From Bradyrhizobium jicamae (GTDB taxonomy: Bacteria; Pseudomonadota; Alphaproteobacteria; Rhizobiales; Xanthobacteraceae), in assembly GCF_018130695.1 (NCBI RefSeq), contig NZ_JAFCJX010000017.1, positions 62,001-126,000 of the forward strand: a DNA stretch of 64,000 nt. Reading direction: 5' to 3'. Numbering within the stretch: position 1 is the first letter of the stretch; every line of letters begins with the position of its first letter. The position numbers and the translations under genes are program-made. The notes under the pieces were generated by a model. It ran no database searches and was not told the origin of the DNA. It worked only from the letters and a program-made list of their open reading frames with translations. Below, one piece after another: positions 1-64,000 of this stretch.

Positions 1-521
1 GCATGGACGAAGTGGCTGTTCAGGCCAATGTTTCCAAGCGAACAGTCTACGATTACTTCGAAAGCAAGGAGGGCCTTTTCGCTGCCGTAGTCCAAGAGCT
101 TTGCGAGCGGATTACACCGCCTGAGTTTCTAGCTAAAGAAACGGAAGAGAATATAGAGGACGTCTTAAAGCGATTTGGTGAGTGGTTTCTCACCTGCATC
201 TATTCCGTTGAGCAAATTAACCTGTTTCAGACAGTAATCAACGATTCCCGTCAATTCCCGGAAATCGGAGATATGATGTTCTCTGGTCCAGTGAGGCGCA
301 CTCAGGACGCGGTCGCAGCCTATTTCGCCGTGCAGGTGCGAAAGGGCCGGCTTCAATTGAAGGATACTAGCACAGCCGCCGCCCTCTTCATTGCTATGCT
401 CAAGGGCGATACTCATATGAAGTTGCTGTTCGGACAGTCACGGGGGATCCTGCAAAAGGAGATCCGGCGGAACGCTTTCACGACGGTGAAGCTGTTTATG
501 GACGGTGCTCGCAAGAACTGA
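1..521 (+). CDS. TetR family regulator, 5' truncated by window edge
   Basis: The frame is open to the left edge, and the first visible Met lies inside the helix-turn-helix (residues DEVAVQANVSKRTVYDYFESK are the HTH and the start of helix 4). The true start is therefore outside the window. TetR proteins bind operators through this N-terminal HTH and sense a ligand in the C-terminal domain; the remaining ~140 residues are that ligand/dimerisation part, of an AefR-like length. The family is certain; the target is unknown because the neighbours on the left are not visible and those on the right are debris. The right flank (from 522) has no intact partner gene. Confidence 0.85.
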   Translation, partial: MDEVAVQANVSKRTVYDYFESKEGLFAAVVQELCERITPPEFLAKETEENIEDVLKRFGEWFLTCIYSVEQINLFQTVINDSRQFPEIGDMMFSGPVRRTQDAVAAYFAVQVRKGRLQLKDTSTAAALFIAMLKGDTHMKLLFGQSRGILQKEIRRNAFTTVKLFMDGARKN

Positions 522-559
522 AACTACGGTTACGGTTGGCGGGAGCTGCGACTGGAAGT

Positions 560-1071
560 GAATCGTACGGGAGAGGATTGATTTTGGTGGCTTTCGGTTC
601 CACGCCAAGCGGCGCGGGTACCGATAGAGAAGAACTGCATGTTCTGAGATGCTCAATCCGAATAACGGGATGGACCAAAGGACCAACTTGTGCGCGCCGC
701 GACGGTCGGTGAGATGGCCAGATATCATCGACGTCGTAATGATCACAAAGATATCAGCGATGCCCAAGAGGAAATTGCTGAGATAACGCTGGCTATTGGC
801 GGCTGTGGGTGCCGAAATCGCAAGTCGCCGGCAAGGTTGGCTACGCGCTCACGCCTCTCGGTCGCCCGGAGCTCGGCGTCGGCTTCGACTTGTCGGTGTC
901 GGCCATCAGCAAGAACAAGGAGGCCGCGTATCTCTTCATTGCTGGACGGCAGCAGGATTGTTGTCGCAAGCAGACTTGTGGCGGAGAGCGCTGCGGCGAG
1001 CCAGATGGGCGCCGCAGGCGCCAAGTGTGTGGACAAGGCGCTCAGGGCTGGTCCTGCTGCAAGCCCTACGC
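560..1071. other. Gene debris between tetR and the tet-like module (no intact gene)
   Basis: No intact gene fits here. On the plus strand, 800-1000 encodes a piece resembling the C-terminal part of an ABC-transporter extracellular solute-binding protein (residues VAGKVGYALTPLG, then SVSAISKNKEAAYLFIA, the usual SKNKEAAxLFIQW region), after which the frame degenerates. On the minus strand around 600-767 is a hydrophobic piece with a GHLTDRRGAHK segment that could be an MFS loop, much less secure. I read this as decayed remnants of transporter genes typical of an island edge. Confidence 0.45.
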
Positions 1072-1503
1072 CTACGCCTGAGCTGACGATGCCGATCGCC
1101 TGTTTGCGCGTACTGGGCTACTATGGTCGACCGCCAGGGCCGAAGCGACCGACAGATTACCCGAGGTCAGGCCGTCAAGAATGCGCGCCAGGAAGATCAA
1201 TGGCAAACTATTGGCGAGCGCGAGGTTTATGAAGCTCACGCAGGTGCCGAACTGGCTGGCCATCAGGATCGGCTTACGCCCCAAGCGATCTGACCCCGCG
1301 CCGAACTGGCAAAGCGAGAAGGTTGCAAAGAGCATCCCGATAAAAAGAGGTGTCGCGCCGAACCGCTCCGCGTAAAAGGGGAGCAACGGTAAGATGACCC
1401 CCATGCCCATGGAATCGATGGCGACGATTGCAAATACCGGCGCTAACAGCCGCCAATCGAGCCGATCGTTCGGCGCGCTGATGGAGCGTTGGCCGATCGT
1501 CAA
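1072..1503 (-). pseudogene. Truncated TetA-like MFS drug:H+ antiporter
   Basis: About 140 residues resemble the N-terminal third of Tet-type MFS exporters: TM1 with a DSMGMGVILPLLP segment, TM2, the loop-2-3 motif DRLGRKP, TM3 and TM4 with the ARILDGLTSG segment. Homology ends just after SALAVDH and the frame runs into unrelated sequence, so roughly two thirds of a 400-residue transporter is missing. The likely start is a TTG at 1503, two bases after the stop of the upstream monooxygenase gene, implying the two were co-transcribed. The truncation makes transport activity implausible. Confidence 0.7.
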
Positions 1504-1504
1504 C

Positions 1505-2599
1505 TTAATGCTCGCTGGATTGCGGCCCACCGTTCTCAAGAACGTGCATCGCTCTTCTCGCCGCGTCGGCACCGCGCGCGATCATGGTGTCTTCATAGCT
1601 CCGAATAGCCTGATCTCGACTGCCTTCGGAGTTCAACGCGTCGGCCAAATCGGCGGCATCGAGCAGGGCCAAATTCGCGCCCTCGCCCGCAGGAGGCATC
1701 AAGTGAGCGGCGTCCCCCAGCAGGGTCATTCGTGGATGGCGCGGCCATTTATGGCCAATGGGAAGAACCTCCAGCGGCAAGGCCCTGACGGTCGGCCCGG
1801 CAGCGCGCACGATGTCCACCAGGCGATCGTCCCAACCATGCAGCTCGTCGATCAGGCTTTGGCGGGTCTCGGCAATTCCACGGCTCGCGCGGCCGAGCAC
1901 GACATATACCCGAATATGAGCCCCAGCATTCCGTTGCGCGATAAGGGTCTTTCCGTCGCCCTTTGCGGAAAGCATGCCGCGTCCGACCAATGCGCCGACA
2001 GGAGCATGTTGGGTGTCGGCGTCATCGATTGACAATTCGTACATGGTGGTGCCCGTATAGATCGGGGGCACGTCAGAGAGGAGTGCTCGCACCCGCGAGC
2101 GCGCGCCGTCTGCGCCCACCAAAAACCCGGCCTGTTCGGCACAACCATCGGCAAAATCCAGGACAAGAGTCTCGCCCTCGGACTTCGCCGATACGAATGA
2201 GTGATTCCATTTGATCGCCCCTGCTGGGAGCTTCTCCATGAGAAGAGCCCGAAGCTGGCCCCGATCGATTTCAGGTCGCTGACGTTCGACGTCCGAAGCA
2301 AGTTGCTCGAACTGCAGTTGCCCATACTTGTCGAACGAGCGAACCGCCTGATCTTCGTAACGCGCGAAGTCGTGAAAGCGCTCGAGCAGCCCGGCGCGCC
2401 GCAGCGCCTCCTGCCCTGTCTCAGGGTGCATGTCGAGCGCTCCTCCCTGTGGCCGAGAGGTCGGCGACGCTTCGCGCTCGTAGACCGTGAACGGCACTCC
2501 CCTCAGTTGGAGCATGCGAGCCAGTAAAAGACCGCCCAGACCACCGCCAATAATAGCGATATGAGATAGCGAGCGGAGCGAAGAGGGAGCCGTTGTCAT
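1505..2599 (-). CDS. TetX-like FAD-dependent monooxygenase
   Basis: A 364-residue class A flavoprotein monooxygenase. Visible motifs are the N-terminal dinucleotide fold GGGLGG (about residues 17-22), the middle DG motif GADGARSRVR (about 163-172) and the GDAAHLMPPAGEGAN ribose-binding motif (about 295). Several segments follow TetX closely: GGALDMHPETGQEALRRAGL, PEIDRGQLRALL and the C-terminal DAAHLMPP block. TetX hydroxylates and inactivates tetracyclines using NADPH and O2; whether this protein takes tetracyclines or another aromatic polyketide-like substrate cannot be told. It diverges from a marR with only 30 bp between start codons and precedes a truncated Tet-type efflux gene. Confidence 0.85.
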   Translation of the reverse strand: MTTAPSSLRSLSHIAIIGGGLGGLLLARMLQLRGVPFTVYEREASPTSRPQGGALDMHPETGQEALRRAGLLERFHDFARYEDQAVRSFDKYGQLQFEQLASDVERQRPEIDRGQLRALLMEKLPAGAIKWNHSFVSAKSEGETLVLDFADGCAEQAGFLVGADGARSRVRALLSDVPPIYTGTTMYELSIDDADTQHAPVGALVGRGMLSAKGDGKTLIAQRNAGAHIRVYVVLGRASRGIAETRQSLIDELHGWDDRLVDIVRAAGPTVRALPLEVLPIGHKWPRHPRMTLLGDAAHLMPPAGEGANLALLDAADLADALNSEGSRDQAIRSYEDTMIARGADAARRAMHVLENGGPQSSEH

Positions 2600-2631
2600 A
2601 GGACCCTATTATACCTAGTATAGGACCCTAT
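2598..2631. promoter_or_regulatory. Two copies of ATAGGACCCTAT: probable MarR operators
   Basis: The 12-mer ATAGGACCCTAT occurs at 2598-2609 and again at 2620-2631, 22 bp apart (two helical turns) and on the same DNA face. Each copy is almost palindromic (ATAGG/CCTAT arms). They fill the whole gap between the divergent start codons of the TetX-like gene and marR, and each overlaps one ATG. This is the classic layout for a MarR repressor controlling itself and its target. Binding is inferred. Confidence 0.7.
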
Positions 2632-3091
2632 GCAAGATTTCAAAACCAATCCAGGCGGCTCCCCGGCCTATATCGTCAAGGATGCCGCGCGTGCACTGGT
2701 TCGGCGCGCAGAGGCACGCCTGCGACCTCTCGGGCTAGGCGTAGCCTACCTTCCAGTCATGGCAGCTTTGAAGAACGGCCAGGCGAAGACACAGGCAGAC
2801 CTCGCGCGCTTGCTGGGTGTGGAGCAGCCGTCAATGGCTCAACTTTTGGCTCGGATGGAACGAGATGGGTTGCTCGATCGCACACCGGACCCTCACCACA
2901 ACCGCAGCCAGATCGTGAAACTGACCGCGGCGGGGAAGAATAAACTTCCTCTGTCCATCGAGGCAATGAACGAGGGCAATCTGGTGGCTCTTCGGGGATT
3001 CAGCCCTGAAGAGGTCGAACAATTCGTTGTCTTCCTCAAGCGCTTCAATTCGAATTTAGAAGCTGCAAGGCAAGTTGAGATTTCGGTATAA
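2630..3091 (+). CDS. MarR family transcriptional regulator (tet-like module)
   Basis: A 153-residue MarR-type winged helix protein. The recognition region is TQADLARLLGVEQPSMAQLLARMERDGLLDR (about residues 48-78), followed by the wing PDPHHNRSQIVKLT. Helices at both ends would form the dimer interface. The ATG sits inside the second 12-bp repeat, so there is no room for an upstream ribosome-binding site: the mRNA may be leaderless or a downstream start may be used. It most likely represses the divergent TetX-like monooxygenase and itself, released by a phenolic or drug ligand. Confidence 0.85.
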   Translation: MQDFKTNPGGSPAYIVKDAARALVRRAEARLRPLGLGVAYLPVMAALKNGQAKTQADLARLLGVEQPSMAQLLARMERDGLLDRTPDPHHNRSQIVKLTAAGKNKLPLSIEAMNEGNLVALRGFSPEEVEQFVVFLKRFNSNLEAARQVEISV

Positions 3092-3538
3092 AAGAACAAC
3101 CGCTTGTTTTTCAAGAACGGCAGGGTGAACGCTATCAGCGTTCAGTATCAGATTTCGCGACTTGATGATGCGCGATTATACAATCAAGACCTGACTTAGA
3201 GCAGCTCTCCTTCTCCGTTTCGCGGCGAACCGATCGCGTTGTCGTTGCGCGACCTCCAAGAGCGTTTCGGCCGCTGTGAGGCTTCGAGCCGGTTGATTGC
3301 TGCCGATGCAGTGCAGCCATGGCGGCGGATATTGACAGCCCAGCCAATTTGATAGCACAATCATATTTGATACTATGATCATATGCAGCAATCTTCAAGC
3401 GCCTGCCGCGACTCTGTGTCGACGGATATCAAGCTGCGCGAGTTGAACTCCACCAAGGAGCGTCGTGCTGCGATAGCGTGAGCGCGCTGTCTGAAGACGA
3501 ACAAAGCTGTGCCAGCGAGCCGGAAAGCGGGGAATACG
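3092..3538. other. Intergenic region, no gene recognised
   Basis: About 450 bp between the tet-like module and the exported MBL-fold gene. I see only short unrelated frames, AT-richer sequence near 3345-3385 that could hold a promoter for the downstream gene, and no convincing repeat or RNA. Confidence 0.4.
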
Positions 3539-4597
3539 ATGACGATTTCGAACCAGGCGCTCGCGGGCCTGCTCTGCCTTTCTCTGGGATGCTCTGGAGC
3601 CTCGGCACAACAGCCATCGGTTGCGGCTCAATCGATCGTGGAAATCGTGCCGGTCGGAACGGCAGGCGGTCCACCAATACAGGTTGATCGATCCGAGCCC
3701 GCGACTCTCATTCGAGTGAACGATCAGTTCTATTTGTTCGATTGTGGGATCGGTACAGTCCGGCGTTTGGCGCGCGCTGGAATCCCAACGACCAAGATCA
3801 AGGCGCTGTTCTTTACGCACCAGCATCCAGATCACAACATGGATCTTGCCGCGCTGTTATCGGACCGGCTTTTCGGACTAGGACTGGGCCGGCCTGCAGT
3901 GCCACTCGAGGTCTATGGCCCTCCAGGAACGCAGCGCCTGGTCGATGCGGCAGCCCATTTCGTTGATGCCGCCTTTGAGACCTTCGCCGCCGAAGGCTGG
4001 GGCAAGAACGTCGAAAGGCCCATTTATACCGCCAGGGAATTCGGCAGCGGAATCATCTACGAGGACGCCAATATCAAGGTCTACAGTGCCGAGAATTCTC
4101 ATTACTCCCTTATGAAAGATGACGATCAGCGCAAGTTCAAGGCTTACTCGTTCAAGGTCGTCAGTCCGAACGGACAAGTACTCCTCACCGGAGATACCGG
4201 GCCCGACAGCAGCCTCAGCGAGTTCGGGAAGAACGTCGATTTAATCGTGAGCGAGGTACTAAATCCCGGCGCGATGAGGGTCCTTCTTGACCACATGCTC
4301 CATGGCACGCCCGCTGAGCACGATCTGCCGGGACTTTTGGATCATATGACACGAGAGCATCTCGACCCGGCGGAAGTCGGAAAGATGGCGACCAAAGCGA
4401 ACGCAGGCTCGGTTCTTCTCACACATTTCGGACCTGAAAACGTTAGCGGAGGAACCGATGTGCTCAGGGAAGCAGTTAAGTCACATTATTCGGGTGAGTT
4501 TTTTCTGGCCCAGGATCTTCAGGTCTACTGCTTGATCGGTGGGCAAGGCGCATCTCGCGCGCATGTGACACTTTGTCGGTCGTCTTACGCAAAATAA
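3539..4597 (+). CDS. Exported metallo-beta-lactamase-fold hydrolase (RNase Z-like type)
   Basis: A 352-residue protein starting at ATG 3539; an upstream ATG at 3509 is in frame but would put ten charged residues in front of the signal peptide. The N-terminus ISNQALAGLLCLSLGCSGASAQQ is a Sec signal peptide. The MBL fold shows the metal-binding motif THQHPDHN (about residues 94-101), a GDTGPD turn and the distal histidine LLTHFG. Metal-dependent hydrolysis in the periplasm is expected, substrate unknown. It resembles the protein at 14780, so the island carries two diverged copies. Such MBL proteins recur beside aromatic-degradation genes, perhaps acting on lactones or esters. Confidence 0.8.
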   Translation: MTISNQALAGLLCLSLGCSGASAQQPSVAAQSIVEIVPVGTAGGPPIQVDRSEPATLIRVNDQFYLFDCGIGTVRRLARAGIPTTKIKALFFTHQHPDHNMDLAALLSDRLFGLGLGRPAVPLEVYGPPGTQRLVDAAAHFVDAAFETFAAEGWGKNVERPIYTAREFGSGIIYEDANIKVYSAENSHYSLMKDDDQRKFKAYSFKVVSPNGQVLLTGDTGPDSSLSEFGKNVDLIVSEVLNPGAMRVLLDHMLHGTPAEHDLPGLLDHMTREHLDPAEVGKMATKANAGSVLLTHFGPENVSGGTDVLREAVKSHYSGEFFLAQDLQVYCLIGGQGASRAHVTLCRSSYAK

Positions 4598-4921
4598 CTG
4601 AGCGGCATAAGAGGCTAGATGGATGGCTCCGCTTTGGAAGCTGAGGTGAAGCCCGTCGGGATTACATTGTCGCTGGTCATCGGCAAGAACGCCTGCACCA
4701 TCCGAGCCGCCAGATTATCTGAGTGGTGCGATCATCCGCCGTTCCCTCATCTCCTCGCTGTCTCCCTTGCGACCGCCCTCCATCGACCCGTCGTTGGTGC
4801 TTGCAGCAGCGGATCAGTGGCGCTTTTCAGAAGCGAGCCGATTCGCGTAGATGTTGATCACGCCTTGTTTTTAAGGAATTTCGCCCGTCATAGGCCAATG
4901 TGAGCAAATCACACTGGGGCC
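4598..4921. other. Intergenic region, possible decayed coding remnant
   Basis: A frame at 4619-4903 (plus) stays open for 94 codons, but I recognise no family, it lacks a clear ribosome-binding site, and its composition shifts mid-way. I treat the stretch as non-coding or as a decayed remnant between convergent genes. Confidence 0.3.
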
Positions 4922-5827
4922 TTAACGAGATTTGGCTTTGGCGCGTGGAATGTTCCGCTTGAGAAGATCGAGCAGAAAATCGCCCGCCGGCGTCAGCGGG
5001 AGCCCCGCGCGTCTGACCACAACGATTGGGGGAGCGGGGAGAATTTCCTTGATACGGATTGGCGCCAGTGTGCTGGCCGATTCTGCGCTCAGGAACTGGA
5101 TTGGTACCATCGCCAGCAAATCGGTGTTGGTAAGCGCGATCAGCAGAGTGAAGGTCGATTGGCCCCGGAAAATAACCCGCGGCAGAGGCAAATTGTGACG
5201 GGTGAACAACTCGCAAAATTCCTCCTCGGCGTGGAAAGTGACCCAGCTTCCTGCCCATTCGGCACCTTCGAGATCGGATAGCTTGCGTGCGGCGGCAAGG
5301 GGGTGGTTCCTGCGCCCGATAATGACGCGGGTATTGTCGAACAGCTTCTCGTTCACAAACTCCGGCGGCAGCGGTCCTTCTGGTTGCGGTCCGACGTAGA
5401 AATCGACGCTGCCGTCTCTCAACCCAGCTTCCAGCATCGGGTAGGTACCGTCGAGAATGTGCAATTGAACGTCGGGGTAGCGAGCCTTGAACGGTTTAAG
5501 CGCCTTTGGCAGCAAGGCGACGTGACCCGCCAGGGAGAGCCCGGCGGCGACTTTGCCTCTCGTGCCCCCATGAAGCTGGTCGACCTCGTCGCGGGCGCGT
5601 CGAACCTCGTTGAGTATGTTGTTTGCACGTCTCACGAATACCTGGCCCGATGGAGTCAGCACCATGCCTCGCGCTTTGCGCTCGAACAGCGGCACGCCCA
5701 ATTCATGCTCGAGCTCCTGCAGGCTGCGCGTGAGGGCGGGTTGGGCCAGTTGCAGATGACGCGCCGCCGCGCGAAGCGAACCTCGCTCGGCAATCGCCAC
5801 TACATCCCGGAATTGATTGAGCTTCAC
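4922..5827 (-). CDS. LysR family transcriptional regulator of module A
   Basis: A 301-residue LysR-type regulator. The GTG at 5827 gives the canonical N-terminus KLNQFRDVVAIAERGSLRAAA; the longer frame to 5905 would add 26 atypical residues. The winged HTH spans about residues 5-65 (SLRAAARHLQLAQPALTRSLQELEHELGVPLFER), followed by a coiled linker and a periplasmic-binding-like inducer domain. It is divergent from the FAH gene at 5932, 104 bp away, the standard position for a LysR activator of an aromatic-degradation operon. The inducer is probably a pathway substrate or intermediate. Confidence 0.9.
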   Translation of the reverse strand: MKLNQFRDVVAIAERGSLRAAARHLQLAQPALTRSLQELEHELGVPLFERKARGMVLTPSGQVFVRRANNILNEVRRARDEVDQLHGGTRGKVAAGLSLAGHVALLPKALKPFKARYPDVQLHILDGTYPMLEAGLRDGSVDFYVGPQPEGPLPPEFVNEKLFDNTRVIIGRRNHPLAAARKLSDLEGAEWAGSWVTFHAEEEFCELFTRHNLPLPRVIFRGQSTFTLLIALTNTDLLAMVPIQFLSAESASTLAPIRIKEILPAPPIVVVRRAGLPLTPAGDFLLDLLKRNIPRAKAKSR

Positions 5828-5931
5828 CGACTGATCGCAATCCGTTATCGCACGAACAATATTGACATCTTCCTGCAATCCCTGTCCAGCGCTAACGCTT
5901 CTCAAAATAACTGCATCTTGGGAGGGTCCGC

Positions 5932-6813
5932 GTGCGACTTGTTGCGTTCAAGGAGAATGGTCGTTCCGGGTTGGCCGTCCGGTGCAGCGGCGACAGCTTT
6001 CATGGGCTGCGCGAAGGCGAACCTGGATATCCCGGTACGCTTGATAGGTTTCTCCAGCTGGATAGAACGCAGCGCGCAGCCGCCGTTCAGGCGCTTCGGC
6101 GCGGTGCGCCGGTTGATCTCACTGCCGTCGAGATGCTGCCGCCGCTTCAGAACCCGGGCAAGATCATCTGCGTCGGCCTGAACTATCGCGACCATGCCAG
6201 CGAAAGCGGCATGCAACTCCCGGACTATCCGACTCTCTTCGCGCGCTTTTGCTCGAGTTTGGTGGCGCACCGCGCGCCTATCGTGCGACCTTGCGATTCG
6301 GACCGACTTGATTACGAAGGCGAGCTCGTCGCCGTAATCGGCAAGGGCGGGCGCCGCATACCAAAGGAATCGGCGCTTGAGCACGTCGCCGGCTATTCGA
6401 TTTTCAATGACAGTTCGGTGCGCGATTTTCAGCTCCGCACCCCCCAATGGACAATGGGCAAGAACTTTGACGGCACCGGGGCCTTTGGCCCAACCTTCGT
6501 GACCGCGGACGAGTTGCCGCCAGGCGCGCGCGGACTTGCGATCGAGACCCGTCTGAACGGCGAGATCATGCAGCGAGCTTCGACGGACGATTTGATTTTC
6601 GACGTCCCGACACTGGTCTCGCTCATCAGCGTGGGCATCACGTTGGCGCCTGGCGATTTGATCGTGACGGGCACGCCCTCGGGCGTCGGCGGCGCCCGCA
6701 AGCCGCCGCTGTTCATGAAACCCGGCGACTTATGTGAGGTGGAGATCGAACGCATCGGCATTCTTTCCAACGAGGTGGTCGAGGAAAGCGCGCTGCAAGT
6801 CGACGTCACATAA
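5932..6813 (+). CDS. Fumarylacetoacetate hydrolase family protein (module A)
   Basis: A 293-residue FAH-fold enzyme starting at GTG 5932 with GGAGG just upstream. The N-terminal arm is followed by the FAH core: KIICVGLNYRDHASESG (about residue 73), the metal ligands of the form E-x-E...D in DYEGELVAV and FNDSS, and the GDLIVTGTPSGVG loop. FAH relatives cleave C-C bonds of 1,3-diketo acids (acylpyruvases) or hydrate or decarboxylate dienoates after ring cleavage, with Mg2+ or Mn2+. As first gene of an operon with a dioxygenase and hydroxylase, it likely processes the ring-cleavage product. Exact chemistry is unresolved. Confidence 0.88.
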   Translation: MRLVAFKENGRSGLAVRCSGDSFHGLREGEPGYPGTLDRFLQLDRTQRAAAVQALRRGAPVDLTAVEMLPPLQNPGKIICVGLNYRDHASESGMQLPDYPTLFARFCSSLVAHRAPIVRPCDSDRLDYEGELVAVIGKGGRRIPKESALEHVAGYSIFNDSSVRDFQLRTPQWTMGKNFDGTGAFGPTFVTADELPPGARGLAIETRLNGEIMQRASTDDLIFDVPTLVSLISVGITLAPGDLIVTGTPSGVGGARKPPLFMKPGDLCEVEIERIGILSNEVVEESALQVDVT

Positions 6814-6866
6814 CTTGGCTAAGGCGCGCAACAAAAAAGCAGACAGCGGCGCCCGAGGGAGGAGAA

Positions 6867-7826
6867 ATGACCGAGATTAGGGGTACCATTGCGGCGACAC
6901 GTCGGCCGGGTGTGCTCGGCGTGCATTCGCTGGATCACTTCAGCATGACCGTGCCCTCCTTGGCGGATGCCAAGTTATTCTACGAATGCTTTGGGCTCGA
7001 CGTCCGTCCCGAGGGTCAATACCTCGCACTCTACACCGCCGGCCACCCACATCGCTGGGCTCTGTTGAGCGAAGGTGGACGAAAAAGATTGCACTACCTC
7101 TCGTTTGGCGCCTTCGCGGATGACCTCCCCCGCTTTCGAGAGCGCTTGAGTGCACTCAACGTGGACCGATTGCCGCCTCCACCCGGTTTCGAAAGCAACG
7201 GTCTCTGGTTCCGGGATCATGAAGGGACTCCGATCGAGATTCGGGTCGCCGAAAAGTCTTCACCAAATGACAAGTCGATCTTTTCCGTTGTGACCTCTGG
7301 TCCCGCGGCGAGGGGCGCGATCGCGCGCAGAACTGCCCCTGCGACGAGACCAAGGAGGCTAGCGCACGTACTTCTCTACACGCGCGATGTAGCGCGTGCG
7401 GTAGAGTTCTATTCCAAGATACTAGGCCTACGTCTCTCCGACAGCTCGGAGGGTAACGTGGCCTTTATGCACGGTGTTCATGGGAGCGATCATCATCTCG
7501 TGGCTTTTGGCCGTTCCGGCGGACCGGGCCTACACCATTGTAGCTGGGACGTCGGATCGATTCAGGACGTCGGTCTCGGCGCGATGCAGATGGCGAACAA
7601 GGGATTCGTCGCTGGTTGGGGGGTCGGCCGCCACGTGCTCGGCTCCAACTACTTCCACTACGTGCGCGACCCCTGGGGAAGCTACGCCGAATACTCCGCC
7701 GATATGGACTACGTGCCCGCCGATGCCGATTGGGAAGCGGTCGAGCATCCGGGCGAAGACTCCTCCTATCTCTGGGGTCCAACGCCGCCGCCGGACTTCG
7801 GCCACAACTACGAAGCCGAAGGTTAG
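6867..7826 (+). CDS. Extradiol ring-cleavage dioxygenase, VOC superfamily (module A)
   Basis: A 319-residue two-domain VOC protein with strong GGAGG upstream. The catalytic C-terminal half keeps a plausible Fe(II) 2-His-1-Glu triad: His in RRLAHVLLYT, His in GLHHCSWDVG and Glu in SYAEYSAD. Type I extradiol dioxygenases open catecholic or trihydroxylated rings next to the hydroxyls using O2. It is clearly paralogous to the protein at 24514-25476; both share the GRHVLGSNxFHYVRDPWGSYxEYS block and an unusual C-terminal tail ending near NYE. Its neighbours (hydroxylase 5 bp downstream, FAH 53 bp upstream) support ring cleavage. Confidence 0.87.
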   Translation: MTEIRGTIAATRRPGVLGVHSLDHFSMTVPSLADAKLFYECFGLDVRPEGQYLALYTAGHPHRWALLSEGGRKRLHYLSFGAFADDLPRFRERLSALNVDRLPPPPGFESNGLWFRDHEGTPIEIRVAEKSSPNDKSIFSVVTSGPAARGAIARRTAPATRPRRLAHVLLYTRDVARAVEFYSKILGLRLSDSSEGNVAFMHGVHGSDHHLVAFGRSGGPGLHHCSWDVGSIQDVGLGAMQMANKGFVAGWGVGRHVLGSNYFHYVRDPWGSYAEYSADMDYVPADADWEAVEHPGEDSSYLWGPTPPPDFGHNYEAEG

Positions 7827-7831
7827 TTCCC

Positions 7832-9460
7832 GTGATAGATGTTCTAATCGTCGGCGCCGGCCCAGTTGGACTTGCCCTCGCCATCGACCTTGGACTCCGC
7901 GGTGTCAACGTCCGTATAGTCGAGCAGCGCATTCGCGAAGGCGCCCAACCGCGTGCCAAGACCACGAACGTCCGGACCATGCAGCACATGCGGCGATGGG
8001 GGATTGCGGACCTGTTACGCGAGGCGTCGCCTCTACCCCACGACTATCCGACAGATATCGTGTTCGCAACGACGCTGCTCGGTACGCCGATCGCCGTTAT
8101 TGAGAATGCGTTCGAAGGGGCCAAGCGGCGCGATATGCGCTTTCCGGAAGCTGCACAGTGGGTGCCGCAATATACGGTGGAGCAGGTACTCCAAAGGCGC
8201 CTGGAACAGCTGCCGTCGGTCCAGTTCGCGAGCGGGCTCATGCTCGAAGGGGCAACGCAATCTGATACCGCAATTATCGCGCAACTCCGCGAGACCGCGG
8301 GCGGCCCGCTCCACGAGACAAGGGCGCGCTATCTGGTGGGAGCCGACGGCGCTCGTAGCCGCGTTCGTGCGATCATCGGAGCCACAATGAAAGGCGAGCG
8401 CGCGATGATGCGCCACTACAACCTCGTCCTGCGCATTCCTGAACTGAAGGATCATGCGCGCCAGCGACAGGCCATCATGTATTGGCTGATCAACCCGACT
8501 GCTCCGTCCGTCATGAGCCCTCTTGGAGGCGACATTTGGACTTTCGGCCTTACGCTTCCTGCCGGCGTCGAGACAATCGAAGACAACGATGTCGTGGGTC
8601 GCGTCTGTGCAGCGATCGGTCGAACCGTGCAAGTCGACATCATCCAGCGTGACCTCTGGGCCGCACATCGGCTCGTTGCCGATCGCTACAGCGACCGTCG
8701 CGTATTTCTAGCCGGAGACGCCTGCCATCTGCATCCGCCGTTCGGGGGCTACGGAATGAACCTAGGTATCGGCGACGCGGTAGATCTCAGCTGGAAGCTG
8801 GCCGCGACACTCCAGGGATGGGGGGGCGCCGGTCTGCTCGACTCGTATGAGCAGGAGCGTCGACCGATACATTTGAGGACGATCGCTGAAGCTGTTGAGA
8901 ACTACCGCACGCTCAGCGATCATCTCGTGCGCGACGGTCTTGACGACGAGACCTCGCGCGGGGCTCGTGCGCGGGCCGAGCTGAGCGAGCAGATCGTTAC
9001 GACCAAGAGCAGGGAGTTCAAGACTCTCGGGGTCGTGCTCGGATCGCGTTACGACAATTCGCCAGCGATTCTCAACGACGGTACAAGCCCGCCGCCTGAC
9101 CACCATGCAATCTACCAACCTTCGGCGCATCCCGGTTGTCTCGCGCCCCATGCATGGCTCGAGGACGGCTCATCTCTCTACGATCACTTCGGGCTCGGCT
9201 TCACGCTCCTCGTATTTAACGGCCGAGCGCATGAGGCGGCCCAGCAGATCGAACTTGAGGCCGCAGCTCGTGGCGTGCCGCTGAAGCGGCTGGATTTCCG
9301 CGATCCCGCGCTGGAGTTGCTCTACGCAGCGCCCCTTGCGATGATCCGACCAGATCAATTCGTTGCCTGGCGCGGCTCGAGCGCGGATGCCGCCCTCCTG
9401 ATCCAAGGGGTCTGCGGTCACAAGTTGCAGACAAAAGACGTTGAGGGAGTGACGGCATGA
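7832..9460 (+). CDS. FAD-dependent aromatic-ring hydroxylase, MhpA/PheA-like (module A)
   Basis: The start is GTG 7832, giving IDVLIVGAGPVGLALAIDLG; the frame continues upstream but there it merely overlaps the dioxygenase gene. The 542-residue flavoprotein has GxGxxG at the N-terminus, the DG motif GADGARSRVR near residue 170, the GDACHLHPPFGGYGMN motif near 295 and the thioredoxin-like C-terminal domain of the phenol-hydroxylase/MhpA group. Such enzymes add an ortho or para hydroxyl to a phenolic ring with NAD(P)H and O2, making the substrate for the adjacent extradiol dioxygenase. Its stop overlaps the next gene by 4 bp. Confidence 0.9.
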   Translation: MIDVLIVGAGPVGLALAIDLGLRGVNVRIVEQRIREGAQPRAKTTNVRTMQHMRRWGIADLLREASPLPHDYPTDIVFATTLLGTPIAVIENAFEGAKRRDMRFPEAAQWVPQYTVEQVLQRRLEQLPSVQFASGLMLEGATQSDTAIIAQLRETAGGPLHETRARYLVGADGARSRVRAIIGATMKGERAMMRHYNLVLRIPELKDHARQRQAIMYWLINPTAPSVMSPLGGDIWTFGLTLPAGVETIEDNDVVGRVCAAIGRTVQVDIIQRDLWAAHRLVADRYSDRRVFLAGDACHLHPPFGGYGMNLGIGDAVDLSWKLAATLQGWGGAGLLDSYEQERRPIHLRTIAEAVENYRTLSDHLVRDGLDDETSRGARARAELSEQIVTTKSREFKTLGVVLGSRYDNSPAILNDGTSPPPDHHAIYQPSAHPGCLAPHAWLEDGSSLYDHFGLGFTLLVFNGRAHEAAQQIELEAAARGVPLKRLDFRDPALELLYAAPLAMIRPDQFVAWRGSSADAALLIQGVCGHKLQTKDVEGVTA

Positions 9461-10815
9461 GAGCGGGGACAGAATCGCTTATCAACGTTACGCGGCTCAT
9501 TGACGACTCACCCGTTCGTCCAATTCAGGTCGTCGCGATCGTTCTTTGCTCGTTGGCCGCATTCCTCGACGGGATGGACAGCCAATCGATCGCGATTGCC
9601 GCGCCGGTCATCGCCGAAAATCTCACGATTTCACGAGCGGCGCTCGGACCGATCTTCTCCGTAGGGGCGCTTGGTGCTGCGGTGGGCGCTCTGACATTTG
9701 GCCCTCTAGGCGATCGGCTCGGACGCAAGCGTGTGCTTGTGATTGCGATTGTGACGTTCGGGCTGTTCACGCTGGCAACAGCTTACGCGCAATCCATTGA
9801 AGCACTACTTGTCGTACGGTTCTGCGCCGGACTTGGACTTGGCGGCGCTACACCTTGCTTCATCACGTTGGCCTCCGAGTTTGCTCCGAAACGCCGCAGG
9901 GCCATGGTCGCAAGCTTGATCTGGGCGGCGTTTCCGCTCGGCGGAACAGTGGGCGGCTTCATCAACGGCTACATTCTCGCGACGTTTGGCTGGAAAATGG
10001 TGTTTCTCGTCGGTGGCGCAGTACCTCTTGCAATCGCGCTGGTGCTGCTCGTTTGGATGCCGGAGTCGCTACGCTTCTTGCTCGCACGCGGTGGGAATGA
10101 AGCTGCCGTCACGAACATCATGCGCCGTTTGGGAATTGATCTGCCGCCCAATCCCAGTTTCGTCTCGGATGAGGTTCGCGTCGAAGGCTCACCCTTGCGG
10201 CATCTGTTCACCGAAAGGCGTGGGCTAAGTACGCTGCTGCTTTGGGTGCCGTTTTTTATGACTTTCGGCACATTGGCGCTCGCTGTGATATGGACACCTC
10301 TGTTGTTGCGCGACAACGGTATCGACCCGGCCCAGGCAGGAATTGTCATCGGCATTCACGGTATTGGCGCCTTAATCGGCATGAGTTGTGCTGGTCGGCT
10401 CGCCGAACGTCTGGGGATGATCTATGCGCTCGTTCCAGCATTGCTGCTCGGCGCGATGGCCACGGCGGCGATTGGCTATGCCGCCACTGCGGTACAGACG
10501 GCGGCGATGGCACTCTTCCTCGTAGGACTGTTCGCCGGGCTCGGCGCATCGGGCGCGATTGCTATTGCGACGCTTATCTATCCGACCGCCATGCGTTCAT
10601 CGGGCGTTGGTTGGGCGATGGGTATGGGGCGCACAGGTCAGGTGGTGGCACCGCTGTTTGCCAGTAGTGTCGTAGCCGCGGGGTGGAACGGAATTGACCT
10701 GTTTCTCGCACTGGGTTTCGCGCCAATCGTTGCGGCGCTCGCCATTCTTTGCCTGCGGGCCGTTCTGGTGAAGGGCGGTAGCACTGTCGGCGAGGGGGCG
10801 CCTGTCACTTCGTGA
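9457..10815 (+). CDS. MFS aromatic acid:H+ symporter, AAHS family (module A)
   Basis: A 452-residue 12-TM major facilitator. Diagnostic features are the DGMDSQSIAIAAP segment in TM1 (the DGxD motif of AAHS permeases), the loop motif GDRLGRKRVL, and the TM5 segment ending before MPESLRFLL. AAHS transporters import benzoate-, hydroxybenzoate- or phenylpropanoate-like acids with protons. The start ATG overlaps the hydroxylase stop (ATGA), so uptake and degradation are translationally coupled. Substrate not readable. Confidence 0.9.
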   Translation: MRAGTESLINVTRLIDDSPVRPIQVVAIVLCSLAAFLDGMDSQSIAIAAPVIAENLTISRAALGPIFSVGALGAAVGALTFGPLGDRLGRKRVLVIAIVTFGLFTLATAYAQSIEALLVVRFCAGLGLGGATPCFITLASEFAPKRRRAMVASLIWAAFPLGGTVGGFINGYILATFGWKMVFLVGGAVPLAIALVLLVWMPESLRFLLARGGNEAAVTNIMRRLGIDLPPNPSFVSDEVRVEGSPLRHLFTERRGLSTLLLWVPFFMTFGTLALAVIWTPLLLRDNGIDPAQAGIVIGIHGIGALIGMSCAGRLAERLGMIYALVPALLLGAMATAAIGYAATAVQTAAMALFLVGLFAGLGASGAIAIATLIYPTAMRSSGVGWAMGMGRTGQVVAPLFASSVVAAGWNGIDLFLALGFAPIVAALAILCLRAVLVKGGSTVGEGAPVTS

Positions 10816-10965
10816 AGAGGGCGAATGCCGGGAGCCGCGGGATCTCGCCGGAACTCAGTAGTCTCTGATGCCGAAAACCTCGGACTTCTCTAGGAGCACA
10901 ATGCTGATGGTGGCCTTACGACGGGCTGATGTTTGCGACGCCCGCTCTATTTATCGGAGCAAGGC

Positions 10966-11910
10966 ATGCTGAGAAAAATTGGCGTCATCGGCGGCGGCAC
11001 CATGGGGCATGGCATCGCGGGGGCCTTCGCTCTGCATGAGCTGTCGGTGCATCTCTATGAGCCCTCGGCACGACAACGTGAAGGGATCTTGCCAGCGATC
11101 AGGGAGGCATGTGAGCTCTTGGTCGAGGAAGAGGTCATCGCCGCCTCATCGGTTCCAGCTGTCCTGGGCCGCATCAAAATCTTCGATCAACTCGCGCCGG
11201 CCGTTGCCGATCGCGAATTCGTCGTCGAATGCATCCCGGAGCGCATGGAGTTGAAGCAGGCGCTCTTCGCCGAACTGGATCGATTATGTGCGGCGACAAC
11301 CATTTTGGCGACCAACACTTCCAGCCTGTCGCTCGCGCCGATGATCGCGGGCCTCTCCGCCGAACGGCGCGGTCGCACATGTGTGACACATTGGTATAAC
11401 CCGCCGCTCATTATGCCCTTGGTCGAGATATCGGCATTCGGCAACACGACGCCGGAAATCTACAAGGCGGTCGCCAGTCTCCATCAGGCGATCGGTAAGC
11501 GAACGGCAAAGATTCTCAAGGACATTCCTGGACTGATCGCCAACCGCATCCAGTTAGGAGTCGCGCGCGAGGTGTTCTCGCTGATTGAGCAGGGCGTAGC
11601 CGATGCCGCCGACATCGACGTTGCGCTCAAATTCGGGCCGGCCTTTCGATACGCGACCACGGGTCAGCTCGAGGTGGCAGACTTTGGTGGTCTCGATGTT
11701 TGGCTCACCGCGGGTGACCACCTGCTGGCCGAAATGGACGCCTCGCGCGAATCGAGCCCGCTTGTGAGGCGTAAAGTGGCCGAAGGCAAGCTCGGCGTGA
11801 AGAGCGGCGAGGGTTTCTATCGCTATGATCCAGCCGCCATCCCCGCACTACGCCGCGCCTTTTTCCAACGATTGCTGAGACAGCTCAAAGCGTCACGCGC
11901 CTACTCATAG
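10966..11910 (+). CDS. 3-Hydroxyacyl-CoA dehydrogenase-like oxidoreductase
   Basis: The ATG at 10966 (GGAGCAAGG upstream) gives IGVIGGGTMGHGIA directly at the N-terminus; 314 residues. The Rossmann NAD-binding fold is followed by NTSSLSL, the catalytic-His segment THWYNPPLIMPLVEI and the C-terminal helical domain from KDIPGLIANRI. It belongs to the 3-hydroxyacyl-CoA dehydrogenase/lambda-crystallin group. The WYNPP variant (instead of FFNPP) fits non-classical 3-hydroxyacid dehydrogenases. It follows the transporter by 150 bp, likely in the same operon, and could oxidise a hydroxyacid or hydroxyacyl-CoA intermediate. Confidence 0.85.
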   Translation: MLRKIGVIGGGTMGHGIAGAFALHELSVHLYEPSARQREGILPAIREACELLVEEEVIAASSVPAVLGRIKIFDQLAPAVADREFVVECIPERMELKQALFAELDRLCAATTILATNTSSLSLAPMIAGLSAERRGRTCVTHWYNPPLIMPLVEISAFGNTTPEIYKAVASLHQAIGKRTAKILKDIPGLIANRIQLGVAREVFSLIEQGVADAADIDVALKFGPAFRYATTGQLEVADFGGLDVWLTAGDHLLAEMDASRESSPLVRRKVAEGKLGVKSGEGFYRYDPAAIPALRRAFFQRLLRQLKASRAYS

Positions 11911-12028
11911 CGGGATCGAGTGTCCAAGACGATAATCACCATCACCGCGACACCGACCGGCGCATCCTCGACCAAGCAGTGAAGGATGCTTCGAGAGAGC
12001 CTAATTAAAACAACCGAAGGAATACCAA

Positions 12029-13018
12029 ATGAAGCTTGCGACGTATCGTTCCGACGGAGACGAAAAACTCGGCATCGTTCACGGCAACGATCAACTTTTG
12101 TTCGATCTGGCCGTCGCTGCCGATCGTGCCGGCAAGAAAAACCTTGCGTTTACCTCGATGCTAGCACTCATCGATGCGGGCGACGCAGCGCTCGAACAGG
12201 CAGGCAAGATCCTTGATGAATATCGTCATGATGCAAGCCTCTCGTATGAGATTGCCGGCGCCGAGGTTCTGGCGCCGATACCGGAGCCGCGCCAAATGCG
12301 CGACGGAATGTCCTTTCCACGGCATATCTTGCAAGGTGGACGTGGTCAGCGAAAGCTCGCAGCACGCGCCAGCGGCGACATCGCCGAGCTTGCTCGGATT
12401 GATTCCGAACCCTTGGGCGAACTGCCCGACGTCTATCGCAGGCAGCCGATCTTCTACATCACGAACCGTTTCAGCGTACGCGGCACGAACACCACCGTGA
12501 AATGGCCGCGCTACAGCCAGGTCATGGACTACGAGCTGGAGTTCGGCGTCATCACCAAGAACAGGGGCAAGGACATTCCGGCTTCGAGGGCCAGGGAGCA
12601 CATTTTCGGCTACACCATCTTCAACGACTTTTCAGCGCGTGACGCGCAGCGCATCGAGATGGAAGGTCGGCTCGGCCCGGCCAAAGGAAAGAGTTTCGAT
12701 GGCGGTAACGTGCTAGGGCCGTGGATCGTCACTCCTGATGAGATCGGCGATCCGTACTCGCTGAAGATGGAGGCGCGTGTCAATGGCGAGACGCGCTCGT
12801 GCGGTACGAGCGCGGGTATGCTATTTTCCTTCGAAGAGATGATCGAGCATATAACCACGGACGAGACCCTCATGCCTGGTGAATTCATTGGCTCGGGCAC
12901 TGTCGGCAATGGCTGCGGACTCGAGCTTGGCTGGTATCTCGAACATGGTGACACGATCGAGCTGGAAGTCGAGAAGATCGGCATCTTAAGGAACAGAACT
13001 GAACGGCAGGAGGCCTGA
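12029..13018 (+). CDS. Fumarylacetoacetate hydrolase family protein, long form
   Basis: A 329-residue FAH-fold enzyme with AAGGAA before the ATG. Metal ligands are visible in DYELEFGVI (E-x-E) and FNDFSARD, the catalytic-loop region in GRGQRKLAAR, and C-terminal GSGTVGNGCGLELGWYLEHGD replaces the short-type GTPxGVG loop; this longer variant occurs in the family beside true fumarylacetoacetases. It differs clearly from the three ~300-residue FAH proteins in this window, suggesting a different C-C cleavage substrate. Last gene of the module A run. Confidence 0.85.
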   Translation: MKLATYRSDGDEKLGIVHGNDQLLFDLAVAADRAGKKNLAFTSMLALIDAGDAALEQAGKILDEYRHDASLSYEIAGAEVLAPIPEPRQMRDGMSFPRHILQGGRGQRKLAARASGDIAELARIDSEPLGELPDVYRRQPIFYITNRFSVRGTNTTVKWPRYSQVMDYELEFGVITKNRGKDIPASRAREHIFGYTIFNDFSARDAQRIEMEGRLGPAKGKSFDGGNVLGPWIVTPDEIGDPYSLKMEARVNGETRSCGTSAGMLFSFEEMIEHITTDETLMPGEFIGSGTVGNGCGLELGWYLEHGDTIELEVEKIGILRNRTERQEA

Positions 13019-13115
13019 CCGTTTAATCCAACATTGCGAGACGCAGGGGATCTCTGCTCGCCCCTGCTGAGTGGGCGATGGAGGCGATGCGATGTCGAGA
13101 CACACGAGCGCTTGG

Positions 13116-13592
13116 CTAGGCCCGCTCTTCAGCCTCGTCATTGTTTTCGAGCTTTTTCCGCAGAGCCGTGACCACACGGTGGACGGTTTGCAAGTCCTTG
13201 ACCGCAAGGCCTTCGGAAAGGCTGTTGACCCACGGGGCTTGGAAGGCCATGGCGGCTTCGAAAGTGCGCCTCCCCTTGTCAGTCAGGACGACGAGTTGAG
13301 CCCGACGGTGATGGGGGTTGGCTTCGAACGCAACAAGCCCCTCCGCATGAAGATCGTTGACGATCCGCTGCACGTTTTGGCGATTGGCGCCGAGATCGCG
13401 GGCGAGCCAAGCCACCGGCTGCGGACGCTCGGCATGCACAATGGCGCCGAGGATCTGCCAGCGTGCACTCGTGAGCCCAAGTTGCGCCACCATACGGTCG
13501 CCTGCGATCAAGAGCAGGCTGTTCAGCCGGAAAAAATCGAGCATGAGGTTGGTCAGCGCATCGCCGGTGGCCGTTCGTGGAGATTTCAGCAT
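13116..13592 (-). CDS. MarR family regulator divergent from ABM monooxygenase
   Basis: A 158-residue MarR protein. The ATG at 13592 is preferred because the alternative ATG at 13622 lies inside an operator-like palindrome. The winged HTH is visible as PQPVAWLARDLGANRQNVQRIVNDLHAEGLVAFEANPHHRRAQLVVLT. It reads away from the ABM gene at 13692 with two palindromes in between, so it probably represses itself and the ABM-cytochrome b561 genes. Confidence 0.87.
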   Translation of the reverse strand: MLKSPRTATGDALTNLMLDFFRLNSLLLIAGDRMVAQLGLTSARWQILGAIVHAERPQPVAWLARDLGANRQNVQRIVNDLHAEGLVAFEANPHHRRAQLVVLTDKGRRTFEAAMAFQAPWVNSLSEGLAVKDLQTVHRVVTALRKKLENNDEAEERA

Positions 13593-13611
13593 TTCGTCAC
13601 CATAAAACAGT

Positions 13612-13659
13612 ATTGACACCATGATGTCAATCGACTAATGTGGTTAATAGTACCACATT
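13612..13659. promoter_or_regulatory. Two palindromes: probable MarR operators
   Basis: Site 1 (13612-13631) has perfect arms ATTGACA and TGTCAAT around 6 bp. Site 2 (13637-13659) has perfect 8-bp arms AATGTGGT and ACCACATT around 7 bp. Both lie between the divergent starts of marR (13592) and the ABM gene (13692). The arms differ between the two sites, so they may bind two different regulators or one may be an RNA structure. Confidence 0.65.
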
Positions 13660-13691
13660 GACAACATGAAGCCAAATTGCCGGAGATGACC

Positions 13692-14060
13692 ATGTCGCTG
13701 CTACGCCCCCTGGACCCTGACTTTCCGATCGAAAGCCAGATCGGTATCGATGCCAGCCCTGTCGTGCTGGTGAATGTCTTCCTGCTCGATAAGGCCGACG
13801 AGCAGGGCTTTCTCCAAGTCTGGCAGGACGATGCTGCGTTCATGAAGCGCCAGCCGGGCTTCATTGCCACCCAGCTTCACCGCGCGCTCGGCGAAAATCC
13901 GACCTATCTAAACTACGCCGTCTGGGAATCGACCGCGCACTTCCGGGCGGCGTTCACGCATCCCGAGTTCAGGTCGAAAATCGCGGCCTACCCCTCATCA
14001 GCCGTCGCTTCTCCGCATCTGTTCCAGAAGGTCTCGGTGCCCGGCATCTGCGTGGCATAG
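13692..14060 (+). CDS. Antibiotic biosynthesis monooxygenase (ABM) family protein
   Basis: A 122-residue ferredoxin-like ABM protein; the ATG at 13692 has GGAG six bases upstream, whereas the upstream in-frame TTG (13677) and ATG (13686) lack one. The core is VLVNVFLLDKADEQGFLQVWQDDAAFMKRQPGFIATQLHRAL, with the usual YLNYAVWES strand. Family members are cofactor-free monooxygenases or heme/quinone-related small enzymes. Placed with a MarR and a cytochrome b561, it may serve in quinone or phenolic detoxification. Confidence 0.85.
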   Translation: MSLLRPLDPDFPIESQIGIDASPVVLVNVFLLDKADEQGFLQVWQDDAAFMKRQPGFIATQLHRALGENPTYLNYAVWESTAHFRAAFTHPEFRSKIAAYPSSAVASPHLFQKVSVPGICVA

Positions 14061-14097
14061 CTCGCCCCACACCCCGCTCGTAAAAGGGAGATTCGCA

Positions 14098-14634
14098 ATG
14101 GGACTGAAGAGCAGCTCCGAACGCTATGGCACCATGATCGTAGCGATGCACTGGCTGACGGCCTTGCTGATGATCGGTCTCTTCGCCACCGGGTTTCGTG
14201 CGGCCAATACGGCCGATCCGGCAGCAAAGGCAGCAATTCTGCGGATCCACGTTCCGATCGCCGTTGCAGTTATCACATTGACGCTTCTTCGCATCGGCTG
14301 GTGGTGGGGTGTCGATCGCAAGCCCGGTCCGATCGCTGGCTCACCGCGGTGGCAAGAGCATACGGCTCGAGCGATTCATATTCTCTTCTACGTGTTCATT
14401 ATTGGAATGACGGCGAGCGGCATTGGGATGATCGCGCTGAGCGGCGCGGCACCCATCATCTTCGGTGGAGAAGGCGCCTTGCTGCCGGATTTCTGGAAGT
14501 ATCCGCCCCGTGTGCCGCACGGCTTTGGCGCACGGCTTCTACTCGCCTTCATTGCGCTTCACGCCAGCGCGGCGCTGTATCACCAATTCATTCGCCGCGA
14601 CCACCTTCTCCGGCGCATGTGGTTCAGCCGGTGA
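14098..14634 (+). CDS. Cytochrome b561
   Basis: A 178-residue inner-membrane diheme cytochrome with four TM helices. Likely heme ligands are His in AMHWLTALLM (TM1), RIHVPIAV (TM2), AIHILFYVF (TM3) and ALHASAALYHQF (TM4). The RBS AAGGGAG precedes the ATG. Bacterial b561 moves electrons between the quinone pool and periplasmic partners or superoxide. It follows the ABM gene by 37 bp in a likely operon. Confidence 0.9.
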   Translation: MGLKSSSERYGTMIVAMHWLTALLMIGLFATGFRAANTADPAAKAAILRIHVPIAVAVITLTLLRIGWWWGVDRKPGPIAGSPRWQEHTARAIHILFYVFIIGMTASGIGMIALSGAAPIIFGGEGALLPDFWKYPPRVPHGFGARLLLAFIALHASAALYHQFIRRDHLLRRMWFSR

Positions 14635-14779
14635 CGTTCGCGAAGCGCCCGCAACGGCGATGGAATCGGGTTTTCTAAATCGAGGCGTCCTGCTTGCCGC
14701 CATGGAAGATTGGATATCGTGCCGCTTAGTCACACCGAGTGATTAGCCGACGACAGATCTTTGAACCAGGAGAGAAACG

Positions 14780-15796
14780 ATGGCAGATGCATCCACCTCA
14801 TTCGGCCCTTCGCGCCGCCACATGCTGGCCGGTCTCTTGGCTATGCCGGCGCTCGCCGCAACAGCCGGGGCCAGCACTGCGCAAACCAGCAGAACGCAAT
14901 GGACGCCGCAGCAGGTGCAAGCCGCCTTAAAGGATGCAACGGGCACCAAGCTTGTGCTGCTCGGTACTGCGGCCGGCCCAGTACCAGGCCGCACGCGGGA
15001 AATGACTTCACACGTGATGCTGAGCAACGGCTCCGCGTATGTGCTTGATTGCGGTATGGGAGTTACCAATCAGTTTGCCCGCACCGGTATTCCATTTAGC
15101 GCGCTGAAATCGATCTTCATCACGCATCACCACGCCGATCACAACATTGAGTACGGTCCGCTCCTGATCGTCGCCTGGATACAGGGCCTTCCCCTGGACG
15201 TCCGCGCTTTCGGCCCGCCACCGCTCAAGCAAATGACCGAGGACTTCATGCGCGCCTACAAGCAGACGGTCGATTTCTGGGCCGAGGATTTTCACATGAA
15301 GCCGCTGACGTCAGTCAACGTGCAGGAGATTTCCGCGGCCGGTCCAGTGACCGAGGACGACAACGTTAGGGTGTCAGCCATCCTTGCCGAGCACCCACCA
15401 GTGACTCCGGCTCTGGCTTACCGCTTTGACTTCAAAGACCGGGCGATAGCGTTTTCTGGCGACACCGCGCCCCTCGACGCGATAGCGAAAATGGCAGCGG
15501 GCGCGGACATACTGGTTCACGAAACGATGTACGTGCCGGCCATGGAGGCATTCGCCAGAGCACAGGTCGCCGCAGGCCGGCCGGTACAATTCGACTCCTT
15601 CATGGCACATATGAAGGCAAGCCACACACCATCCGAAGATGTCGGGCGCATCGCTCAGGAAGCCGGCGTGAAGACACTCGTGTTGTCGCACCTCACTCCA
15701 GCCATCGACGGCATCGACGACGATACCTGGCGTGCACCGGTGGCGAAATACTTCAAGGGCGAGATCATCGTCGGAAAGGATCTCATGGTTGTGTGA
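14780..15796 (+). CDS. Exported metallo-beta-lactamase-fold hydrolase (second copy)
   Basis: A 338-residue protein with AGGAGAG before the ATG. The N-terminus SRRHMLAGLLAMPALAATAGASTAQ has a twin-arginine-like (Tat) signal, unlike the Sec signal of the copy at 3539. MBL metal motif ITHHHADHN (about residues 115-122), GDTAP and the terminal LVLSHLTP are present. Periplasmic hydrolase, probably folded with metal before export. Its shared architecture with the 3539 protein (GTA-GP, LDCGMG, ARTGIP) shows common ancestry. Confidence 0.82.
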   Translation: MADASTSFGPSRRHMLAGLLAMPALAATAGASTAQTSRTQWTPQQVQAALKDATGTKLVLLGTAAGPVPGRTREMTSHVMLSNGSAYVLDCGMGVTNQFARTGIPFSALKSIFITHHHADHNIEYGPLLIVAWIQGLPLDVRAFGPPPLKQMTEDFMRAYKQTVDFWAEDFHMKPLTSVNVQEISAAGPVTEDDNVRVSAILAEHPPVTPALAYRFDFKDRAIAFSGDTAPLDAIAKMAAGADILVHETMYVPAMEAFARAQVAAGRPVQFDSFMAHMKASHTPSEDVGRIAQEAGVKTLVLSHLTPAIDGIDDDTWRAPVAKYFKGEIIVGKDLMVV

Positions 15797-16128
15797 GGCC
15801 GAAAGAATTCCGATGTCGTCTTACGATGAAGCCGGACATTCGCTCGGCACGGCGCTTGGGCTGGCGACACAGGCAAGAGAATAGCGCAATTTGCGCTCTG
15901 TCTTGAGATGACGTCTGGCTTGAGACAACAGGAATCACGCCATCTGTCAGTTGCACCGGCCTTGTCTACTCCGAATGGCGAATGAATTGCTCCCCGACCT
16001 GATCGGGCATCTCGGCGCGGCAGCACCTGATCCAGATCACAGTCCCCCCGCTCTTCGCCGTATGTGCTTCGGCACGTGAGCGACATCCTATCATTCATGA
16101 CCAACTCTTACGTCGAAGGCAAAAGATC
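15797..16128. other. Intergenic region, nothing recognised
   Basis: About 330 bp between the second MBL gene and a small membrane-protein gene. No convincing frame, repeat or RNA structure was seen. Confidence 0.4.
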
Positions 16129-16593
16129 GTGATAAAGAAGCTTCATACAATAGCTGGCGCCCTGGCGTTGATGACCATTGCGATATTCTGGCTATCCACG
16201 TCTCTTGCCGAACTGTTCGGGTCCCGCACGACCGTAACCATGGTCAAGACAGCCATACCTTGGGGCTTCCTGTTGCTGATTCCGGCGCTGGCGGCTGCAG
16301 GCGGTACGGGTTTTTTCCTGGCCAAGGGGCGCCGCATTGGCCTGATCGGTGCGAAGCTCAAGCGAATGCCGTTCATCGCTGGCAACGGCATCCTGATTCT
16401 CATCCCGGCAGCGTTATTTCTTGCCTTCAAGGCAAAAGCCGCTGAGTTCGACACCATCTTTTACGGGGTACAGACGCTCGAATTGCTTTCTGGGGCGGCG
16501 AACATCATTCTTCTCGGGCTAAGTATGCGAGACGGCCTCAAGCTAAGCCGATACGGCACACGCCGCCGGCAGATGGTCAAGAACGAAGCTTGA
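16129..16593 (+). CDS. Small four-helix integral membrane protein, unknown function
   Basis: A 154-residue protein starting at GTG 16129 (weak RBS). Four hydrophobic segments are visible: about residues 8-26, 45-63, 84-102 and 115-134, with a basic C-terminus (RYGTRRRQMVK). I do not recognise a characterised family; similar short membrane proteins are annotated as hypothetical in Bradyrhizobium. It stands alone between the MBL gene and a marR. Confidence 0.65.
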   Translation: MIKKLHTIAGALALMTIAIFWLSTSLAELFGSRTTVTMVKTAIPWGFLLLIPALAAAGGTGFFLAKGRRIGLIGAKLKRMPFIAGNGILILIPAALFLAFKAKAAEFDTIFYGVQTLELLSGAANIILLGLSMRDGLKLSRYGTRRRQMVKNEA

Positions 16594-16833
16594 GCGCTCC
16601 TCCGCAATCGTTTGGCGGCATATGGTTCTTTCCCCTGCGCAACGTCCCCGCCGGTCACGATTGAGAACTACCACCAGTGCATTCGATTCGAAAGTGAAGG
16701 CCGGGCCTGCTATCATAAGTACCGACGTGCTGCGAACCTGAGCGCATTTCTGGCGTGAAGCCGCCCGTCGACAGGGATTATCGTAGACACCAGGCCTTTT
16801 TAATTTTCCGGTACCAGCTGCGGAGACGGGCGT

Positions 16834-17310
16834 TTGAGCAGTAGAAGCGATCTGATTCAGGAATTGAACGTCGCTTTGCGCGAGCTCAGCGCCCTTAGCA
16901 TTCTACATAGCCAGTCCGTAGCGCATCGCATCGGTCTGAATGCATCGGACCTCGAATCCCTTGATTTGGTCTGCATGTGCCGGGTGCACACGCCGACTGA
17001 GCTGATGGAACAGACCGGGCTAACCAGCGGAGCGATAACCGGCGTTATCGACCGGCTAGAACGAAAGGGCTATGTCGTCCGGAAGCGGGATAAAATCGAT
17101 CGTCGAAAGATCCTGCTCAACGCGACCAAACGCGTGCAAGTCGACGTCGAGCCGCTTGCCGAGGGCATGCGCAAGTCGGTCAGCGCTGCTTTGGGGGCCC
17201 ACGACACCGCAGCGTTGAAGACCACTCTGGTTGTGATGATCGACTTGCTCGACGCCGCAAGAGCCGCGATCCGGGACCTGCAGGTCGATCCGATGGCACC
17301 GCGTCCATGA
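16834..17310 (+). CDS. MarR family transcriptional regulator
   Basis: A 158-residue MarR protein, probably from TTG 16834 with GGAG upstream. The winged HTH covers HTPTELMEQTGLTSGAITGVIDRLERKGYVVRKRDKIDRRKILLNAT (about residues 50-95). It has no divergent partner; the next gene (pyruvate carboxylase) converges on it. Target unknown. Confidence 0.85.
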   Translation: MSSRSDLIQELNVALRELSALSILHSQSVAHRIGLNASDLESLDLVCMCRVHTPTELMEQTGLTSGAITGVIDRLERKGYVVRKRDKIDRRKILLNATKRVQVDVEPLAEGMRKSVSAALGAHDTAALKTTLVVMIDLLDAARAAIRDLQVDPMAPRP

Positions 17311-17554
17311 TCGATTTTCGGCCGGGCGCCGGGATGACGCCATTGTGCCTTTCGCGAGATCGGCACGCCGGCCGGTGTCCACCCGGTCTGCCGCGCCGGC
17401 CCAATTCGTCGGACAGGCCGGTCAGCTCTCGCCACCGCTCGTGAAAACGGTGCAGTGCTCCATGCCTGCCTTCAAGGGACGAGCTTCTTGTCGGGCTAAA
17501 ACGCTTTCTTGGTGAGCCATCACCCCACTGGATGGATAGCCGTGTTTTGCGCCA

Positions 17555-20500
17555 TTACTTGAGAACCACCAGTAGGTCTTTGGCGTCCACCGTTCGTCCC
17601 GCCTGGACGCAAATCTCTGCAATTGTAGCGTCGCGGGAGGCTGTGATGGGAGTTTCCATCTTCATCGCCTCGATCGTCAGGAGAAGATCTCCAGCCTTCA
17701 CGGCCTGACCTGGCTTCGCAGCCACCGTCGCAATGATCCCTGGCATCGGCGCGCCAACATGGTCACTATTTGTCTGATCGGCGGCGCGCGATGAGAGGCC
17801 TTGTTTTGAGACTTTGCGATCAGCCACAGTGATCACCCGAGGTTGTCCGTTGAGTTCGAAGAATACGCGAACGGACCCGTCATTCTCGACATCTCCAACA
17901 GCGGTGAGGTGAACAACAAGCGTTTTTCCCTGTTCGATAGTGATGTCAACTTGCTCGCCCGGTCGCATGCCATAGAAATAGACATGCGTCGGCAGCGCTG
18001 AAACGGGGCCAAAGACGCGCTCCAACTCGGCATATCGTGCGAACACCTTCGGGTACATCAAATAACTCGCAAACTCGGTCTCGGAGAGTGCACGGTCGCA
18101 TTGCGCCTCAGCCTCTCTGCGTGCCGCAACGAGATCGATCTCGCCGATCAAGCTTGCCGGGCGTTCAGTGATCGGAGGCTCGTCGCGAAGAACCCGCTCC
18201 TGGAGCGCTTTTGGCCAGCCGCCTGGAGGCTGGCCAAGTTCGCCGCGTAGCATTTCGGCGACTGACGCCGGAAATGCGATGTCGCGATCCGAATTGAGTA
18301 GATCCTCGGGCGTTAAATCCTGCGCGACCATCATCAGGGCCAAGTCGCCCACGACCTTCGAGGACGGCGTTACCTTGATGATATCTCCGAACAGATGGTT
18401 TGCTTGCGCATAGGCCCGAGTGATCATCGGCCAACGCTTCTCAAGACCGAGGCCTCTTGCCTGCTCCCTCAGATTCGTAAATTGCCCACCGGGCATTTCG
18501 TGCAGGTAGACGCCCGATCCGCTCGACAGAACGCTGGTCTCGAACGCGGCGTATTGGCCGCGCACCGCCTCCCAATACGAGCCGATGTCGCGAATAGCTT
18601 GCGGATCCAATCCCGTGTCGTGCGACGAAAAGCGTAGCGCTTCCACAACAGTCCCCATGGACGGCTGCGAAGTCGTGCCCGACATCGCGTCCATAGCGAC
18701 GTCAACGGCATCCACTTCGGCCTCGATGGCCGCGAGCACCGTGGCGATCGCAGCTCCCGACGTATCGTGGGTATGAAGCGCGACAGGGAGCGAGGTCGTG
18801 TCGCGTAGCGCCTTGATAAGAACCCGCGCGGCCGAGGGCTTCAGGAGGCCAGCCATATCCTTGATGGCGAGCATGTGACAGCCGGCCGCCTCAAGCTGGC
18901 GCGCGATATCGACATAGTAGGACAAGGTGTATTTCGCTCGATCCGGATCGAGAATGTCGCCGGTATAACATATCGCACCTTGAGCGACCTTCCCGGCCTC
19001 CGCGACTGCATCGATGGCGACACGTATATTCTCGACCCAGTTGAAACAGTCGAAGATCCGGAAGATATCGATCCGCTTGGCGGCCTCCTTGATGAAGAAG
19101 CGAACGACGTTGTCGGGATAATTGGTGTAACCTACGCCGTTCGAGCCGCGCAGCAGCATTTGCGTCAGAAGATTTGGCGCGAGGCGGCGAATGGCCTCCA
19201 GGCGCTCCCATGGATCTTCCTGCAAGAAGCGCATTGCCACATCGAATGTCGCGCCACCCCAGCATTCGAGGCTAAGTAGTTCCGGAAGCCGGTGGGCGTA
19301 ATTCGCTGACACGGCGACCATGTCGGCGGTACGCATTCGCGTTGCGATCAGCGACTGGTGAGCGTCGCGCATCGTGGTATCCGTGAGCAACGGCTTTGAT
19401 TGTGCTCTGATCCATTTGGCTAGGCCGCCCGGTCCCAGTTGGTCCAAGAGCTGGCGACTGCCGTTCGGCACAGGACCGGACACGCCTGGCGCTTGTGGCG
19501 TATGGGCATGCGCTGGCGCGCTTTTGCGCCCCTTGACGTCGGGATGACCGTTGACGCTCACATCGGCGATATAGGTCAAAAGCCGCGTTGCTCGGTCACG
19601 CCGCTTGCTGAGCGAAAGCAAGCCGGGCGTCTCATCGATGAACCTGGTCGTATATCTATTGGCGAGAAAGTCGCAATGGCTCAGCACATTTTCGAGGAAG
19701 GCCAGATTGGTGACGACACCGCGGATACGATACTCCTTCAGTGCCCGTGTCATCCGTGCGACCGCCTCTTGCTGAGTCGGTGCCCAAGCCGTGACCTTCT
19801 CGAGCAGCGGATCGTAGTGGCGCGTCACAATTGCGCCGGAATAGGCGGTACCTCCATCGATTCTCACGCCGTAGCCAAACGCGCCGCGATAGGCGGTGAT
19901 GCGGCCATAATCCGGGACAAAATTGTTCTCCGGATCCTCAGTCGTTATCCTGCATTGCAAGGCATGGCCACTGAGGCGGATCTCCTCTTGCGGAGGTACG
20001 CCCGTCTCTTCGGCACGACCGAGGCGCCCGCCTTCGGCTATCCTGAGCTGCGCCTTTACGATGTCGATGCCCGTCACCATCTCGGTGACGGTATGTTCGA
20101 CCTGAATACGGGGATTGACCTCTATGAAATAGAAGGCACCATTCTCATCATCAATAAGAAACTCGACCGTACCAGCCCCAACATAATTTGCCGCCCGCCC
20201 GACCTTGAGAGCTGCGTGGCAGAGTTCGTCGCGTATTGCCTCATCAACAGAAGGGGCTGGCGCCCGTTCGATGACCTTCTGATTGCGCCGCTGTATCGAG
20301 CAGTCCCGTTCAAAGAGATGGAACAGATTGCCGTGGCGATCTCCCAGCAATTGAACTTCAATATGGCGCGCCCGACGAATAAGCTTCTCGAGATAAACTT
20401 CATCTCGTCCAAACGCAGCCTTCGCCTCACGACGCCCTGAACGCACAGCATCAAGCAAGCCTGCGTCGTCCGCGATGGACCGCATTCCACGCCCACCGCC

Positions 20501-21016
20501 GCCCCAGCTCGCCTTCAGCATCAGGGGATAACCGAGATTCGATGCAATGCGCCGGATAGCGTCATCGTCATGTGGAAGGGGCTCACTCGCCGGCACGACG
20601 GGAACGCCAGCCGCCACGGCTATGTGTCGCGCCGAAACCTTATCGCCGAGGGACCGCATCGTCTCTGGTGAGGGGCCAACAAAGACAATTCCGGCGTCCG
20701 CGCATGCTGCGGCGAATTGCGGGCTTTCGGACAAGAACCCATATCCGGGATGGATTGCATCCACGTTAGCCCGCTTTGCGATCTCGATGATCTGCGCGAC
20801 GTTGAGGTAGGCCGCGATCGCTCCGGCGCCATGGCCGAGATGATATGCCTCGTCCGCCTTGAAGCGGTGCAATGAGAGCTTGTCCTCCTCCGCATAGACG
20901 GCCACAGTCTGCATGCCGAGTTCAGTGGCGGCGCGGAAGACACGAATTGCGATTTCGGATCGATTGGCCACCAGCAGTCGGCGGATTTGCTTATTGACAG
21001 CAATTTTGTCCGTCAT
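17555..21016 (-). CDS. pyc: Pyruvate carboxylase
   Basis: A 1153-residue full-length type I pyruvate carboxylase. Domains in order: biotin carboxylase with ATP-grasp (about 10-465; KASWGGGGRGMR loop, EVNPRIQVEHTVTE), carboxyltransferase HMGL-like barrel (about 540-810; TTMRDAHQSL and the LHTHDTSG metal motif), conserved C-terminal PYC region, and biotinyl domain with EAMKMET (biotin Lys about 1119). It converts pyruvate + HCO3- + ATP to oxaloacetate in the cytoplasm. Sitting between two ring-cleavage modules, it plausibly handles pyruvate from extradiol pathways, though it could be the organism's ordinary copy. It has its own promoter region of 280 bp. Confidence 0.95.
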   Translation of the reverse strand: MTDKIAVNKQIRRLLVANRSEIAIRVFRAATELGMQTVAVYAEEDKLSLHRFKADEAYHLGHGAGAIAAYLNVAQIIEIAKRANVDAIHPGYGFLSESPQFAAACADAGIVFVGPSPETMRSLGDKVSARHIAVAAGVPVVPASEPLPHDDDAIRRIASNLGYPLMLKASWGGGGRGMRSIADDAGLLDAVRSGRREAKAAFGRDEVYLEKLIRRARHIEVQLLGDRHGNLFHLFERDCSIQRRNQKVIERAPAPSVDEAIRDELCHAALKVGRAANYVGAGTVEFLIDDENGAFYFIEVNPRIQVEHTVTEMVTGIDIVKAQLRIAEGGRLGRAEETGVPPQEEIRLSGHALQCRITTEDPENNFVPDYGRITAYRGAFGYGVRIDGGTAYSGAIVTRHYDPLLEKVTAWAPTQQEAVARMTRALKEYRIRGVVTNLAFLENVLSHCDFLANRYTTRFIDETPGLLSLSKRRDRATRLLTYIADVSVNGHPDVKGRKSAPAHAHTPQAPGVSGPVPNGSRQLLDQLGPGGLAKWIRAQSKPLLTDTTMRDAHQSLIATRMRTADMVAVSANYAHRLPELLSLECWGGATFDVAMRFLQEDPWERLEAIRRLAPNLLTQMLLRGSNGVGYTNYPDNVVRFFIKEAAKRIDIFRIFDCFNWVENIRVAIDAVAEAGKVAQGAICYTGDILDPDRAKYTLSYYVDIARQLEAAGCHMLAIKDMAGLLKPSAARVLIKALRDTTSLPVALHTHDTSGAAIATVLAAIEAEVDAVDVAMDAMSGTTSQPSMGTVVEALRFSSHDTGLDPQAIRDIGSYWEAVRGQYAAFETSVLSSGSGVYLHEMPGGQFTNLREQARGLGLEKRWPMITRAYAQANHLFGDIIKVTPSSKVVGDLALMMVAQDLTPEDLLNSDRDIAFPASVAEMLRGELGQPPGGWPKALQERVLRDEPPITERPASLIGEIDLVAARREAEAQCDRALSETEFASYLMYPKVFARYAELERVFGPVSALPTHVYFYGMRPGEQVDITIEQGKTLVVHLTAVGDVENDGSVRVFFELNGQPRVITVADRKVSKQGLSSRAADQTNSDHVGAPMPGIIATVAAKPGQAVKAGDLLLTIEAMKMETPITASRDATIAEICVQAGRTVDAKDLLVVLK

Positions 21017-21296
21017 GTTGTGCCCTAACTAGTGTGCGGAACGTTATGCCGATCGCGACGCTCTCCGAACGAGCTCTATTTACCTCGCAGAGCGTCCGTT
21101 TGACCTCTTTGGCATTGTTGGCACCGCATCGCCGCTGAGTCGATGCAGCTTACGACCGATACTGTCGTTATCCTGAGCGTGGGCGCCGCTAGGCCCACGC
21201 ATTAGTTCCTAGGCGCCGGGGTGTCTGTATGGCGCCGAGCTGCGCTTCAGTTTGAGCGCCTCGGATGAGGCGGTGATTTCCATCTGTTGCCGCTCA

Positions 21297-22856
21297 TCAC
21301 GAGCGGCAACAGTTGAGACGCTCCGCGAGCTCCAAAAGATTGGGCTCCAGCCTGTCTGGCGTCTCCATTGCGGAATGGATGTAGAAGTCGGGCCTCACGA
21401 TCACGGCGATCAACCCGTTGGCCTCGAAATACCTCTCATACGTGCCGTCGACATCTTCCATTTCGCTGCCTGCGCCGAAATGCACGATCTGGAGTCCCAA
21501 CCGGTCAATCACCTGCGTTGCTCTCGCGCTGATGAATTCGGACAAATCGAGCCTGCAGATCAACTGCCAACCCGTTCCCAAGAAGTCATCGGCGCGCTTG
21601 ACAAGGAGATTCTTCCGTACGCGGCCCTGGGGGCCCAATTGCCCCACGACAGAGGCCTCGCCTGCCGTTGGGGTGGACATGAGGAGCCCATCCACAAGCG
21701 CCGGCATGGGAGGCGATGGAAGCTTCTGGCCGGATAGGAGTGCCTTGTCCCTAGCCGCAGCAGCGGCCGGATCCGTCGTGCAGCTTATTCTGCCGACTTC
21801 CATCGACAGCCTGATGTAATCCGCCACATGTGGCTTCCGCTCCGCGCAATACGTATCGAGCAGGGATTCCGGTGCCCGGCCCGAAACAACGAGCTGCATC
21901 TTCCAAGCCAGGTTTGCCGCGTCACGGATCCCCGAGCACATCCCCTGCCCCATGAAGGGAGGCATGACGTGGGCCGCATCGCCGGCGAATAGCACTCTTC
22001 CTGCACGCCACCGATCCAGAAGCTTGGACTCGAATATATAGGTGGCTTGCCTGATCAGCTCGACATCATCCTCGCGAACCCAAGGCGCCACGAGTGACCA
22101 CGCCGTCTCGGTTCGCTTTGCCCATTCCTCCTCGCCGGGCATCACCATGTAGGAAAATCGGCGATGTTCTTTACCGAGCTGAAACAGGCACATCGGCCGC
22201 GCCGGATCGCAAATCTGCGCATTCTCATACGGCAGCGATAGTGAACGCTTCTCCTTGAAGTCGACAACCAGCCAAGGCTGACTGAAGCCGAGATCTTGCC
22301 ACTCAAGTCCGAGAAAGCGGCGCACAAAGCTGTTGCCGCCATCGCAGGCGACGAGATACTTGGCGGTCACTTGTCGTGTCTCGCCAGCCGCGCCAGTGCT
22401 TTTGCCAGCAACATCGCGCACGGTAAGTTGAACGTGGTCGGGATGTTGAACCACGCCAACAGCTTCCCATCCATGATTGACGGTGACGCGGCCGGTGCTG
22501 CGGACCGCGGCATCCAGCGCATCCTCAACATCCGGCTGAAAGATCAGGAAGTCGGACGGCCAGCCGGAGACTCCGTCGGCATTCCATTCGAAATTGATCA
22601 AAAGCTCGCCGGCGGCATTGCGCCACTCGTATGTATTGGATCTGACGGCAGTCTTCTCCACGGCCTCCGCACATCCAATCGATTGAAAGATGCGCATGAT
22701 TTCATGGTCGATATGGCCGGCCCGGGGGAGCGCGTACAGCGAGGGATAGCGTTCATAAACGCCCACATTGCAGCCGAGCTTGCCGGCCAGCGCAGCAAAG
22801 GTCTGGCCAACGGGACCATACCCTACCAATAGAATGTCGTGGTCGATCGTGGTCAT
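21297..22856 (-). CDS. FAD-dependent aromatic hydroxylase, MhpA-like (module B, copy 1)
   Basis: The ATG at 22856 gives TTIDHDILLVGYGPVGQTFA; the frame extends to 22937 but would cross the operator motif. The 519-residue flavoprotein shows the GxGxxG fold (residues ~12-17), LPRAGHIDHEIMRIFQSIG typical of MhpA relatives, the DG motif ACDGGNSFVRR near 170 and GDAAHVMPPFMGQGMCSGIRD near 290. It hydroxylates a phenolic ring with NAD(P)H and O2. It is a paralogue of 29542-31218. The shared 21-bp motif sits 63 bp upstream of its start. Confidence 0.9.
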   Translation of the reverse strand: MTTIDHDILLVGYGPVGQTFAALAGKLGCNVGVYERYPSLYALPRAGHIDHEIMRIFQSIGCAEAVEKTAVRSNTYEWRNAAGELLINFEWNADGVSGWPSDFLIFQPDVEDALDAAVRSTGRVTVNHGWEAVGVVQHPDHVQLTVRDVAGKSTGAAGETRQVTAKYLVACDGGNSFVRRFLGLEWQDLGFSQPWLVVDFKEKRSLSLPYENAQICDPARPMCLFQLGKEHRRFSYMVMPGEEEWAKRTETAWSLVAPWVREDDVELIRQATYIFESKLLDRWRAGRVLFAGDAAHVMPPFMGQGMCSGIRDAANLAWKMQLVVSGRAPESLLDTYCAERKPHVADYIRLSMEVGRISCTTDPAAAAARDKALLSGQKLPSPPMPALVDGLLMSTPTAGEASVVGQLGPQGRVRKNLLVKRADDFLGTGWQLICRLDLSEFISARATQVIDRLGLQIVHFGAGSEMEDVDGTYERYFEANGLIAVIVRPDFYIHSAMETPDRLEPNLLELAERLNCCRS

Positions 22857-23617
22857 GCCCTCACCCAAGCAGCAAGAAATGGTGTCGCTTCCGTCCGTGA
22901 TGGATTGTGATCTGTCGATCATCTCTGATGAAGTCATCAGTCACATAGAGGTGGGCCTCTGTCAAGAATTTGTTGTGCAGCTTCTTTGGTGGGTTTTGCG
23001 CCTGTTAGCACGGGCGAAACGTGTGGCGTTGAAGACCACTCCTCTGTCGAACCGACGAAACGCTGCAGGCCACGCAACGGCCTGACCGTGCGGCGGGCCA
23101 TGGCCGCTCAGACAAACGACAACTTCTTGGCTTAGTGCCCCATCGAAATGGCCCCAAGTGTGTGGTTTGCTGCAGAGCTCACTGAAGAGTTGGCGCCGGG
23201 TGGGTACGCGGGAAATGCGTCGCACAGGCTATCGTCATCGGCGGCGATGGTCATCGGTTCGCTGACCAGGTTGCGATCGGCCGACCTCGATTGGAGCGCC
23301 TCGCCAGCCGGCCCGGCGCCGGGCGCCGCTACTTTATCTCCTGTGCCACACGCTCCGGATGGCCTCGAGCTCTGATCCTCGACGGGACCTTCGGCACATG
23401 CCATGTGCCCTTTTGGAGATGGAGAGCAGGTGTGCGTACTGGCTTGTTCAACCTGGCTGCCCGAGCGGGCACGCAACCCAAGCCACGCCGGTCCGGCGCT
23501 CGGTGCCGGGGCGATGGCATGACGGGCCGATGGCGGCATGGCAGCGGAACTCGACTGACGCCAGCGAGCGAACCAGTTGAACCGCGGCGGTAAGCTCGTC
23601 TGAGAGCTCCAAGAGCG
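22857..23617. other. Large intergenic region with one operator copy
   Basis: About 760 bp separate two genes of the same strand. The only feature I support is the regulatory motif at 22919-22939. The remaining frames show no recognisable protein; the sequence from 23250 is very GC-rich and irregular, possibly the scar of a lost gene or insertion. Confidence 0.5.
22919..22939. promoter_or_regulatory. Module-B operator motif, copy 1
   Basis: The 21-bp motif is TCATCTCTGAT followed by five bases and CATCA. It contains two overlapping palindromes: TCATC-TCT-GATGA and TGATGA-AG-TCATCA. The same arrangement occurs at 26653-26673, 32439-32459 and 37197-37217, always upstream of a module-B gene. It lies 63 bp before the start of the hydroxylase at 22856. 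Confidence 0.7.
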
Positions 23618-24481
23618 TCAGGACGACGTTCCGAACTGGACGATGACTTGGCGCTGCTCGCCGAGCCCCTCGATGCCCAATGTAACAACGTCTCCTGCCT
23701 TCAGGAATTTTGGAGTGGGTTTGGCACCAAGTCCCACGCCCGGCGGAGTTCCGGTAACAATGACGTCCCCTGGCTGCATTGCCATGAACTGTGAGCAATA
23801 CCAAACGAGATACTTCGCGCTGAAGATCATCGTCTTCGTATTGCCGCGCTGACGCCGCTCTTCATTGACATCGAGCCACATATCGAGATTTTGGGGATCC
23901 TCAACCTCGTCGGCCGTGACGAACCATGGCCCGATCGGCCCAAACGTCACGCAACTTTTGCCCTTGCTCCACTGTCCTCCAGATCGGTCGATCTGAAAGG
24001 AGCGCTCGGACACATCATTGTGGACGAAGTAGCCTGCAATGAATTCCTTCGCGTCTTCCTCGGATGGTATGTTGGATGCCGGCTTTGCGATCACGATGCC
24101 AAGTTCGACCTCATGATCGAGCTTGGTCGATGACTGGGGCAGAATCGTATTGTCGTTCGGTCCGCAGATGCAGCCTGTATGCTTGAGAAAGATGATGGGC
24201 TCGCTTGGAATGGGCATGCCCGACTCCTTCGCATGGTCCGAGTAATTCAGACCGACCGCGATCATATTCCGGACATTTCCAACGCAGGCCCCAAGGCGCG
24301 GGTTTCCCTTGACGATCTCCAAGGCCTCAACTGAGGCGGATCGAATTTTGTCGATCCCACCGTTCGCGATCATCTGACCGTCGATGTCATCAACGACAGA
24401 CGATAGGTCTCGAATATTTGCAGCCGCGTCGATAATTCCCGGCCTCTCGCGGCCGATCAGGCCATACCGAACGAGCTTCAT
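23618..24481 (-). CDS. Fumarylacetoacetate hydrolase family protein (module B, copy 1)
   Basis: A 287-residue FAH enzyme from ATG 24481 (GAGAGG upstream; the longer frame to 24517 overlaps the dioxygenase gene). Core motifs: AVGLNYSDHAKESG, LDHEVELGIVI with E-x-E ligands, HNDVSER with the Asp ligand, and GDVIVTGTPPGVG. It would cleave or convert the ring-fission product made by the dioxygenase 32 bp upstream. Paralogue of 5932 and 28578. Third gene of the decarboxylase operon. Confidence 0.88.
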   Translation of the reverse strand: MKLVRYGLIGRERPGIIDAAANIRDLSSVVDDIDGQMIANGGIDKIRSASVEALEIVKGNPRLGACVGNVRNMIAVGLNYSDHAKESGMPIPSEPIIFLKHTGCICGPNDNTILPQSSTKLDHEVELGIVIAKPASNIPSEEDAKEFIAGYFVHNDVSERSFQIDRSGGQWSKGKSCVTFGPIGPWFVTADEVEDPQNLDMWLDVNEERRQRGNTKTMIFSAKYLVWYCSQFMAMQPGDVIVTGTPPGVGLGAKPTPKFLKAGDVVTLGIEGLGEQRQVIVQFGTSS

Positions 24482-24513
24482 CTGTGCCTCTCGAAGAACA
24501 TAAGCATTTACCG

Positions 24514-25476
24514 TCAAGCGTTGGGAGATTCGTAATTGAAGGCAAAATCAGCTGGAACCTCTGGTCCCCAGAGATAGAAGGAGTCGTCGGGAGGATAATC
24601 GCCCGCGCTCCATTCCGCGTTGGCTGAAATGTAGTCGATATCGCACGAATACTCGGAGTAACTCCCCCACGGATCCCGCACGTAGTGGAAGAAATTCGAT
24701 CCGAGGACATGACGTCCCAGCCCCCATCCTTTCGCGTAACCCTTTCCGGCCATGTTCATAGCGCCAAGACCGATGTCATCGATACTGCCTACATCCCAAC
24801 TGCAGTGATGCAGTCCCGGAGAGTCGGATTTGACGAACGCGAGAAGGTGATGGTCGCTCCCGTGAATGCCGTGCATGAATGCGACAATGTCGGCGGATCG
24901 ATCCGACAACCGCAGACCCAGGTTCCGGCTGTAGAAGCCGAGCGCTTCATCAATGTCGCTGGTAAAGATCAGGATGTGCGACAGACGCCGCGGCCGCCCT
25001 TGCCGAGCGTTCTGACGTGTCGGCGCCCGGCCAACAGATGGCAGCGCGTCTGGCCATGTTGCGACGCTTTTGGTGTCGGGGGAGGATTTGGGTGCGCTCC
25101 TCACCTCGATCAATACGTTGTCGTGGCCGCGGAACCAGAAGCCTTCATTTTCGAAGCCGGGCGGAGGGTCAACAAGCCTGACGCCATTTCCCTCTATTCT
25201 GGCTCTCAGTCGCTGCACATCTTCGGGGAAACATCCGAACGAGAGGTGATGAAGCTGTTTACGCGCGCTTTCGACGACGGCGCCCCATCGGTGCTCGTGG
25301 CCGAATGTTCGCAGCGCAAGGGCATTGCTCTCATTGGAGACCTCCAGACCGAAGGCGTGATAGAATGTCGCTGCTTCGGCAACATCCGGTACTCCGAGCA
25401 CGAATTCGTGGAGCGAGTGGACGCCGAGGTCTCCAGCCCTAGCGCTGCTGCTAACGTGGCCGCCAATTGCCGTCAT
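24514..25476 (-). CDS. Extradiol ring-cleavage dioxygenase, VOC superfamily (module B, copy 1)
   Basis: A 320-residue protein from ATG 25476 (CGGAGA upstream). The two VOC domains align end to end with the module A dioxygenase at 6867. Likely Fe(II) ligands are His in RRLSHILIFT, His in GLHHCSWDVG and Glu in SYSEYSCD. Extradiol cleavage with O2 of a dihydroxy or trihydroxy aromatic is expected. It lies between the decarboxylase (48 bp upstream) and FAH (32 bp downstream), so decarboxylation, cleavage and hydrolysis are encoded consecutively. Confidence 0.87.
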   Translation of the reverse strand: MTAIGGHVSSSARAGDLGVHSLHEFVLGVPDVAEAATFYHAFGLEVSNESNALALRTFGHEHRWGAVVESARKQLHHLSFGCFPEDVQRLRARIEGNGVRLVDPPPGFENEGFWFRGHDNVLIEVRSAPKSSPDTKSVATWPDALPSVGRAPTRQNARQGRPRRLSHILIFTSDIDEALGFYSRNLGLRLSDRSADIVAFMHGIHGSDHHLLAFVKSDSPGLHHCSWDVGSIDDIGLGAMNMAGKGYAKGWGLGRHVLGSNFFHYVRDPWGSYSEYSCDIDYISANAEWSAGDYPPDDSFYLWGPEVPADFAFNYESPNA

Positions 25477-25524
25477 GCGATTCTCCGGGAGTTGAAGGTA
25501 GCGCAAACCATCGGGCCGACGATC

Positions 25525-26490
25525 CTAGTCCAATTGGAAAAGCTTAACGGCATTTGTCCGGCCGATTTTTTCCCGGTCCCGTTCACTGATCGCCGCGCTC
25601 TCGAACCATTCCGTAGCCTCACTGACTTGCTCGAACGGATAGTCGGTTGAGAAAAGGATACGATCCGCTCCAACCTCCAGAAGTGAGTTGACGAGCGATT
25701 GAGTCCTGAAGTTTCCGGCCGTGGTGATGTAAAAATTCTCGGAGAAATACTCCGACACCTTCTTCTTGGCCGGGTATCCGAGCGGCGACCACGCGATGCG
25801 TTGGTCGATACGGTAAAGCGTAAAGGGCAGAGCCTCGCCGAGATGACCCAGTATGATCTTCAAGGCAGGAAATTTGTCGAAAAGCCCACTGCCCATCAGC
25901 CGTAGGGCATGAAGCGCCGTTTCCGAGCCAAACCCATATGCCGGGCCAATCAACCAGGGGTGCCCGACATAGGCCTTTCGCTCACTAGGCTCGCGTGGAT
26001 GGAGGTAGAACGGCACGCCCAGGCGTTCAACCACCTCCCAGAAGTCCCAATAGGGCTTCACGTCGTAATACACTGCCTCCGACGTCGGACCAACTTGCGA
26101 ATAGCCATTTACGAGCGCGCCTTTGAAGCCGAGTTCGTGGACACAACGGCTAAGCTCCAACGACGCGGCTTGTGGATCTTGCATGGGCAGCGCCGCAAGT
26201 CCCTTAAAGCGTCCGCCGCTCTTCGCAATCTCGGCTGCGAGGATGTCATTGGCTCGCCGCGCAGTTTCTGCGGCCGTCCGATGGTCCGAGATCGCTTGAA
26301 TGGCCGGGCTATTGAGGGAGAGGATCATCACGGCGATGCCGTGCTTATCCATTTCGCGGATGCGCATGTCCCGGATATCGAGCAGCCTGGCACGAAGATC
26401 CTGCCATGTCTCCGGCCCTACAAAGTTCTGGGAATCTCCCAGCGTTTCTTCGAGAGCAAAGTGCTCTTCGAGTGCGACCTTGTCCTTCAT
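25525..26490 (-). CDS. Amidohydrolase-family aromatic acid decarboxylase, gamma-resorcylate decarboxylase-like
   Basis: The ATG at 26490 follows GGGGGAAG and gives KDKVALEEHFALEETL. The 321-residue TIM-barrel protein matches the 2,6-dihydroxybenzoate (gamma-resorcylate) and 2,3-dihydroxybenzoate decarboxylase family along its length. Metal ligands fall at family positions: Glu8 and His10 in the EEH motif, His164 in FYLHPRE and Asp283 in ILFSTDYPFE (Asp287 in the characterised Rhizobium enzyme, from memory). Further hallmarks are MILSLNSPA, ALVNGYS and LGHLGE. It removes CO2 non-oxidatively from a hydroxybenzoate, giving resorcinol, catechol or a related phenol. The substrate cannot be separated within this family by eye. 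First gene of the operon, divergent from tetR. Confidence 0.88.
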   Translation of the reverse strand: MKDKVALEEHFALEETLGDSQNFVGPETWQDLRARLLDIRDMRIREMDKHGIAVMILSLNSPAIQAISDHRTAAETARRANDILAAEIAKSGGRFKGLAALPMQDPQAASLELSRCVHELGFKGALVNGYSQVGPTSEAVYYDVKPYWDFWEVVERLGVPFYLHPREPSERKAYVGHPWLIGPAYGFGSETALHALRLMGSGLFDKFPALKIILGHLGEALPFTLYRIDQRIAWSPLGYPAKKKVSEYFSENFYITTAGNFRTQSLVNSLLEVGADRILFSTDYPFEQVSEATEWFESAAISERDREKIGRTNAVKLFQLD

Positions 26491-26652
26491 CGCTATCTTC
26501 CCCCCGCCTGCCACATCAACAAGCCCGCGATTCCGCCGCGCTTCATACGAGCGGCTTGCGCACTCTCTTCGGAACGACACCGAAACGAATGCGCACGCTT
26601 ACGTCACGAGGCGCCTTCATCCGCAGTGACCCGCACCTTTTGGACTCCTATA

Positions 26653-26673
26653 TCATCTCTGATATCGTCATCA
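26653..26673. promoter_or_regulatory. Module-B operator motif, copy 2
   Basis: A copy of TCATCTCTGAT-N5-CATCA, with the second palindrome imperfect (TGATAT-CG-TCATCA). It is in the 254-bp gap between the decarboxylase start (26490) and the divergent tetR start (26745), 72 bp before the latter. This is the position expected for autoregulation by the TetR protein. Confidence 0.72.
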
Positions 26674-26744
26674 AACATATAATGCTTCTGTCGCCATCAA
26701 AAATGTGGCATGACCGTTCGCAACCTTTGTTGCGGAACCGAGTC

Positions 26745-27479
26745 ATGGCAACCAAAAGAACAATTTCCGACCGCGCGCCTCAGAAGCGAAAGCAGGTTGA
26801 TGTGCGAAAGCAGCCTGCTGCAAAGGTCAGGAGATCTGACCGCACGCGTATGCAGACCAAGATGAAGCTGGTGCTGGCTGCCCAAGCGGTGATGGCGCGG
26901 GTGGGAGTCGAACGCGCGACGATTGCCGAAATTGCCGAGGAAGCGGATGTTGGGTTTGGCAGCTTCTACAATCACTTCACGTCGAAAGAAGAGATTGCGC
27001 TTGCCGTGTTCCAGGCGCAGACGGAAGATCTGGCCAAAGTATTGGAGATGGCGCATGAGGGGGTCACCGACGCTGCATTGGTTGTCAGCTATGTGCAACG
27101 CTTGATCATAAGGAAGGCGCACCTCGACCCGATATGGGGCTGGTTTATCGTTCGTGCGGAAAGCGCGCTTCCGCAAATGCAGAATACGTTCAAGGAACGA
27201 GCAGCCGCAACGCTTCGGGCCGGCATTCGAGAGCGGCGGTTCTCGATCCCCGATGTCGACGTCGCCATCGCCATTACGCTGGGCGGATTGGTTGGCGTCA
27301 TCCGAAACATGCTGACCAGCGATCTGTCTGACGCAGTGGGTGCGAAATTCGCCGAGCTAATGTTGAGGCTCTATGGGATCTCCGCCAAGGAGGCGAGCTC
27401 GATTGCGTCCCATCCCCTGCCTCATAGGCTTCAGTCGGCACTTGAGGTCCTGACGCACAAGCCCTCTCAGGCTTCCTGA
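26745..27479 (+). CDS. TetR family regulator, candidate controller of module B
   Basis: A 244-residue protein; ATG 26745 is the likeliest start because the longer frame crosses the operator. A basic N-terminal tail (KRKQVDVRKQPAAKVRRSDR) precedes the HTH TIAEIAEEADVGFGSFYNHFTSKEEIALAVF (about residues 62-92). The C-terminal ligand domain is typical in length. It diverges from the decarboxylase operon across a copy of the shared motif, making it the best candidate repressor for the whole module. The ligand is presumably a pathway aromatic. Confidence 0.88.
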   Translation: MATKRTISDRAPQKRKQVDVRKQPAAKVRRSDRTRMQTKMKLVLAAQAVMARVGVERATIAEIAEEADVGFGSFYNHFTSKEEIALAVFQAQTEDLAKVLEMAHEGVTDAALVVSYVQRLIIRKAHLDPIWGWFIVRAESALPQMQNTFKERAAATLRAGIRERRFSIPDVDVAIAITLGGLVGVIRNMLTSDLSDAVGAKFAELMLRLYGISAKEASSIASHPLPHRLQSALEVLTHKPSQAS

Positions 27480-27537
27480 CCGAACAATCCCGACACGCGG
27501 CGCTGTCGCGGCGGATCATAAGACTTTCTGGGTCTGA

Positions 27538-27572
27538 GCGCGCTTGCAATCGAATCTCACTTGCAAGCGCGC
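27538..27572. terminator. Bidirectional hairpin between convergent genes
   Basis: A perfect 12-bp inverted repeat, GCGCGCTTGCAA and its complement, separated by 11 bases, lies between the end of tetR (plus strand) and the end of the dioxygenase gene at 27643 (minus strand). No long T-run follows on either side, so it is a terminator by position rather than by full consensus. Confidence 0.6.
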
Positions 27573-27642
27573 CCATCAGCCTCAAATGCTTTGCCGCGAT
27601 GAGCAGCAGCGCTCAGCGCAAAGCCGATCCCTTACCAGACGC

Positions 27643-28566
27643 CTAGCCTTCCAGCATGGTGTGGGGCGCCTCGATACCCCATTGGTTGGCCGCGGCCAAG
27701 CCCGGTGGCCAGACCTTGGGACGCTGCGGAACTTCTTCGTGCCAGGGCCGTGGCTCGAAATAGCCGAGATCCTCGTCGTGGATCCGATCTATCTCAGTGA
27801 ACAGCTCAACAATGTGGCCGTCGGTGTCGCGGTGATAGGTGAAGATATTATGGCCTACACCATGCCGCCCGGGACCCCAAAGCAGCGGAATGTGTTGCTT
27901 TCCTAACGTCTCACATGCCGTCTGCACATGCGCCCAGTCCTTCAATTCGAATGCGACGTGATGCATTTTGTCGGTCTTGCCACGGACGAAGTTCACTGTG
28001 TGATGATCCGGGCTGCAGCGGAGGAACGCAAAAAAATCACCGATCCAGTCCGACTCACGGAATCCGAGCACGTCGACATAAAACCTGACAATCTTATTCA
28101 CGTCCGTGACACTGAAGGCGACGTGACCGAGCTTTTCTGGTCCAATGCCGCGCGAGGCCACCTGGCCGCTCCGCGCTGTGCGCTTGGCGAATACTTCGAT
28201 ATTGGTGCCTTTGGGGTCCTTGAAATGCAGGCTCGTGTTGATTGAAGGATTTGCGTCCTGGCGCAATTCCGCGGCGATCCCCTGTGCCTGCACCAGCTTA
28301 TGCAGCGCCCCGAGGTCTCCCTCCTCGGGAGAAATCTGGAAACTCAGCCCGTTGCATTGAGTTTGCGCGCCTGGCTTGAGGACGACGCAATAGTCCTGTG
28401 ACGATGCGCCGAGATAGACGGCATCGGGGGTTCGTTCCACAACTGATAGACCGATCGTGTCGACGTAGTAGCTCAAGAGACGCTCGATGTCTGGCGTTTC
28501 AAAGATAATGTCGGCCAGGCGCCGGGTTCGGGTGGCATTGTTGGGCTTAGTCGCAGCGAGATACAT
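27643..28566 (-). CDS. Catechol 2,3-dioxygenase-like extradiol dioxygenase (module B, copy 2)
   Basis: A 307-residue VOC protein with GAGGAAAT before the ATG. The catalytic domain triad is His in KLGHVAFSVTD, His in KMHHVAFEL and Glu in HIVELFTEID, in the spacing of classical type I extradiol enzymes; YHRDTDGHIVELFTE is close to the catechol 2,3-dioxygenase signature. It is a different subgroup from the two paralogues at 6867 and 24514, so module B has two distinct ring-cleavage enzymes. Last gene of the cupin-lipocalin-hydroxylase-FAH operon. Confidence 0.88.
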   Translation of the reverse strand: MYLAATKPNNATRTRRLADIIFETPDIERLLSYYVDTIGLSVVERTPDAVYLGASSQDYCVVLKPGAQTQCNGLSFQISPEEGDLGALHKLVQAQGIAAELRQDANPSINTSLHFKDPKGTNIEVFAKRTARSGQVASRGIGPEKLGHVAFSVTDVNKIVRFYVDVLGFRESDWIGDFFAFLRCSPDHHTVNFVRGKTDKMHHVAFELKDWAHVQTACETLGKQHIPLLWGPGRHGVGHNIFTYHRDTDGHIVELFTEIDRIHDEDLGYFEPRPWHEEVPQRPKVWPPGLAAANQWGIEAPHTMLEG

Positions 28567-28577
28567 GATTTCCTCGT

Positions 28578-29525
28578 TTAAGAGCTTGCTGGTGGTTGGG
28601 TAGGTCTGGGTTTGATCTTGGTGGTCAACTCTCCGATCCGTTCAATTTCGATTCGAACTTCTTCGCCGCCCCGCAGCGACGTGCCTCGAGCAATTCCAAC
28701 GCCGGCCGGCGTACCGGTGGCGATGATATCTCCGGGGAGCAGTGTTAGCCGCGTGCTCAGAAATGCGATCTGCTCAGCAATGGTGAAGATCATTTGGCTC
28801 GTATTCGACTCCTGCATGATGACCCCATCGACCCATAAGCGGATCGGCATGTCGTATACATCGCCAACATCACGCAGCAGCGTGATCCACGGGCCAACGG
28901 GCTTGGCGCCCTCGAAGCATTTCTGAGACATCCAATCCCAATGGAATGGAAGGCTTACTGGCACATTGGCGCGCCGGCTGTGATCCCGGGCAGAGAGATC
29001 ATTGACAATGGTCAAGCCCGCGACATGACTCATTGCGGTATCGACCGAAACATTGCGTGCCGGCCGTCCAATGACGGCACCGAGCTCGGCCTCCCAGTCC
29101 AATGTTGCCGCGTAAGCGGGAATTTCGATTGCGGCGTTCGGTCCAACGATCGAGTGCGCCGGCGTTGCGACAAAGTGCCAGGGCGCATCGTTCTCTTTAT
29201 TTGAGCTGGCAGGAATGCCAAGTACGCGCGCCATTTCTTCGACGTGATCGGCATAGTTCGCACCAGCACAGAACATGGCGCGCGGATACAATATTGGGGC
29301 CAGCAACTCGGTTTGTGCAAGCGGTCCCACCGAACCGGCATCAAACGATGCGCTTCTCAGAAGCGTCTCGGTGAGGTGCCAGTCCTCGAAAACGGAAAGC
29401 AGATTCGACGATCCGGGAATGCCGAGAACCGATTGCAAATCAAACACGGATTCCGAGCGTATGGCGCAGGCACGTGGGCCACTCGGAGATCGATAAGAAC
29501 CCAGACGAATGGTGCTGTCGGTCAT
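28578..29525 (-). CDS. Fumarylacetoacetate hydrolase family protein (module B, copy 2)
   Basis: A 315-residue FAH enzyme, 11 bp upstream of the dioxygenase and 16 bp downstream of the hydroxylase. Motifs: CAGANYADHVEEMAR, LDWEAELGAVIGRP with E-x-E ligands, VNDLSARDHSRR and GDIIATGTPAGVG. It probably cleaves or converts the ring-fission product within this operon. It is the most diverged of the three short FAH proteins in the window. Confidence 0.88.
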   Translation of the reverse strand: MTDSTIRLGSYRSPSGPRACAIRSESVFDLQSVLGIPGSSNLLSVFEDWHLTETLLRSASFDAGSVGPLAQTELLAPILYPRAMFCAGANYADHVEEMARVLGIPASSNKENDAPWHFVATPAHSIVGPNAAIEIPAYAATLDWEAELGAVIGRPARNVSVDTAMSHVAGLTIVNDLSARDHSRRANVPVSLPFHWDWMSQKCFEGAKPVGPWITLLRDVGDVYDMPIRLWVDGVIMQESNTSQMIFTIAEQIAFLSTRLTLLPGDIIATGTPAGVGIARGTSLRGGEEVRIEIERIGELTTKIKPRPTQPPASS

Positions 29526-29541
29526 GATGCGGCCTTTTTCA

Positions 29542-31218
29542 CTATTGTGCTTTGCTTGGAGAGGACACGTTCAACAGCTGCCGCTCCAAGTATGCGACGA
29601 GCGCAATCGCCTCCTCAGAGGACGAGAATACGCCGTAAACGTAGCTATCTGGACGTATCAGCACGCCTCGGCAGCCGCGCTCTTCAAACCAGCGGAGTAA
29701 TTCGCCGCTACAGTCGAGGAGTTCGCCGGCGAGCTCGGGTAGCATCGAATCCTGGGATAGAACCGTAAAGCAATCGAGCTTGACCTGATCGCGCAGCGAG
29801 CTTGGCGGCTCTACGCCTTCAATCGACAGATCCGTTGCAGCAAGCAACACGAAGCCGCGGCTCGTGAAGTCGTCGAGCAGCCGGCGCTGGCCGCGATGAT
29901 CGACCATGGGAGGTTGGATAAACCGCTCGCCGACCGCATTGTTCTGCGCGTGATTGGACGCAATTATCCCATCAGCAAGCCTGGGAATGATGTCGATCTG
30001 GGATGCGGCAGCGCCTTGCATCTGCTCCCTCATGACGGCATCCCGGTTGCGAGCCACCTCGCGATCCAGGGTACACATGAAGCGCCCCATGCGAATCGAG
30101 GTCTCGACAACACTTCTAACCTGCGGGAGGCGCTCGAGCGGATAACTCGATAGAAGGCTTGGCGACGCAGCTCCATCGAGCACCATACGCAACTTCCAAC
30201 TCAGATTGGCTGCGTCGCGGATGCCATGGCAAAGGCCTTGACCAAAGAAGGGAGGTGTTTGGTGAGCTGCATCGCCCAACAGAAGCACTCGGTCTGATTT
30301 CCATTTGGTCGCGAGCAGGGCATGGAAGCGATAGACCACGCAACGGATGAGGCGATAGCTGACGTCACGTAACCATGGAGCGAGTAGCCCCTTGACGCGA
30401 TCCTCACGGCAAAACTCCTCGGGCTTCTCTCCTGGAAGAAGCATGAACTCCCAACGACGATACGATCGGGGGCCTGGAATGACAGACGTGGGGCGGGCTG
30501 GGTCACCGATTAGGAACACCAATCGCTGCAGATCGATGTCGTGTGGAAGGCCCTGGACGTTAGGAATCCGAATGGGACCGTCCACGGTCGCGTCGGCGAC
30601 GATCCATGATTCGTCGAAGCCGAGATCTTCGAGTTCGATCCCGACCGACTTCCGGACGATGCTGCGAGCACCATCGCAGCCAAAGACATATGAGGCCGAG
30701 ACCTCGACTTCGTCATCAATCACGACGCTGACTGACCCACCATGCGGACGAACGGCGGTCACCTTGCAACCGAGCCGAACGTCAACCGACTCCCGCAGCG
30801 CCAGCTGCTCACGCAATACCGCGTCCAGTTCCGGCTGATAGAAGAAGTAGTCGGAAGACCAGCCCAGGCGATCGCTCGTAACATATCGTTGAAGCGGTCG
30901 TGTAATCGCCAAATCTGCTCCGAAATGCACGCCGCCGGCAGCTGTTGCGAGTTTTGGCAACAGCGGCTCAGCCAACCCGACAGACTGCATAATCCGCATG
31001 ATCTCGTGATCAATGTGGATCGCCCTCGGGAGGTCATAGGGACCGGCCTCTTTCTCGATGACCAATGTCGAGATGCCGCGCGCGCCTAGTAGATGCGCGC
31101 AAACGGCCCCCACGGGTCCAAGACCGACTATGATGACGTCGTAGTGGTCGCCTCGTCGGCGCTGAGCATCCTGACTTCCGTCGATTTTCGCATCCTCACT
31201 ATGGACGGACGTCGGCAT
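29542..31218 (-). CDS. FAD-dependent aromatic hydroxylase, MhpA-like (module B, copy 2)
   Basis: Start ATG 31218 is preceded by GGGAG; upstream codons overlap the lipocalin gene. The 558-residue flavoprotein carries DVIIVGLGPVGAVCA, LPRAIHIDHEIMRIMQSVG, the DG motif GCDGARSIVRK and GDAAHQTPPFFGQGLCHGIRD. It resembles 3-(3-hydroxyphenyl)propionate hydroxylase (MhpA) in overall layout. The start overlaps the lipocalin-like gene by 20 bp, suggesting coupled translation. Expected to supply the vicinal diol for the dioxygenase two genes downstream. Confidence 0.9.
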   Translation of the reverse strand: MPTSVHSEDAKIDGSQDAQRRRGDHYDVIIVGLGPVGAVCAHLLGARGISTLVIEKEAGPYDLPRAIHIDHEIMRIMQSVGLAEPLLPKLATAAGGVHFGADLAITRPLQRYVTSDRLGWSSDYFFYQPELDAVLREQLALRESVDVRLGCKVTAVRPHGGSVSVVIDDEVEVSASYVFGCDGARSIVRKSVGIELEDLGFDESWIVADATVDGPIRIPNVQGLPHDIDLQRLVFLIGDPARPTSVIPGPRSYRRWEFMLLPGEKPEEFCREDRVKGLLAPWLRDVSYRLIRCVVYRFHALLATKWKSDRVLLLGDAAHQTPPFFGQGLCHGIRDAANLSWKLRMVLDGAASPSLLSSYPLERLPQVRSVVETSIRMGRFMCTLDREVARNRDAVMREQMQGAAASQIDIIPRLADGIIASNHAQNNAVGERFIQPPMVDHRGQRRLLDDFTSRGFVLLAATDLSIEGVEPPSSLRDQVKLDCFTVLSQDSMLPELAGELLDCSGELLRWFEERGCRGVLIRPDSYVYGVFSSSEEAIALVAYLERQLLNVSSPSKAQ

Positions 31219-31705
31219 CCACTCGCTCCCACACCAACTCACTCGTACTGATTTTCCCGTCTGTCGGCGTCGGTATTGCCCCGGTCGAAAGGATGACGCG
31301 ATTGCCTTCACGCCGAACCGACCTGACTGCGTCGGTTCCCGTCAAGATCCCGTTCCAGGATGCATCGATGTGGTGAATGACCGTCTTTCCATCGAAATCG
31401 TAAGTGCCGCTATAGGCCGCCATCGAGTCGAACAGCGCCGTGCGCTGGGTGTCGTTCATCGTCGCGAAGGTTAACCGCGGCCTGTCGCTACGTACGATCA
31501 AGACCATCATGCGGCGTTCCTTGCCGTAGATGATGTAGCCGACCGGATTCTTGCCGAAGCTATCCTCGACTTCGCCAGTCGCAACGATCGTGCGGGTCGC
31601 GGCGACAAGGCGGTAGGTCCCTTCGAGCGTTTCGGCGGCAAAGGTCTCCACGCTTGAGCAGAGCACAAGCGCCAAACCAACGGACAACAACCAGAACCGG
31701 TTCAT
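31199..31705 (-). CDS. Exported lipocalin-like domain protein
   Basis: A 168-residue protein with a Sec signal peptide (RFWLLSVGLALVLCSSVETFA) followed by a lipocalin-like beta-barrel domain: LEGTYRLVAATR, NPVGYIIYGKERRMMVLIV, YSGTYDFDGKTVIHHID. The family is known from fungal and bacterial clusters and may bind small hydrophobic molecules. Here it sits between an exported cupin and a hydroxylase in one operon, so a periplasmic substrate-binding or conversion role is a reasonable but unproven guess. Confidence 0.75.
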   Translation of the reverse strand: MNRFWLLSVGLALVLCSSVETFAAETLEGTYRLVAATRTIVATGEVEDSFGKNPVGYIIYGKERRMMVLIVRSDRPRLTFATMNDTQRTALFDSMAAYSGTYDFDGKTVIHHIDASWNGILTGTDAVRSVRREGNRVILSTGAIPTPTDGKISTSELVWERVDADVRP

Positions 31706-31716
31706 GGAGACTCCTT

Positions 31717-32352
31717 TCAGGAGAGGGGCTGAGCGTCGATCAGCACGAAGGCAAGCGACGCGGGCTGCTGCGATCGGTTGACCCAGGAGTGGCTCGTTCC
31801 ACGCTGGACGAGAACATCGCCCGGCTTCATCAGAACTTCGCCGGAATCGACAAGCGCGTAGATCTCGCCGCTGAGCATGACGACGTAGTCGGTCGTGTCG
31901 GTGACATGAGATCCGGCAGCGCGGCCGGAGGCTTTTCCCTTTGCGAGCGCCGCCGAAATTCCTGAATCATCAGCATGCGCCGCGGTTGCGGGCGACGCCG
32001 CCTCTGGCGCCGTCTGCGGCAGGAAGGTCAGTATTCTGAAGACCGACCCGTTCTTTGGCGGCATAAGGCGAAGCGGGGAATCGGTTGGATCGGCCTCCCC
32101 GCGATTGCTGCTCGGTGCCGCATCGGTGGACCACAGTTCGGTGATGACGACCCCCTCGCGACGATAGACGTGAGGCGCGGCGGTATCTTTCGCGATCAGG
32201 GAACGGCCATTGCCGTCTATTCCAGTGATGATACGCCTGACCCCGCCAGGGGCTGGCTGGCGATCCTGCGCGCTCGCGACCGCGGGCAGCCAGGCGCCGA
32301 GACCCAAGAGGCCTCCCCATTTGAGAAATTGCTGACGGTTAATCGAAGTCAC
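31717..32352 (-). CDS. Exported cupin-domain protein
   Basis: The start is GTG 32352, after a very strong GGGAGGGGAG; this yields a signal peptide with INRQQFLKWGGLLGLGAW. The 211-residue protein ends in a cupin barrel: DYVVMLSGEIYALVDSGEVLMKPGDVLVQRGTSHSWVN, with His and Glu positions able to bind a metal. It may be a small periplasmic binding protein or dioxygenase-like enzyme. First gene of a five-gene operon; the shared 21-bp motif lies about 87 bp upstream of the start. Confidence 0.78.
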   Translation of the reverse strand: MTSINRQQFLKWGGLLGLGAWLPAVASAQDRQPAPGGVRRIITGIDGNGRSLIAKDTAAPHVYRREGVVITELWSTDAAPSSNRGEADPTDSPLRLMPPKNGSVFRILTFLPQTAPEAASPATAAHADDSGISAALAKGKASGRAAGSHVTDTTDYVVMLSGEIYALVDSGEVLMKPGDVLVQRGTSHSWVNRSQQPASLAFVLIDAQPLS

Positions 32353-32750
32353 TGATCTCTCCCCTCCCTTGGTCCTCCGATCGCCTGCGGGGCAGGTGAC
32401 GTAGCGCATATCCGATGCAAAGTAGATTGATGTTCTACTCACTTCTGATTAACTTATCAGTGTTGAAATTGACCCGCAAGGCCGAATTGATTCTCTCCGC
32501 CCCCCGCCGAGAAACCTCCCATGAATTTGGACAGGGATTCACTTGAAGTCTCGGACCTCAGGCAAATGAGAACCATCGCCGCGACCGGCGCTCTCATATC
32601 CATTCGGGACCGGCATAGGCCTGAACATCGGCTGTGGCCCGGTCGATCTCCAAGCCGATTTGTCGAGTAGCGCGTTTTCGCACAAGCACCGAATAATCCG
32701 GATCTCAGAACAAGAAGCAACCCAATTTGTCCAAGGTGGAGGAGTAACTC
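32353..32750. other. Divergent intergenic region, cupin operon / GST
   Basis: About 400 bp hold the module-B motif copy at 32439-32459 and no recognisable gene. The frames across it are unlike any protein I know. Confidence 0.45.
32439..32459. promoter_or_regulatory. Module-B operator motif, copy 3 (degenerate)
   Basis: This copy matches the 22919 copy at 16 of 21 positions, including the TCTGAT core and terminal ATCA, with T/C changes at positions 4-5. It is upstream of the cupin-lipocalin-hydroxylase-FAH-dioxygenase operon. Confidence 0.55.
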
Positions 32751-33410
32751 ATGAACGCGACGCAAAAGCGATCAGACCAGATTACGTTGTATATGTGCCC
32801 GGACTCGTGCTCCCGTGTGACGATCAACGCGCTCGAGGAAGCTGGACTCGACTACGATCTTCGCTTGATCGATTTATTGGCAAACGAGCAACGTTCGCCC
32901 GCCTACCTCGCGGTGAATCCCAAAGGCAAGGTGCCTGCACTGACGTACGGAGATCATCTTCTGACGGAGAATCCCGCCATCCTGCATTGGATCGATCGGC
33001 ACCGGCCGCAAGCGAGGCTTTTGCCACCTGGTGAGGGCGCTCCGATTGAGCACGGCCTTATGGACCTGATCTGGTGCTCGTCCACACTTCACCCGATGGT
33101 CCGACAGATCCACCTGCCATCTCGTTTCACGGATGGCGAAACGGAAGGGATCAAGCGCGACGGTTTGAAGAAGTTCGATCTCGAAGTGCAAAGAATCGCC
33201 GATCGCCTGGCGGGACAAGACTGGTGGTACGGAGATCATTGGTCCATCGTGGATGTTTACTTGCATTGGCTTTACAACATCGCCGCCAGCGGCGGCTTTC
33301 CCTTGGATGCGTATCCGTCTCTTCGCGACCACGCCCAGCGCGTCAGTTGCCGAGCCAGCTATGCGCAGAGCTTGGAGCGGGAGCGTAGTGCCTCGCGCGG
33401 GCCATCGTAG
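32751..33410 (+). CDS. Glutathione S-transferase
   Basis: A 219-residue GST with GGAGGAG before the ATG. The thioredoxin-fold N-domain shows ITLYMCPDSCSRVTINALEEAGLDY, where the second Cys aligns with the conserved Cys of beta-class GSTs, NPKGKVPAL and TENPAILHWI for glutathione binding, then an all-helical C-domain. GSTs in aromatic clusters conjugate or isomerise (for example maleylpyruvate) or remove glutathione. Either detoxification or isomerisation is possible here. Confidence 0.85.
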   Translation: MNATQKRSDQITLYMCPDSCSRVTINALEEAGLDYDLRLIDLLANEQRSPAYLAVNPKGKVPALTYGDHLLTENPAILHWIDRHRPQARLLPPGEGAPIEHGLMDLIWCSSTLHPMVRQIHLPSRFTDGETEGIKRDGLKKFDLEVQRIADRLAGQDWWYGDHWSIVDVYLHWLYNIAASGGFPLDAYPSLRDHAQRVSCRASYAQSLERERSASRGPS

Positions 33411-33495
33411 TTTCGACGTACGATATCATTGATCAGAGCGCGTTCGCAGATGACGCTACACGGCAGACATCGTGGGCGCTTCAGGGGGAGAGAAG

Positions 33496-34386
33496 ATGTC
33501 GGCAAAATCCGCCTTAAATCAGTTCATTCGACAACAGCGAGAAGCAAAGCTTGATGCAGATCGCATATTGGAGCTCTTGAGTGAAGAGATTACCTTATTT
33601 GCGGTACGGGGAAGCGCCCCTCAACAGAAGGGGCATGTTCAGAGCGTACTTCCCAACGAGAATGCTCAAAACCAGGCCGCTCTTGCAGAACTCCTTAACA
33701 TAACTGCCGGAGCCGTAGTCAAAGCCGGCGAGGCCATATCTTCCGCCATCCACTCATGCGGCTCAATTGAGAGCGGATGCCAATCGGCAGCCAACTCATC
33801 GGGGGCTATTGGGATATCGATCACCGAGATTTCCGCGCAGGCGAAATCCGCTTCCGAAACAATCGATCAAATAGCCGAAGCCATCAAGCTGGCGCTATCG
33901 AATTCGGCGACGCTTGCAACGGCTGTTGAAAAAATATCCTCTGTCATGACCCTCATTCGGAAGATTGCCGGGCAGACCAATCTATTGGCTCTTAATGCAA
34001 CAATCGAGGCGGCGCGAGCCGGCGATTTGGGACGAGGCTTTGCCGTCGTCGCGAGCGAAGTGAAGGCACTCGCGAACCAGACATCCAGCGCCACCGAAGA
34101 CATCGCTTTGCAAATTTCCCAAATCCAGAACGCATCACGCGACTCGCTTCATTCGGTCGAATCCATCGCTTCCGACATTGATGGCATGAGCGTAAAATTG
34201 CGGGCAATCGCGTCTTCGGTTGGATACCAAGAGGCTTCGACGAACCAGGTCGTGTCCGGGCTCGACGTTTGCACGGCAGGGCTCGGTGAACTGCGCAATG
34301 CTCTTGCAAGCATCGAAAAAGGGATTGTTATGGGATCCGAAAGGGCGGGCAAGATGCGTACGCTCTTTCATGAGCTGACTGAGTGA
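33496..34386 (+). CDS. Soluble methyl-accepting chemotaxis-like protein
   Basis: The ATG at 33496 follows GGGGGAGAG; an in-frame GTG at 33472 is less likely. The 296-residue protein has no TM segment. After an N-terminal region it is a long coiled coil with the signalling hairpin tip [39 protein letters not shown] (about residues 160-200). It would interact with CheA/CheW in the cytoplasm. It is short for an MCP, with no obvious ligand-binding domain, so it may sense metabolic state. Location beside catabolic genes suggests taxis to the substrate. Confidence 0.82.
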
Positions 34387-34495
34387 GAGAGCGCTGCTCA
34401 TAGTCGCGACCTCGCCAGCGCCGATAGCTCGGAGTTTTTTCAGCGACTGACGTCACGCATTCGCAAGCGAGTGCACCCAGAAAGCTACAAGCGCC

Positions 34496-35848
34496 CTAGA
34501 GCGCTTTCGCGCTGGGACTTTCTCGATCTGTCAAAAGGCGGCCGGCAAATCGCCTGCGAGCAATGATCGCCAACATTACCGCGCTTAGCGTCGCGATCGC
34601 GAAAGGACATGCAGCAACGATATAGACCGTCTCTACAGAGTAATTCCTCGCAATGAGCAGACCACCGAGGATTGGCCCGAGAATGGCACCAAGCCTACCG
34701 ATACCTAGGGCCCAGCCAGCTCCGTTCGCACGTATGGCTGTGGGATAGATCATGGTAGCGACGGCGTTTAATCCAAGCTGAGCTCCCAATACGAAAAATC
34801 CGGCAAGCAGCGCAACCGGCATCAACAGCGCGCTCGAGCCACTTACCGCCGCGTATCCGATGGTTCCGGTTGTCAACACCGCGCCGCCGAAGAACAGGTT
34901 AAGCGGCGAGAGCCCCCATCGATCCGTTGGTCGAGCTATGCAGACGCCTCCCACAATGCCACCGATTTGGAAGCTGGACAGGGCCAATGCGGCATTGGCG
35001 TCAGATACTTTCGCGGCAACGAGTAGGATTGGCGTCCAGCTCATCAGAAAGAAATACCCCATTAGGCTGCTGACAAACAGCAGCCACAGCAGGGGGGTGA
35101 CCCACTTGAGACCGTCCTTGAACAGTGAACTCACCGAGGCTGCTGCGCCTCTTAGGCCGTCCTTAGGGGCGTTGCCAGGGGACCTTCCGGACAGTTCGCC
35201 CATCCGTCCTTTCGCAGACTTGGAAATGTCTAAGTATTTGGCTGATTCTGGTAGCCACAACCAGCAAGAAAAGGAAGCGGCGAGCGGCAGGACGCCGCCT
35301 ATCAGAAAAAGGACGCGCCAACCGTAATCGGGAACAAGCGCGACTGTTAGCGGACCGGGGAGAGCCCCTCCCAAAGCCGTACCAATGTACATCAGGATAA
35401 TCATCGTCGCCCGATAGCGGGAAGGCGCGTATTCTGCATTGAGAGCCGACGCATTTGGGAGTAGTCCGCCCAATCCTATACCCGTCAAGAAGCGCAAAGC
35501 TCCGAGTTGCCCAATTGACTCCACGAGCATCATCGCGAGCGTGCAAACGCCGAATAGAGTGCAAGATAGGATGATTGCCGGCTTTCGCCCGAACCGATCG
35601 CCAATCCAGCCGACGGAAGGTGCTCCCACAAGCATGCCGGCTAGGCTTGCGACAAACACGGAAGAGAAGGCCGACTTGTCGGGTATCTGCCACGCTTTCG
35701 CGAGCTCCGGGGCGACGAAGCTAAGAGCCGTGATGTCGTAACCGTCGAGCAGCGTCAGCACGGAGGTCAAAAGGAGCAGACGCACATGAAAACGGGTGAT
35801 GCCGCGGTCAGAGTCTATTTGCAGCACTTCGGTCGAGGCTGAAGTCAT
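34496..35848 (-). CDS. MFS aromatic acid:H+ symporter, AAHS family (module B)
   Basis: A 450-residue 12-TM permease with GGAG before the ATG. TM1 has the AAHS hallmark DGYDITALSFVAPEL; loop 2-3 has GDRFGRKPAIIL; the TM8-11 region shows IYPTAIRANGAGWALGIGRLGAILGP. It imports an aromatic or heteroaromatic acid with H+. It follows the alpha/beta hydrolase gene by 50 bp and probably shares its transcript. Confidence 0.9.
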   Translation of the reverse strand: MTSASTEVLQIDSDRGITRFHVRLLLLTSVLTLLDGYDITALSFVAPELAKAWQIPDKSAFSSVFVASLAGMLVGAPSVGWIGDRFGRKPAIILSCTLFGVCTLAMMLVESIGQLGALRFLTGIGLGGLLPNASALNAEYAPSRYRATMIILMYIGTALGGALPGPLTVALVPDYGWRVLFLIGGVLPLAASFSCWLWLPESAKYLDISKSAKGRMGELSGRSPGNAPKDGLRGAAASVSSLFKDGLKWVTPLLWLLFVSSLMGYFFLMSWTPILLVAAKVSDANAALALSSFQIGGIVGGVCIARPTDRWGLSPLNLFFGGAVLTTGTIGYAAVSGSSALLMPVALLAGFFVLGAQLGLNAVATMIYPTAIRANGAGWALGIGRLGAILGPILGGLLIARNYSVETVYIVAACPFAIATLSAVMLAIIARRRFAGRLLTDRESPSAKAL

Positions 35849-35898
35849 CGAATTCTCCGCTACATCGTATCACTGGTATTGTCACAGCACGCGCTGCA

Positions 35899-37083
35899 TC
35901 AGTCTCGGAGACCAAGCCTCTCACAGAACCAATCCGCGACTGCGGTGTTTCGTTCGTCAGCATGGTTGTAGATGCAATGGTCGCCGTCTTTCCAAACAAG
36001 CAGCGTCTTGTCATCTGAAGCCGCTTGATCATGGATCAGCCTCGCATTGTCGAGGCTGAACACAGTATCGATCTCGCTGTGGAGTTGCAGCAGGGGAGTA
36101 CGAAGGCTGCCGAGTGAAGCTGTCAGATCCAACGCGTTGAGAACCGCCCTCGCCTGGTCATTGCACGAACTTCCAATCATCGCCTCGACCTTGCTGAAAA
36201 AGCGCGGATATCGTTCGGGAAACTCCAGCGGTCTACTTGCACCGCAGTTGACGCAGCATGCGGCAAGACGCTGGTCGGCGATCGCCGCGTTAGCGACCAA
36301 GCATCCCCCAAAGCTATTTCCAAGAATCCCGATACGGCCGCTCACCCTGGGGTCTTCAAGAAGAGCATCGACGATGCGCGAGAAGGCCCGATGGACGTCG
36401 CTGGTTAGATACAGATGGTGGAAAAGCCTCGTCTCGCCTTGCCCGGGCACGTCGATGAGCAGGGCCGCGATGCCGCGCTCGACAAGCGCCAGCGCGGCGG
36501 GATGATGCTCTTCTCGCCAACCATCAAATCCTCCCAGAACAATGACGACAGGTGAAGATTCCGACAATGGCGGCCGGATAAGCCAGCCGCAGAGTTTTCC
36601 TTCGTCGAAATCGACAGTCCAATGGTCGGTAGGACAATCATCGAGTGCCGCAGCCTCGGAGAAGGCAGCAATGAGGCGACCATAAAGCTCCTTCTTGAGG
36701 TCGGTATCGAAGGCAATCGCTGCTTGGGCGACCCTGAAACAGGCGGATGCCCAGCGAAAATACCTAAGGGCGGTCGTCCGGTGTCCTTTCTGCTTGGCCG
36801 CGCCCGCCAGCCTTAGGTTGCGCTCAGCCAACCAGCAGGCAGCTTCAACCCAATCGACCCCTACCGTCGCCATTGAGCGAAGCGTTTCCACGTCAGCGTA
36901 GGCCATTCCGCTGCTGAGCAGTCTGGATTGCGGCATCGCGCGCAGCAACGCATCAAGAGCGGCGCGCTCCTCGGGAGACAAAAGAACGGGGATTTTGGGT
37001 AGAGGTTCGGCTGAAGGATCGCAGGGGGTCGACCAGGATCCGCGCTTCCCAACGTCCAGGCCGATGTGCCGTTGATCTTGCAT
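35899..37083 (-). CDS. Alpha/beta hydrolase, 2,6-dihydroxypseudooxynicotine hydrolase-like C-C hydrolase
   Basis: A 394-residue alpha/beta hydrolase with a long helical N-terminal domain (about 1-155). The core has the oxyanion segment LGGFDGWREEHHP, the nucleophile elbow GNSFGG, an acid-region SEIDTVFS and the catalytic His in DGDHCIYNH. The size and layout fit the FrsA/dihydroxypseudooxynicotine hydrolase group, which hydrolyse a C-C bond next to a ketone on a hydroxylated ring. In this cluster it may cleave a side chain or ring-fission product. It is divergent from the outer-membrane protein gene. Confidence 0.75.
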   Translation of the reverse strand: MQDQRHIGLDVGKRGSWSTPCDPSAEPLPKIPVLLSPEERAALDALLRAMPQSRLLSSGMAYADVETLRSMATVGVDWVEAACWLAERNLRLAGAAKQKGHRTTALRYFRWASACFRVAQAAIAFDTDLKKELYGRLIAAFSEAAALDDCPTDHWTVDFDEGKLCGWLIRPPLSESSPVVIVLGGFDGWREEHHPAALALVERGIAALLIDVPGQGETRLFHHLYLTSDVHRAFSRIVDALLEDPRVSGRIGILGNSFGGCLVANAAIADQRLAACCVNCGASRPLEFPERYPRFFSKVEAMIGSSCNDQARAVLNALDLTASLGSLRTPLLQLHSEIDTVFSLDNARLIHDQAASDDKTLLVWKDGDHCIYNHADERNTAVADWFCERLGLRD

Positions 37084-37438
37084 TGTTCACCGTTCAATCG
37101 CTAACAAATGTGGCCCGGGAGATTTCGGCCGCGTGACAGCGCCCGTGTTGCTTCAAGTCGAGTGCAACAGCTCACGACGCGGGCTTGATGATGGGCTCAT
37201 CTCTGATGAGAACATCATTTTCGGCAGCTTCGTCAAGCAAAATGAAATTGACGCCGTCTCCGTGCGTCGACGAACCCTTGGCTGCGCCCTCGGTCTCGTC
37301 CGCTCCCGATGTTGTCCCTGTGACGCATTCGCCGCGCATTTGGCTTGGCCGGCGCAAGGTCTCGCCTTGACAGGAACAAAAATTCATGATGATCAGTTGC
37401 TCAAACTTGATAATGTCATCATCAATGAGGAACGCATC
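37084..37438. other. Divergent control region, alpha/beta hydrolase / outer-membrane protein
   Basis: A 355-bp region holding the motif copy at 37197-37217 and a looser half-copy at 37408-37421 (TGATAATGTCATCA) directly before the porin gene. The plus frame is open through it, but translation there resembles no protein and lacks an RBS, so I place the gene start at 37439. Confidence 0.55.
37197..37217. promoter_or_regulatory. Module-B operator motif, copy 4
   Basis: TCATCTCTGAT-N5-CATCA, with perfect overlapping inverted repeat CTCATC-TCT-GATGAG (37196-37210). It could control both the outer-membrane protein gene (plus) and the hydrolase-transporter pair (minus). Confidence 0.7.
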
Positions 37439-38434
37439 ATGCTTTCAGCGATGGGCACGCGAACGCTGTCTTTGACTTTCTCTGCCGCAATGGCGCTTTT
37501 GGGTGCCGGACCTGCTTACTCGTACGAGGTTGGATATCCCGGCGCGGCTCAAAAGCCTGGAGTCACCCTTGGCGGCTCTTCGGCTGGCACGCCGCCACCG
37601 GGCATCTATATGTTCGACCAATTCGTGACGGCGCAGGGATCAATCACGGGACCAAACGTTCCGACTGGTCCAAAGACGAGCGTTTCCGCGGCTGCAGTAG
37701 GATTTCTCTTTGTGCCTGGCTGGACCTTCCTCGGAGCGACTTATGATGCAGTCATAGTCCAGCCCGCGTTTTCGTCGAACATTTCGGCACCGGTCAATTT
37801 CCAGGCCGCTGCGGTTCACAACACCTATGTCGTGCCGGCCGAATTGAGCTGGAAGCTCGGCGATAGCGGCTTCTTCGTAAAGACGGGCCTCGGGATCTAT
37901 GTCCCAGACGGAGATATCCTAGGCGCCAACGGGCTAGCGAGCATCGGAAACCCGTGGTGGACGTTTCAACCGGAATTCATCGTTTCTTATCTGAAGGATG
38001 GCTGGAACTTAACGGCAAACATCTTTCAAGAATTCAATACCAAGAATCAAAGAACGGGTTACCGCACTGGCGACATATTTCACGCGGAGTTCGTTGCAAC
38101 GAAGCGGTTCGATAAATGGACTCTCGGGCCGGTCGGTTACGTCGTCTCGCAAGTGAGCAACGACCAATCGAGCGCCTTCTACAATTTTGCAGTGAATTCG
38201 AACCGATATACGAAAGTGGCTGCCGGGGGTTTGGTCGGCTATGACTTTGGTCCCGTGGCTCTGAACGTTTGGGCCACGAACGAATTCTACAGCACGGCCT
38301 CGGGAAAGACTCCGTCCGCGGGAGTTGACCTAGCAACGGTTACCCACGCCTGGTCTGCATTTGCGAGCATAAGTTATCGACTGTGGGCTCCTGACGATGG
38401 GGCAGCACCTAGACGGCTCCTCCCGACAAAGTAA
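37439..38434 (+). CDS. Outer-membrane SphA/MetA-pathway-like transporter protein
   Basis: The ATG at 37439 has GAGGAA upstream and a signal peptide (TRTLSLTFSAAMALLGAGPAYS). The 331-residue mature protein is dominated by alternating amphipathic beta strands, with family features such as GIYMFDQFV, GFFVKTGLGIYVPDG, NPWWTFQPEFIVSYL and the terminal SISYRLW. It matches the phenol-degradation meta-pathway outer-membrane family that forms channels for aromatic substrates. Likely entry route for the module B substrate; followed by a strong terminator. Confidence 0.85.
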   Translation: MLSAMGTRTLSLTFSAAMALLGAGPAYSYEVGYPGAAQKPGVTLGGSSAGTPPPGIYMFDQFVTAQGSITGPNVPTGPKTSVSAAAVGFLFVPGWTFLGATYDAVIVQPAFSSNISAPVNFQAAAVHNTYVVPAELSWKLGDSGFFVKTGLGIYVPDGDILGANGLASIGNPWWTFQPEFIVSYLKDGWNLTANIFQEFNTKNQRTGYRTGDIFHAEFVATKRFDKWTLGPVGYVVSQVSNDQSSAFYNFAVNSNRYTKVAAGGLVGYDFGPVALNVWATNEFYSTASGKTPSAGVDLATVTHAWSAFASISYRLWAPDDGAAPRRLLPTK

Positions 38435-38470
38435 TTAAACTTTGCGGACGACGGTAAACCTCCCTAACTC

Positions 38471-38500
38471 GCCACGCTCCAAGAGCGTGGCTTTTCTTTT
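38471..38500 (+). terminator. Rho-independent terminator
   Basis: A 9-bp perfect stem (GCCACGCTC / GAGCGTGGC) with a CAA loop, followed by CTTTTCTTTT. It ends the outer-membrane protein transcript and marks the right limit of module B. Confidence 0.9.
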
Positions 38501-38554
38501 GAAAGCTAGATACGCCGCAACCGTACGCCGATCAGAATTCGCCGCGCCCTAACG

Positions 38555-38812
38555 TTGGCTGATCGCGTTCGTCGAACCACTGCCAGGTCATTCGACACCA
38601 CACTCCAAGGCTGGACACGCCGTAGGTTGCGCAACGCATTGCGTCTTTCGGAATTTCCTCGATCTTTCGTTGAACGCCAAAACAAGGCCCCGGACTTCTA
38701 CAAAGCTATGGCGGACACGGCGGCGGCATTGAACCTGTCCTATTTCGCCTATCTCGGGAGACCAGGAACGATCAACGAAACGCAGCGAGAGCTATTGACC
38801 TACACAGCTTCG
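38555..38812 (+). pseudogene. LuxR autoinducer-domain fragment
   Basis: The translation FVERQNKAPDFYKAMADTAAALNLSYFAYLG followed by LLTYTAS aligns with the N-terminal autoinducer-binding part of LuxR proteins (compare ALGFRWFAYFG and SSYPKSW in the LuxR gene at 54935). It stops abruptly where the Trp-containing ligand pocket should follow, and sequence of another family begins. No HTH remains, so it is a remnant. Confidence 0.6.
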
Positions 38813-39235
38813 ACTTGCGATTGCGGCTTGTGACCACGGAAGCTAGGGCCGCAGAAGCGCTTTCGATCAAGCACACCGCCTTCAGCCGGGCCATCGGTCA
38901 GCTTGAGTACGTGGTAGGAACTTCACTGTTTGAGCGCTCAAGCGGTGGAATCAAGCCTACGCTGGCCGGTCGAGCGGTTCTGCGAATTGCGCGGTTGATC
39001 TTGGAGCAAGTCGACATGCTCGTTGACACAGGGCGGTCCGGTGGTCGCGGCGATACTGGCCATCTTGTCATCGGCTTCTTCACATCCATGTCTACCGGTA
39101 ATTTGCGAGCGACGATAGGTGAACTCAAGAAGCAGCTACCTCGGCTCGAACTGGCAACGATGGAACGCTCTCGCTTCCGCCTGATGACTGCCCTCCGTAA
39201 CGGAACCGCCGACGTTGTCGTTATCCGAGTGTGCG
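38813..39235 (+). pseudogene. LysR regulator fragment
   Basis: About 140 residues of a LysR-type regulator of the kind common on rhizobial islands: DLRLRLVTTEARAAEALSIKHTAFSRAIGQLEYVVGTSLFERSSGGIKPTLAG (HTH) and the start of the effector domain (GHLVIGFFTSM to NGTADVVVIR). The first helix is damaged, and the last ~150 residues are missing. It is joined directly to the preceding LuxR fragment, evidence of a recombination scar. Confidence 0.7.
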
Positions 39236-40933
39236 AGGCATATAAATGCCGCGTTCATTCGATAGTTTTGCGCTACGGCGTCATGTGCCGGCGCGAACGA
39301 ATACCAAGGACAAGCCAATGACGCGAGTTGCGCTCTACGCCCGATACTCCTCTGACAATCAACGTGACGCGTCGATCGAAGACCAATTTCGTATCTGCAA
39401 AGAGCGCGCGGTGCGCGAAAAGTGGACGATCGCCAATTCTTACACGGATGCCGGAATCTCCGGTGCGAGCATGATACGTCGTCCGGGCATCCAAGCATTG
39501 TTGCAGGATGCTCAGAGCCGTGCGTTCGATATCGTGCTCGCTGAGGCGCTCGATCGCATCAGCCGCGACCAAGCGGACGTGGCAACCCTGTTCAAGCAGC
39601 TGCGCTTTGCCGACATTCCGATCGTCACCTTGGCCGAAGGGGAGATCACCGAGCTTCACGTCGGTCTAAAAGGGACCATGAATGCTCTGTTTCTGAAAGA
39701 CCTAGCTGCGAAGACGCACCGCGGCTTGCGAGGTCGAGTAGAAGGTGGAAAGTCAGGTGGCGGGCTTTGCTCGGTTACCGCGTTATCAAACGGCTGGACG
39801 AGCGCGGAGATCGTATCCGAGGAGACCGAGAGATTGATCCGGCCCAGGCCGGCGTGATCCGGCGCATCTTTCGGGACTTCGCCGCAGGCATCAGCCCGCG
39901 AGCGATCGCCGTGAAGCTCAACGCCGAAGGCATAGCGGGTCCTGAGACCAAGCTGTGGAACGACACGACGATCCGAGGCCATCTAAAGCGCGGCACCGGG
40001 ATCATCAATAACGAGCTTTACGTGGGACGCCTCGTTTGGAATCGGCTGCATTACATTAAGAATCCTTCGACGGGGAAACGCATCTCGCATCTCAATCCGG
40101 AGTCCGAATGGATCATCACCAAAGTTCCAGAGCTTCGCATCATCGAGGACGAACTCTGGAATCTGGTGAAAGCCAAGCAAAGCGAGATCGCGGAAAGATT
40201 TATCAATGTGACGGCAGCTGTCCGCGAGCACCATTCGAACAAACGAATCAACGGTGCTCGCCGCCCAAAGTCGTTGTTCTCGGGACTTGTGCTCTGCGGC
40301 TTATGCGATGGCCCCTGTTCGCTGCGCGGCGCCGATCGCTTCGTCTGCTCGGCACATGTCAGCAACGGGTCCTGTTCGAACGGCCGTACCTTGGCGCGGA
40401 GCGAACTCGAACAACGCGTGTTGGGCGGGCTGAAGGACGGGCTGCTGGCGCCAGACATCATAGCAGAAGCAATGCGCGCCTATGCCGAGGAGATGAACCG
40501 GCTGAACCGTGAGCGGCGAGCCCGCGGCGATGCCTGGCGCGCTGAACTGGCGAAGGTAGAAAAGCAAATCCACGGAATGGTCGAAGCGATCAAGGAGGGC
40601 ATGTTCCAGCAGTCGATGATCGCGGCGATGGACGCGCTGGAGGCTCGACCAGCCGAGCTTTCTGCCCTGCTCGTCGAAGCCCCTGCGGATACTCCGGACA
40701 TTCTGCCGAGCGCCTCGCAACTCTACGCCAAGAAGGTCGCCCACCTCACCGAGGCTTTGAACCGTCCGGAAGACCGGGCCGAGGCCGCCCAGGCTTTTCG
40801 TGGCCTGATCGAACGCATTGTTCTCCGCCCGGGTGCCAGGCGCGGCCAGATCGACGCCACCCTCCATGGTGATTTGGGCACAATCCTGAGCTGGACTGCT
40901 GCGCGTAACACGGAAAAGGCAGCACAAACCAAA

Positions 40934-40959
40934 ACTCCCGCAGCCTCGGCTACGGGAGT
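40934..40959 (-). terminator. Hairpin downstream of the tRNA remnant
   Basis: Arms ACTCCCG and CGGGAGT enclose a further AGCC/GGCT stem. On the minus strand it is followed by TTTTGGTTTGT. This looks like the native terminator of the tRNA gene whose 3' part lies just to its right. Confidence 0.6.
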
Positions 40960-40970
40960 GTCGGTATCAG

Positions 40971-41024
40971 TGGTTGCGGGGACAGGATTTGAACCTGGAC
41001 CTCCGGCTATAAGCCTGACGAGCT
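40971..41024 (-). pseudogene. 3' fragment of tRNA-Met (initiator-type), attachment-site remnant
   Basis: Read on the minus strand, the segment reproduces the 3' part of rhizobial initiator tRNA-Met: AGCTCGTCAGG, anticodon stem and loop, T-arm CAGGTTCAAATCCTG, and the acceptor end CCCCGCAACCA. The 5' acceptor strand is absent, one base is missing in the variable loop, and the anticodon loop reads CTTATAG in place of CTCATAA. It is therefore not functional. tRNA 3' ends are classic attachment sites, and this one abuts the recombinase. Confidence 0.75.
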
Positions 41025-41026
41025 GA

Positions 41027-41334
41027 CGCCGCCCAACCTACAGCAGGTGAAGTGCGATTGATCGATCGGGCTTTCGGGTGGTCATCCCGCATACCGAAAC
41101 ATCGATCGGCCAAATCTGGAAAATCAGGAGGTTATGCTGGAGATGGTAGCGAGAGAGACTCGTATCTTCAGCCCCAGGGTTGACTCTCCGCCTTCGAAAG
41201 TTCGCCGTGGTGGCTTGTAGGCTTCCGGGCCACCGAGAGGCTGAGAATGGTCAAGCCGATGACCACGTTAAATGGCGGAACCGAAATTCGTGTCGCAGCG
41301 TGACACGCGGAAAAGGTTGTAAAAACGACGTCAT
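41027..41334. other. Intergenic region between attachment remnant and transfer operon
   Basis: About 300 bp without a recognisable gene. It contains scattered short repeats (GATCGATCGG near 41062) but no clear terminator for the transfer operon. Confidence 0.4.
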
Positions 41335-42507
41335 TCAGCGTTCTCGCCCTCGCATTCTCATGCGTTCAGCATCCTGGCTTTGCCGGTCTTCTTCTTTGGC
41401 AGGTCCTTGTTGATGACGCTCTTTAACGGGCTCCATGACGGTCGCTCGCGCGAAAGAATGCCCATTTTCGAGGCGTTGGGCGATGCGCTCCTTGGCGAAA
41501 GCCATGATGCTCTGGCGAGCATTCTCGTCGTGCGGCAGAGCGCGTTCGACAAGCTTGTTGATGACGACAATCTGGGATTGGGCCGCGAGCCGGTCGGAAT
41601 CATGCGCGGTTGCCGGCCGGTCTTCACGGCGTGCCTCCACCGTCACGTTCCACCTGTTGCGCCACATCTGGCGCCGTTCAATGCCAGCGATTCCCGTGGC
41701 GGCGTCTATGGACTTGATGGCCCTGATGACGGGTTCGACGCCATCCCTGCGCAGAGAGATGCGGTCGCCAGGCCTGGCGCCACTGTCTGCGACATCCGTT
41801 ACAACGCCGACGCCCCACACCTGATGTCGCCGGCCATCATCCAGTTCGATGGCTGCATAGGTTGACGGCTCCGCGTCGGCGCGGTTGCGATAGGGGCCAA
41901 TTCCGACCTCCATCAGACGTCCGGAAACGCCCTTGTCGTAATCGAGCTTATCCGCCTGCAGAGGCCTGTCAGAGGCCGATCGAGCCTGGCCATCGTTGGT
42001 CCGCGCGTGAGCCCGTTCCCATGCGGCTCGGCGGTCAGCGAGCGCCTGGCCATCAAGCTCGCTTGGTTGATAGCCCTTCACATCCATCCCGCGCGCGCCA
42101 GCCTCGAGCCAGGCCTCGCGTCGGAAGTCGACGGAACCACGGACGTGAAGTGCGTCCCATTGGCGATGTTGCGCCACGCTGACCATGTCCCGGATCACCT
42201 CGGCGGCGGCTAGGCGGGTGACGAGGCGATCGTCAGTGGCCTTGAACGCGAGGTACTCTTTCCGCTCATCGGCATAGAGCCGCGCTTCGCGATCAGATCC
42301 ATCCTTTTCTGGTTCACTGGCCACCACGTAATATTTGCGCCGAATGCGATCGGGGAGAGCATGGTCCAGAGGTTCCGTAGACGAAGACTTGTCAGTCGCT
42401 GCCATGCTTCCAGAGTCATCGCCTCCCTTGTCTCTGTTGGAAGCGTCCGCGGCGCGACGTTGCCGTTTGAGTCTGAACTCGTTGCTTTCATCACGAGTGT
42501 CGTTCAT
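41335..42507 (-). CDS. LPD7-domain conjugation-associated protein
   Basis: A 390-residue charged protein. The middle (about 90-175; LVTRLAAAEVIRDMVSVAQHRQWDALHVRGSVDFRREAWLEAGARGMDVKGYQPSE) matches the LPD7 domain often fused to conjugative relaxases. The following ~100 residues (VGIGPYRNRADAEPSTYAAIELDDGRRHQVWG) resemble the C-terminal region of TraI-type relaxases. No nuclease domain is visible, so this is either a relaxase accessory or the C-terminal remainder of a split relaxase. The start overlaps the virD4 stop by 17 bp, so it is the last operon gene. Confidence 0.75.
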   Translation of the reverse strand: MNDTRDESNEFRLKRQRRAADASNRDKGGDDSGSMAATDKSSSTEPLDHALPDRIRRKYYVVASEPEKDGSDREARLYADERKEYLAFKATDDRLVTRLAAAEVIRDMVSVAQHRQWDALHVRGSVDFRREAWLEAGARGMDVKGYQPSELDGQALADRRAAWERAHARTNDGQARSASDRPLQADKLDYDKGVSGRLMEVGIGPYRNRADAEPSTYAAIELDDGRRHQVWGVGVVTDVADSGARPGDRISLRRDGVEPVIRAIKSIDAATGIAGIERRQMWRNRWNVTVEARREDRPATAHDSDRLAAQSQIVVINKLVERALPHDENARQSIMAFAKERIAQRLENGHSFARATVMEPVKERHQQGPAKEEDRQSQDAERMRMRGRER

Positions 42508-44437
42508 GCTGCTGCTCGTTCCACTTGCGGCCGGACCGTCGCGCCGGCGGGATGGCCTGGGCGTCGATATAATTGAGGACCCAGGCCTTCATGTCGTCTT
42601 CGGAAAGACCTTCGATATCGACGTCGACGTCCCCGAAATCGAAACTGGCGCCTGCAGGAATCGTGGAGGGATCGGCCACCTCCTCGTCGGTCATGGGCCG
42701 TGCTCGGAATACCGCACGCAGTTCAGCGATCTCGGAGCGCAACTCCTTGATTTCGGCGTCGAGCAGTGCATTTGAGCGCCCTTTAGGCATCTTGAGGACA
42801 GGCGCCGGCAGCAATCGCTCCAGAAAAGACTTGTCCTCGTAATAGATGATCTTATCGGCGACGATTGGGGGAATACCGGTGCCGAGAATGAATGCCTTGG
42901 ATTTCGGAAGAAGCTTGAGCTCTTGCGGCAGCATCAGGGCGCGACGATGCTCGGACACCGTCTCGCTGATCGCGCGCATCGCCAGCCCTTTTGGTCCGCT
43001 GCGGCTGCGGGCGTTCACAGTCTCGTAGCCGATGCGCTCCGAAAGCTCATTCGCCACATCCTGCTCCTTTGGGGCAAACACGACCTCAACGGCGTGGTTG
43101 GTCATGAAGTTGCGGGCTGCGTCGATCCCGTAGATGGCGCGCAGCTGCGCCGGGCTCTGGACGACGGTGAGAAGGCGGATGCCGTAGCCGGCGACGAAGG
43201 CGACCGATTTTGCCAGCACATTGACATTGCCGAGCGCCGGGAATTCGTCGAGCAAGAGCAGCACCTTGCGAGTGAGTTTGGAATTTTGCTCCGGAAGTTC
43301 GCGGGTGTTGAGATCAACCACCTGCTGAAAGAAGAGGTTCAGAAGCGGTGCCATGCGGTCCAGATTATCTGGCGTCACCCCGAGATAGATCGACATGGGC
43401 TCTTGGCGTAGCTTCCGCAGGTCAAAATCATTGGTCGAGGTTGCAGCATCGATACGGGGATTGAGCCAAAGGCCGAGCCTCGCCGTTACGGTCTTGCGGA
43501 CCGAGTTCAACGTGTTCTCGGAGGCGGCAAGAAAATCGTTCAGCGCCGTGATGCAGTGCCGCGACAGTGGGGAAGGCCCCGCCTTGCGATCTGCGATGAT
43601 CTTGTCGAAGTGGGCTTTGAGATCCTGGTTAGCCGACAGCTGGCGCAGGATCTCGCCGATCGTCAAGGGCAAGCCCGGCGTTTCCGCGACGTAGGCGCCG
43701 ATCGCCACAAAGGATGAACGCGCCGCCTCAAACCAGAACGGATCCCCGCGGCTTTCGGCCGGAAACAGCATCACCGCAATCCGCTGCAGATCGTCGTAAA
43801 GGTCGGCGGGATCGCTGCGCACGTAGCCAAGGGGATTGTAGCGCGCCGTGCGACCGTTTTCGTCGAGTGGGTCGAACAGATGGACCTCCTGCCCGTGCGC
43901 TGCGCGAAAGCCGGCCGAGCGATCCCAGTTCTCCTTCTTAACGTCGAGCGCGACGACCGAGTCCGGCCAGTTGAGCAGATTGGGAATTACATAACCCACG
44001 CCCTTCCCGGCGCGGGTTGGGGCATAAAGGAGGACGTGCTCCGATCCGCCGAAGCAGAGCATTTTCCCGTCTTTGCGGCCAAGCAGCAGACCGTCCTTGG
44101 ATCGCAGGCCTGCGGCCTTGATCTCCCGCTCGGAGGCGAAACGGGCCTTGCCGTGAAGGGGAAGCGGACGGTGTCGAAGGATGGCGCCGAGCAAGCCAAA
44201 GACCACGATCAGGCCAGCGAGGGTCGAAAGCGTAAGCCAGCGGTCGAAGCGCGGGTCGGCGCCATAACGCGGCCAGCCTGTGGCGATCTCGGACCAGTGA
44301 AAGCCGCCGTCGTGGAGTCTGAGCCCGAGCAGCAGAACGTTCGAGGCAACTAGGAGGAAGACTGCGCCGGCCGTGAGCGCCAGCGCCGTGCCGAGGCCGG
44401 CCTTAACGGGCGTGGTCGCGTTTGCGAACGGGGTCAT
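42491..44437 (-). CDS. virD4: Type IV coupling protein VirD4/TraG
   Basis: A 648-residue coupling ATPase; ATG 44437 overlaps the end of virB11 by 35 bp. Two N-terminal TM helices (about 13-35, 65-88) precede the P-loop APTRAGKGVGYV and Walker B VLLLLDEFPALG, with QSPAQLRAIYG as sensor segment. It recruits the relaxosome to the secretion channel at the inner membrane. The C-terminal tail (about 570-648) is acidic with a coiled coil. Full length for the family. Confidence 0.93.
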   Translation of the reverse strand: MTPFANATTPVKAGLGTALALTAGAVFLLVASNVLLLGLRLHDGGFHWSEIATGWPRYGADPRFDRWLTLSTLAGLIVVFGLLGAILRHRPLPLHGKARFASEREIKAAGLRSKDGLLLGRKDGKMLCFGGSEHVLLYAPTRAGKGVGYVIPNLLNWPDSVVALDVKKENWDRSAGFRAAHGQEVHLFDPLDENGRTARYNPLGYVRSDPADLYDDLQRIAVMLFPAESRGDPFWFEAARSSFVAIGAYVAETPGLPLTIGEILRQLSANQDLKAHFDKIIADRKAGPSPLSRHCITALNDFLAASENTLNSVRKTVTARLGLWLNPRIDAATSTNDFDLRKLRQEPMSIYLGVTPDNLDRMAPLLNLFFQQVVDLNTRELPEQNSKLTRKVLLLLDEFPALGNVNVLAKSVAFVAGYGIRLLTVVQSPAQLRAIYGIDAARNFMTNHAVEVVFAPKEQDVANELSERIGYETVNARSRSGPKGLAMRAISETVSEHRRALMLPQELKLLPKSKAFILGTGIPPIVADKIIYYEDKSFLERLLPAPVLKMPKGRSNALLDAEIKELRSEIAELRAVFRARPMTDEEVADPSTIPAGASFDFGDVDVDIEGLSEDDMKAWVLNYIDAQAIPPARRSGRKWNEQQHERHS

Positions 44438-45434
44438 AGTAGATTTCCGAGATGCGGTAGCGGCCGTTGCGCTTCTGCATCTGGACAACGATGTCGACGA
44501 GATGCAGCAAAAGCGAACGGATATCGTCGCGGTGGAGGTCACGTCCCTCCGCACTCTCTTTGACCAGCAAGGTCATTTGTTCGAAGGCAAGGCGAGCGCT
44601 GTCGGCGTGAACCGTCGTGATTGATCCTGGGTGCCCCGAATTCACATTCCTGAGATAAAAGAAGGCGGTGCCGTCGCGCAGCTCCTGCAGAAGGATGCGG
44701 TCGGGCCGCATGCGCAAGGACGATTCCAGCAGTTCGCGCGGGCCGATTTTGGCAACACCCTGCCCATCCTTGGCGTAGAGCAGTCGGACGCAGTTCTGGT
44801 GCGGGACGACGAGCTCGGCGGTGTCCTCAATGGTGATGAGCCGCTCATGTGCTGGGATCGCTGCGATCAGCGCCTTGGACAGAGTGGTCTTGCCGGAGCC
44901 CGTCGCCCCCGAGATCAGAATATTGCGGCGGGTGCGGACCGCAAGCTCGAGGAACTCACGCCAGTGGCCGCCTTCTTTTAGGGCGAGCAGTCGATGCTCA
45001 TCGGCGGTCAGTTCGTCGTCAGCGGAGCGGACCTCATCAAACAGCTTTGCCCGCTGCAAAATGTCCAGGTTCATGGTCAGCGTCGAGGGCTTGCGGATCG
45101 TCAGGCTGACCACGCCGGCCGGGACCGCTGGCGGCACCACGATCTGACAGCGTTCCTCGCCGATCAAGCTGGTCGATACCACTGGGTATTCCGGCCCTAT
45201 GTCTTGGCGGGTGTGACCGGCGGCTGCAGTTGCTAGATGTGAGAGGTAAGTTTGCGTGAGGGTTGGCGCTTCGTGCCGGGTCCAACCGTCGGGGCCCTCC
45301 ACCAGAATCTCGCCGGGACGGTTGACGACGATTTCAGTAAGGGTGTTGTCCGCCAGGTAGGGCGCCAACGGCTCGAGATAGCGCGCCAGCACCAGGCGGC
45401 CGCCATCGCGTTCAATCGATGCGACGGCACTCAT
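44403..45434 (-). CDS. virB11: VirB11 family secretion ATPase
   Basis: A 343-residue hexameric ATPase. Motifs are the Walker A GATGSGKTTLSKAL, Asp box VPHQNCVRLLYA, Walker B-like DRILLQELRDGTAFFYLRNVNSGHPGSITTVHADS with the His box. It powers pilus biogenesis and DNA transfer from the cytoplasm. Overlaps virB10 by 4 bp. Confidence 0.95.
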   Translation of the reverse strand: MSAVASIERDGGRLVLARYLEPLAPYLADNTLTEIVVNRPGEILVEGPDGWTRHEAPTLTQTYLSHLATAAAGHTRQDIGPEYPVVSTSLIGEERCQIVVPPAVPAGVVSLTIRKPSTLTMNLDILQRAKLFDEVRSADDELTADEHRLLALKEGGHWREFLELAVRTRRNILISGATGSGKTTLSKALIAAIPAHERLITIEDTAELVVPHQNCVRLLYAKDGQGVAKIGPRELLESSLRMRPDRILLQELRDGTAFFYLRNVNSGHPGSITTVHADSARLAFEQMTLLVKESAEGRDLHRDDIRSLLLHLVDIVVQMQKRNGRYRISEIYYDPVRKRDHAR

Positions 45435-46576
45435 TTGGTCACCACAGCCGGCCCGACGTTACTCCCGGGGACGGTGCGGTCGAAAATCTGGGTGCGACTT
45501 TCGACCCGCTTGAGTTGATAGACCGATGAGAAGTCGAGGTCGCGCGCGACAAAGATATTGACGAGCTCGCCCTGATTCTTGCTCAGCGTCGGTGGAATGT
45601 TGATCGACTGCTCAACTGCGATCCCGGCGGCGGTGTTGGTCGCCCCAGCGGTATTGTTGATCTGGATCGAGCCGTCCTGCATCTGCTGGCGGCCGATCGA
45701 GGAGGCATCGCTGACAATCGACAGCAGCAGCGCTGAACCGAAGCGCTCCCAGAAATGCGTGTCGATATCGCCGTCGAAACCGGCGCGGCCGAGCGCGTCC
45801 GTGGCGGGTGACGCTAGGGCCGCGATGACACCTGTCGGCGTCTTGGCGCGGGTCCACAGGATGAACATGCGCTTTGAGCCGCGCCGGACATTGCCGCGAT
45901 ATTCGCCGACAATTTGCGTGCCTTTTTCCATCAGCACCACGTTGCCGGAATCCGACATCACGTCGCGCAGCACGACGCAGGAGACAAAACCGGCCACATC
46001 CGACGACATCGCGGTCTCCAGCACGCACGGAATCGACGTACCTTGGGTGACCACGAGATTGCGATTGGGAAGCCGCGCGGCGCGCACGCCCTCGATCGGC
46101 GTGGGTTTCAGCTTGTCGGCAAGCTCGTTACGTGGCTCGGCCCGCTCAAAACCATAGGAATCGGCGGGAACACCCGCGGTCATGCCGTCGCGGGGCGGAC
46201 GCCCAGATGCGATCGGCCGGTTATAGGCCAACACTGGTGCGCGCCGCGCGCTTTCGAGCATCTGGTCCGGTGCTGGCGTGGGTGCCGCTGATGCGGCCGA
46301 GATTGGTGCGACCGGAATAGCTGCGGTCGTGACCGGTGCGGCCGGCGCTTGTGGCACCGGTTCGAACGCTGCCGCCTGTCGGATCATGAGCTTGCGGGCG
46401 GATTCGCTGACCGGCTTATCGCTTTTCCAGGTCCCCCAGATGATCAGGAACGCGAAGGCCGTGAGCGCGAGCGCACCGAAGCCGCGTTTGAGCATCGCCG
46501 TTCGCCCGTTGTCCCCTCCCCCTACCGGGGTAATCCCGCGGTCGCCGGCAAGCGTCTCATTCTCAAGCTCGGTCAT
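45431..46576 (-). CDS. virB10: VirB10 type IV secretion core protein
   Basis: A 381-residue inner-to-outer membrane spanning scaffold. There is one TM helix (about 33-50; GFGALALTAFAFLIIWGTW), a proline/alanine-rich periplasmic linker, and the beta-barrel domain with IPCVLETAMSSDVAGFVSCVVLRDVMSDSGNVVLMEKGTQIVGEYRG. The antenna region SIGRQQMQDGSIQINNTAG follows. Forms the core complex with VirB7 and VirB9. Confidence 0.94.
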   Translation of the reverse strand: MTELENETLAGDRGITPVGGGDNGRTAMLKRGFGALALTAFAFLIIWGTWKSDKPVSESARKLMIRQAAAFEPVPQAPAAPVTTAAIPVAPISAASAAPTPAPDQMLESARRAPVLAYNRPIASGRPPRDGMTAGVPADSYGFERAEPRNELADKLKPTPIEGVRAARLPNRNLVVTQGTSIPCVLETAMSSDVAGFVSCVVLRDVMSDSGNVVLMEKGTQIVGEYRGNVRRGSKRMFILWTRAKTPTGVIAALASPATDALGRAGFDGDIDTHFWERFGSALLLSIVSDASSIGRQQMQDGSIQINNTAGATNTAAGIAVEQSINIPPTLSKNQGELVNIFVARDLDFSSVYQLKRVESRTQIFDRTVPGSNVGPAVVTK

Positions 46577-46587
46577 GTTACGCTCGC

Positions 46588-47439
46588 CTATCGTGCCTTA
46601 AGGGTTGGAGATGATCTCTTCGCCCGCCGCTCGATCGAGGGGCTTGTGGTGTTGGTGCCGGGATTGACCCCGATCGCATCGAACGCTTCGTTGAAGATGC
46701 AAAGCACGGTGTCGCCCTTGCGCAGTCGAAACCCGCGGGCCGTGGCGTGGACAATCACAAGCTCGCCGCGGACATCCTTGGGCACCAGACTTTCAGAGCC
46801 GTCCGAGTTGATCAGGTAGATCGCCGGGATCTCGCGATTGCCAGCGAAACGGAACGTGGTCTCCTTGCCATCGTCGAAGACGGCTTCAGGTTCGAGGTCA
46901 ATCGAACCTTGGGCCGAAAAGCGCCAGTTGCGCGCCGCATAGGCATGATGCAGGTCAAAAGTCTGCTCGATCAGCGCGCCTTCCCTTTCGACGCCTCGAG
47001 CGGCCGCCTCATTGCGCCGGCGCTCGATCTCGTCGCCGGGATAAGCGAAGCGGACGACGAAGTAGCTGTCAGCGAGCGTCGTCTCGGCTATCGACAGCTC
47101 GAACTGATAGGAACGCTTGCGCCCGTCGGGACGAGTGGTGACGACCTGCAGATTGGTCGGTGGATGTTTTTCGCGCGGCTTGAGGAACAGGATTGAACCT
47201 GCCGGTGCAACTTCCCATGCGATCGCGTCCCCAATCGCGACATGCGCGATCTCCTCATCATCGGCAAACACGACTTGGGTCGAGGCGCGAATGACGCCAT
47301 TGAGGCGGACCACATTGGTGGGGTCGTAGGTCACCGTGCGTACGCGCGCATCGTGTTGACCCGGCGCCGGCTGCTGGAGCGCCAGCGCAGGTCCTGCAAA
47401 TCCCATGGCCAAAGTGATCCAGAGCGCGAAACGTTTCAT
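46588..47439 (-). CDS. virB9: VirB9/TrbG type IV secretion protein
   Basis: A 283-residue periplasmic/outer-membrane core protein. ATG 47439 has GGAGG upstream and a signal peptide (RFALWITLAMGFAGPALA). The N-domain shows RVRTVTYDPTNVVRLNG, and the C-domain NWRFSAQGSIDLEPEAVFDDGKETTFRF. Overlaps virB8 by 4 bp (ATGA). Confidence 0.93.
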   Translation of the reverse strand: MKRFALWITLAMGFAGPALALQQPAPGQHDARVRTVTYDPTNVVRLNGVIRASTQVVFADDEEIAHVAIGDAIAWEVAPAGSILFLKPREKHPPTNLQVVTTRPDGRKRSYQFELSIAETTLADSYFVVRFAYPGDEIERRRNEAAARGVEREGALIEQTFDLHHAYAARNWRFSAQGSIDLEPEAVFDDGKETTFRFAGNREIPAIYLINSDGSESLVPKDVRGELVIVHATARGFRLRKGDTVLCIFNEAFDAIGVNPGTNTTSPSIERRAKRSSPTLKAR

Positions 47440-48107
47440 GGCACGACCTCCGGATCGGCGCGATATTCCGAAACTAGAAAGCCGAGCGGATTGATCAGGC
47501 GGTCGGCAGAGGACATCGGCGCGTTGGCGTAAGAGAACGTCAGGGTCGAGACCCAATGGGTGACGCGAGTTTCCTCGCCCTTGCGGCTCTCTTTCATGAA
47601 ACGCACGGAAGCGACATTGTCGGCCAGCAGCGAGATTGCCTTGATCCGCACCGTCGCAACCCCGAAACGGCCTTGAATGACCTGGGGGCTTTCGGGGTTG
47701 GAGCCGCGATACCAGGCTGCGAAGCGGGCTTGTTCGCCCTGACCCGAAAGCAGCGAAATCGTGCGAAAATTGGTTTCGGCCTCGGGATAGCTGTAACCTT
47801 CCCGTGCGCGCACATAGCGTCCGAGGAAATACTTGGTGACGGCTTCGTCATAGCGCGCCGGCGTCGAACTGAGGGCGGAAACGGTGTCGACAATACCGGT
47901 CGCATTATCGACCCGGATGACGAAGGGCTCGACCGTTTTCAGGGGCGACAGCGCTGCGACCGCACCGACCGAGGCGACTGCCAATGCGCAGGCGCCCGCC
48001 GCAATCACCCAGGCTGTTCGCCGCGAGCGATGGGCCGATAGCAGCAGATCCTGTTCCCATCGCCGCGCATTGTCGAAGTAGCGTTTCAAGTCGTCATTCC
48101 CGACCAT
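47436..48107 (-). CDS. virB8: VirB8/TrbF type IV secretion protein
   Basis: A 223-residue bitopic inner-membrane protein with AAGGAGG before ATG 48107. The cytoplasmic stretch (DLKRYFDNARRWEQDLLLSAHRSRRTAW) leads to one TM helix (VIAAGACALAVASVGAVAAL) and a periplasmic VirB8 domain (FVIRVDNATGIVDTVSAL, YVRAREGYSYPEAETNFRTI). Assembly factor of the channel. Confidence 0.93.
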   Translation of the reverse strand: MVGNDDLKRYFDNARRWEQDLLLSAHRSRRTAWVIAAGACALAVASVGAVAALSPLKTVEPFVIRVDNATGIVDTVSALSSTPARYDEAVTKYFLGRYVRAREGYSYPEAETNFRTISLLSGQGEQARFAAWYRGSNPESPQVIQGRFGVATVRIKAISLLADNVASVRFMKESRKGEETRVTHWVSTLTFSYANAPMSSADRLINPLGFLVSEYRADPEVVP

Positions 48108-48108
48108 C

Positions 48109-48402
48109 TCATGCCTCCTTGCCACAGGGGCGGTAAGAGGCCGCAATGTCGGCCCAGCGGCTGGACGCGCCGAGATGGGTCGAGGGTGCGGACGAGTTGC
48201 CTTCGCCCTTCCGGATGATCGGTGCGGATGGCGGAACGGACGGCTCGGGGGCTGCCAACGGCGCGCCGGATTCCCAGTCCCACAAGGAGCGATTGAGCGG
48301 TCGCCGAGCCAGGCCATCACATGACGGCGGCCCCTTTGACCAGGTTCCGCAGCCACCGAGCTGGCTTGCGATAACGCAAATGATGAATAGTCGACGCCAC
48401 AT
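48109..48402 (-). CDS. VirB7-position lipoprotein
   Basis: A 97-residue protein whose N-terminus WRRLFIICVIASQLGGCGTW has a lipobox (LGGC). The rest is proline-rich and low in homology, as usual for VirB7-type lipoproteins that anchor VirB9 in the outer membrane. Its stop is one base before the virB8 start. Function is by position; length exceeds the ~50 residues of Agrobacterium VirB7. Confidence 0.7.
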   Translation of the reverse strand: MWRRLFIICVIASQLGGCGTWSKGPPSCDGLARRPLNRSLWDWESGAPLAAPEPSVPPSAPIIRKGEGNSSAPSTHLGASSRWADIAASYRPCGKEA

Positions 48403-48451
48403 CGTTCTGATGCCCCTGTCTTGCTTGTCGTCTGATTCCGGCGACCGTTGC

Positions 48452-49438
48452 TTAGGCCGCCGTGGTGCCCCGCGATGGGGCGCGCCGCATGCTGCCGCCC
48501 TGACGGCTGGCTCTGACCGCGGCGAGCCCCCGGCTGGCCGACCAGCGAGCGCCGGCATAGGCACCCCCGGCCGCGGCCGTGGCATTGGCAACCAACGGGC
48601 TTGTGACAAGTCGGCTTGCGAGGGACGCCCCGCCACCGGCGAGACCGCCCGCGATGATCGGCAATTGAAGCGCGATGTATCCGGACAGACCGAGCACTGC
48701 GCTGATGGCGACCGCGGCCACCACCATCTCGCCTCCGGTTCCAGCGTTTGTCGAGAACCTGTCAATGAAGCCGCTGACGGTGGTCAGCATCAGCCCGACC
48801 AGAGCGACCACCAGCACCAACAGGATCACGAAGTTTGCAACCTGCCGAAGCCAGGCTTCTGTAAACGGGCGGGTCGCCTCAAAGAGTCCCAATGCGATGA
48901 AGACCGGGCCGAGCGCGATCACGACCCCAAGCCCAACTTTGGCATAGAGCAAGATAGCGAACTGCAGAAACGACCCGACTGCCACAAAGACCAGGAGAAT
49001 CGCAGCGACGAGAGCCGGCGCGATGTTGGTCAAGCCGGCTTGTTTGTAGATTTTGTTGGCAACGTCGATCCCTTTGGACAGAAGTTGATCGAACGGAGCT
49101 CCGGAGCTGGTATTCAGTCCAGCGCCCGCCAACGCATTGCCGATCTCTTTTGGCAAGGAATCAAAAAACAAACCTGTGACGTACTGTTGAAACGCACTCG
49201 AGTTGGTCGCTAGCAGCACCACGACGACGATCCGCATGGCACGCCAAGCAAATTCCATGATCGGCTCAGCGATTGCGCCCCGCATCACGGCAAAACCGTA
49301 GAGAATGACATAAAGCATCACGGCGGTGCGAAGCGGACCATCGATGTAAGAAGCGAGATTCGACACGGACGTCGACACGAAAGCCGTGATCGGCTGCTCG
49401 AACTCCTTCAGGAAGCTGTCAAAGACATTTATGGCCAT
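48452..49438 (-). CDS. virB6: VirB6 type IV secretion membrane protein
   Basis: A 328-residue polytopic protein with six or so TM helices (LRTAVMLYVILYGFAVM; ALVAAILLVFVAVGSFLQFAILLY; FVILLVLVVALVGLML and others) and the TrbL/VirB6 region GLGVVIALGPVFIALGLFEATRPFTEAWLRQVANF. Inner-membrane channel component. The glycine/alanine-rich C-terminus is typical. Confidence 0.92.
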   Translation of the reverse strand: MAINVFDSFLKEFEQPITAFVSTSVSNLASYIDGPLRTAVMLYVILYGFAVMRGAIAEPIMEFAWRAMRIVVVVLLATNSSAFQQYVTGLFFDSLPKEIGNALAGAGLNTSSGAPFDQLLSKGIDVANKIYKQAGLTNIAPALVAAILLVFVAVGSFLQFAILLYAKVGLGVVIALGPVFIALGLFEATRPFTEAWLRQVANFVILLVLVVALVGLMLTTVSGFIDRFSTNAGTGGEMVVAAVAISAVLGLSGYIALQLPIIAGGLAGGGASLASRLVTSPLVANATAAAGGAYAGARWSASRGLAAVRASRQGGSMRRAPSRGTTAA

Positions 49439-49449
49439 CAGGGTGATCC

Positions 49450-49695
49450 TTACTTAAGGGCGTCTTCCATTTCCTGGACAGTGACTTGGTTGCGGGCCTC
49501 GTTCGCGTTGATGCAATTCGGCGTCTTCCCAAGTTCTCCGGGGTTGTCGCTGCAAGTCTTGAGGGCCATCGCAAGTTCGTCTCGATGATCAAGAAACCAA
49601 CCGACGGTTTTGGTTTTTTGCCCCTTGTCGACATCGTTGCAGCCCGCGAGAGCCGCAGCGACAATGATCAGAAGAATGGCAAGTCTGGTCTTCAT
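49450..49695 (-). CDS. EexN-like entry-exclusion lipoprotein
   Basis: An 81-residue lipoprotein: signal KTRLAILLIIVAAALAGC with the lipobox, then TVGWFLDHRDELAMALKTCSDNPGELGKTPNCINANEA, the EexN signature with conserved Cys pairs. EexN proteins in VirB-type systems reduce redundant uptake of the same element by cells already carrying it. Overlaps virB5 by 4 bp; in other VirB clusters the gene also sits between virB5 and virB6. Confidence 0.88.
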   Translation of the reverse strand: MKTRLAILLIIVAAALAGCNDVDKGQKTKTVGWFLDHRDELAMALKTCSDNPGELGKTPNCINANEARNQVTVQEMEDALK

Positions 49696-50414
49696 TGCAG
49701 GGCCGCCTTCATTTCATCGATCAGTTGTTCCTGCTTCTCGCGCTCCCGCTGTCCGTCCATCTCCATGCGGGCCTGCTGGATCATTGCCAGACCCTGCATC
49801 CGGAGCACGTCGTTCTGCAGCAGCGCCTGTTCGGCCTGCAGCCGTGCTGACAGATCGAGAACCTCCTTGGCGTCGGTCGCCGAGCTGATGCGAGCTCTGA
49901 GTTCTTCAAGGGCATCGATGCGCTGCGAGGCGGTGTCGTACACCGCCTGGCCCATGGAGTGCTTCGCCCCAGTCTGTCGGGCGATCCGGTCGAGCTCGCT
50001 CTGGTAATATGAGTTGCCGTTATTGCCCGCGTAGGCGCGATTTTGCGAAAGATAGTGGTTGATGGCGTCGGCGAAGTTGCCGCCACCCTGCCCCGCGACG
50101 AGACGTTCGATGTCCGAGAACTGCTCGGGCAGAACTTTCCGGAACTGTGGCGTGTTCAACAGCGATCCGATGTCGTTGGCGTTGGTCCGCTTGTTAAAGC
50201 TGTCATAGAGCTGCTTGGCCTGGCTCAATTGATCCTGTGCGACCTTGAGCTGCGACGTCAGAGTGTCGACCTGCTTCTTCAACTCCGTCAGCTGCTCGAA
50301 CTGCCGCGCAAACACGCTTGGGTCGAACACAATCTCCGCCTTGGCGGTTGAGGACATGAGGAAGGTCACGACCGCCAGTGAGGCTAGAAACGCCGGCGTA
50401 CGCTGGACTATCAT
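49692..50414 (-). CDS. virB5: VirB5 minor pilin
   Basis: A 240-residue exported protein from ATG 50414 (GGAGGAAAG upstream). A signal peptide (FLASLAVVTFLMSSTAKA) is followed by VFARQFEQLTELKKQVDTLTSQLKVAQDQL and a helical bundle, typical of VirB5/TrbJ pilus-tip adhesins. The C-terminal helix is coiled coil. The start overlaps the virB4 stop by 4 bp. Confidence 0.9.
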   Translation of the reverse strand: MIVQRTPAFLASLAVVTFLMSSTAKAEIVFDPSVFARQFEQLTELKKQVDTLTSQLKVAQDQLSQAKQLYDSFNKRTNANDIGSLLNTPQFRKVLPEQFSDIERLVAGQGGGNFADAINHYLSQNRAYAGNNGNSYYQSELDRIARQTGAKHSMGQAVYDTASQRIDALEELRARISSATDAKEVLDLSARLQAEQALLQNDVLRMQGLAMIQQARMEMDGQREREKQEQLIDEMKAALQ

Positions 50415-52777
50415 TGGGCTTTCCTCCGCTCCGCATGAAACACCGGCAGCCATTGTGCGGGGTCGTCGCCGACTTGCTTGCGAATGCGGTCGAGGAGCTC
50501 CACGGTTTCCGTGCGTCCCGATAAGACGGCGAGCGCGTCGTCGAAACCGCCGAGGTCGAGTTCTGCCACCACCGAGTTGTGGCCTTGCTTGACCAGGAAT
50601 CGGCGACTTTCGGGAGAGAGCTCCTCCTTGATCAGGCGGAATTCCGTATCGGTCAGATGGAAGCCGTCGACATAGTCCGAGCGCGTTCCCCGCGCGTTCG
50701 GCAGGAAGATTTGGGTCGGGCATTGTTCGACGATAGTGTGCGCGATTGGCGAGGCCAGCGCGTCGCGTGGCGACTGCGTGCCGAACACCATGACACCGTT
50801 CTGCTTGCGGATGGTTTTCAGCTTGTTGTTGGCGAGATCGCGAAAGGCCTCGTCTCCAAGCGCCTTCCAGAATTCGTCGATGTCGATGATCAGGCGTCTG
50901 CCGTCGATCAGGCGCTCGACGCGATGAAACAGGTACATCATAAGCGGTGTGCGAACTGTGGGGTGGTCCAGGAGATCGGTCATGTCGAAGCCAATGAACC
51001 GGGCGTTGAGGTCGATGGCGTCGTGATCGCCATCGAGCACCCAGCCAAAAGGAGCGCCCCGGCACCAACGTTCCAGCCGCGCACCAATGCCCTCGCGATC
51101 TTTCTGGCCGAGAAAAGCCCGCAGCGTCCCGAACGATCGCTCCGACTGCCGGAGTTGACCAAGGGCTCGCAACCCGGAATCGATGCGCTCCTCCTCGATC
51201 ACGGTCAGGGGCCGGTCATCCGGCGTGACGAGTGTCCGGACCAGTTCGCCCAGGAACGAAAGAGTCGCAGGCGTCAACTCAAGCGCCTTGAGCGGCGCGC
51301 AGCCGGTCGGAATACCGTTGTGGAGGGTCAAATAGGTGCCGCCGGCGGCGCGCACGAAAATCTCGGCGCCCCGGTCCTTGTCGAAGAATACGTAGGACGC
51401 ACCGAGCCGTTCGGCCTGCGACAGCAGGAAGTTCTGCACGACGGTTTTGCCGGATCCGGAGGGGCCGCAGATGAAGGTGTTGCCGAGGTCGCCATGATGA
51501 AAGGAAAAATAGAAGGGTGACCCGGACGCGGTCTTGAGCATCGCGACCGCCGGCCCCCAATGGTTCCCACCAGATTGTCCGGTGGGATAGGTGTGGAACG
51601 GAGAGAACACCGCGAAATTCCGCGAGTTGATCGCGCCAGTGCGTGCGCGGTATTTGAACAGCCCGGGAAGCTGCGCCCAATAGGCAGCTTCAAGTCCAAG
51701 ATCTTCCCGGGCGACAACCGCACCCGCATCGGCGAGCGAGCGCCGCGCTACGCTCATGTGATCCTGCAGCTGCGAAGGCGTATCGGCATAGACCAGCAGC
51801 GAGAGGTGATGGTCTCCGAGCACAAAGCGGTTGGATTCGAGATCGTCGAGGGCGTCAGAGAGCTCATCGATCTGCGAGGCGGCAGGATCCTGGGCCGATA
51901 CAAGCTGGTTTTGCTTGCGCGTCAGGACCGTCTTAGCGTCCGCTTTCGCCAAAAACGCAAATGATTGCGTGACGATGAGTTCAAACGGCGCGGAAAGCAG
52001 CGCGTTCAACAGGCCAGGCCGGGTGGATGCCGGATACTCCTTGAGTCCGAACATGCCAGCGAAGCGCGATCCACCCGCACCGCGAATCTCGAGGGCTTCG
52101 CGACCGAAGATGACACGATTTGAGTAGAGCGCCGGACCGATCGGCCCCTGCGGCAATGGCATCGGCATCCATTCCCCGGAAGCGAGCGCGTGGAGTAACT
52201 CCATCGGTTCCGAGAAGGTGATGCTTTCGCGCTCAGCCAATCCGACTGCACGGGCGCCGTACCGGTCGAGTGCCGCGACGATATCCCGCGTGGCATCGTC
52301 AAGCCGCTTCAGGGCCTCGCTGTCGACCTCGACGGACTTCCCGGCACTTCGGCCGAGCCGCTTAAAGAACGCAGCGGCCGTATCCGTCGCCGCGCGGCCG
52401 GGATGGCAAACGATCGTCAGGTAGAGATCGTTGCGAAACAGCGCCTCTTTTTGGAGCTGTTCGCGATATTGCGCGTCGAGCTCCGCGGCAAAGGTCGACC
52501 GGAAGGTACCGTCCGGGTAGACCGAGGTGCGGCGGCGTACCAAATGGGTCCAGAGCGCGAGGCGCGGATCTGCAACATTGCGCAAGGTGAGATTCAACTT
52601 GCCGTGAAGATCGTTCAGATCCGAGGTCTCGGCAGTCTCGAACGAGGTGCCATCGATCCGGATCACCGTCAGCAGGGCTCGTGTTGTGAGACTGATCACC
52701 GAATCTGTGACGTGCCGGCCGAACGGCAGATAGACATCGGGCTCGATCTCCCGGGTTTTGAGCGCCCTATTACGCAT
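50411..52777 (-). CDS. virB4: VirB4 type IV secretion ATPase
   Basis: A 788-residue ATPase, full length. The N-terminal CagE/VirB4 domain (about 60-400) precedes Walker A ICGPSGSGKTVVQNFLL (about 435), Walker B LIIDIDEFWKAL and the MVFGTQSP segment. It energises pilus assembly and substrate transfer on the inner face of the membrane. The start is inside the last codons of virB3. Confidence 0.95.
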   Translation of the reverse strand: MRNRALKTREIEPDVYLPFGRHVTDSVISLTTRALLTVIRIDGTSFETAETSDLNDLHGKLNLTLRNVADPRLALWTHLVRRRTSVYPDGTFRSTFAAELDAQYREQLQKEALFRNDLYLTIVCHPGRAATDTAAAFFKRLGRSAGKSVEVDSEALKRLDDATRDIVAALDRYGARAVGLAERESITFSEPMELLHALASGEWMPMPLPQGPIGPALYSNRVIFGREALEIRGAGGSRFAGMFGLKEYPASTRPGLLNALLSAPFELIVTQSFAFLAKADAKTVLTRKQNQLVSAQDPAASQIDELSDALDDLESNRFVLGDHHLSLLVYADTPSQLQDHMSVARRSLADAGAVVAREDLGLEAAYWAQLPGLFKYRARTGAINSRNFAVFSPFHTYPTGQSGGNHWGPAVAMLKTASGSPFYFSFHHGDLGNTFICGPSGSGKTVVQNFLLSQAERLGASYVFFDKDRGAEIFVRAAGGTYLTLHNGIPTGCAPLKALELTPATLSFLGELVRTLVTPDDRPLTVIEEERIDSGLRALGQLRQSERSFGTLRAFLGQKDREGIGARLERWCRGAPFGWVLDGDHDAIDLNARFIGFDMTDLLDHPTVRTPLMMYLFHRVERLIDGRRLIIDIDEFWKALGDEAFRDLANNKLKTIRKQNGVMVFGTQSPRDALASPIAHTIVEQCPTQIFLPNARGTRSDYVDGFHLTDTEFRLIKEELSPESRRFLVKQGHNSVVAELDLGGFDDALAVLSGRTETVELLDRIRKQVGDDPAQWLPVFHAERRKAQ

Positions 52778-53108
52778 GACCGAGGTCCTTTGTTCGGTAT
52801 CTCCGGACGAGTGTGAGCGGCGTGCAGGACGATCCACCCCAGAAGGTGGCGTTGCGCGCGCGCCCTCGGGTTTCGATCCAGGCGAGCAGAATCCGGAACA
52901 TGTTGGGGTCGTGCCGGCAGATGATGCGGCAAAGGCCATGGATTGGGATCGCGACCAGGCCGTAGACGATGCTTCCAGCTGCCAGAAACAGGATGCAGGA
53001 AAACATCACGTTGAGTGCCATGGCCTCCATCGTGACCCCGGCGACCATGGCGGGACGCGTACAGGCGAGGAACAAGGTGTCCTCTGTGAGACGCGTGGCC
53101 TCGACCAT
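52770..53108 (-). CDS. virB3: VirB3 type IV secretion protein
   Basis: A 112-residue inner-membrane protein from ATG 53108, which shares its A with the virB2 stop. TLFLACTRPAMVAGVTMEAM is the VirB3 signature; a hydrophobic segment (NVMFSCILFLAAGSIVYGLVAIP) and the motif HGLCRIICRHDPNMFRIL follow. Works with VirB4 in assembly. Confidence 0.92.
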   Translation of the reverse strand: MVEATRLTEDTLFLACTRPAMVAGVTMEAMALNVMFSCILFLAAGSIVYGLVAIPIHGLCRIICRHDPNMFRILLAWIETRGRARNATFWGGSSCTPLTLVRRYRTKDLGHA

Positions 53109-53404
53109 CACTTGCCTCCGGTCAAGGTCGACACCACCTCGGAGGCGCCGAACGTGATGGCGACGCCGAGCACGACATACGCAGCCTTGCGTAGATCGAG
53201 GTAGCCGAACATCCAGGCGATGCCGACAATGATGACGGCCAGCGTTGCCAGCAGACGAGCGACATTGCCGGTCAACATGTTGACGATGTTCTGCAGCACG
53301 CCTTCGATGTTCGCGGTCTGCGCCAGCGCCGGCTCTACCAACGCGATGCTGAGAACGGCCCCCATGCAAAGGAGGGCAGCGGAGTGTTTAAGAGAAGAAG
53401 TCAT
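53108..53404 (-). CDS. virB2: VirB2 major pilin
   Basis: A 98-residue prepilin with a long signal peptide (HSAALLCMGAVLSIALVEPALAQ) and two TM helices (NVARLLATLAVIIVGIAWMFGYLD and AAYVVLGVAITFGASEVV). Shape and size match the VirB2/TraA pilin family. First structural gene of the transfer operon after the VirB1-like gene. Confidence 0.93.
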   Translation of the reverse strand: MTSSLKHSAALLCMGAVLSIALVEPALAQTANIEGVLQNIVNMLTGNVARLLATLAVIIVGIAWMFGYLDLRKAAYVVLGVAITFGASEVVSTLTGGK

Positions 53405-53480
53405 GGCAAGGCTCCGATTGGTACTGCAGCCGGACCCATCCGGACCGCCGTACTGAGTTGAGATAGGAAAATGACGATCC

Positions 53481-54056
53481 TCATCGTTCATAGACGAAGG
53501 CTGATGTGCCTCGTGCCGCGCGATAGACGTCCCAGCGCGGATGCTCGCTGATGGAGCGTGCCGGTGTGTTGATTGGTGGCACGTCACCGGTAGAATCGCC
53601 GGCACCGGGGGACGCCATCGGCTGGTTGCGTGGTCCGTGCGTCTGGTCGGGAGCCCTCGCCGCGAAACTTGCGACGACGCGCGCAATCGCTTGGTCGCGG
53701 TCTGTACTTTTTGTGTTGGTTGCTTGCAGTCGTGCATCGAGCAATCTGCCAAGCCCGGCGATGTGCTTACACGCGTCGAATGTCGTGGCGGCCGTCAGCC
53801 CTGCCTGCTTTGTTTCCGCGGCATCAAGTTGAGCGAGACCCGTTCGGACCTGCTGACCGGTGGCGATGGCCTCGGTCGCGAGCTGGATGGCCTCGTCACG
53901 GTCGGTTGCCTGAATTGGAATCGGCTTCCGCCCCGCAACTGTGATGAGCAGCGGCTCGAACGAGCTCGCCTGCCGGACAATCGCCGTCAGCGGCCGCACC
54001 AACCCCGGCGTTGGGGCGCATTGTTCGACCAGAGCCGCAAATGCAGCGGGATCCAT
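53481..54056 (-). CDS. VirB1-like lytic transglycosylase homologue, catalytic Glu missing
   Basis: A 191-residue protein at the VirB1 position. Layout follows SLT-type VirB1: VRPLTAIVRQASSFEPLLITVAG, then DEAIQLATEAIATGQQVRTGLAQLD and TTFDACKHIAGLGRLLDARL. The expected catalytic Glu (IVRxES) is replaced: the sequence reads RQAS, so lytic activity is unlikely. No signal peptide is visible. It may retain a structural role. 76 bp upstream of virB2, 38 bp downstream of luxI. Confidence 0.72.
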   Translation of the reverse strand: MDPAAFAALVEQCAPTPGLVRPLTAIVRQASSFEPLLITVAGRKPIPIQATDRDEAIQLATEAIATGQQVRTGLAQLDAAETKQAGLTAATTFDACKHIAGLGRLLDARLQATNTKSTDRDQAIARVVASFAARAPDQTHGPRNQPMASPGAGDSTGDVPPINTPARSISEHPRWDVYRAARGTSAFVYER

Positions 54057-54094
54057 GTTGAGAACTCTTTGTCAGGAGCTGAGGACGTTCGACG

Positions 54095-54730
54095 CTATGC
54101 CGCGAGGGCCAGGCTTGACGGTGCGTCAATTGCACGCCCGGAAATCTTGCCGGCCGCCCGGATTGCGCCGAGGGCGTCATCGGTGATCGGCAACAATCCG
54201 GCCACGGCATTGGTGGTCCCGACTTGACGAGGTGTGCCGAGGCGATCGAGTTGCCACCCGGCTCGGCGCAGGATGCGCTCCATGCGCAGATCAGTGACGG
54301 TTGCGATGGCCTGCAGATCGCGCTGCTGACCCCATTCAATCATTGCGGCAAAGAGCAGGAACGTTGCTTCCCGCAAGCCGTTCTCAGCTGTCGCTGCGAC
54401 GTTTTTTGTGTCAACGCAAAAGCGCGAGCTCTCCCAAATCCCTGCTGCTTTGGGTGCCGCGTGGCCATCCAGCAACACCGGGAACGTATCCGCGAGCATG
54501 TTGCGTCCAGTGGTGGGCAGCAGCCGAACACAACCAACCACGTCGGTCTGCTCGAGCACCAGGAGATATGTCGGCTTGAGTGTGTCGTACTGATCAATCT
54601 CCAATCCGTCGGAGACGGAAACGTCCCAGTCGAGCCGATCCTTGAACACGCGCCCTCGCAGGCGATGCATTGCCAATGTCAGGTCGGAGTCATGCAGGAG
54701 CGCCGAACGGGTGCGCACAATGACCTTCAT
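54095..54730 (-). CDS. Acyl-homoserine-lactone synthase, LuxI family
   Basis: A 211-residue AHL synthase from ATG 54730 (GAGG six bases upstream). Invariant family residues are present: the Arg/Phe/Trp block RLRGRVFKDRLDWDV, the acidic pair region GLEIDQYD, GCVRLLP, and WESSRF. It makes an acyl-HSL from SAM and an acyl carrier. It is the first gene of the minus-strand transfer operon and lies downstream of a lux-box-like palindrome. Sequence does not match the well-known BjaI N-terminus, and the signal identity is unknown. Confidence 0.93.
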   Translation of the reverse strand: MKVIVRTRSALLHDSDLTLAMHRLRGRVFKDRLDWDVSVSDGLEIDQYDTLKPTYLLVLEQTDVVGCVRLLPTTGRNMLADTFPVLLDGHAAPKAAGIWESSRFCVDTKNVAATAENGLREATFLLFAAMIEWGQQRDLQAIATVTDLRMERILRRAGWQLDRLGTPRQVGTTNAVAGLLPITDDALGAIRAAGKISGRAIDAPSSLALAA

Positions 54731-54793
54731 TCTTAACCTCAAACTTACGAATCACAGCGTCGAGATCAAGAAAACAGGCGCGGTCACGGCGTT

Positions 54794-54815
54794 GCCCTGT
54801 CAGTTCTGACAGGGC
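54794..54815. promoter_or_regulatory. lux-box-like palindrome upstream of luxI-virB operon
   Basis: A perfect inverted repeat with 10-bp arms (GCCCTGTCAG and complement) around TT, centred about 75 bp upstream of the luxI ATG. It has the CTG...CAG framework of lux/tra boxes and is the only such palindrome in the 204-bp luxI-luxR gap. A LuxR-AHL complex bound here would activate luxI and the transfer genes. Confidence 0.8.
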
Positions 54816-54934
54816 GCTATGGAACTGTCCGTGCCGCAAAGCTGCCGCAACACCGCAATACACGGCCTGCACGTATAGCGCGAATCGTCAAAGTGCTCGC
54901 GTTTGGGGATGAGGTAACTGACTGAAGTGATGCC

Positions 54935-55657
54935 ATGAAAGATGTCAAAAGAGCGTGCGATGAGTTTGTCGATTGTCTTCACTCTGCCAATACGGAAGAT
55001 GATTTTCGGCGTGTCGCGGAACGAGCCGCGCATGCATTGGGATTCCGATGGTTTGCTTATTTTGGCCAGCGCGCGAATAGCCCCAATCTGATCTCATCCT
55101 ATCCGAAGAGTTGGACCAGTCACTATTTTCGGGAAGGATATGACAACATCGATCCCGTTCTCCAGGATCCGCGAAGGCGGATGTTCCTTTGGGATGGACG
55201 CGAGGCGCGAAGTGCGAAGTCAGCGAAAGAGCGCCGTCTGTTTGACGATGCGCTCAGCTTCAAGATCAGGACCGGGCTGACGGTTCGCATTCCCTCGAGT
55301 CAAAATCAGTTCGCGGCGTTTACACTTGCGGTGGACGAGCGCAGCCTTGGACTCGATCGTTTCATCGAGAGCTCGGAGGACATGTTGGAAAGGATGGGTC
55401 TCACCTACCATGCGCATGTGAGCGCCGCCAGAGTTGGATGCACGCCTGTAAACGGACAGCAGGTGAGCTCCCTGACTCAGCGCGAGCGTCAGTGTCTTGC
55501 ATGGGTCTCCGATGGCAAGACGATGCAGGACATCGCCGACATCCTTGGTGTTTCTTTAAGCGGCGTGAAGTTTCATCTGGATAATGCAAGAGGAAGTCTT
55601 GCTGCATCAACCCTTCCCCACGCTGTGGCTCTCGCGCTGCGGCAGGGATTGCTCTGA
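54935..55657 (+). CDS. LuxR family quorum-sensing regulator
   Basis: A 240-residue LuxR-type protein divergent from luxI. The autoinducer domain has FAYFG, SWTSHYFREGYDNIDPVL with the conserved Trp, Tyr, Asp and Pro, FLWDG, and RTGLTVRIP. The C-terminal HTH is [43 protein letters not shown]. It would bind the AHL made by the adjacent LuxI and the palindrome at 54794. All canonical ligand-pocket residues appear intact. Confidence 0.93.
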   Translation: MKDVKRACDEFVDCLHSANTEDDFRRVAERAAHALGFRWFAYFGQRANSPNLISSYPKSWTSHYFREGYDNIDPVLQDPRRRMFLWDGREARSAKSAKERRLFDDALSFKIRTGLTVRIPSSQNQFAAFTLAVDERSLGLDRFIESSEDMLERMGLTYHAHVSAARVGCTPVNGQQVSSLTQRERQCLAWVSDGKTMQDIADILGVSLSGVKFHLDNARGSLAASTLPHAVALALRQGLL

Positions 55658-56436
55658 TGGTGCGCAGCAGGCTTTTCCGGTTTGACACAAGTGGTCCAAG
55701 ATTAGCGGCTTGATCAGGGTGAATTTGTCAGCGACGGTGCAAGGTCCTCCGAGTGAGGTCGGTGCGCCATCACTTGCAGTATTCAGTCAAAAAAACACGC
55801 CTGTTTGCAATTCCGTTGTACCTCTTCGCGGAATCCCGCGAGGGGAAACTGGGCGTCGCCGTTTGGGGGCCGGTTGTTGGCAGCAGCGCGGAAGCTCCGG
55901 AAGCGGACCGCTAAAGCCAGCGTTGGAAATCTCGATGACCCCGGAGACGTCGGGGTCGTCAATGCCGTCGTATGGTCCTTGACACTCGCAGGGGATACCG
56001 GCGCCGCACTGACAGCCCTTTGAACCCTTGCTCCAAGGCAGATGCGGATGGTTTTCACACACCTACCCAAGGCCACCAAATGGGGCAGTTCGGATTGATC
56101 ATGCCGCGAGTCTGTGCCGGCGGTACGCGTCGATCGCTCGGTTTGAGAGCATCAGCATTCGACGCTCACCCTTGAAGATCTGGACGTTGATGTCCCGGAT
56201 GAGAAATTCCGCGGCCTCTTGTTGATCGCCGATTTCCCCGCAGCCACCGAGGAAGTCCCAGGCGATCTGAAGCGAGTTTTCCACGAGGGTTGGCATCAGT
56301 GTAAGCACGAGGAGCTCCATCAAAAACGCGCGGGCCCTGCTCCAAAGATCGCAGGTATGCCGCGCGCAGAGCTGGCGATTATCTCCGCCGCAAAGGTAAC
56401 GTCAGGTCACGTCCGACGTTCCTAGACACACTCTCC
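55658..56436. other. Mostly non-coding stretch with one decayed small gene
   Basis: Apart from the Cys-rich remnant at 55787-56062 nothing is recognisable. A run downstream of luxR contains TTGACA (55681) that could be a promoter element, but no gene is attached to it. Confidence 0.4.
55787..56062 (-). pseudogene. Small Cys-rich protein remnant
   Basis: The frame reads CENHPHLPWSKGSKGCQCGAGIPCECQGPYDGIDDPDVSG, resembling a small CxxC-rich protein family common in Bradyrhizobium that normally begins with CPxCxGxGWVCENHP. Immediately upstream is an in-frame TAG where the Trp of GWVCE should be, preceded by a PFGGLG-like stretch. The likely conclusion is a nonsense mutation plus an indel; a truncated protein from GTG 56062 is possible. 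Confidence 0.4.
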
Positions 56437-56616
56437 TCAGGTGGTCTTGAGCGGGGTCTTCATCGCCTGCTCAACCTCATCCGCAAGCTGCGTGAAGTGC
56501 TGGCTCAACCGGTCGAACAGCTCCCGTTTTGCGGGATCGGCCGCCAGGTCGCGGATCAGAGCCGCCTCGGCCGCATCCGTTCGTAGTCGCTCCAAGGACG
56601 CCAAATAATCCTTCAT
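56437..56616 (-). CDS. Small hypothetical protein (59 aa), translationally coupled
   Basis: A 59-residue protein, KDYLASLERLRTDAAEAALI to EQAMKTPLKTT, acidic and helical. Its ATG overlaps the stop of the gene at 56613-56906 (ATGA), which supports both being real and co-translated. No characterised family. Confidence 0.6.
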   Translation of the reverse strand: MKDYLASLERLRTDAAEAALIRDLAADPAKRELFDRLSQHFTQLADEVEQAMKTPLKTT

Positions 56617-56906
56617 TGGCTTGGCTTGTTCTCGTTGCCGGCCAGCTGCTCCAGCGCCTTGGGCGGCTGGAGGCCAGGCGAGGTCAACCAGTCATTGATG
56701 TGGGAGGCGGTTTCCGCTTGGCGCGCCCGTCGTAACAGCAACTCGCGGGCCATGCCGTGCGGCAGCCTGTCGGCGGCTTCCTTGAAGCGCTGCGCCTCTT
56801 CGGCCAGCCGTTCCTGAAAGGTTTTCTCGTGTTTGATGTGGCGACGCTTTTGCAGGCGCTGCTCCATTCCATGAGAGGAAGGCGGGAGCGCAACGGGCGT
56901 TCTCAT
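56613..56906 (-). CDS. Small helical hypothetical protein
   Basis: About 97 residues (start 56906, or a shorter start at 56867). The highly helical core EKTFQERLAEEAQRFKEAADRLPHGMARELLLRRARQAETASHINDWLTSPGLQPPK is of a type I recognise from Bradyrhizobium hypothetical genes. A shorter relative lies at 57411-57596 (EAQRLRKEARGTPPGVEREKLLRKARMAESASHY). Function unknown. Confidence 0.65.
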   Translation of the reverse strand: MRTPVALPPSSHGMEQRLQKRRHIKHEKTFQERLAEEAQRFKEAADRLPHGMARELLLRRARQAETASHINDWLTSPGLQPPKALEQLAGNENKPSQ

Positions 56907-56917
56907 CAAGGCCGCCC

Positions 56918-57100
56918 GTGACAACCGGATACTACGCCTACGTTATGGGCCACGACGGCCATATCCAAAACCGCATTGCCATCCTCTGTGACGATGACGA
57001 GGAAGCCAAGCGCTTGGCGAAGCAACTGGTTGACGGCCACGATGTAGAGCTCTGGCAGGGCACGCGGATGGTCGCGACCCTCCCCAATAAGGTTGAATAG
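56918..57100 (+). CDS. Small hypothetical protein (60 aa)
   Basis: TGYYAYVMGHDGHIQNRIAILCDDDEEAKRLAKQLVDGHDVELWQGTR has the pattern of a very common Bradyrhizobium short protein (YAYxMGxDGH, CDDDEEAKRLAKQL, VELWQ). It reads away from the pair at 56906. Function unknown. Confidence 0.7.
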   Translation: MTTGYYAYVMGHDGHIQNRIAILCDDDEEAKRLAKQLVDGHDVELWQGTRMVATLPNKVE

Positions 57101-57157
57101 ATATTCGCAGGCGTTGTGGTGCGAGGAATATGCGGGGAGCCTCCCGTATTGCTATGC

Positions 57158-57385
57158 ATGCCAAGATACTTTTTCAACGCACAATGTCGAGGCCGAGCTT
57201 AGATGAGATGGGCGAGGAGTTTGAAGATGTCAAAGCGGCTTGGAGGGAAGCTACCAAGCTTGCGGGCGATATCATCAAGACATCGACCGCAGGTTTCGCC
57301 GGCCAAAGAATTTGTGCTCGACGTGACCGATGAGAACCAGAAGGCGCTTTACATAATCCGGATCAGCGCGGAGGAAATGAAGTAA
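57158..57385 (+). pseudogene. DUF6894-like gene with two compensating frameshifts
   Basis: The start PRYFFNAQ (ATG 57158) is the DUF6894 N-terminus, but the frame hits a stop near 57203. The middle (LDEMGEEFEDVKAAWREATKLAGDIIK) lies in a second frame, and the C-terminus (EFVLDVTDENQKALYIIRISAEEMK) is back in the first. Two indels, near 57190 and 57290, are implied. Family proteins are ~80 residues of unknown function. Confidence 0.7.
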
Positions 57386-57410
57386 GGGCGCTTCAAGGTA
57401 TCCAAGCCGA

Positions 57411-57596
57411 CTACTCAGGCGATTTCGAGTCCCGTGAGACCGTCCGATAATGGGAAGCGCTTTCGGCCATGCGTGCTTTCCGAAGCAGCTTTTCCCGCTC
57501 TACCCCCGGCGGCGTTCCGCGTGCCTCTTTTCGTAGTCGCTGAGCTTCTTCAAAAAGACTCCTGTCCACGGAAGCGAGTTGATAGAACTTTTGCAT
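57411..57596 (-). CDS. Small helical hypothetical protein, relative of 56613 gene
   Basis: A 61-residue basic helical protein. EEAQRLRKEARGTPPGVEREKLLRKARMAESASHY aligns with the core of the 56613-56906 protein but the C-terminal WLTSPGLQ part is replaced by RTVSRDSKSPE. Unknown function. Confidence 0.55.
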   Translation of the reverse strand: MQKFYQLASVDRSLFEEAQRLRKEARGTPPGVEREKLLRKARMAESASHYRTVSRDSKSPE

Positions 57597-57626
57597 GATG
57601 CTGCTCCCTGTTCGGATGAGGCGGTC

Positions 57627-57782
57627 CTAGCTGGGGCCGAAAGCGCTCACGAGCCCGACGGTAATCGGAATTAGGCTAACACAAACCCAAAAGGGCGTGC
57701 TTGAGCTTAGGCCGGCGACAAGGATCCATACCCCGACGCCGACGATCAAGGCTGCGATCGCGTAGGCGGCTGCTTTGTCCAT
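57627..57782 (-). CDS. Small two-helix membrane protein (51 aa)
   Basis: DKAAAYAIAALIVGVGVWILVAG then a short turn and FWVCVSLIPITVGLVSAFGPS: two TM segments in 51 residues. Similar tiny membrane proteins occur in Bradyrhizobium. The downstream strand neighbour is the 57411 gene. Confidence 0.55.
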   Translation of the reverse strand: MDKAAAYAIAALIVGVGVWILVAGLSSSTPFWVCVSLIPITVGLVSAFGPS

Positions 57783-58635
57783 GCTCGATCCAAAAGTAAG
57801 AGGATCGATTTAGCTTTAGGACTCGCCGCGGGCCAAAACGTTCCTGCGCGCAGATGGACGCCGGCCACGGTTTCATTTCGCAGACGAATGTAGAGCGCAG
57901 GCTCGAAACGCAACGAAACAGAACATTCTGCCTGGGCGATCACCGGACGGCATGACCCCAAAAAGCCGGGGCCGTAGGTGAGCGTGATGCCGCAACTTTC
58001 GCCGCGAACCTGTCCAAAGTGTCAGGGCCCGCTCTACCCGCACCCCGGCTTGAGCTTCGCTCTGCGAAAAAAATGGCCGCAGACGTTGCTAGCGCCTGCG
58101 GCTTGTCCGGGAAAATTGAATGTCAGGACAATGATGATACTGCCAGCCCGGTAAGATCCAAGCTGCCGCAAGGCTTTCGAACAAGGGAGTCTTAATTGCT
58201 GAATCCGCAGGTGGAACATTCCGCCCGTTGCCGGGCGGTGACACGAAATTCCGGGAGGCGAGGCAGTGCGGCCTTGGGTTACCACTCGGATGCATGCAGG
58301 GCCCTCGCGGCTCGATTCACATAGGCTAATGCAGTCGTCTTCCTGACATCGCACGATGAAGTCGCCTGCTTGTGGGTTAGCAGGTATCGGCCCCAGCATT
58401 GACCCCACGGCCTCCTAGATGCTGGGGCCATTTTGGACTCAGAAACTTCGAGGCTTCCTGGGGCCTATCGCCGGCACTGTGATACCAGCTGCCACCGGTA
58501 CGCGAAGTTACCGCGGCCGAGCTGGTCACCCCGTGAAAGCGTCCCTGTTTGGGCATAGGGTCTATTCCCGCGCATCAGGGTAGTTTCCGTATTCCTCCGG
58601 TACAAGGAAGCTGGTCGGGATTTTATCCTGGGCGC
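57783..58635. other. Long region without a secure gene; two strong hairpins
   Basis: A weak candidate at 57987-58154 (plus, ~55 aa, CPKC motif, AGGTGAG upstream) overlaps a hairpin at 58076-58102 (GCCGCAG arms) that on the minus strand is followed by a run of T. A second hairpin, 58389-58429 (11-bp arms GGCCCCAGCAT and complement), is followed by ATTTTGG on the plus strand. Both look like terminators, possibly of small RNAs. Confidence 0.45.
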
Positions 58636-58845
58636 ATGTCCAGCCGCTTCACTTACAAAGACGTCAACTTCACAGTGACGCGCCACTCCGAAGATGATGA
58701 TCGATTCGAGATCGCGATGACACTCGACGGCCAATCAATCCGGAGCATAGTAAGGACCCGGTTGCGCGAACTGGCGAAGAGACGCGCCGAGATGCTGATC
58801 GATCGCAAGCTGAAAGACAAAAGTAAAAGCAGCCCAGTCGTTTAA
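58636..58845 (+). CDS. Small hypothetical protein (69 aa)
   Basis: From ATG 58636: SSRFTYKDVNFTVTRHSEDDDRFEIAMTLDGQSIRSIVRTRLRELAKRRAEMLIDRKL. Basic helical C-terminus; no characterised family. The frame is open upstream, but the short start is the more protein-like. Confidence 0.5.
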   Translation: MSSRFTYKDVNFTVTRHSEDDDRFEIAMTLDGQSIRSIVRTRLRELAKRRAEMLIDRKLKDKSKSSPVV

Positions 58846-58863
58846 GCTTCACAGCCTCTACAA

Positions 58864-58929
58864 ATGAGACCGGATTGGCTCGTCATCGCGGCATGTGCCG
58901 TGCTTCTCGTAGCGGTGCTACTGAAGTGA
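58864..58929 (+). CDS. Possible 21-residue membrane peptide
   Basis: RPDWLVIAACAVLLVAVLLK forms a single TM helix followed by a stop. Located 18 bp downstream of the 58636 gene; no strong RBS. Another such peptide is at 59797. Confidence 0.3.
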   Translation: MRPDWLVIAACAVLLVAVLLK

Positions 58930-58949
58930 GATCCCTCAGCTGGGCGCGT

Positions 58950-59151
58950 GCGCGAACAACGGTGCCCGCCTGCAGGATCCGGACATAAGTGCCGTTCTCA
59001 TGCAGATCGAGCCAGCCACACGCGATGCACAGTTGAGGCCGGCTTTGTATTCCGCGGCCGTCGCCTTGTCGCCGAACAGGAATGGCGCGTTGATCTTCTC
59101 AATATAGATGCGGCCGTCCTGGATCGGCTCGAAGGTTCGGGCATGTTCCAT
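58950..59151 (-). pseudogene. Frameshifted small hypothetical gene
   Basis: The start EHARTFEPIQDGRIYIEKINAPFLFGDKATAAEYKAGL matches a Bradyrhizobium small-protein pattern that should continue GWLxLHExGTYVxxxQAG. That continuation (GWLDLHENGTYVRILQAG) is present but in a different frame after about 59025, indicating one indel. Confidence 0.6.
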
Positions 59152-59212
59152 CAGGCGGCGCGCCGCCTTCTCGGGGCGGCATAGTGTCGAGATTCAACGT
59201 GATGCGTCGCCT

Positions 59213-59443
59213 CTAGCTCGTTCGGCTGTGATCTGGGAAGGCGTTCCGCATGGTCGGCTCAGATTCTCCCCTGATATTCGCGCCTCGCTGCCCGCAGATC
59301 TTACACACGAACCGCGGCTCGAGGTCGGAGAGCCTGATGTTGTCGGGCCAGCGATCGACGTAGGCCGGCGGCAGCGTGATGTTGTGGCTGCACCTGTAAT
59401 CGGCGCAGAAGACAATCAGCCTTCGGACGCCTGTCGCGCGCAT
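59213..59443 (-). CDS. Small zinc-ribbon-like hypothetical protein
   Basis: A 76-residue protein: RRLIVFCADYRCSHNITLPPAYVDRWPDNIRLSDLEPRFVCKICGQRGANIR. Two Cys pairs (C...C and CxxC) suggest a zinc site. The pattern is a recurrent Rhizobiales small protein of unknown function. Confidence 0.65.
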   Translation of the reverse strand: MRATGVRRLIVFCADYRCSHNITLPPAYVDRWPDNIRLSDLEPRFVCKICGQRGANIRGESEPTMRNAFPDHSRTS

Positions 59444-59796
59444 CTCGCCCAGCGTACCGGGCGACCATCGGATGTGGGGCTCTCGCGATATGGTATGCGC
59501 ATCCGCAGATAATCGCGCCGCCAGCGGAGAGAGTGAAGCCGCTAGCCATCGCGGGCATCAATCTTACGCAAACAAGGAATTGGTCAAGGCGCGACGAAAG
59601 GTGTGTCGCTCTCGCAACGTCACGATTGTTCCGTTGGCTTTCGACTCGCTTTTGACTTCCCTGGGCGGCGCATTCGGCGTTTGGTCATCGTGGACCCGGG
59701 GTAGGCCTTCTGTATCGAGAGCAGGGTCCAAGAGGCCGCTGTCCAGCGCCAGCGGTCTCTTCGTGTTGCTTCAACATGTGCGAGAGGTAGCATCCA
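59444..59796. other. Intergenic region, nothing recognised
   Basis: No convincing gene or repeat; frames on both strands are unlike known proteins. Confidence 0.35.
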
Positions 59797-59889
59797 ATGC
59801 CGCCCAAGGTATGGGCTTTCGCTACGTCCATCGCTTGGACGGCCGTCGTTGCCGTGCTTCTGCTCTATACGATCTTCAGTCATGGCTAA
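59797..59889 (+). CDS. Possible 30-residue membrane peptide
   Basis: PPKVWAFATSIAWTAVVAVLLL then YTIFSHG: one TM helix, GAGAGG about 9 bases upstream. Probably a real small ORF type in this lineage, but short. Confidence 0.4.
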   Translation: MPPKVWAFATSIAWTAVVAVLLLYTIFSHG

Positions 59890-59975
59890 GAAAGCGGGCG
59901 ACGTAGCGCAGACGTGATTGCGCTCTCGGTGAGAGCTTGCGGGCGCTGACTCTAGCGCCGCGAGCACCCAAAAGA

Positions 59976-60004
59976 CGGCCCCAGCCGGAGCTTGGCTGGG
60001 GCCG
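59976..60004. terminator. Strong hairpin, probable terminator
   Basis: 11-bp perfect arms (CGGCCCCAGCC and complement) with a 7-base loop. T-rich sequence follows on the minus strand (TCTTTTGG), a weaker one on the plus strand. Confidence 0.6.
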
Positions 60005-60078
60005 CATTCCATTTATCGGGCCCCTTCCGAGACAGGACACGACACTTAGGAATTCACCAATCAATATGGCTGATCCAA

Positions 60079-60116
60079 TGTCCTAATTCGGAAAAGTGGG
60101 TGTCCGAACTAGGACA
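60079..60116. repeat. 38-bp imperfect palindrome
   Basis: Arms TGTCCTAATTCGG and CCGAACTAGGACA (one mismatch) around a 12-base spacer AAAAGTGGGTGT. Possibly an operator, a recombinase site or an insertion-sequence end; it stands in a gene-free stretch. Confidence 0.6.
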
Positions 60117-60389
60117 GCGCGCGACACGTTCATCCTACCAACAAGCAGGCGTCGTCTAGTAATCGAGCGCCGGGAGCCGGTCGGCGTAGGGGCGGGCTTG
60201 GACGAGCTTCATGTCACGGCATCTAGCCGTTTCTTCTCCGTCCACTTCGAAAAACTCCGCGCAAGGTATTGGGGTATATCTGGGCGCCGTCCCGTTAAAA
60301 TTGCATCGTCATTATCAACTCCGCCGCAAAATTTTCTTGCTTGGATTTGCGTAGGGAAGGCAGACGGTTCAACCGGCGGAAAGAAACGC

Positions 60390-60629
60390 ATGAGCGAGCT
60401 GGTCTATTGTTGTCCTCGATGCTTCAAAGTCGCCGGTACAGGGATCTTCGTGGAGGGTGTTCAAACGATCGAGAACATCCAGTGCCGACCGATACTCCTG
60501 AAGTGCAAGTCCTGCGGAAACCTGATCAGTGTTGCTGCGAAGAACATGATGATGAGTTCGAGTCTGGAAGGCTCTCGTTTCGCTCCGATGCCGACGGGGC
60601 AGTTCAGCGATCATCAGGTCAAAGCGTAG
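60390..60629 (+). CDS. Small Cys-motif hypothetical protein
   Basis: A 79-residue protein starting SELVYCCPRCFK with a second pair LKCKSCGNLISV: two CxxC pairs form a probable zinc ribbon. GGCGGAAAG precedes the ATG. Function unknown. Confidence 0.5.
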   Translation: MSELVYCCPRCFKVAGTGIFVEGVQTIENIQCRPILLKCKSCGNLISVAAKNMMMSSSLEGSRFAPMPTGQFSDHQVKA

Positions 60630-60873
60630 TCGGTGGCTTCATCGCTGAGATCGTGGTCCGGCGCAATGCGATCAGATGGCTTGGCTTGAACGGGAAGCCG
60701 CCCTCCACCGAGCAGTGCTTGCAGCGCATGTAGCGCTCCAGCTTATGGATCGGCGTATGCTTCGGCCGGCGATGCAATCGTCGGGGCCATACTTTAACGT
60801 TGGCGTCGGCATGCGTACATCGCGCGATTATCGGGAGCATCCGAGTGTGCTCTTTGGTCGCGATACAGGCCAC
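60619..60873 (-). CDS. Small Cys-motif hypothetical protein, possibly decayed
   Basis: The C-terminal half HKLERYMRCKHCSVEGGFPFKPSHLIALR resembles a common Bradyrhizobium zinc-ribbon-like protein; the N-terminal half looks scrambled, so the gene may carry an upstream frameshift. Overlaps the convergent 60390 gene by 11 bp. Confidence 0.4.
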   Translation of the reverse strand: MACIATKEHTRMLPIIARCTHADANVKVWPRRLHRRPKHTPIHKLERYMRCKHCSVEGGFPFKPSHLIALRRTTISAMKPPTTL

Positions 60874-60977
60874 CGCGGAAATCCTATGGTGGTTACGACA
60901 TGATCCACGTCCTCAACATTGATCCGCGTATTGCGCGGCATTGCTTGCACGCCGGACGCCTCCAAGCAGGAGCTTAG

Positions 60978-61002
60978 CCGGACGGCAAGTGTTGCCGTCC
61001 GG
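60978..61002. terminator. Perfect hairpin upstream of Rnk-like genes
   Basis: 11-bp arms CCGGACGGCAA and complement around GTG. Located 75 bp before the first Rnk-like gene. Weak T-run, so it could be a terminator or a leader hairpin. Confidence 0.5.
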
Positions 61003-61076
61003 ATATACCTTCCTTTCCCATCAAATAGCTTTGGTGTGTGGCTCTCCACTAGGCGAGCCCAACGAGGAGGCATGTC

Positions 61077-61565
61077 GTGAACAATCCGTCTATCCCTGAC
61101 ATCACTCTCCCGGCGTCTGACCATCGTCGCTTGGAACGGCTCGCGAAGGTCGGCGCAGATCAAGGCGACGTGGAAGCCCGCTATCTGTTGAGTGAGATCA
61201 ACCGTGCGGAGGTCGTCCCCGATCGCGCCGCCAGATTGGACAGCATCGTCACCATGGGTTCGTGGGTCACGTTCTGGTTCAACTGGGGTTTGCCTCGCGA
61301 GACGAGGCAACTGGTGTACCCCGAGGACCACACGTCCCAGCGAACCCAAGTACCAGCGATGTCACCGTTGGGCGCAGCATTGGTCGGGCTGAAGGTCGGA
61401 AGTGAAATCCCCTTCTTCACCGGCGGGCGCACCAACGTTGCCAGGGTCGAAAGCGTCAGTCGAGGTCATCCGAATGATGTTGTCAGGGGCCTGTTTAGCA
61501 ATCCGATGGTCAAGGGCAAAAAACTCCTCCTTGATGACGATGATCCCGGACCATCAGCAGCTTAG
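61077..61565 (+). CDS. Rnk/GreA C-terminal-domain protein, first copy
   Basis: A 162-residue protein from GTG 61077 (GAGGAGG upstream). C-terminal GreA/Rnk-like fold: SIVTMGSWVTFWFNWGLPRETRQLVYPED and MSPLGAALVGLKVGSEIPFF. Such proteins bind RNA polymerase via the secondary channel or, as Rnk, modulate nucleoside diphosphate kinase and transcription. 16 bp before a second copy. Confidence 0.8.
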   Translation: MNNPSIPDITLPASDHRRLERLAKVGADQGDVEARYLLSEINRAEVVPDRAARLDSIVTMGSWVTFWFNWGLPRETRQLVYPEDHTSQRTQVPAMSPLGAALVGLKVGSEIPFFTGGRTNVARVESVSRGHPNDVVRGLFSNPMVKGKKLLLDDDDPGPSAA

Positions 61566-61581
61566 AAAAGGAGAGGAGATA

Positions 61582-61995
61582 ATGAGCAGGACTAATCGCA
61601 AGGCGAACTCTGAAATTGTGTTGCCGCCCATAACGGTGATGGAGGACGAGGCTAGGCGTCTAAACGCCCTGGCCAATTCGAGCGCGATGCTCTTCCCGCG
61701 AGTGGCCCATTTCCTTGCGCGGGAGTTGGAGCGTGCGAGCGTCGTCACGGACAACTCCGATCTCCGCGGCGTGGTCCGCATGGGATCGCAGGTCCGGTAT
61801 TGCGATGACAAGACGGGTGAAGTGCGGGACGTGGTGTTGGTGTATCCGCATGAGGCGGACATAACGCTCAAGCGCGTCTCGGTTCTTACGCCGGTCGGAG
61901 CTGCGTTGATCGGACTGTCGGTGGGCCAAGCCATCGAGTTTCAAACGCCGGGTCACAACAAGCGGTCGTTAAGGGTACTAGGCGTGTCCAACTAA
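61582..61995 (+). CDS. Rnk/GreA C-terminal-domain protein, second copy
   Basis: A 137-residue protein with AGGAGAT upstream. VVRMGSQVRYCDDKTGEVRDVVLVYPHEADITLKRVSVLTPVGAALIGLSVGQAIEFQTPG is a textbook Rnk/GreA C-terminal domain, closer to consensus than its upstream neighbour. The N-terminus is helical (MEDEARRLNALANSS). Confidence 0.85.
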   Translation: MSRTNRKANSEIVLPPITVMEDEARRLNALANSSAMLFPRVAHFLARELERASVVTDNSDLRGVVRMGSQVRYCDDKTGEVRDVVLVYPHEADITLKRVSVLTPVGAALIGLSVGQAIEFQTPGHNKRSLRVLGVSN

Positions 61996-62037
61996 AGGCT
62001 CGCGGTGCCGTATGGCGTAAGCGGGAGGAGAAGCGAA

Positions 62038-62072
62038 GGCCCCGGGGCGCGTCAGCATGCCGGGGCCTTTTT
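62038..62072 (+). terminator. Rho-independent terminator of the Rnk pair
   Basis: Arms GGCCCCGG and CCGGGGCC followed by TTTTT, 43 bp after the second Rnk-like gene. Confidence 0.85.
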
Positions 62073-62075
62073 CGC

Positions 62076-62255
62076 CTAACGCTGATGGCCTAGTCCAAGT
62101 CCAAGGCTGAGAGCCTTCTGTCGCAACGAGCCTTCGGAGCGCTTCATCAGCTTCGAGAGTTTTGTCACTGGGGTGCGGGCCTTGGAATGCGCCTTGAGCA
62201 GCTTGACATCGTCCTTGGTGTACTCTCTGCGCTTGGTCTTTGTCTTTTTGGCCAC
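62076..62255 (-). CDS. Small basic HTH-like hypothetical protein
   Basis: From GTG 62255 (GGAGAAA upstream): AKKTKTKRREYTKDDVKLLK, then ARTPVTKLSKLMKRSEGSLRQKALSLGL. A basic tail plus a Myb/SANT-like or HTH helix set, common in Bradyrhizobium. 59 residues; a longer start at 62303 is possible. Confidence 0.65.
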   Translation of the reverse strand: MAKKTKTKRREYTKDDVKLLKAHSKARTPVTKLSKLMKRSEGSLRQKALSLGLGLGHQR

Positions 62256-62373
62256 TTGATATTTTCTCCGCCGTGATTGAGTTAACGGCTTTAAGGTGAT
62301 CATGCGAATGCGTCAAGCAAGCGCCAGCGCCAGATCGATCCAGTCGAAGCGTTTGGTCATGCTGCGAGCTGAC

Positions 62374-62406
62374 CAGGACATCGCGGACATTCTTGGTGTT
62401 TCTTCA
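62374..62406 (+). pseudogene. LuxR HTH fragment
   Basis: 33 bases differ at only 3 positions from 55526-55558, the HTH-coding part ([10 protein letters not shown]) of the intact luxR in this window. The match ends where the DnaB fragment begins, so this is a scar. Confidence 0.65.
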
Positions 62407-62798
62407 GGAGATCACTGAGATTACGACCGGGTTGAAGGCGCTGGCCAAAGAACTAAGTGTGCCAGTCATCGCCCTATCCCAGCTTTCGCGGTTGGTCGAA
62501 AACCGCGATGAAAAACGCCCCGCAACTCTCGGACCTTCGAGAATCAGGCTCGATTGAACAAGACGCCGACGTCGTATTGTTTGTGTTTCGCGAAGAATAT
62601 TATCTCAAGAACAAGGAGCCCAAGCCCGGCACCGATGAGTACCTCGCTTGGGAATCCGAGATGGGAGACGCTCGCGGCAACGCAGAGGTCATCATTGCCA
62701 AGCAGCGGCATGGTCCGACCGGCACAGTGCCTATGACGTTTCAAGGCGAGTTCACCCGGTTCTTCGACCTCGCCGAACATAGCCGCTTGCCGCGCTGA
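62405..62798 (+). pseudogene. dnaB: dnaB replicative helicase C-terminal fragment, frameshifted
   Basis: [39 protein letters not shown], a one-base C insertion near 62518, then [38 protein letters not shown] and [27 protein letters not shown]. This is the final third of DnaB; Walker A and the N-terminal domain are absent. Non-functional. Confidence 0.85.
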
Positions 62799-62999
62799 TC
62801 GGAGTGGCCCCGACTCTGGCGCCCCTTCAGACGTAAGTGGGCCAGCAGGGAGCAGGTGGAGATACAAGCCAGCTCTAGCATCGCCGCGATGCAAACGACG
62901 CTCTCCAACCCGAGCTAAACCAGTTCGCTCAACCGCCGGCCTTCACCAATTCGGGAAGATGACGCCGGACAAGCCGATCGAGGTGCTGTCGTGGCCTCA

Positions 63000-63165
63000 G
63001 GCGCTACGCGGGCAGCCGGAAAACTGGCCATTGAGGCGATCGAGACCGAGTCGGGCGGAAAGCTCCATGTTAGCGGTCAGGCGCGTCCAGGCACCACCAT
63101 CAACCTCTATTTCAACGACAGGTTCATAGCTGACGACCGCAGACGCCTCTCGGTCACGATCAACA
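63000..63165 (+). pseudogene. Remnant resembling a LysM-protein beta-sandwich domain
   Basis: AIEAIETESGGKLHVSGQARPGTTINLYFNDRFIA then LSVTINKDVVAGDP resembles the Ig-like/peptidoglycan-associated part of Rhizobiales LysM proteins. No start and no LysM domain are present, and the frame then runs antisense to the dehydrogenase gene. Confidence 0.4.
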
Positions 63166-63257
63166 AGGATGTGGTGGCCGGCGATCCGCTCGCGTCGGGC
63201 ATTTTTGAGGTGCTGGACGGGAGCGCGGAGGCCCGTCCGGCCGCGGAGCAGCGGCGC

Positions 63258-64000
63258 TTAGACCGGATTGATCGGTGGGCGACCGCCCAGCACCGCCGCA
63301 ACATTATCGAGTGCCGCAAAGCCCATGGCGTTCCGCGAGTCCACCGTGGCGCTCGCAACGTGCGGCGTCAGAAATACGTTCGGCAGTTCGGCAAAGCGTG
63401 TGTCGAAGGTCGGCTCCTTGCGGTAGACGTCGAGGCCGGCTGCGAACAAGTGGCCGGATTTAAGCGCATCGATCAAGGCATCTTCGTCAACCAGAGACCC
63501 GCGCGCCGCGTTCACGAACACCGCGCCGCGGGGAAGAAGACCGAATGCTTGGCGCGTCATCAACGTTCCGAACCCTCCTGGCACGTGCAGAGTGAGTATG
63601 TCGCAGCGCGGCAACATGTCGTTGATCTCTGCGACGAATTCGGCGCCCTGCTCGGCGTCGGCGGGCGCCCGTGCGCGATCATTGTAGAGAATACGCATAT
63701 TGAAGACTTGTGCGCGCCGGGCGACGGCCCGGCCGATGCGACCAAAGCCGACGATCCCAAGGGTTTGCCCATTTACCCGTTTGCCGAGCATGTCCGGCAT
63801 GCCGAACGATTTGCGCCAGCCAGCGCGCATGATCTGTTCGTACTGAGAGGCGCGCCGGCAGGCCGCGAGTATCAGCATGAACGCAAAATCCGCGGTGCAT
63901 TCCGTGAGGGCATCGGGCGCGTTCGTCACGACGATCCCGCGGGCGCGGGCCTCCTCCACGTCCATGTGGTCGAAACCGGCGCTCGGATTAGCAATGATGC
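63258..64000 (-). CDS. D-2-hydroxyacid dehydrogenase, 5' truncated by window edge
   Basis: About 247 residues of an NAD(P)-dependent D-isomer hydroxyacid dehydrogenase (glyoxylate/hydroxypyruvate reductase type); the frame (IANPSAGFDHMDV) runs past 64000. NAD-binding GFGRIG, and the catalytic Arg in NAARGSLVDE, Glu in DVYRKEP and His in LTPHVASATVDSR are intact. It reduces a 2-keto acid such as glyoxylate or hydroxypyruvate. Confidence 0.9.
   Translation of the reverse strand, partial: IIANPSAGFDHMDVEEARARGIVVTNAPDALTECTADFAFMLILAACRRASQYEQIMRAGWRKSFGMPDMLGKRVNGQTLGIVGFGRIGRAVARRAQVFNMRILYNDRARAPADAEQGAEFVAEINDMLPRCDILTLHVPGGFGTLMTRQAFGLLPRGAVFVNAARGSLVDEDALIDALKSGHLFAAGLDVYRKEPTFDTRFAELPNVFLTPHVASATVDSRNAMGFAALDNVAAVLGGRPPINPV

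Follow-up and report, generated by a model that had tools for sequence, protein, structure and literature searches.

The intergenic regions of a catabolic island in Bradyrhizobium jicamae share a repeated sequence, which raises the question whether one regulator commands the island, and which protein this would be. The window, i.e., the whole stretch of DNA analysed, comprised 64,000 nucleotides. A preliminary description had reported the pattern TCATCTCTGAT-N5-CATCA in four control regions. A pattern scan confirmed exact copies at 22919, 26653 and 37197 as well as a copy at 32439, with 3 mismatches in 16 positions. The two overlapping palindromes attributed to the motif are real and correspond to TCA-N4-TGA and TGA-N8-TCA. 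The 21-bp motif exists, but had to be rejected as the full unit, being embedded in a 32-bp operator with the consensus TGAT-N6-(A/C)TCA-N4-TGAT-N6-ATCA, two 14-bp palindromes at an 18-bp pitch. Also the count changed: while the named copies stood, six operators were present (Table 1), one of which had been overlooked. The supposed partial copy at 37408 is in fact the middle unit of a three-unit array.

Table 1. Operators, regulator and proposed target genes, with positions in the window
Feature	Position	Strand	Remark
Operator 1 (new)	3350..3381	n/a	TGAT-N6-ATCA-N4-TGAT-N6-ATCA, exact on both strands
Operator 2	22908..22939	n/a	contains 22919 copy
Operator 3	26642..26673	n/a	contains 26653 copy; 2 mismatches to 32-bp pattern
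Operator 4	32428..32459	n/a	contains 32439 copy
Operator 5	37186..37217	n/a	contains 37197 copy
Operator 6	37390..37439	n/a	three 14-bp units, starts 37390, 37408, 37426, 18-bp pitch
Upstream catabolic module behind operator 1	3539..15796	+	candidate co-transcribed genes
Flavin-dependent aromatic hydroxylase, PRK06183 subfamily	21297..22856	-	NF004829 2.7e-159, above cut-off
Decarboxylase, extradiol-type dioxygenase, FAH-family hydrolase genes	23618..26490	-	PF00903, PF01557; 3s4t match
TetR-family repressor, proposed regulator (TetR 26745)	26745..27479	+	TetR_N + TetR_C_40
Cupin, lipocalin-like, hydroxylase, FAH-family hydrolase, dioxygenase genes	27643..32352	-	profile matches
Alpha/beta hydrolase + aromatic-acid MFS transporter genes	34496..37083	-	2jbw 2e-23; TIGR00895 1.7e-94
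Outer-membrane protein, Phenol_MetA_deg family	37439..38434	+	PF13557 3.3e-27

Operator 1 is located 157 bp ahead of the start codon (ATG) of the leading gene in the upstream module and overlaps promoter-like hexamers at 3332-3361 and 3349-3376; the same search at operators 2-6 found none. Operator 2 precedes the probable hydroxylase start by 51 bp. Operator 3, with a degenerate left arm (GGAC instead of TGAT at 26642), lies 71 bp ahead of tetR 26745 and 151 bp ahead of the divergent decarboxylase genes. Operator 4 is followed by an extra TGA at 32464 and is 75 bp ahead of the probable cupin start and 291 bp ahead of a GST-like gene at 32751. Operator 5 precedes the hydrolase start by 102 bp and is on its other side upstream of the outer-membrane protein gene, whose ATG contributes its A as the final base of the last unit of operator 6. 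With 28-44 % G+C, the operators are richer in AT than the window as a whole (59 % G+C). The intergenic placement claimed for the motif holds with the starts 22856, 26490 and 32352, our choice from the onset of family and PDB alignments and ribosome-site-like sequences. At their 5' ends, two longest-possible open reading frames (21297-22937 and 31717-32442) touch operator sites, and the longest frame of tetR (26406-27479) contains the site upstream of the 26745 start.

Could such repeats arise by chance or from base composition? Their low G+C content and the 59 matches of the 21-bp pattern at up to 3 mismatches in the genome would speak for it. The window alone held 8 such matches, compared to a mean of 0.61 and a maximum of 3 in 100 dinucleotide shuffles. 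In the whole genome (8,680,666 bases) the exact 21-bp motif was restricted to the three window copies, no site had 1 mismatch, and three sites elsewhere had 2. The latter are taken as background after inspection by ORF lists alone, one of them, on contig C12, overlapping the end of an ORF and just preceding the next. A scatter of copies at chance frequency, the outcome that would have spoken against a regulon, was thus not observed. The exact 32-bp pattern occurred in six frames, all inside the island and nowhere else in the 8.68-Mb genome; outside the island one place had 1 mismatch (C45:236554) and places on C4, C12 and C45 had 2. The exact pattern was also sought in 264 further genomes of the genus and appeared a single time; the genome concerned lacks a PF21306 match. 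Shuffles, reversed-pattern controls, this single match in related genomes, and the gap and arrangement controls reported below contradict a chance origin, which was rejected and has hardly any probability left. The stretch 3539-15796 contained no further exact 21-bp site.

TetR 26745 carries both domains of the TetR_C_40 regulators, PF00440 (6.7e-12, 45.4 bits, curated cut-off 24) and PF21306 (4.4e-22, 79.2 bits, curated cut-off 27). Its closest solved relative is RolR (PDB 3AQS, 3AQT; E 1e-31, residues 29-227 of 244), the TetR-type resorcinol repressor of Corynebacterium glutamicum. Both proteins share the C-terminal family PF21306, which was matched in C. glutamicum alone among 14 control genomes. 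The published RolR operator rolO consists of TGAAC-N4-GTTCA and TTCAT-N2-ATGAA and is bound by a pair of dimers (PMC9210681); its repeat spacings equal the TGA-N8-TCA and TCA-N4-TGA of the island operators. The two-unit geometry in the island would likewise fit two dimers per operator. Differences are the number of operators (six versus one), the half-site (TGAT versus TGAAC) and a larger proposed set of target genes for the island regulator. In the original study the two rolO repeats are reported to overlap, and the regulator gene is said to be divergent from the resorcinol hydroxylase operon rolHMD. QacR and CgmR likewise use long operators (28 and 32 bp), on which two TetR-type dimers bind (PMC9210681); their sequences and spacings differ, and no membership is claimed.

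A motif learned de novo from the regions preceding tetR homologues in other species had its top eight window matches on the six operators, the weakest being operator 3 with a score of 16.26, exceeded in 1 of 20 shuffled windows. The arrangement TGA-N8-TCA-N4-TGA was exact upstream of 61 of the 88 homologues and in 21 of 1,700 random control segments. Both distances were strongly preferred: the gap of 4 was present in 61 cases and any other gap in at most 11, the inner spacing of 8 in 74 and any other in at most 27. Reduced to non-redundant upstream regions, 39 of 63 had the arrangement, whereas each of four control arrangements matched 0 or 1 of them. With RolR as query the arrangement was found beside 19 of 25 homologues, in a set that retained near-copies and in which gaps of 7, 8 and 12 were raised too (9-10 of 25). 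The 32-bp pattern with at most 1 mismatch occurred in six of seven homologue genomes, there confined to the tetR locus; the seventh (Lentzea) had no match. Of the 61 homologues with an exact site, 55 have an identical recognition-helix stretch. For 27 of the 88 the exact 21-bp site was absent within 250 bp upstream; twenty of these keep the same recognition-helix stretch, and two have sites at a distance of 0.75-0.9 kb. A search toward C. glutamicum itself for rolO gave a best match with 48 % identity, and a plasmid search gave four records, all below 60 % identity.

As the same operator spacing accompanies its homologues and matches rolO, TetR 26745 was taken as the most probable regulator. 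Another owner is quite unlikely, whether it is encoded outside the island, is the MarR-family protein of 2630-3091, or is either of two PF21306 TetR paralogues in this genome. The MarR-family gene is situated at the edge of the island, but has its own inverted repeat nearby. One of the two PF21306 paralogues is on the same contig, 29 kb from the window, with two TGA-N8-TCA palindromes upstream; however, the 350 bp upstream of either paralogue lack the exact 21-bp arrangement, and both were rejected as owners. That the operator recurs in other species beside TetR 26745 homologues speaks against all these candidates, while the weakness of the site adjoining tetR, the weakest of the six, and the 27 homologues lacking the exact site count against ownership by TetR 26745.

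The single regulon predicted by the preliminary description is favoured: the operator is confined to the island, accompanies TetR homologues and matches the rolO spacings. We infer, with a probability of about 0.8, that the six sites are operators of the RolR-related TetR 26745, which would repress both modules until a pathway compound releases it. One TetR dimer may occupy each 14-bp TGAT-N6-ATCA palindrome, whose half-sites are spaced by 10 bp or roughly one turn of the helix; with two units, once three, per operator at 18-bp pitch, the dimers would lie side by side. Without inducer the repressor would block transcription, covering the promoter at operator 1 and forming a roadblock in the leader at operator 6. 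The inducer, a pathway compound and probably a resorcinol-type aromatic other than plain resorcinol, would free the DNA of the repressor. Release would activate both modules, with their functions in uptake, decarboxylation, hydroxylation, ring cleavage and C-C hydrolysis, and also tetR.

Is TetR 26745 then a plain equivalent of RolR, with resorcinol made by the decarboxylase as inducer? RolR is the nearest solved relative, and the island amidohydrolase aligns over its full length to the gamma-resorcylate decarboxylases 3s4t/4qro (E 5.5e-138) and 2dvt (E 3e-130), an activity whose product is resorcinol. RolR is released from DNA by hydroxyquinol besides resorcinol. However, of the four polar resorcinol-contacting residues only R145 is kept (R152); D94, R148 and D149 correspond to E101, A155 and T156. 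D149 is retained in 82 of the 88 homologues, and in RolR mutants D149A abolishes resorcinol binding while R148A leaves 2.8 % (PMC3086911). Because this pocket is not preserved, TetR 26745 was not filed as RolR, and the replacement of R148/D149 by A/T suggests that its inducer is probably not plain resorcinol; a plain RolR equivalent is unlikely.

For TetR regulators of the RolR kind, we incline to a broader reading: members in three phyla would use one operator grammar (14-bp TGA-N8-TCA units, 18-bp pitch) with a near-constant recognition helix. In the clade to which the window belongs, the resorcinol pocket would have been rebuilt (R148/D149 to A/T) at constant operator spacing. A single repressor would then govern an island of two modules and about 35 kb through six operators, each taking two or three dimers, with another aromatic compound as signal. 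In the literature searched on RolR, rolO and RolR homologues, titles and abstract openings mention no family-wide operator. The analysis turns a motif found by eye into a directly testable regulon with a named regulator, and the spacing rule predicts operators for the RolR-like TetR family in other bacteria. Separating a fixed part, operator spacing and recognition helix, from a changing part, the inducer pocket, is useful for sensor design and in the search for inducers of aromatic-degradation clusters not yet characterised.

The proposed target genes include probably two transcription units on the minus strand, from decarboxylase to FAH-family hydrolase and from cupin to dioxygenase. The upstream module comprises genes for an MBL-fold protein, an FAH hydrolase, a dioxygenase, a hydroxylase, an MFS transporter, a 3-hydroxyacyl-CoA dehydrogenase, a second FAH hydrolase and a second MBL-fold protein. 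On regulators of gamma-resorcylate gene clusters, titles and abstract openings contained nothing relevant; the term appears three times in a paper about IclR-family motifs (PMC8222616). The match of the MFS transporter in Table 1 to TIGR00895 is below the cut-off of that model. The nearest solved relative of the alpha/beta hydrolase is 2,6-dihydroxy-pseudo-oxynicotine hydrolase (2jbw), a distant one.

By its sequence, the predicted operator set marks a genuine regulon, its kind already known and its arrangement new. The 21-bp motif of the preliminary description was recovered exactly at 22919, 26653 and 37197 and in a weaker form at 32439; the window has eight matches with up to 3 mismatches, and 100 shuffles averaged 0.61. 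Genome-wide (8.68 Mb), the exact copies were these three only, and a scatter at chance frequency was not observed. Extended outward from the motif, the operator frame reads TGAT-N6-(A/C)TCA-N4-TGAT-N6-ATCA, two 14-bp palindromes with an 18-bp pitch. The 32-bp pattern as searched, TGATN7TCAN4TGATN6ATCA (15 specified bases), matched exactly in the whole genome only at five of the six operators, plus 37408 on the other strand. Outside the island, the aromatic-degradation gene cluster with two catabolic modules, the best match in the own genome was one place with 1 mismatch, on contig C45. In the rest of the genus (264 genomes) one exact match turned up, in a genome (G087) outside the 16 of 265 that have a PF21306 match. 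The second module, with operator 1 ahead of its first gene, had not been linked in the preliminary description.

Predicted operators and neighbouring features (window positions)
Feature	Position	Remark
Operator 1	3350-3381	exact 32-bp pattern; 157 bp before first gene of second module
Operator 2	22908-22939	exact
Operator 3	26642-26673	two mismatches, both in left arm
Operator 4	32428-32459	exact
Operator 5	37186-37217	exact
Operator 6	37390-37439	exact at 37390; array of three units, reaching ATG of outer-membrane protein gene
Second module	3539-15796 (+)	
TetR 26745	26745-27479 (+)	proposed regulator
Flavin monooxygenase gene	1505-2599	divergent from MarR-family gene
MarR-family gene	2600-3091	PF12802, 5.6e-12; protein at 2630-3091
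Possible mobile-element edge	38815-42507	
Split serine-recombinase homologue	39246-39857, 39767-41026	overlapping ORFs

TetR 26745 has the domains TetR_N and TetR_C_40, and its nearest solved chain (3aqs/3aqt, E 1e-31) is reported as RolR, the resorcinol regulator of Corynebacterium glutamicum (PMC3086911). Within the genus, matches at E ≤1e-20 were present in 2 of 265 genomes, the own and one at 31 %. A scan of public genomes yielded 455 stretches encoding relatives, the best 80 of which were taken as 75 loci (L031-L105); in many of these, genes resembling the hydroxylase, dioxygenase or FAH-hydrolase genes of the window were also found. The 87 tetR-like genes by our criteria in these loci and one from genome G231 (L107) gave 88 homologues, the own copy (L106) being excluded. 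The 21-bp pattern with up to 4 of 16 mismatches occurred in 48 of the 88 upstream regions; random segments drawn from these loci had it in 44 of 1,705 cases, and shuffled sequences in 19 of 880. A de novo motif, TCAtaATTGACAAAATcATCAG, was derived from the non-redundant 68 of the 88 regions, the window left out and regions with N or fewer than 60 bases skippable by the script. Its top eight window matches all lay on the six operators, seven with scores that none of 20 block-shuffled windows reached (maximum 18.96); at 26653 the score was 16.26, above 19 of the 20.

TGA-N8-TCA-N4-TGA was exact in 61 of 88 regions versus 21 of 1,700 random segments, and lengthened by N8-TCA in 32 versus 8. When the gap was varied from 0 to 12, 61 regions matched at 4 and no other value exceeded 11; with the inner spacing varied from 4 to 12, the count was 74 at 8 and never above 27 for any other value. 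After a stricter redundancy cut (63 regions) 39 retained the exact arrangement, four control arrangements occurring 0 or 1 times. Exact-site homologues include, by taxon labels, Pseudomonadota, Actinomycetota and Myxococcota. The 32-bp pattern (≤1 mismatch) was present in 6 of 7 genomes with homologues, every listed place lying within the tetR locus; the Lentzea genome (L070) had no match at this threshold. A set retrieved from Lentzea's order with RolR as query (hits in 24 of 397 genomes) had the arrangement at 19 of 25 homologues, a weaker spacing control since near-copies were kept and gaps 7, 8 and 12 were raised too (9, 10 and 9 of 25). Upstream of the homologue nearest to RolR in this set (L134, 48 %) are three tandem units at 18-bp pitch, like the array of operator 6.

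Within 250 bp upstream of 27 of the 88 homologues, starts being chosen by script, the exact 21-bp arrangement was absent. Twenty of these 27 share the recognition-helix stretch ADVGFGSFYNHF, thus the recognition helix alone is no predictor of the site; of those without the arrangement in this range, L034 and L035 have sites 0.75-0.9 kb away. Both strands of the 75 loci (best 80 of 455) held 177 exact 21-bp matches, 66 of them more than 300 bp off any tetR start; some of these are other operators of the clusters, and some must be chance. The own genome encodes further PF21306 TetRs at C15:26436 and, outside the window, at C9:33224. Upstream of the latter are two TGA-N8-TCA palindromes; the 21-bp arrangement was not found in this region.

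RolR is reported to repress via a roadblock, two homodimers together occupying a 29-bp sequence that contains TGAAC-N4-GTTCA and TTCAT-N2-ATGAA (PMC9210681). The repeats of this operator, rolO, correspond to TGA-N8-TCA and TCA-N4-TGA, spaced as in the operators of the window. In the original rolO paper the two repeats reportedly overlap. Inside one unit the half-sites are separated by 10 bp, roughly a helical turn; each TGA-N8-TCA unit would bind one TetR dimer, with two or three dimers in line per operator. The recognition helices of RolR are given as 34.9 Å apart without and 30.4 Å with resorcinol (PMC3086911), and an inducer-bound repressor would leave the DNA. Operator 1 overlaps promoter-like hexamers, which were looked for at operators 2-6 and not found; operator 6 has its end point at the start codon. 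By analogy, repression may proceed via occlusion or roadblock.

The alignments agree that D94, R145, R148 and D149 of RolR correspond to E101, R152, A155 and T156 in TetR 26745. Of the 88 homologues, 82 retain D149 and 59 retain all four pocket residues; among the six lacking D149, five belong to the window's own clade of nine rows (support 100/100), and L057 falls outside it. In RolR, D149A is reported to abolish resorcinol binding and R148A to retain 2.8 % (PMC3086911), therefore TetR 26745 was filed as RolR-related, not as RolR: a putative repressor with a changed pocket, whose inducer is probably another one.

The enzymes behind the operators include a gamma-resorcylate-decarboxylase-like protein and an alpha/beta hydrolase whose nearest solved relative is 2,6-dihydroxy-pseudo-oxynicotine hydrolase; these likenesses suggest substituted resorcinols as substrates. 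Locus L031 (TetR 62 % identical) has sites at tetR and ahead of both cupin-lipocalin genes and a hydroxylase-hydrolase-transporter-decarboxylase run, gene types that also have operators in the window. Hydroxylase, extradiol-type dioxygenase and FAH-family hydrolase each have more than one copy across the modules (21297-32352, 5932-13018), so the island may contain parallel branches for differently substituted rings.

At the island edges, ATAGGACCCTAT repeats lie immediately upstream of the MarR-family gene, and the flavin monooxygenase is Tet(X)-like, far under the cut-off of that model. The opposite flank, with a shortened LysR-like ORF (168 aa), the split recombinase homologue and an LPD7 protein, is perhaps a mobile-element edge adjoining the island.
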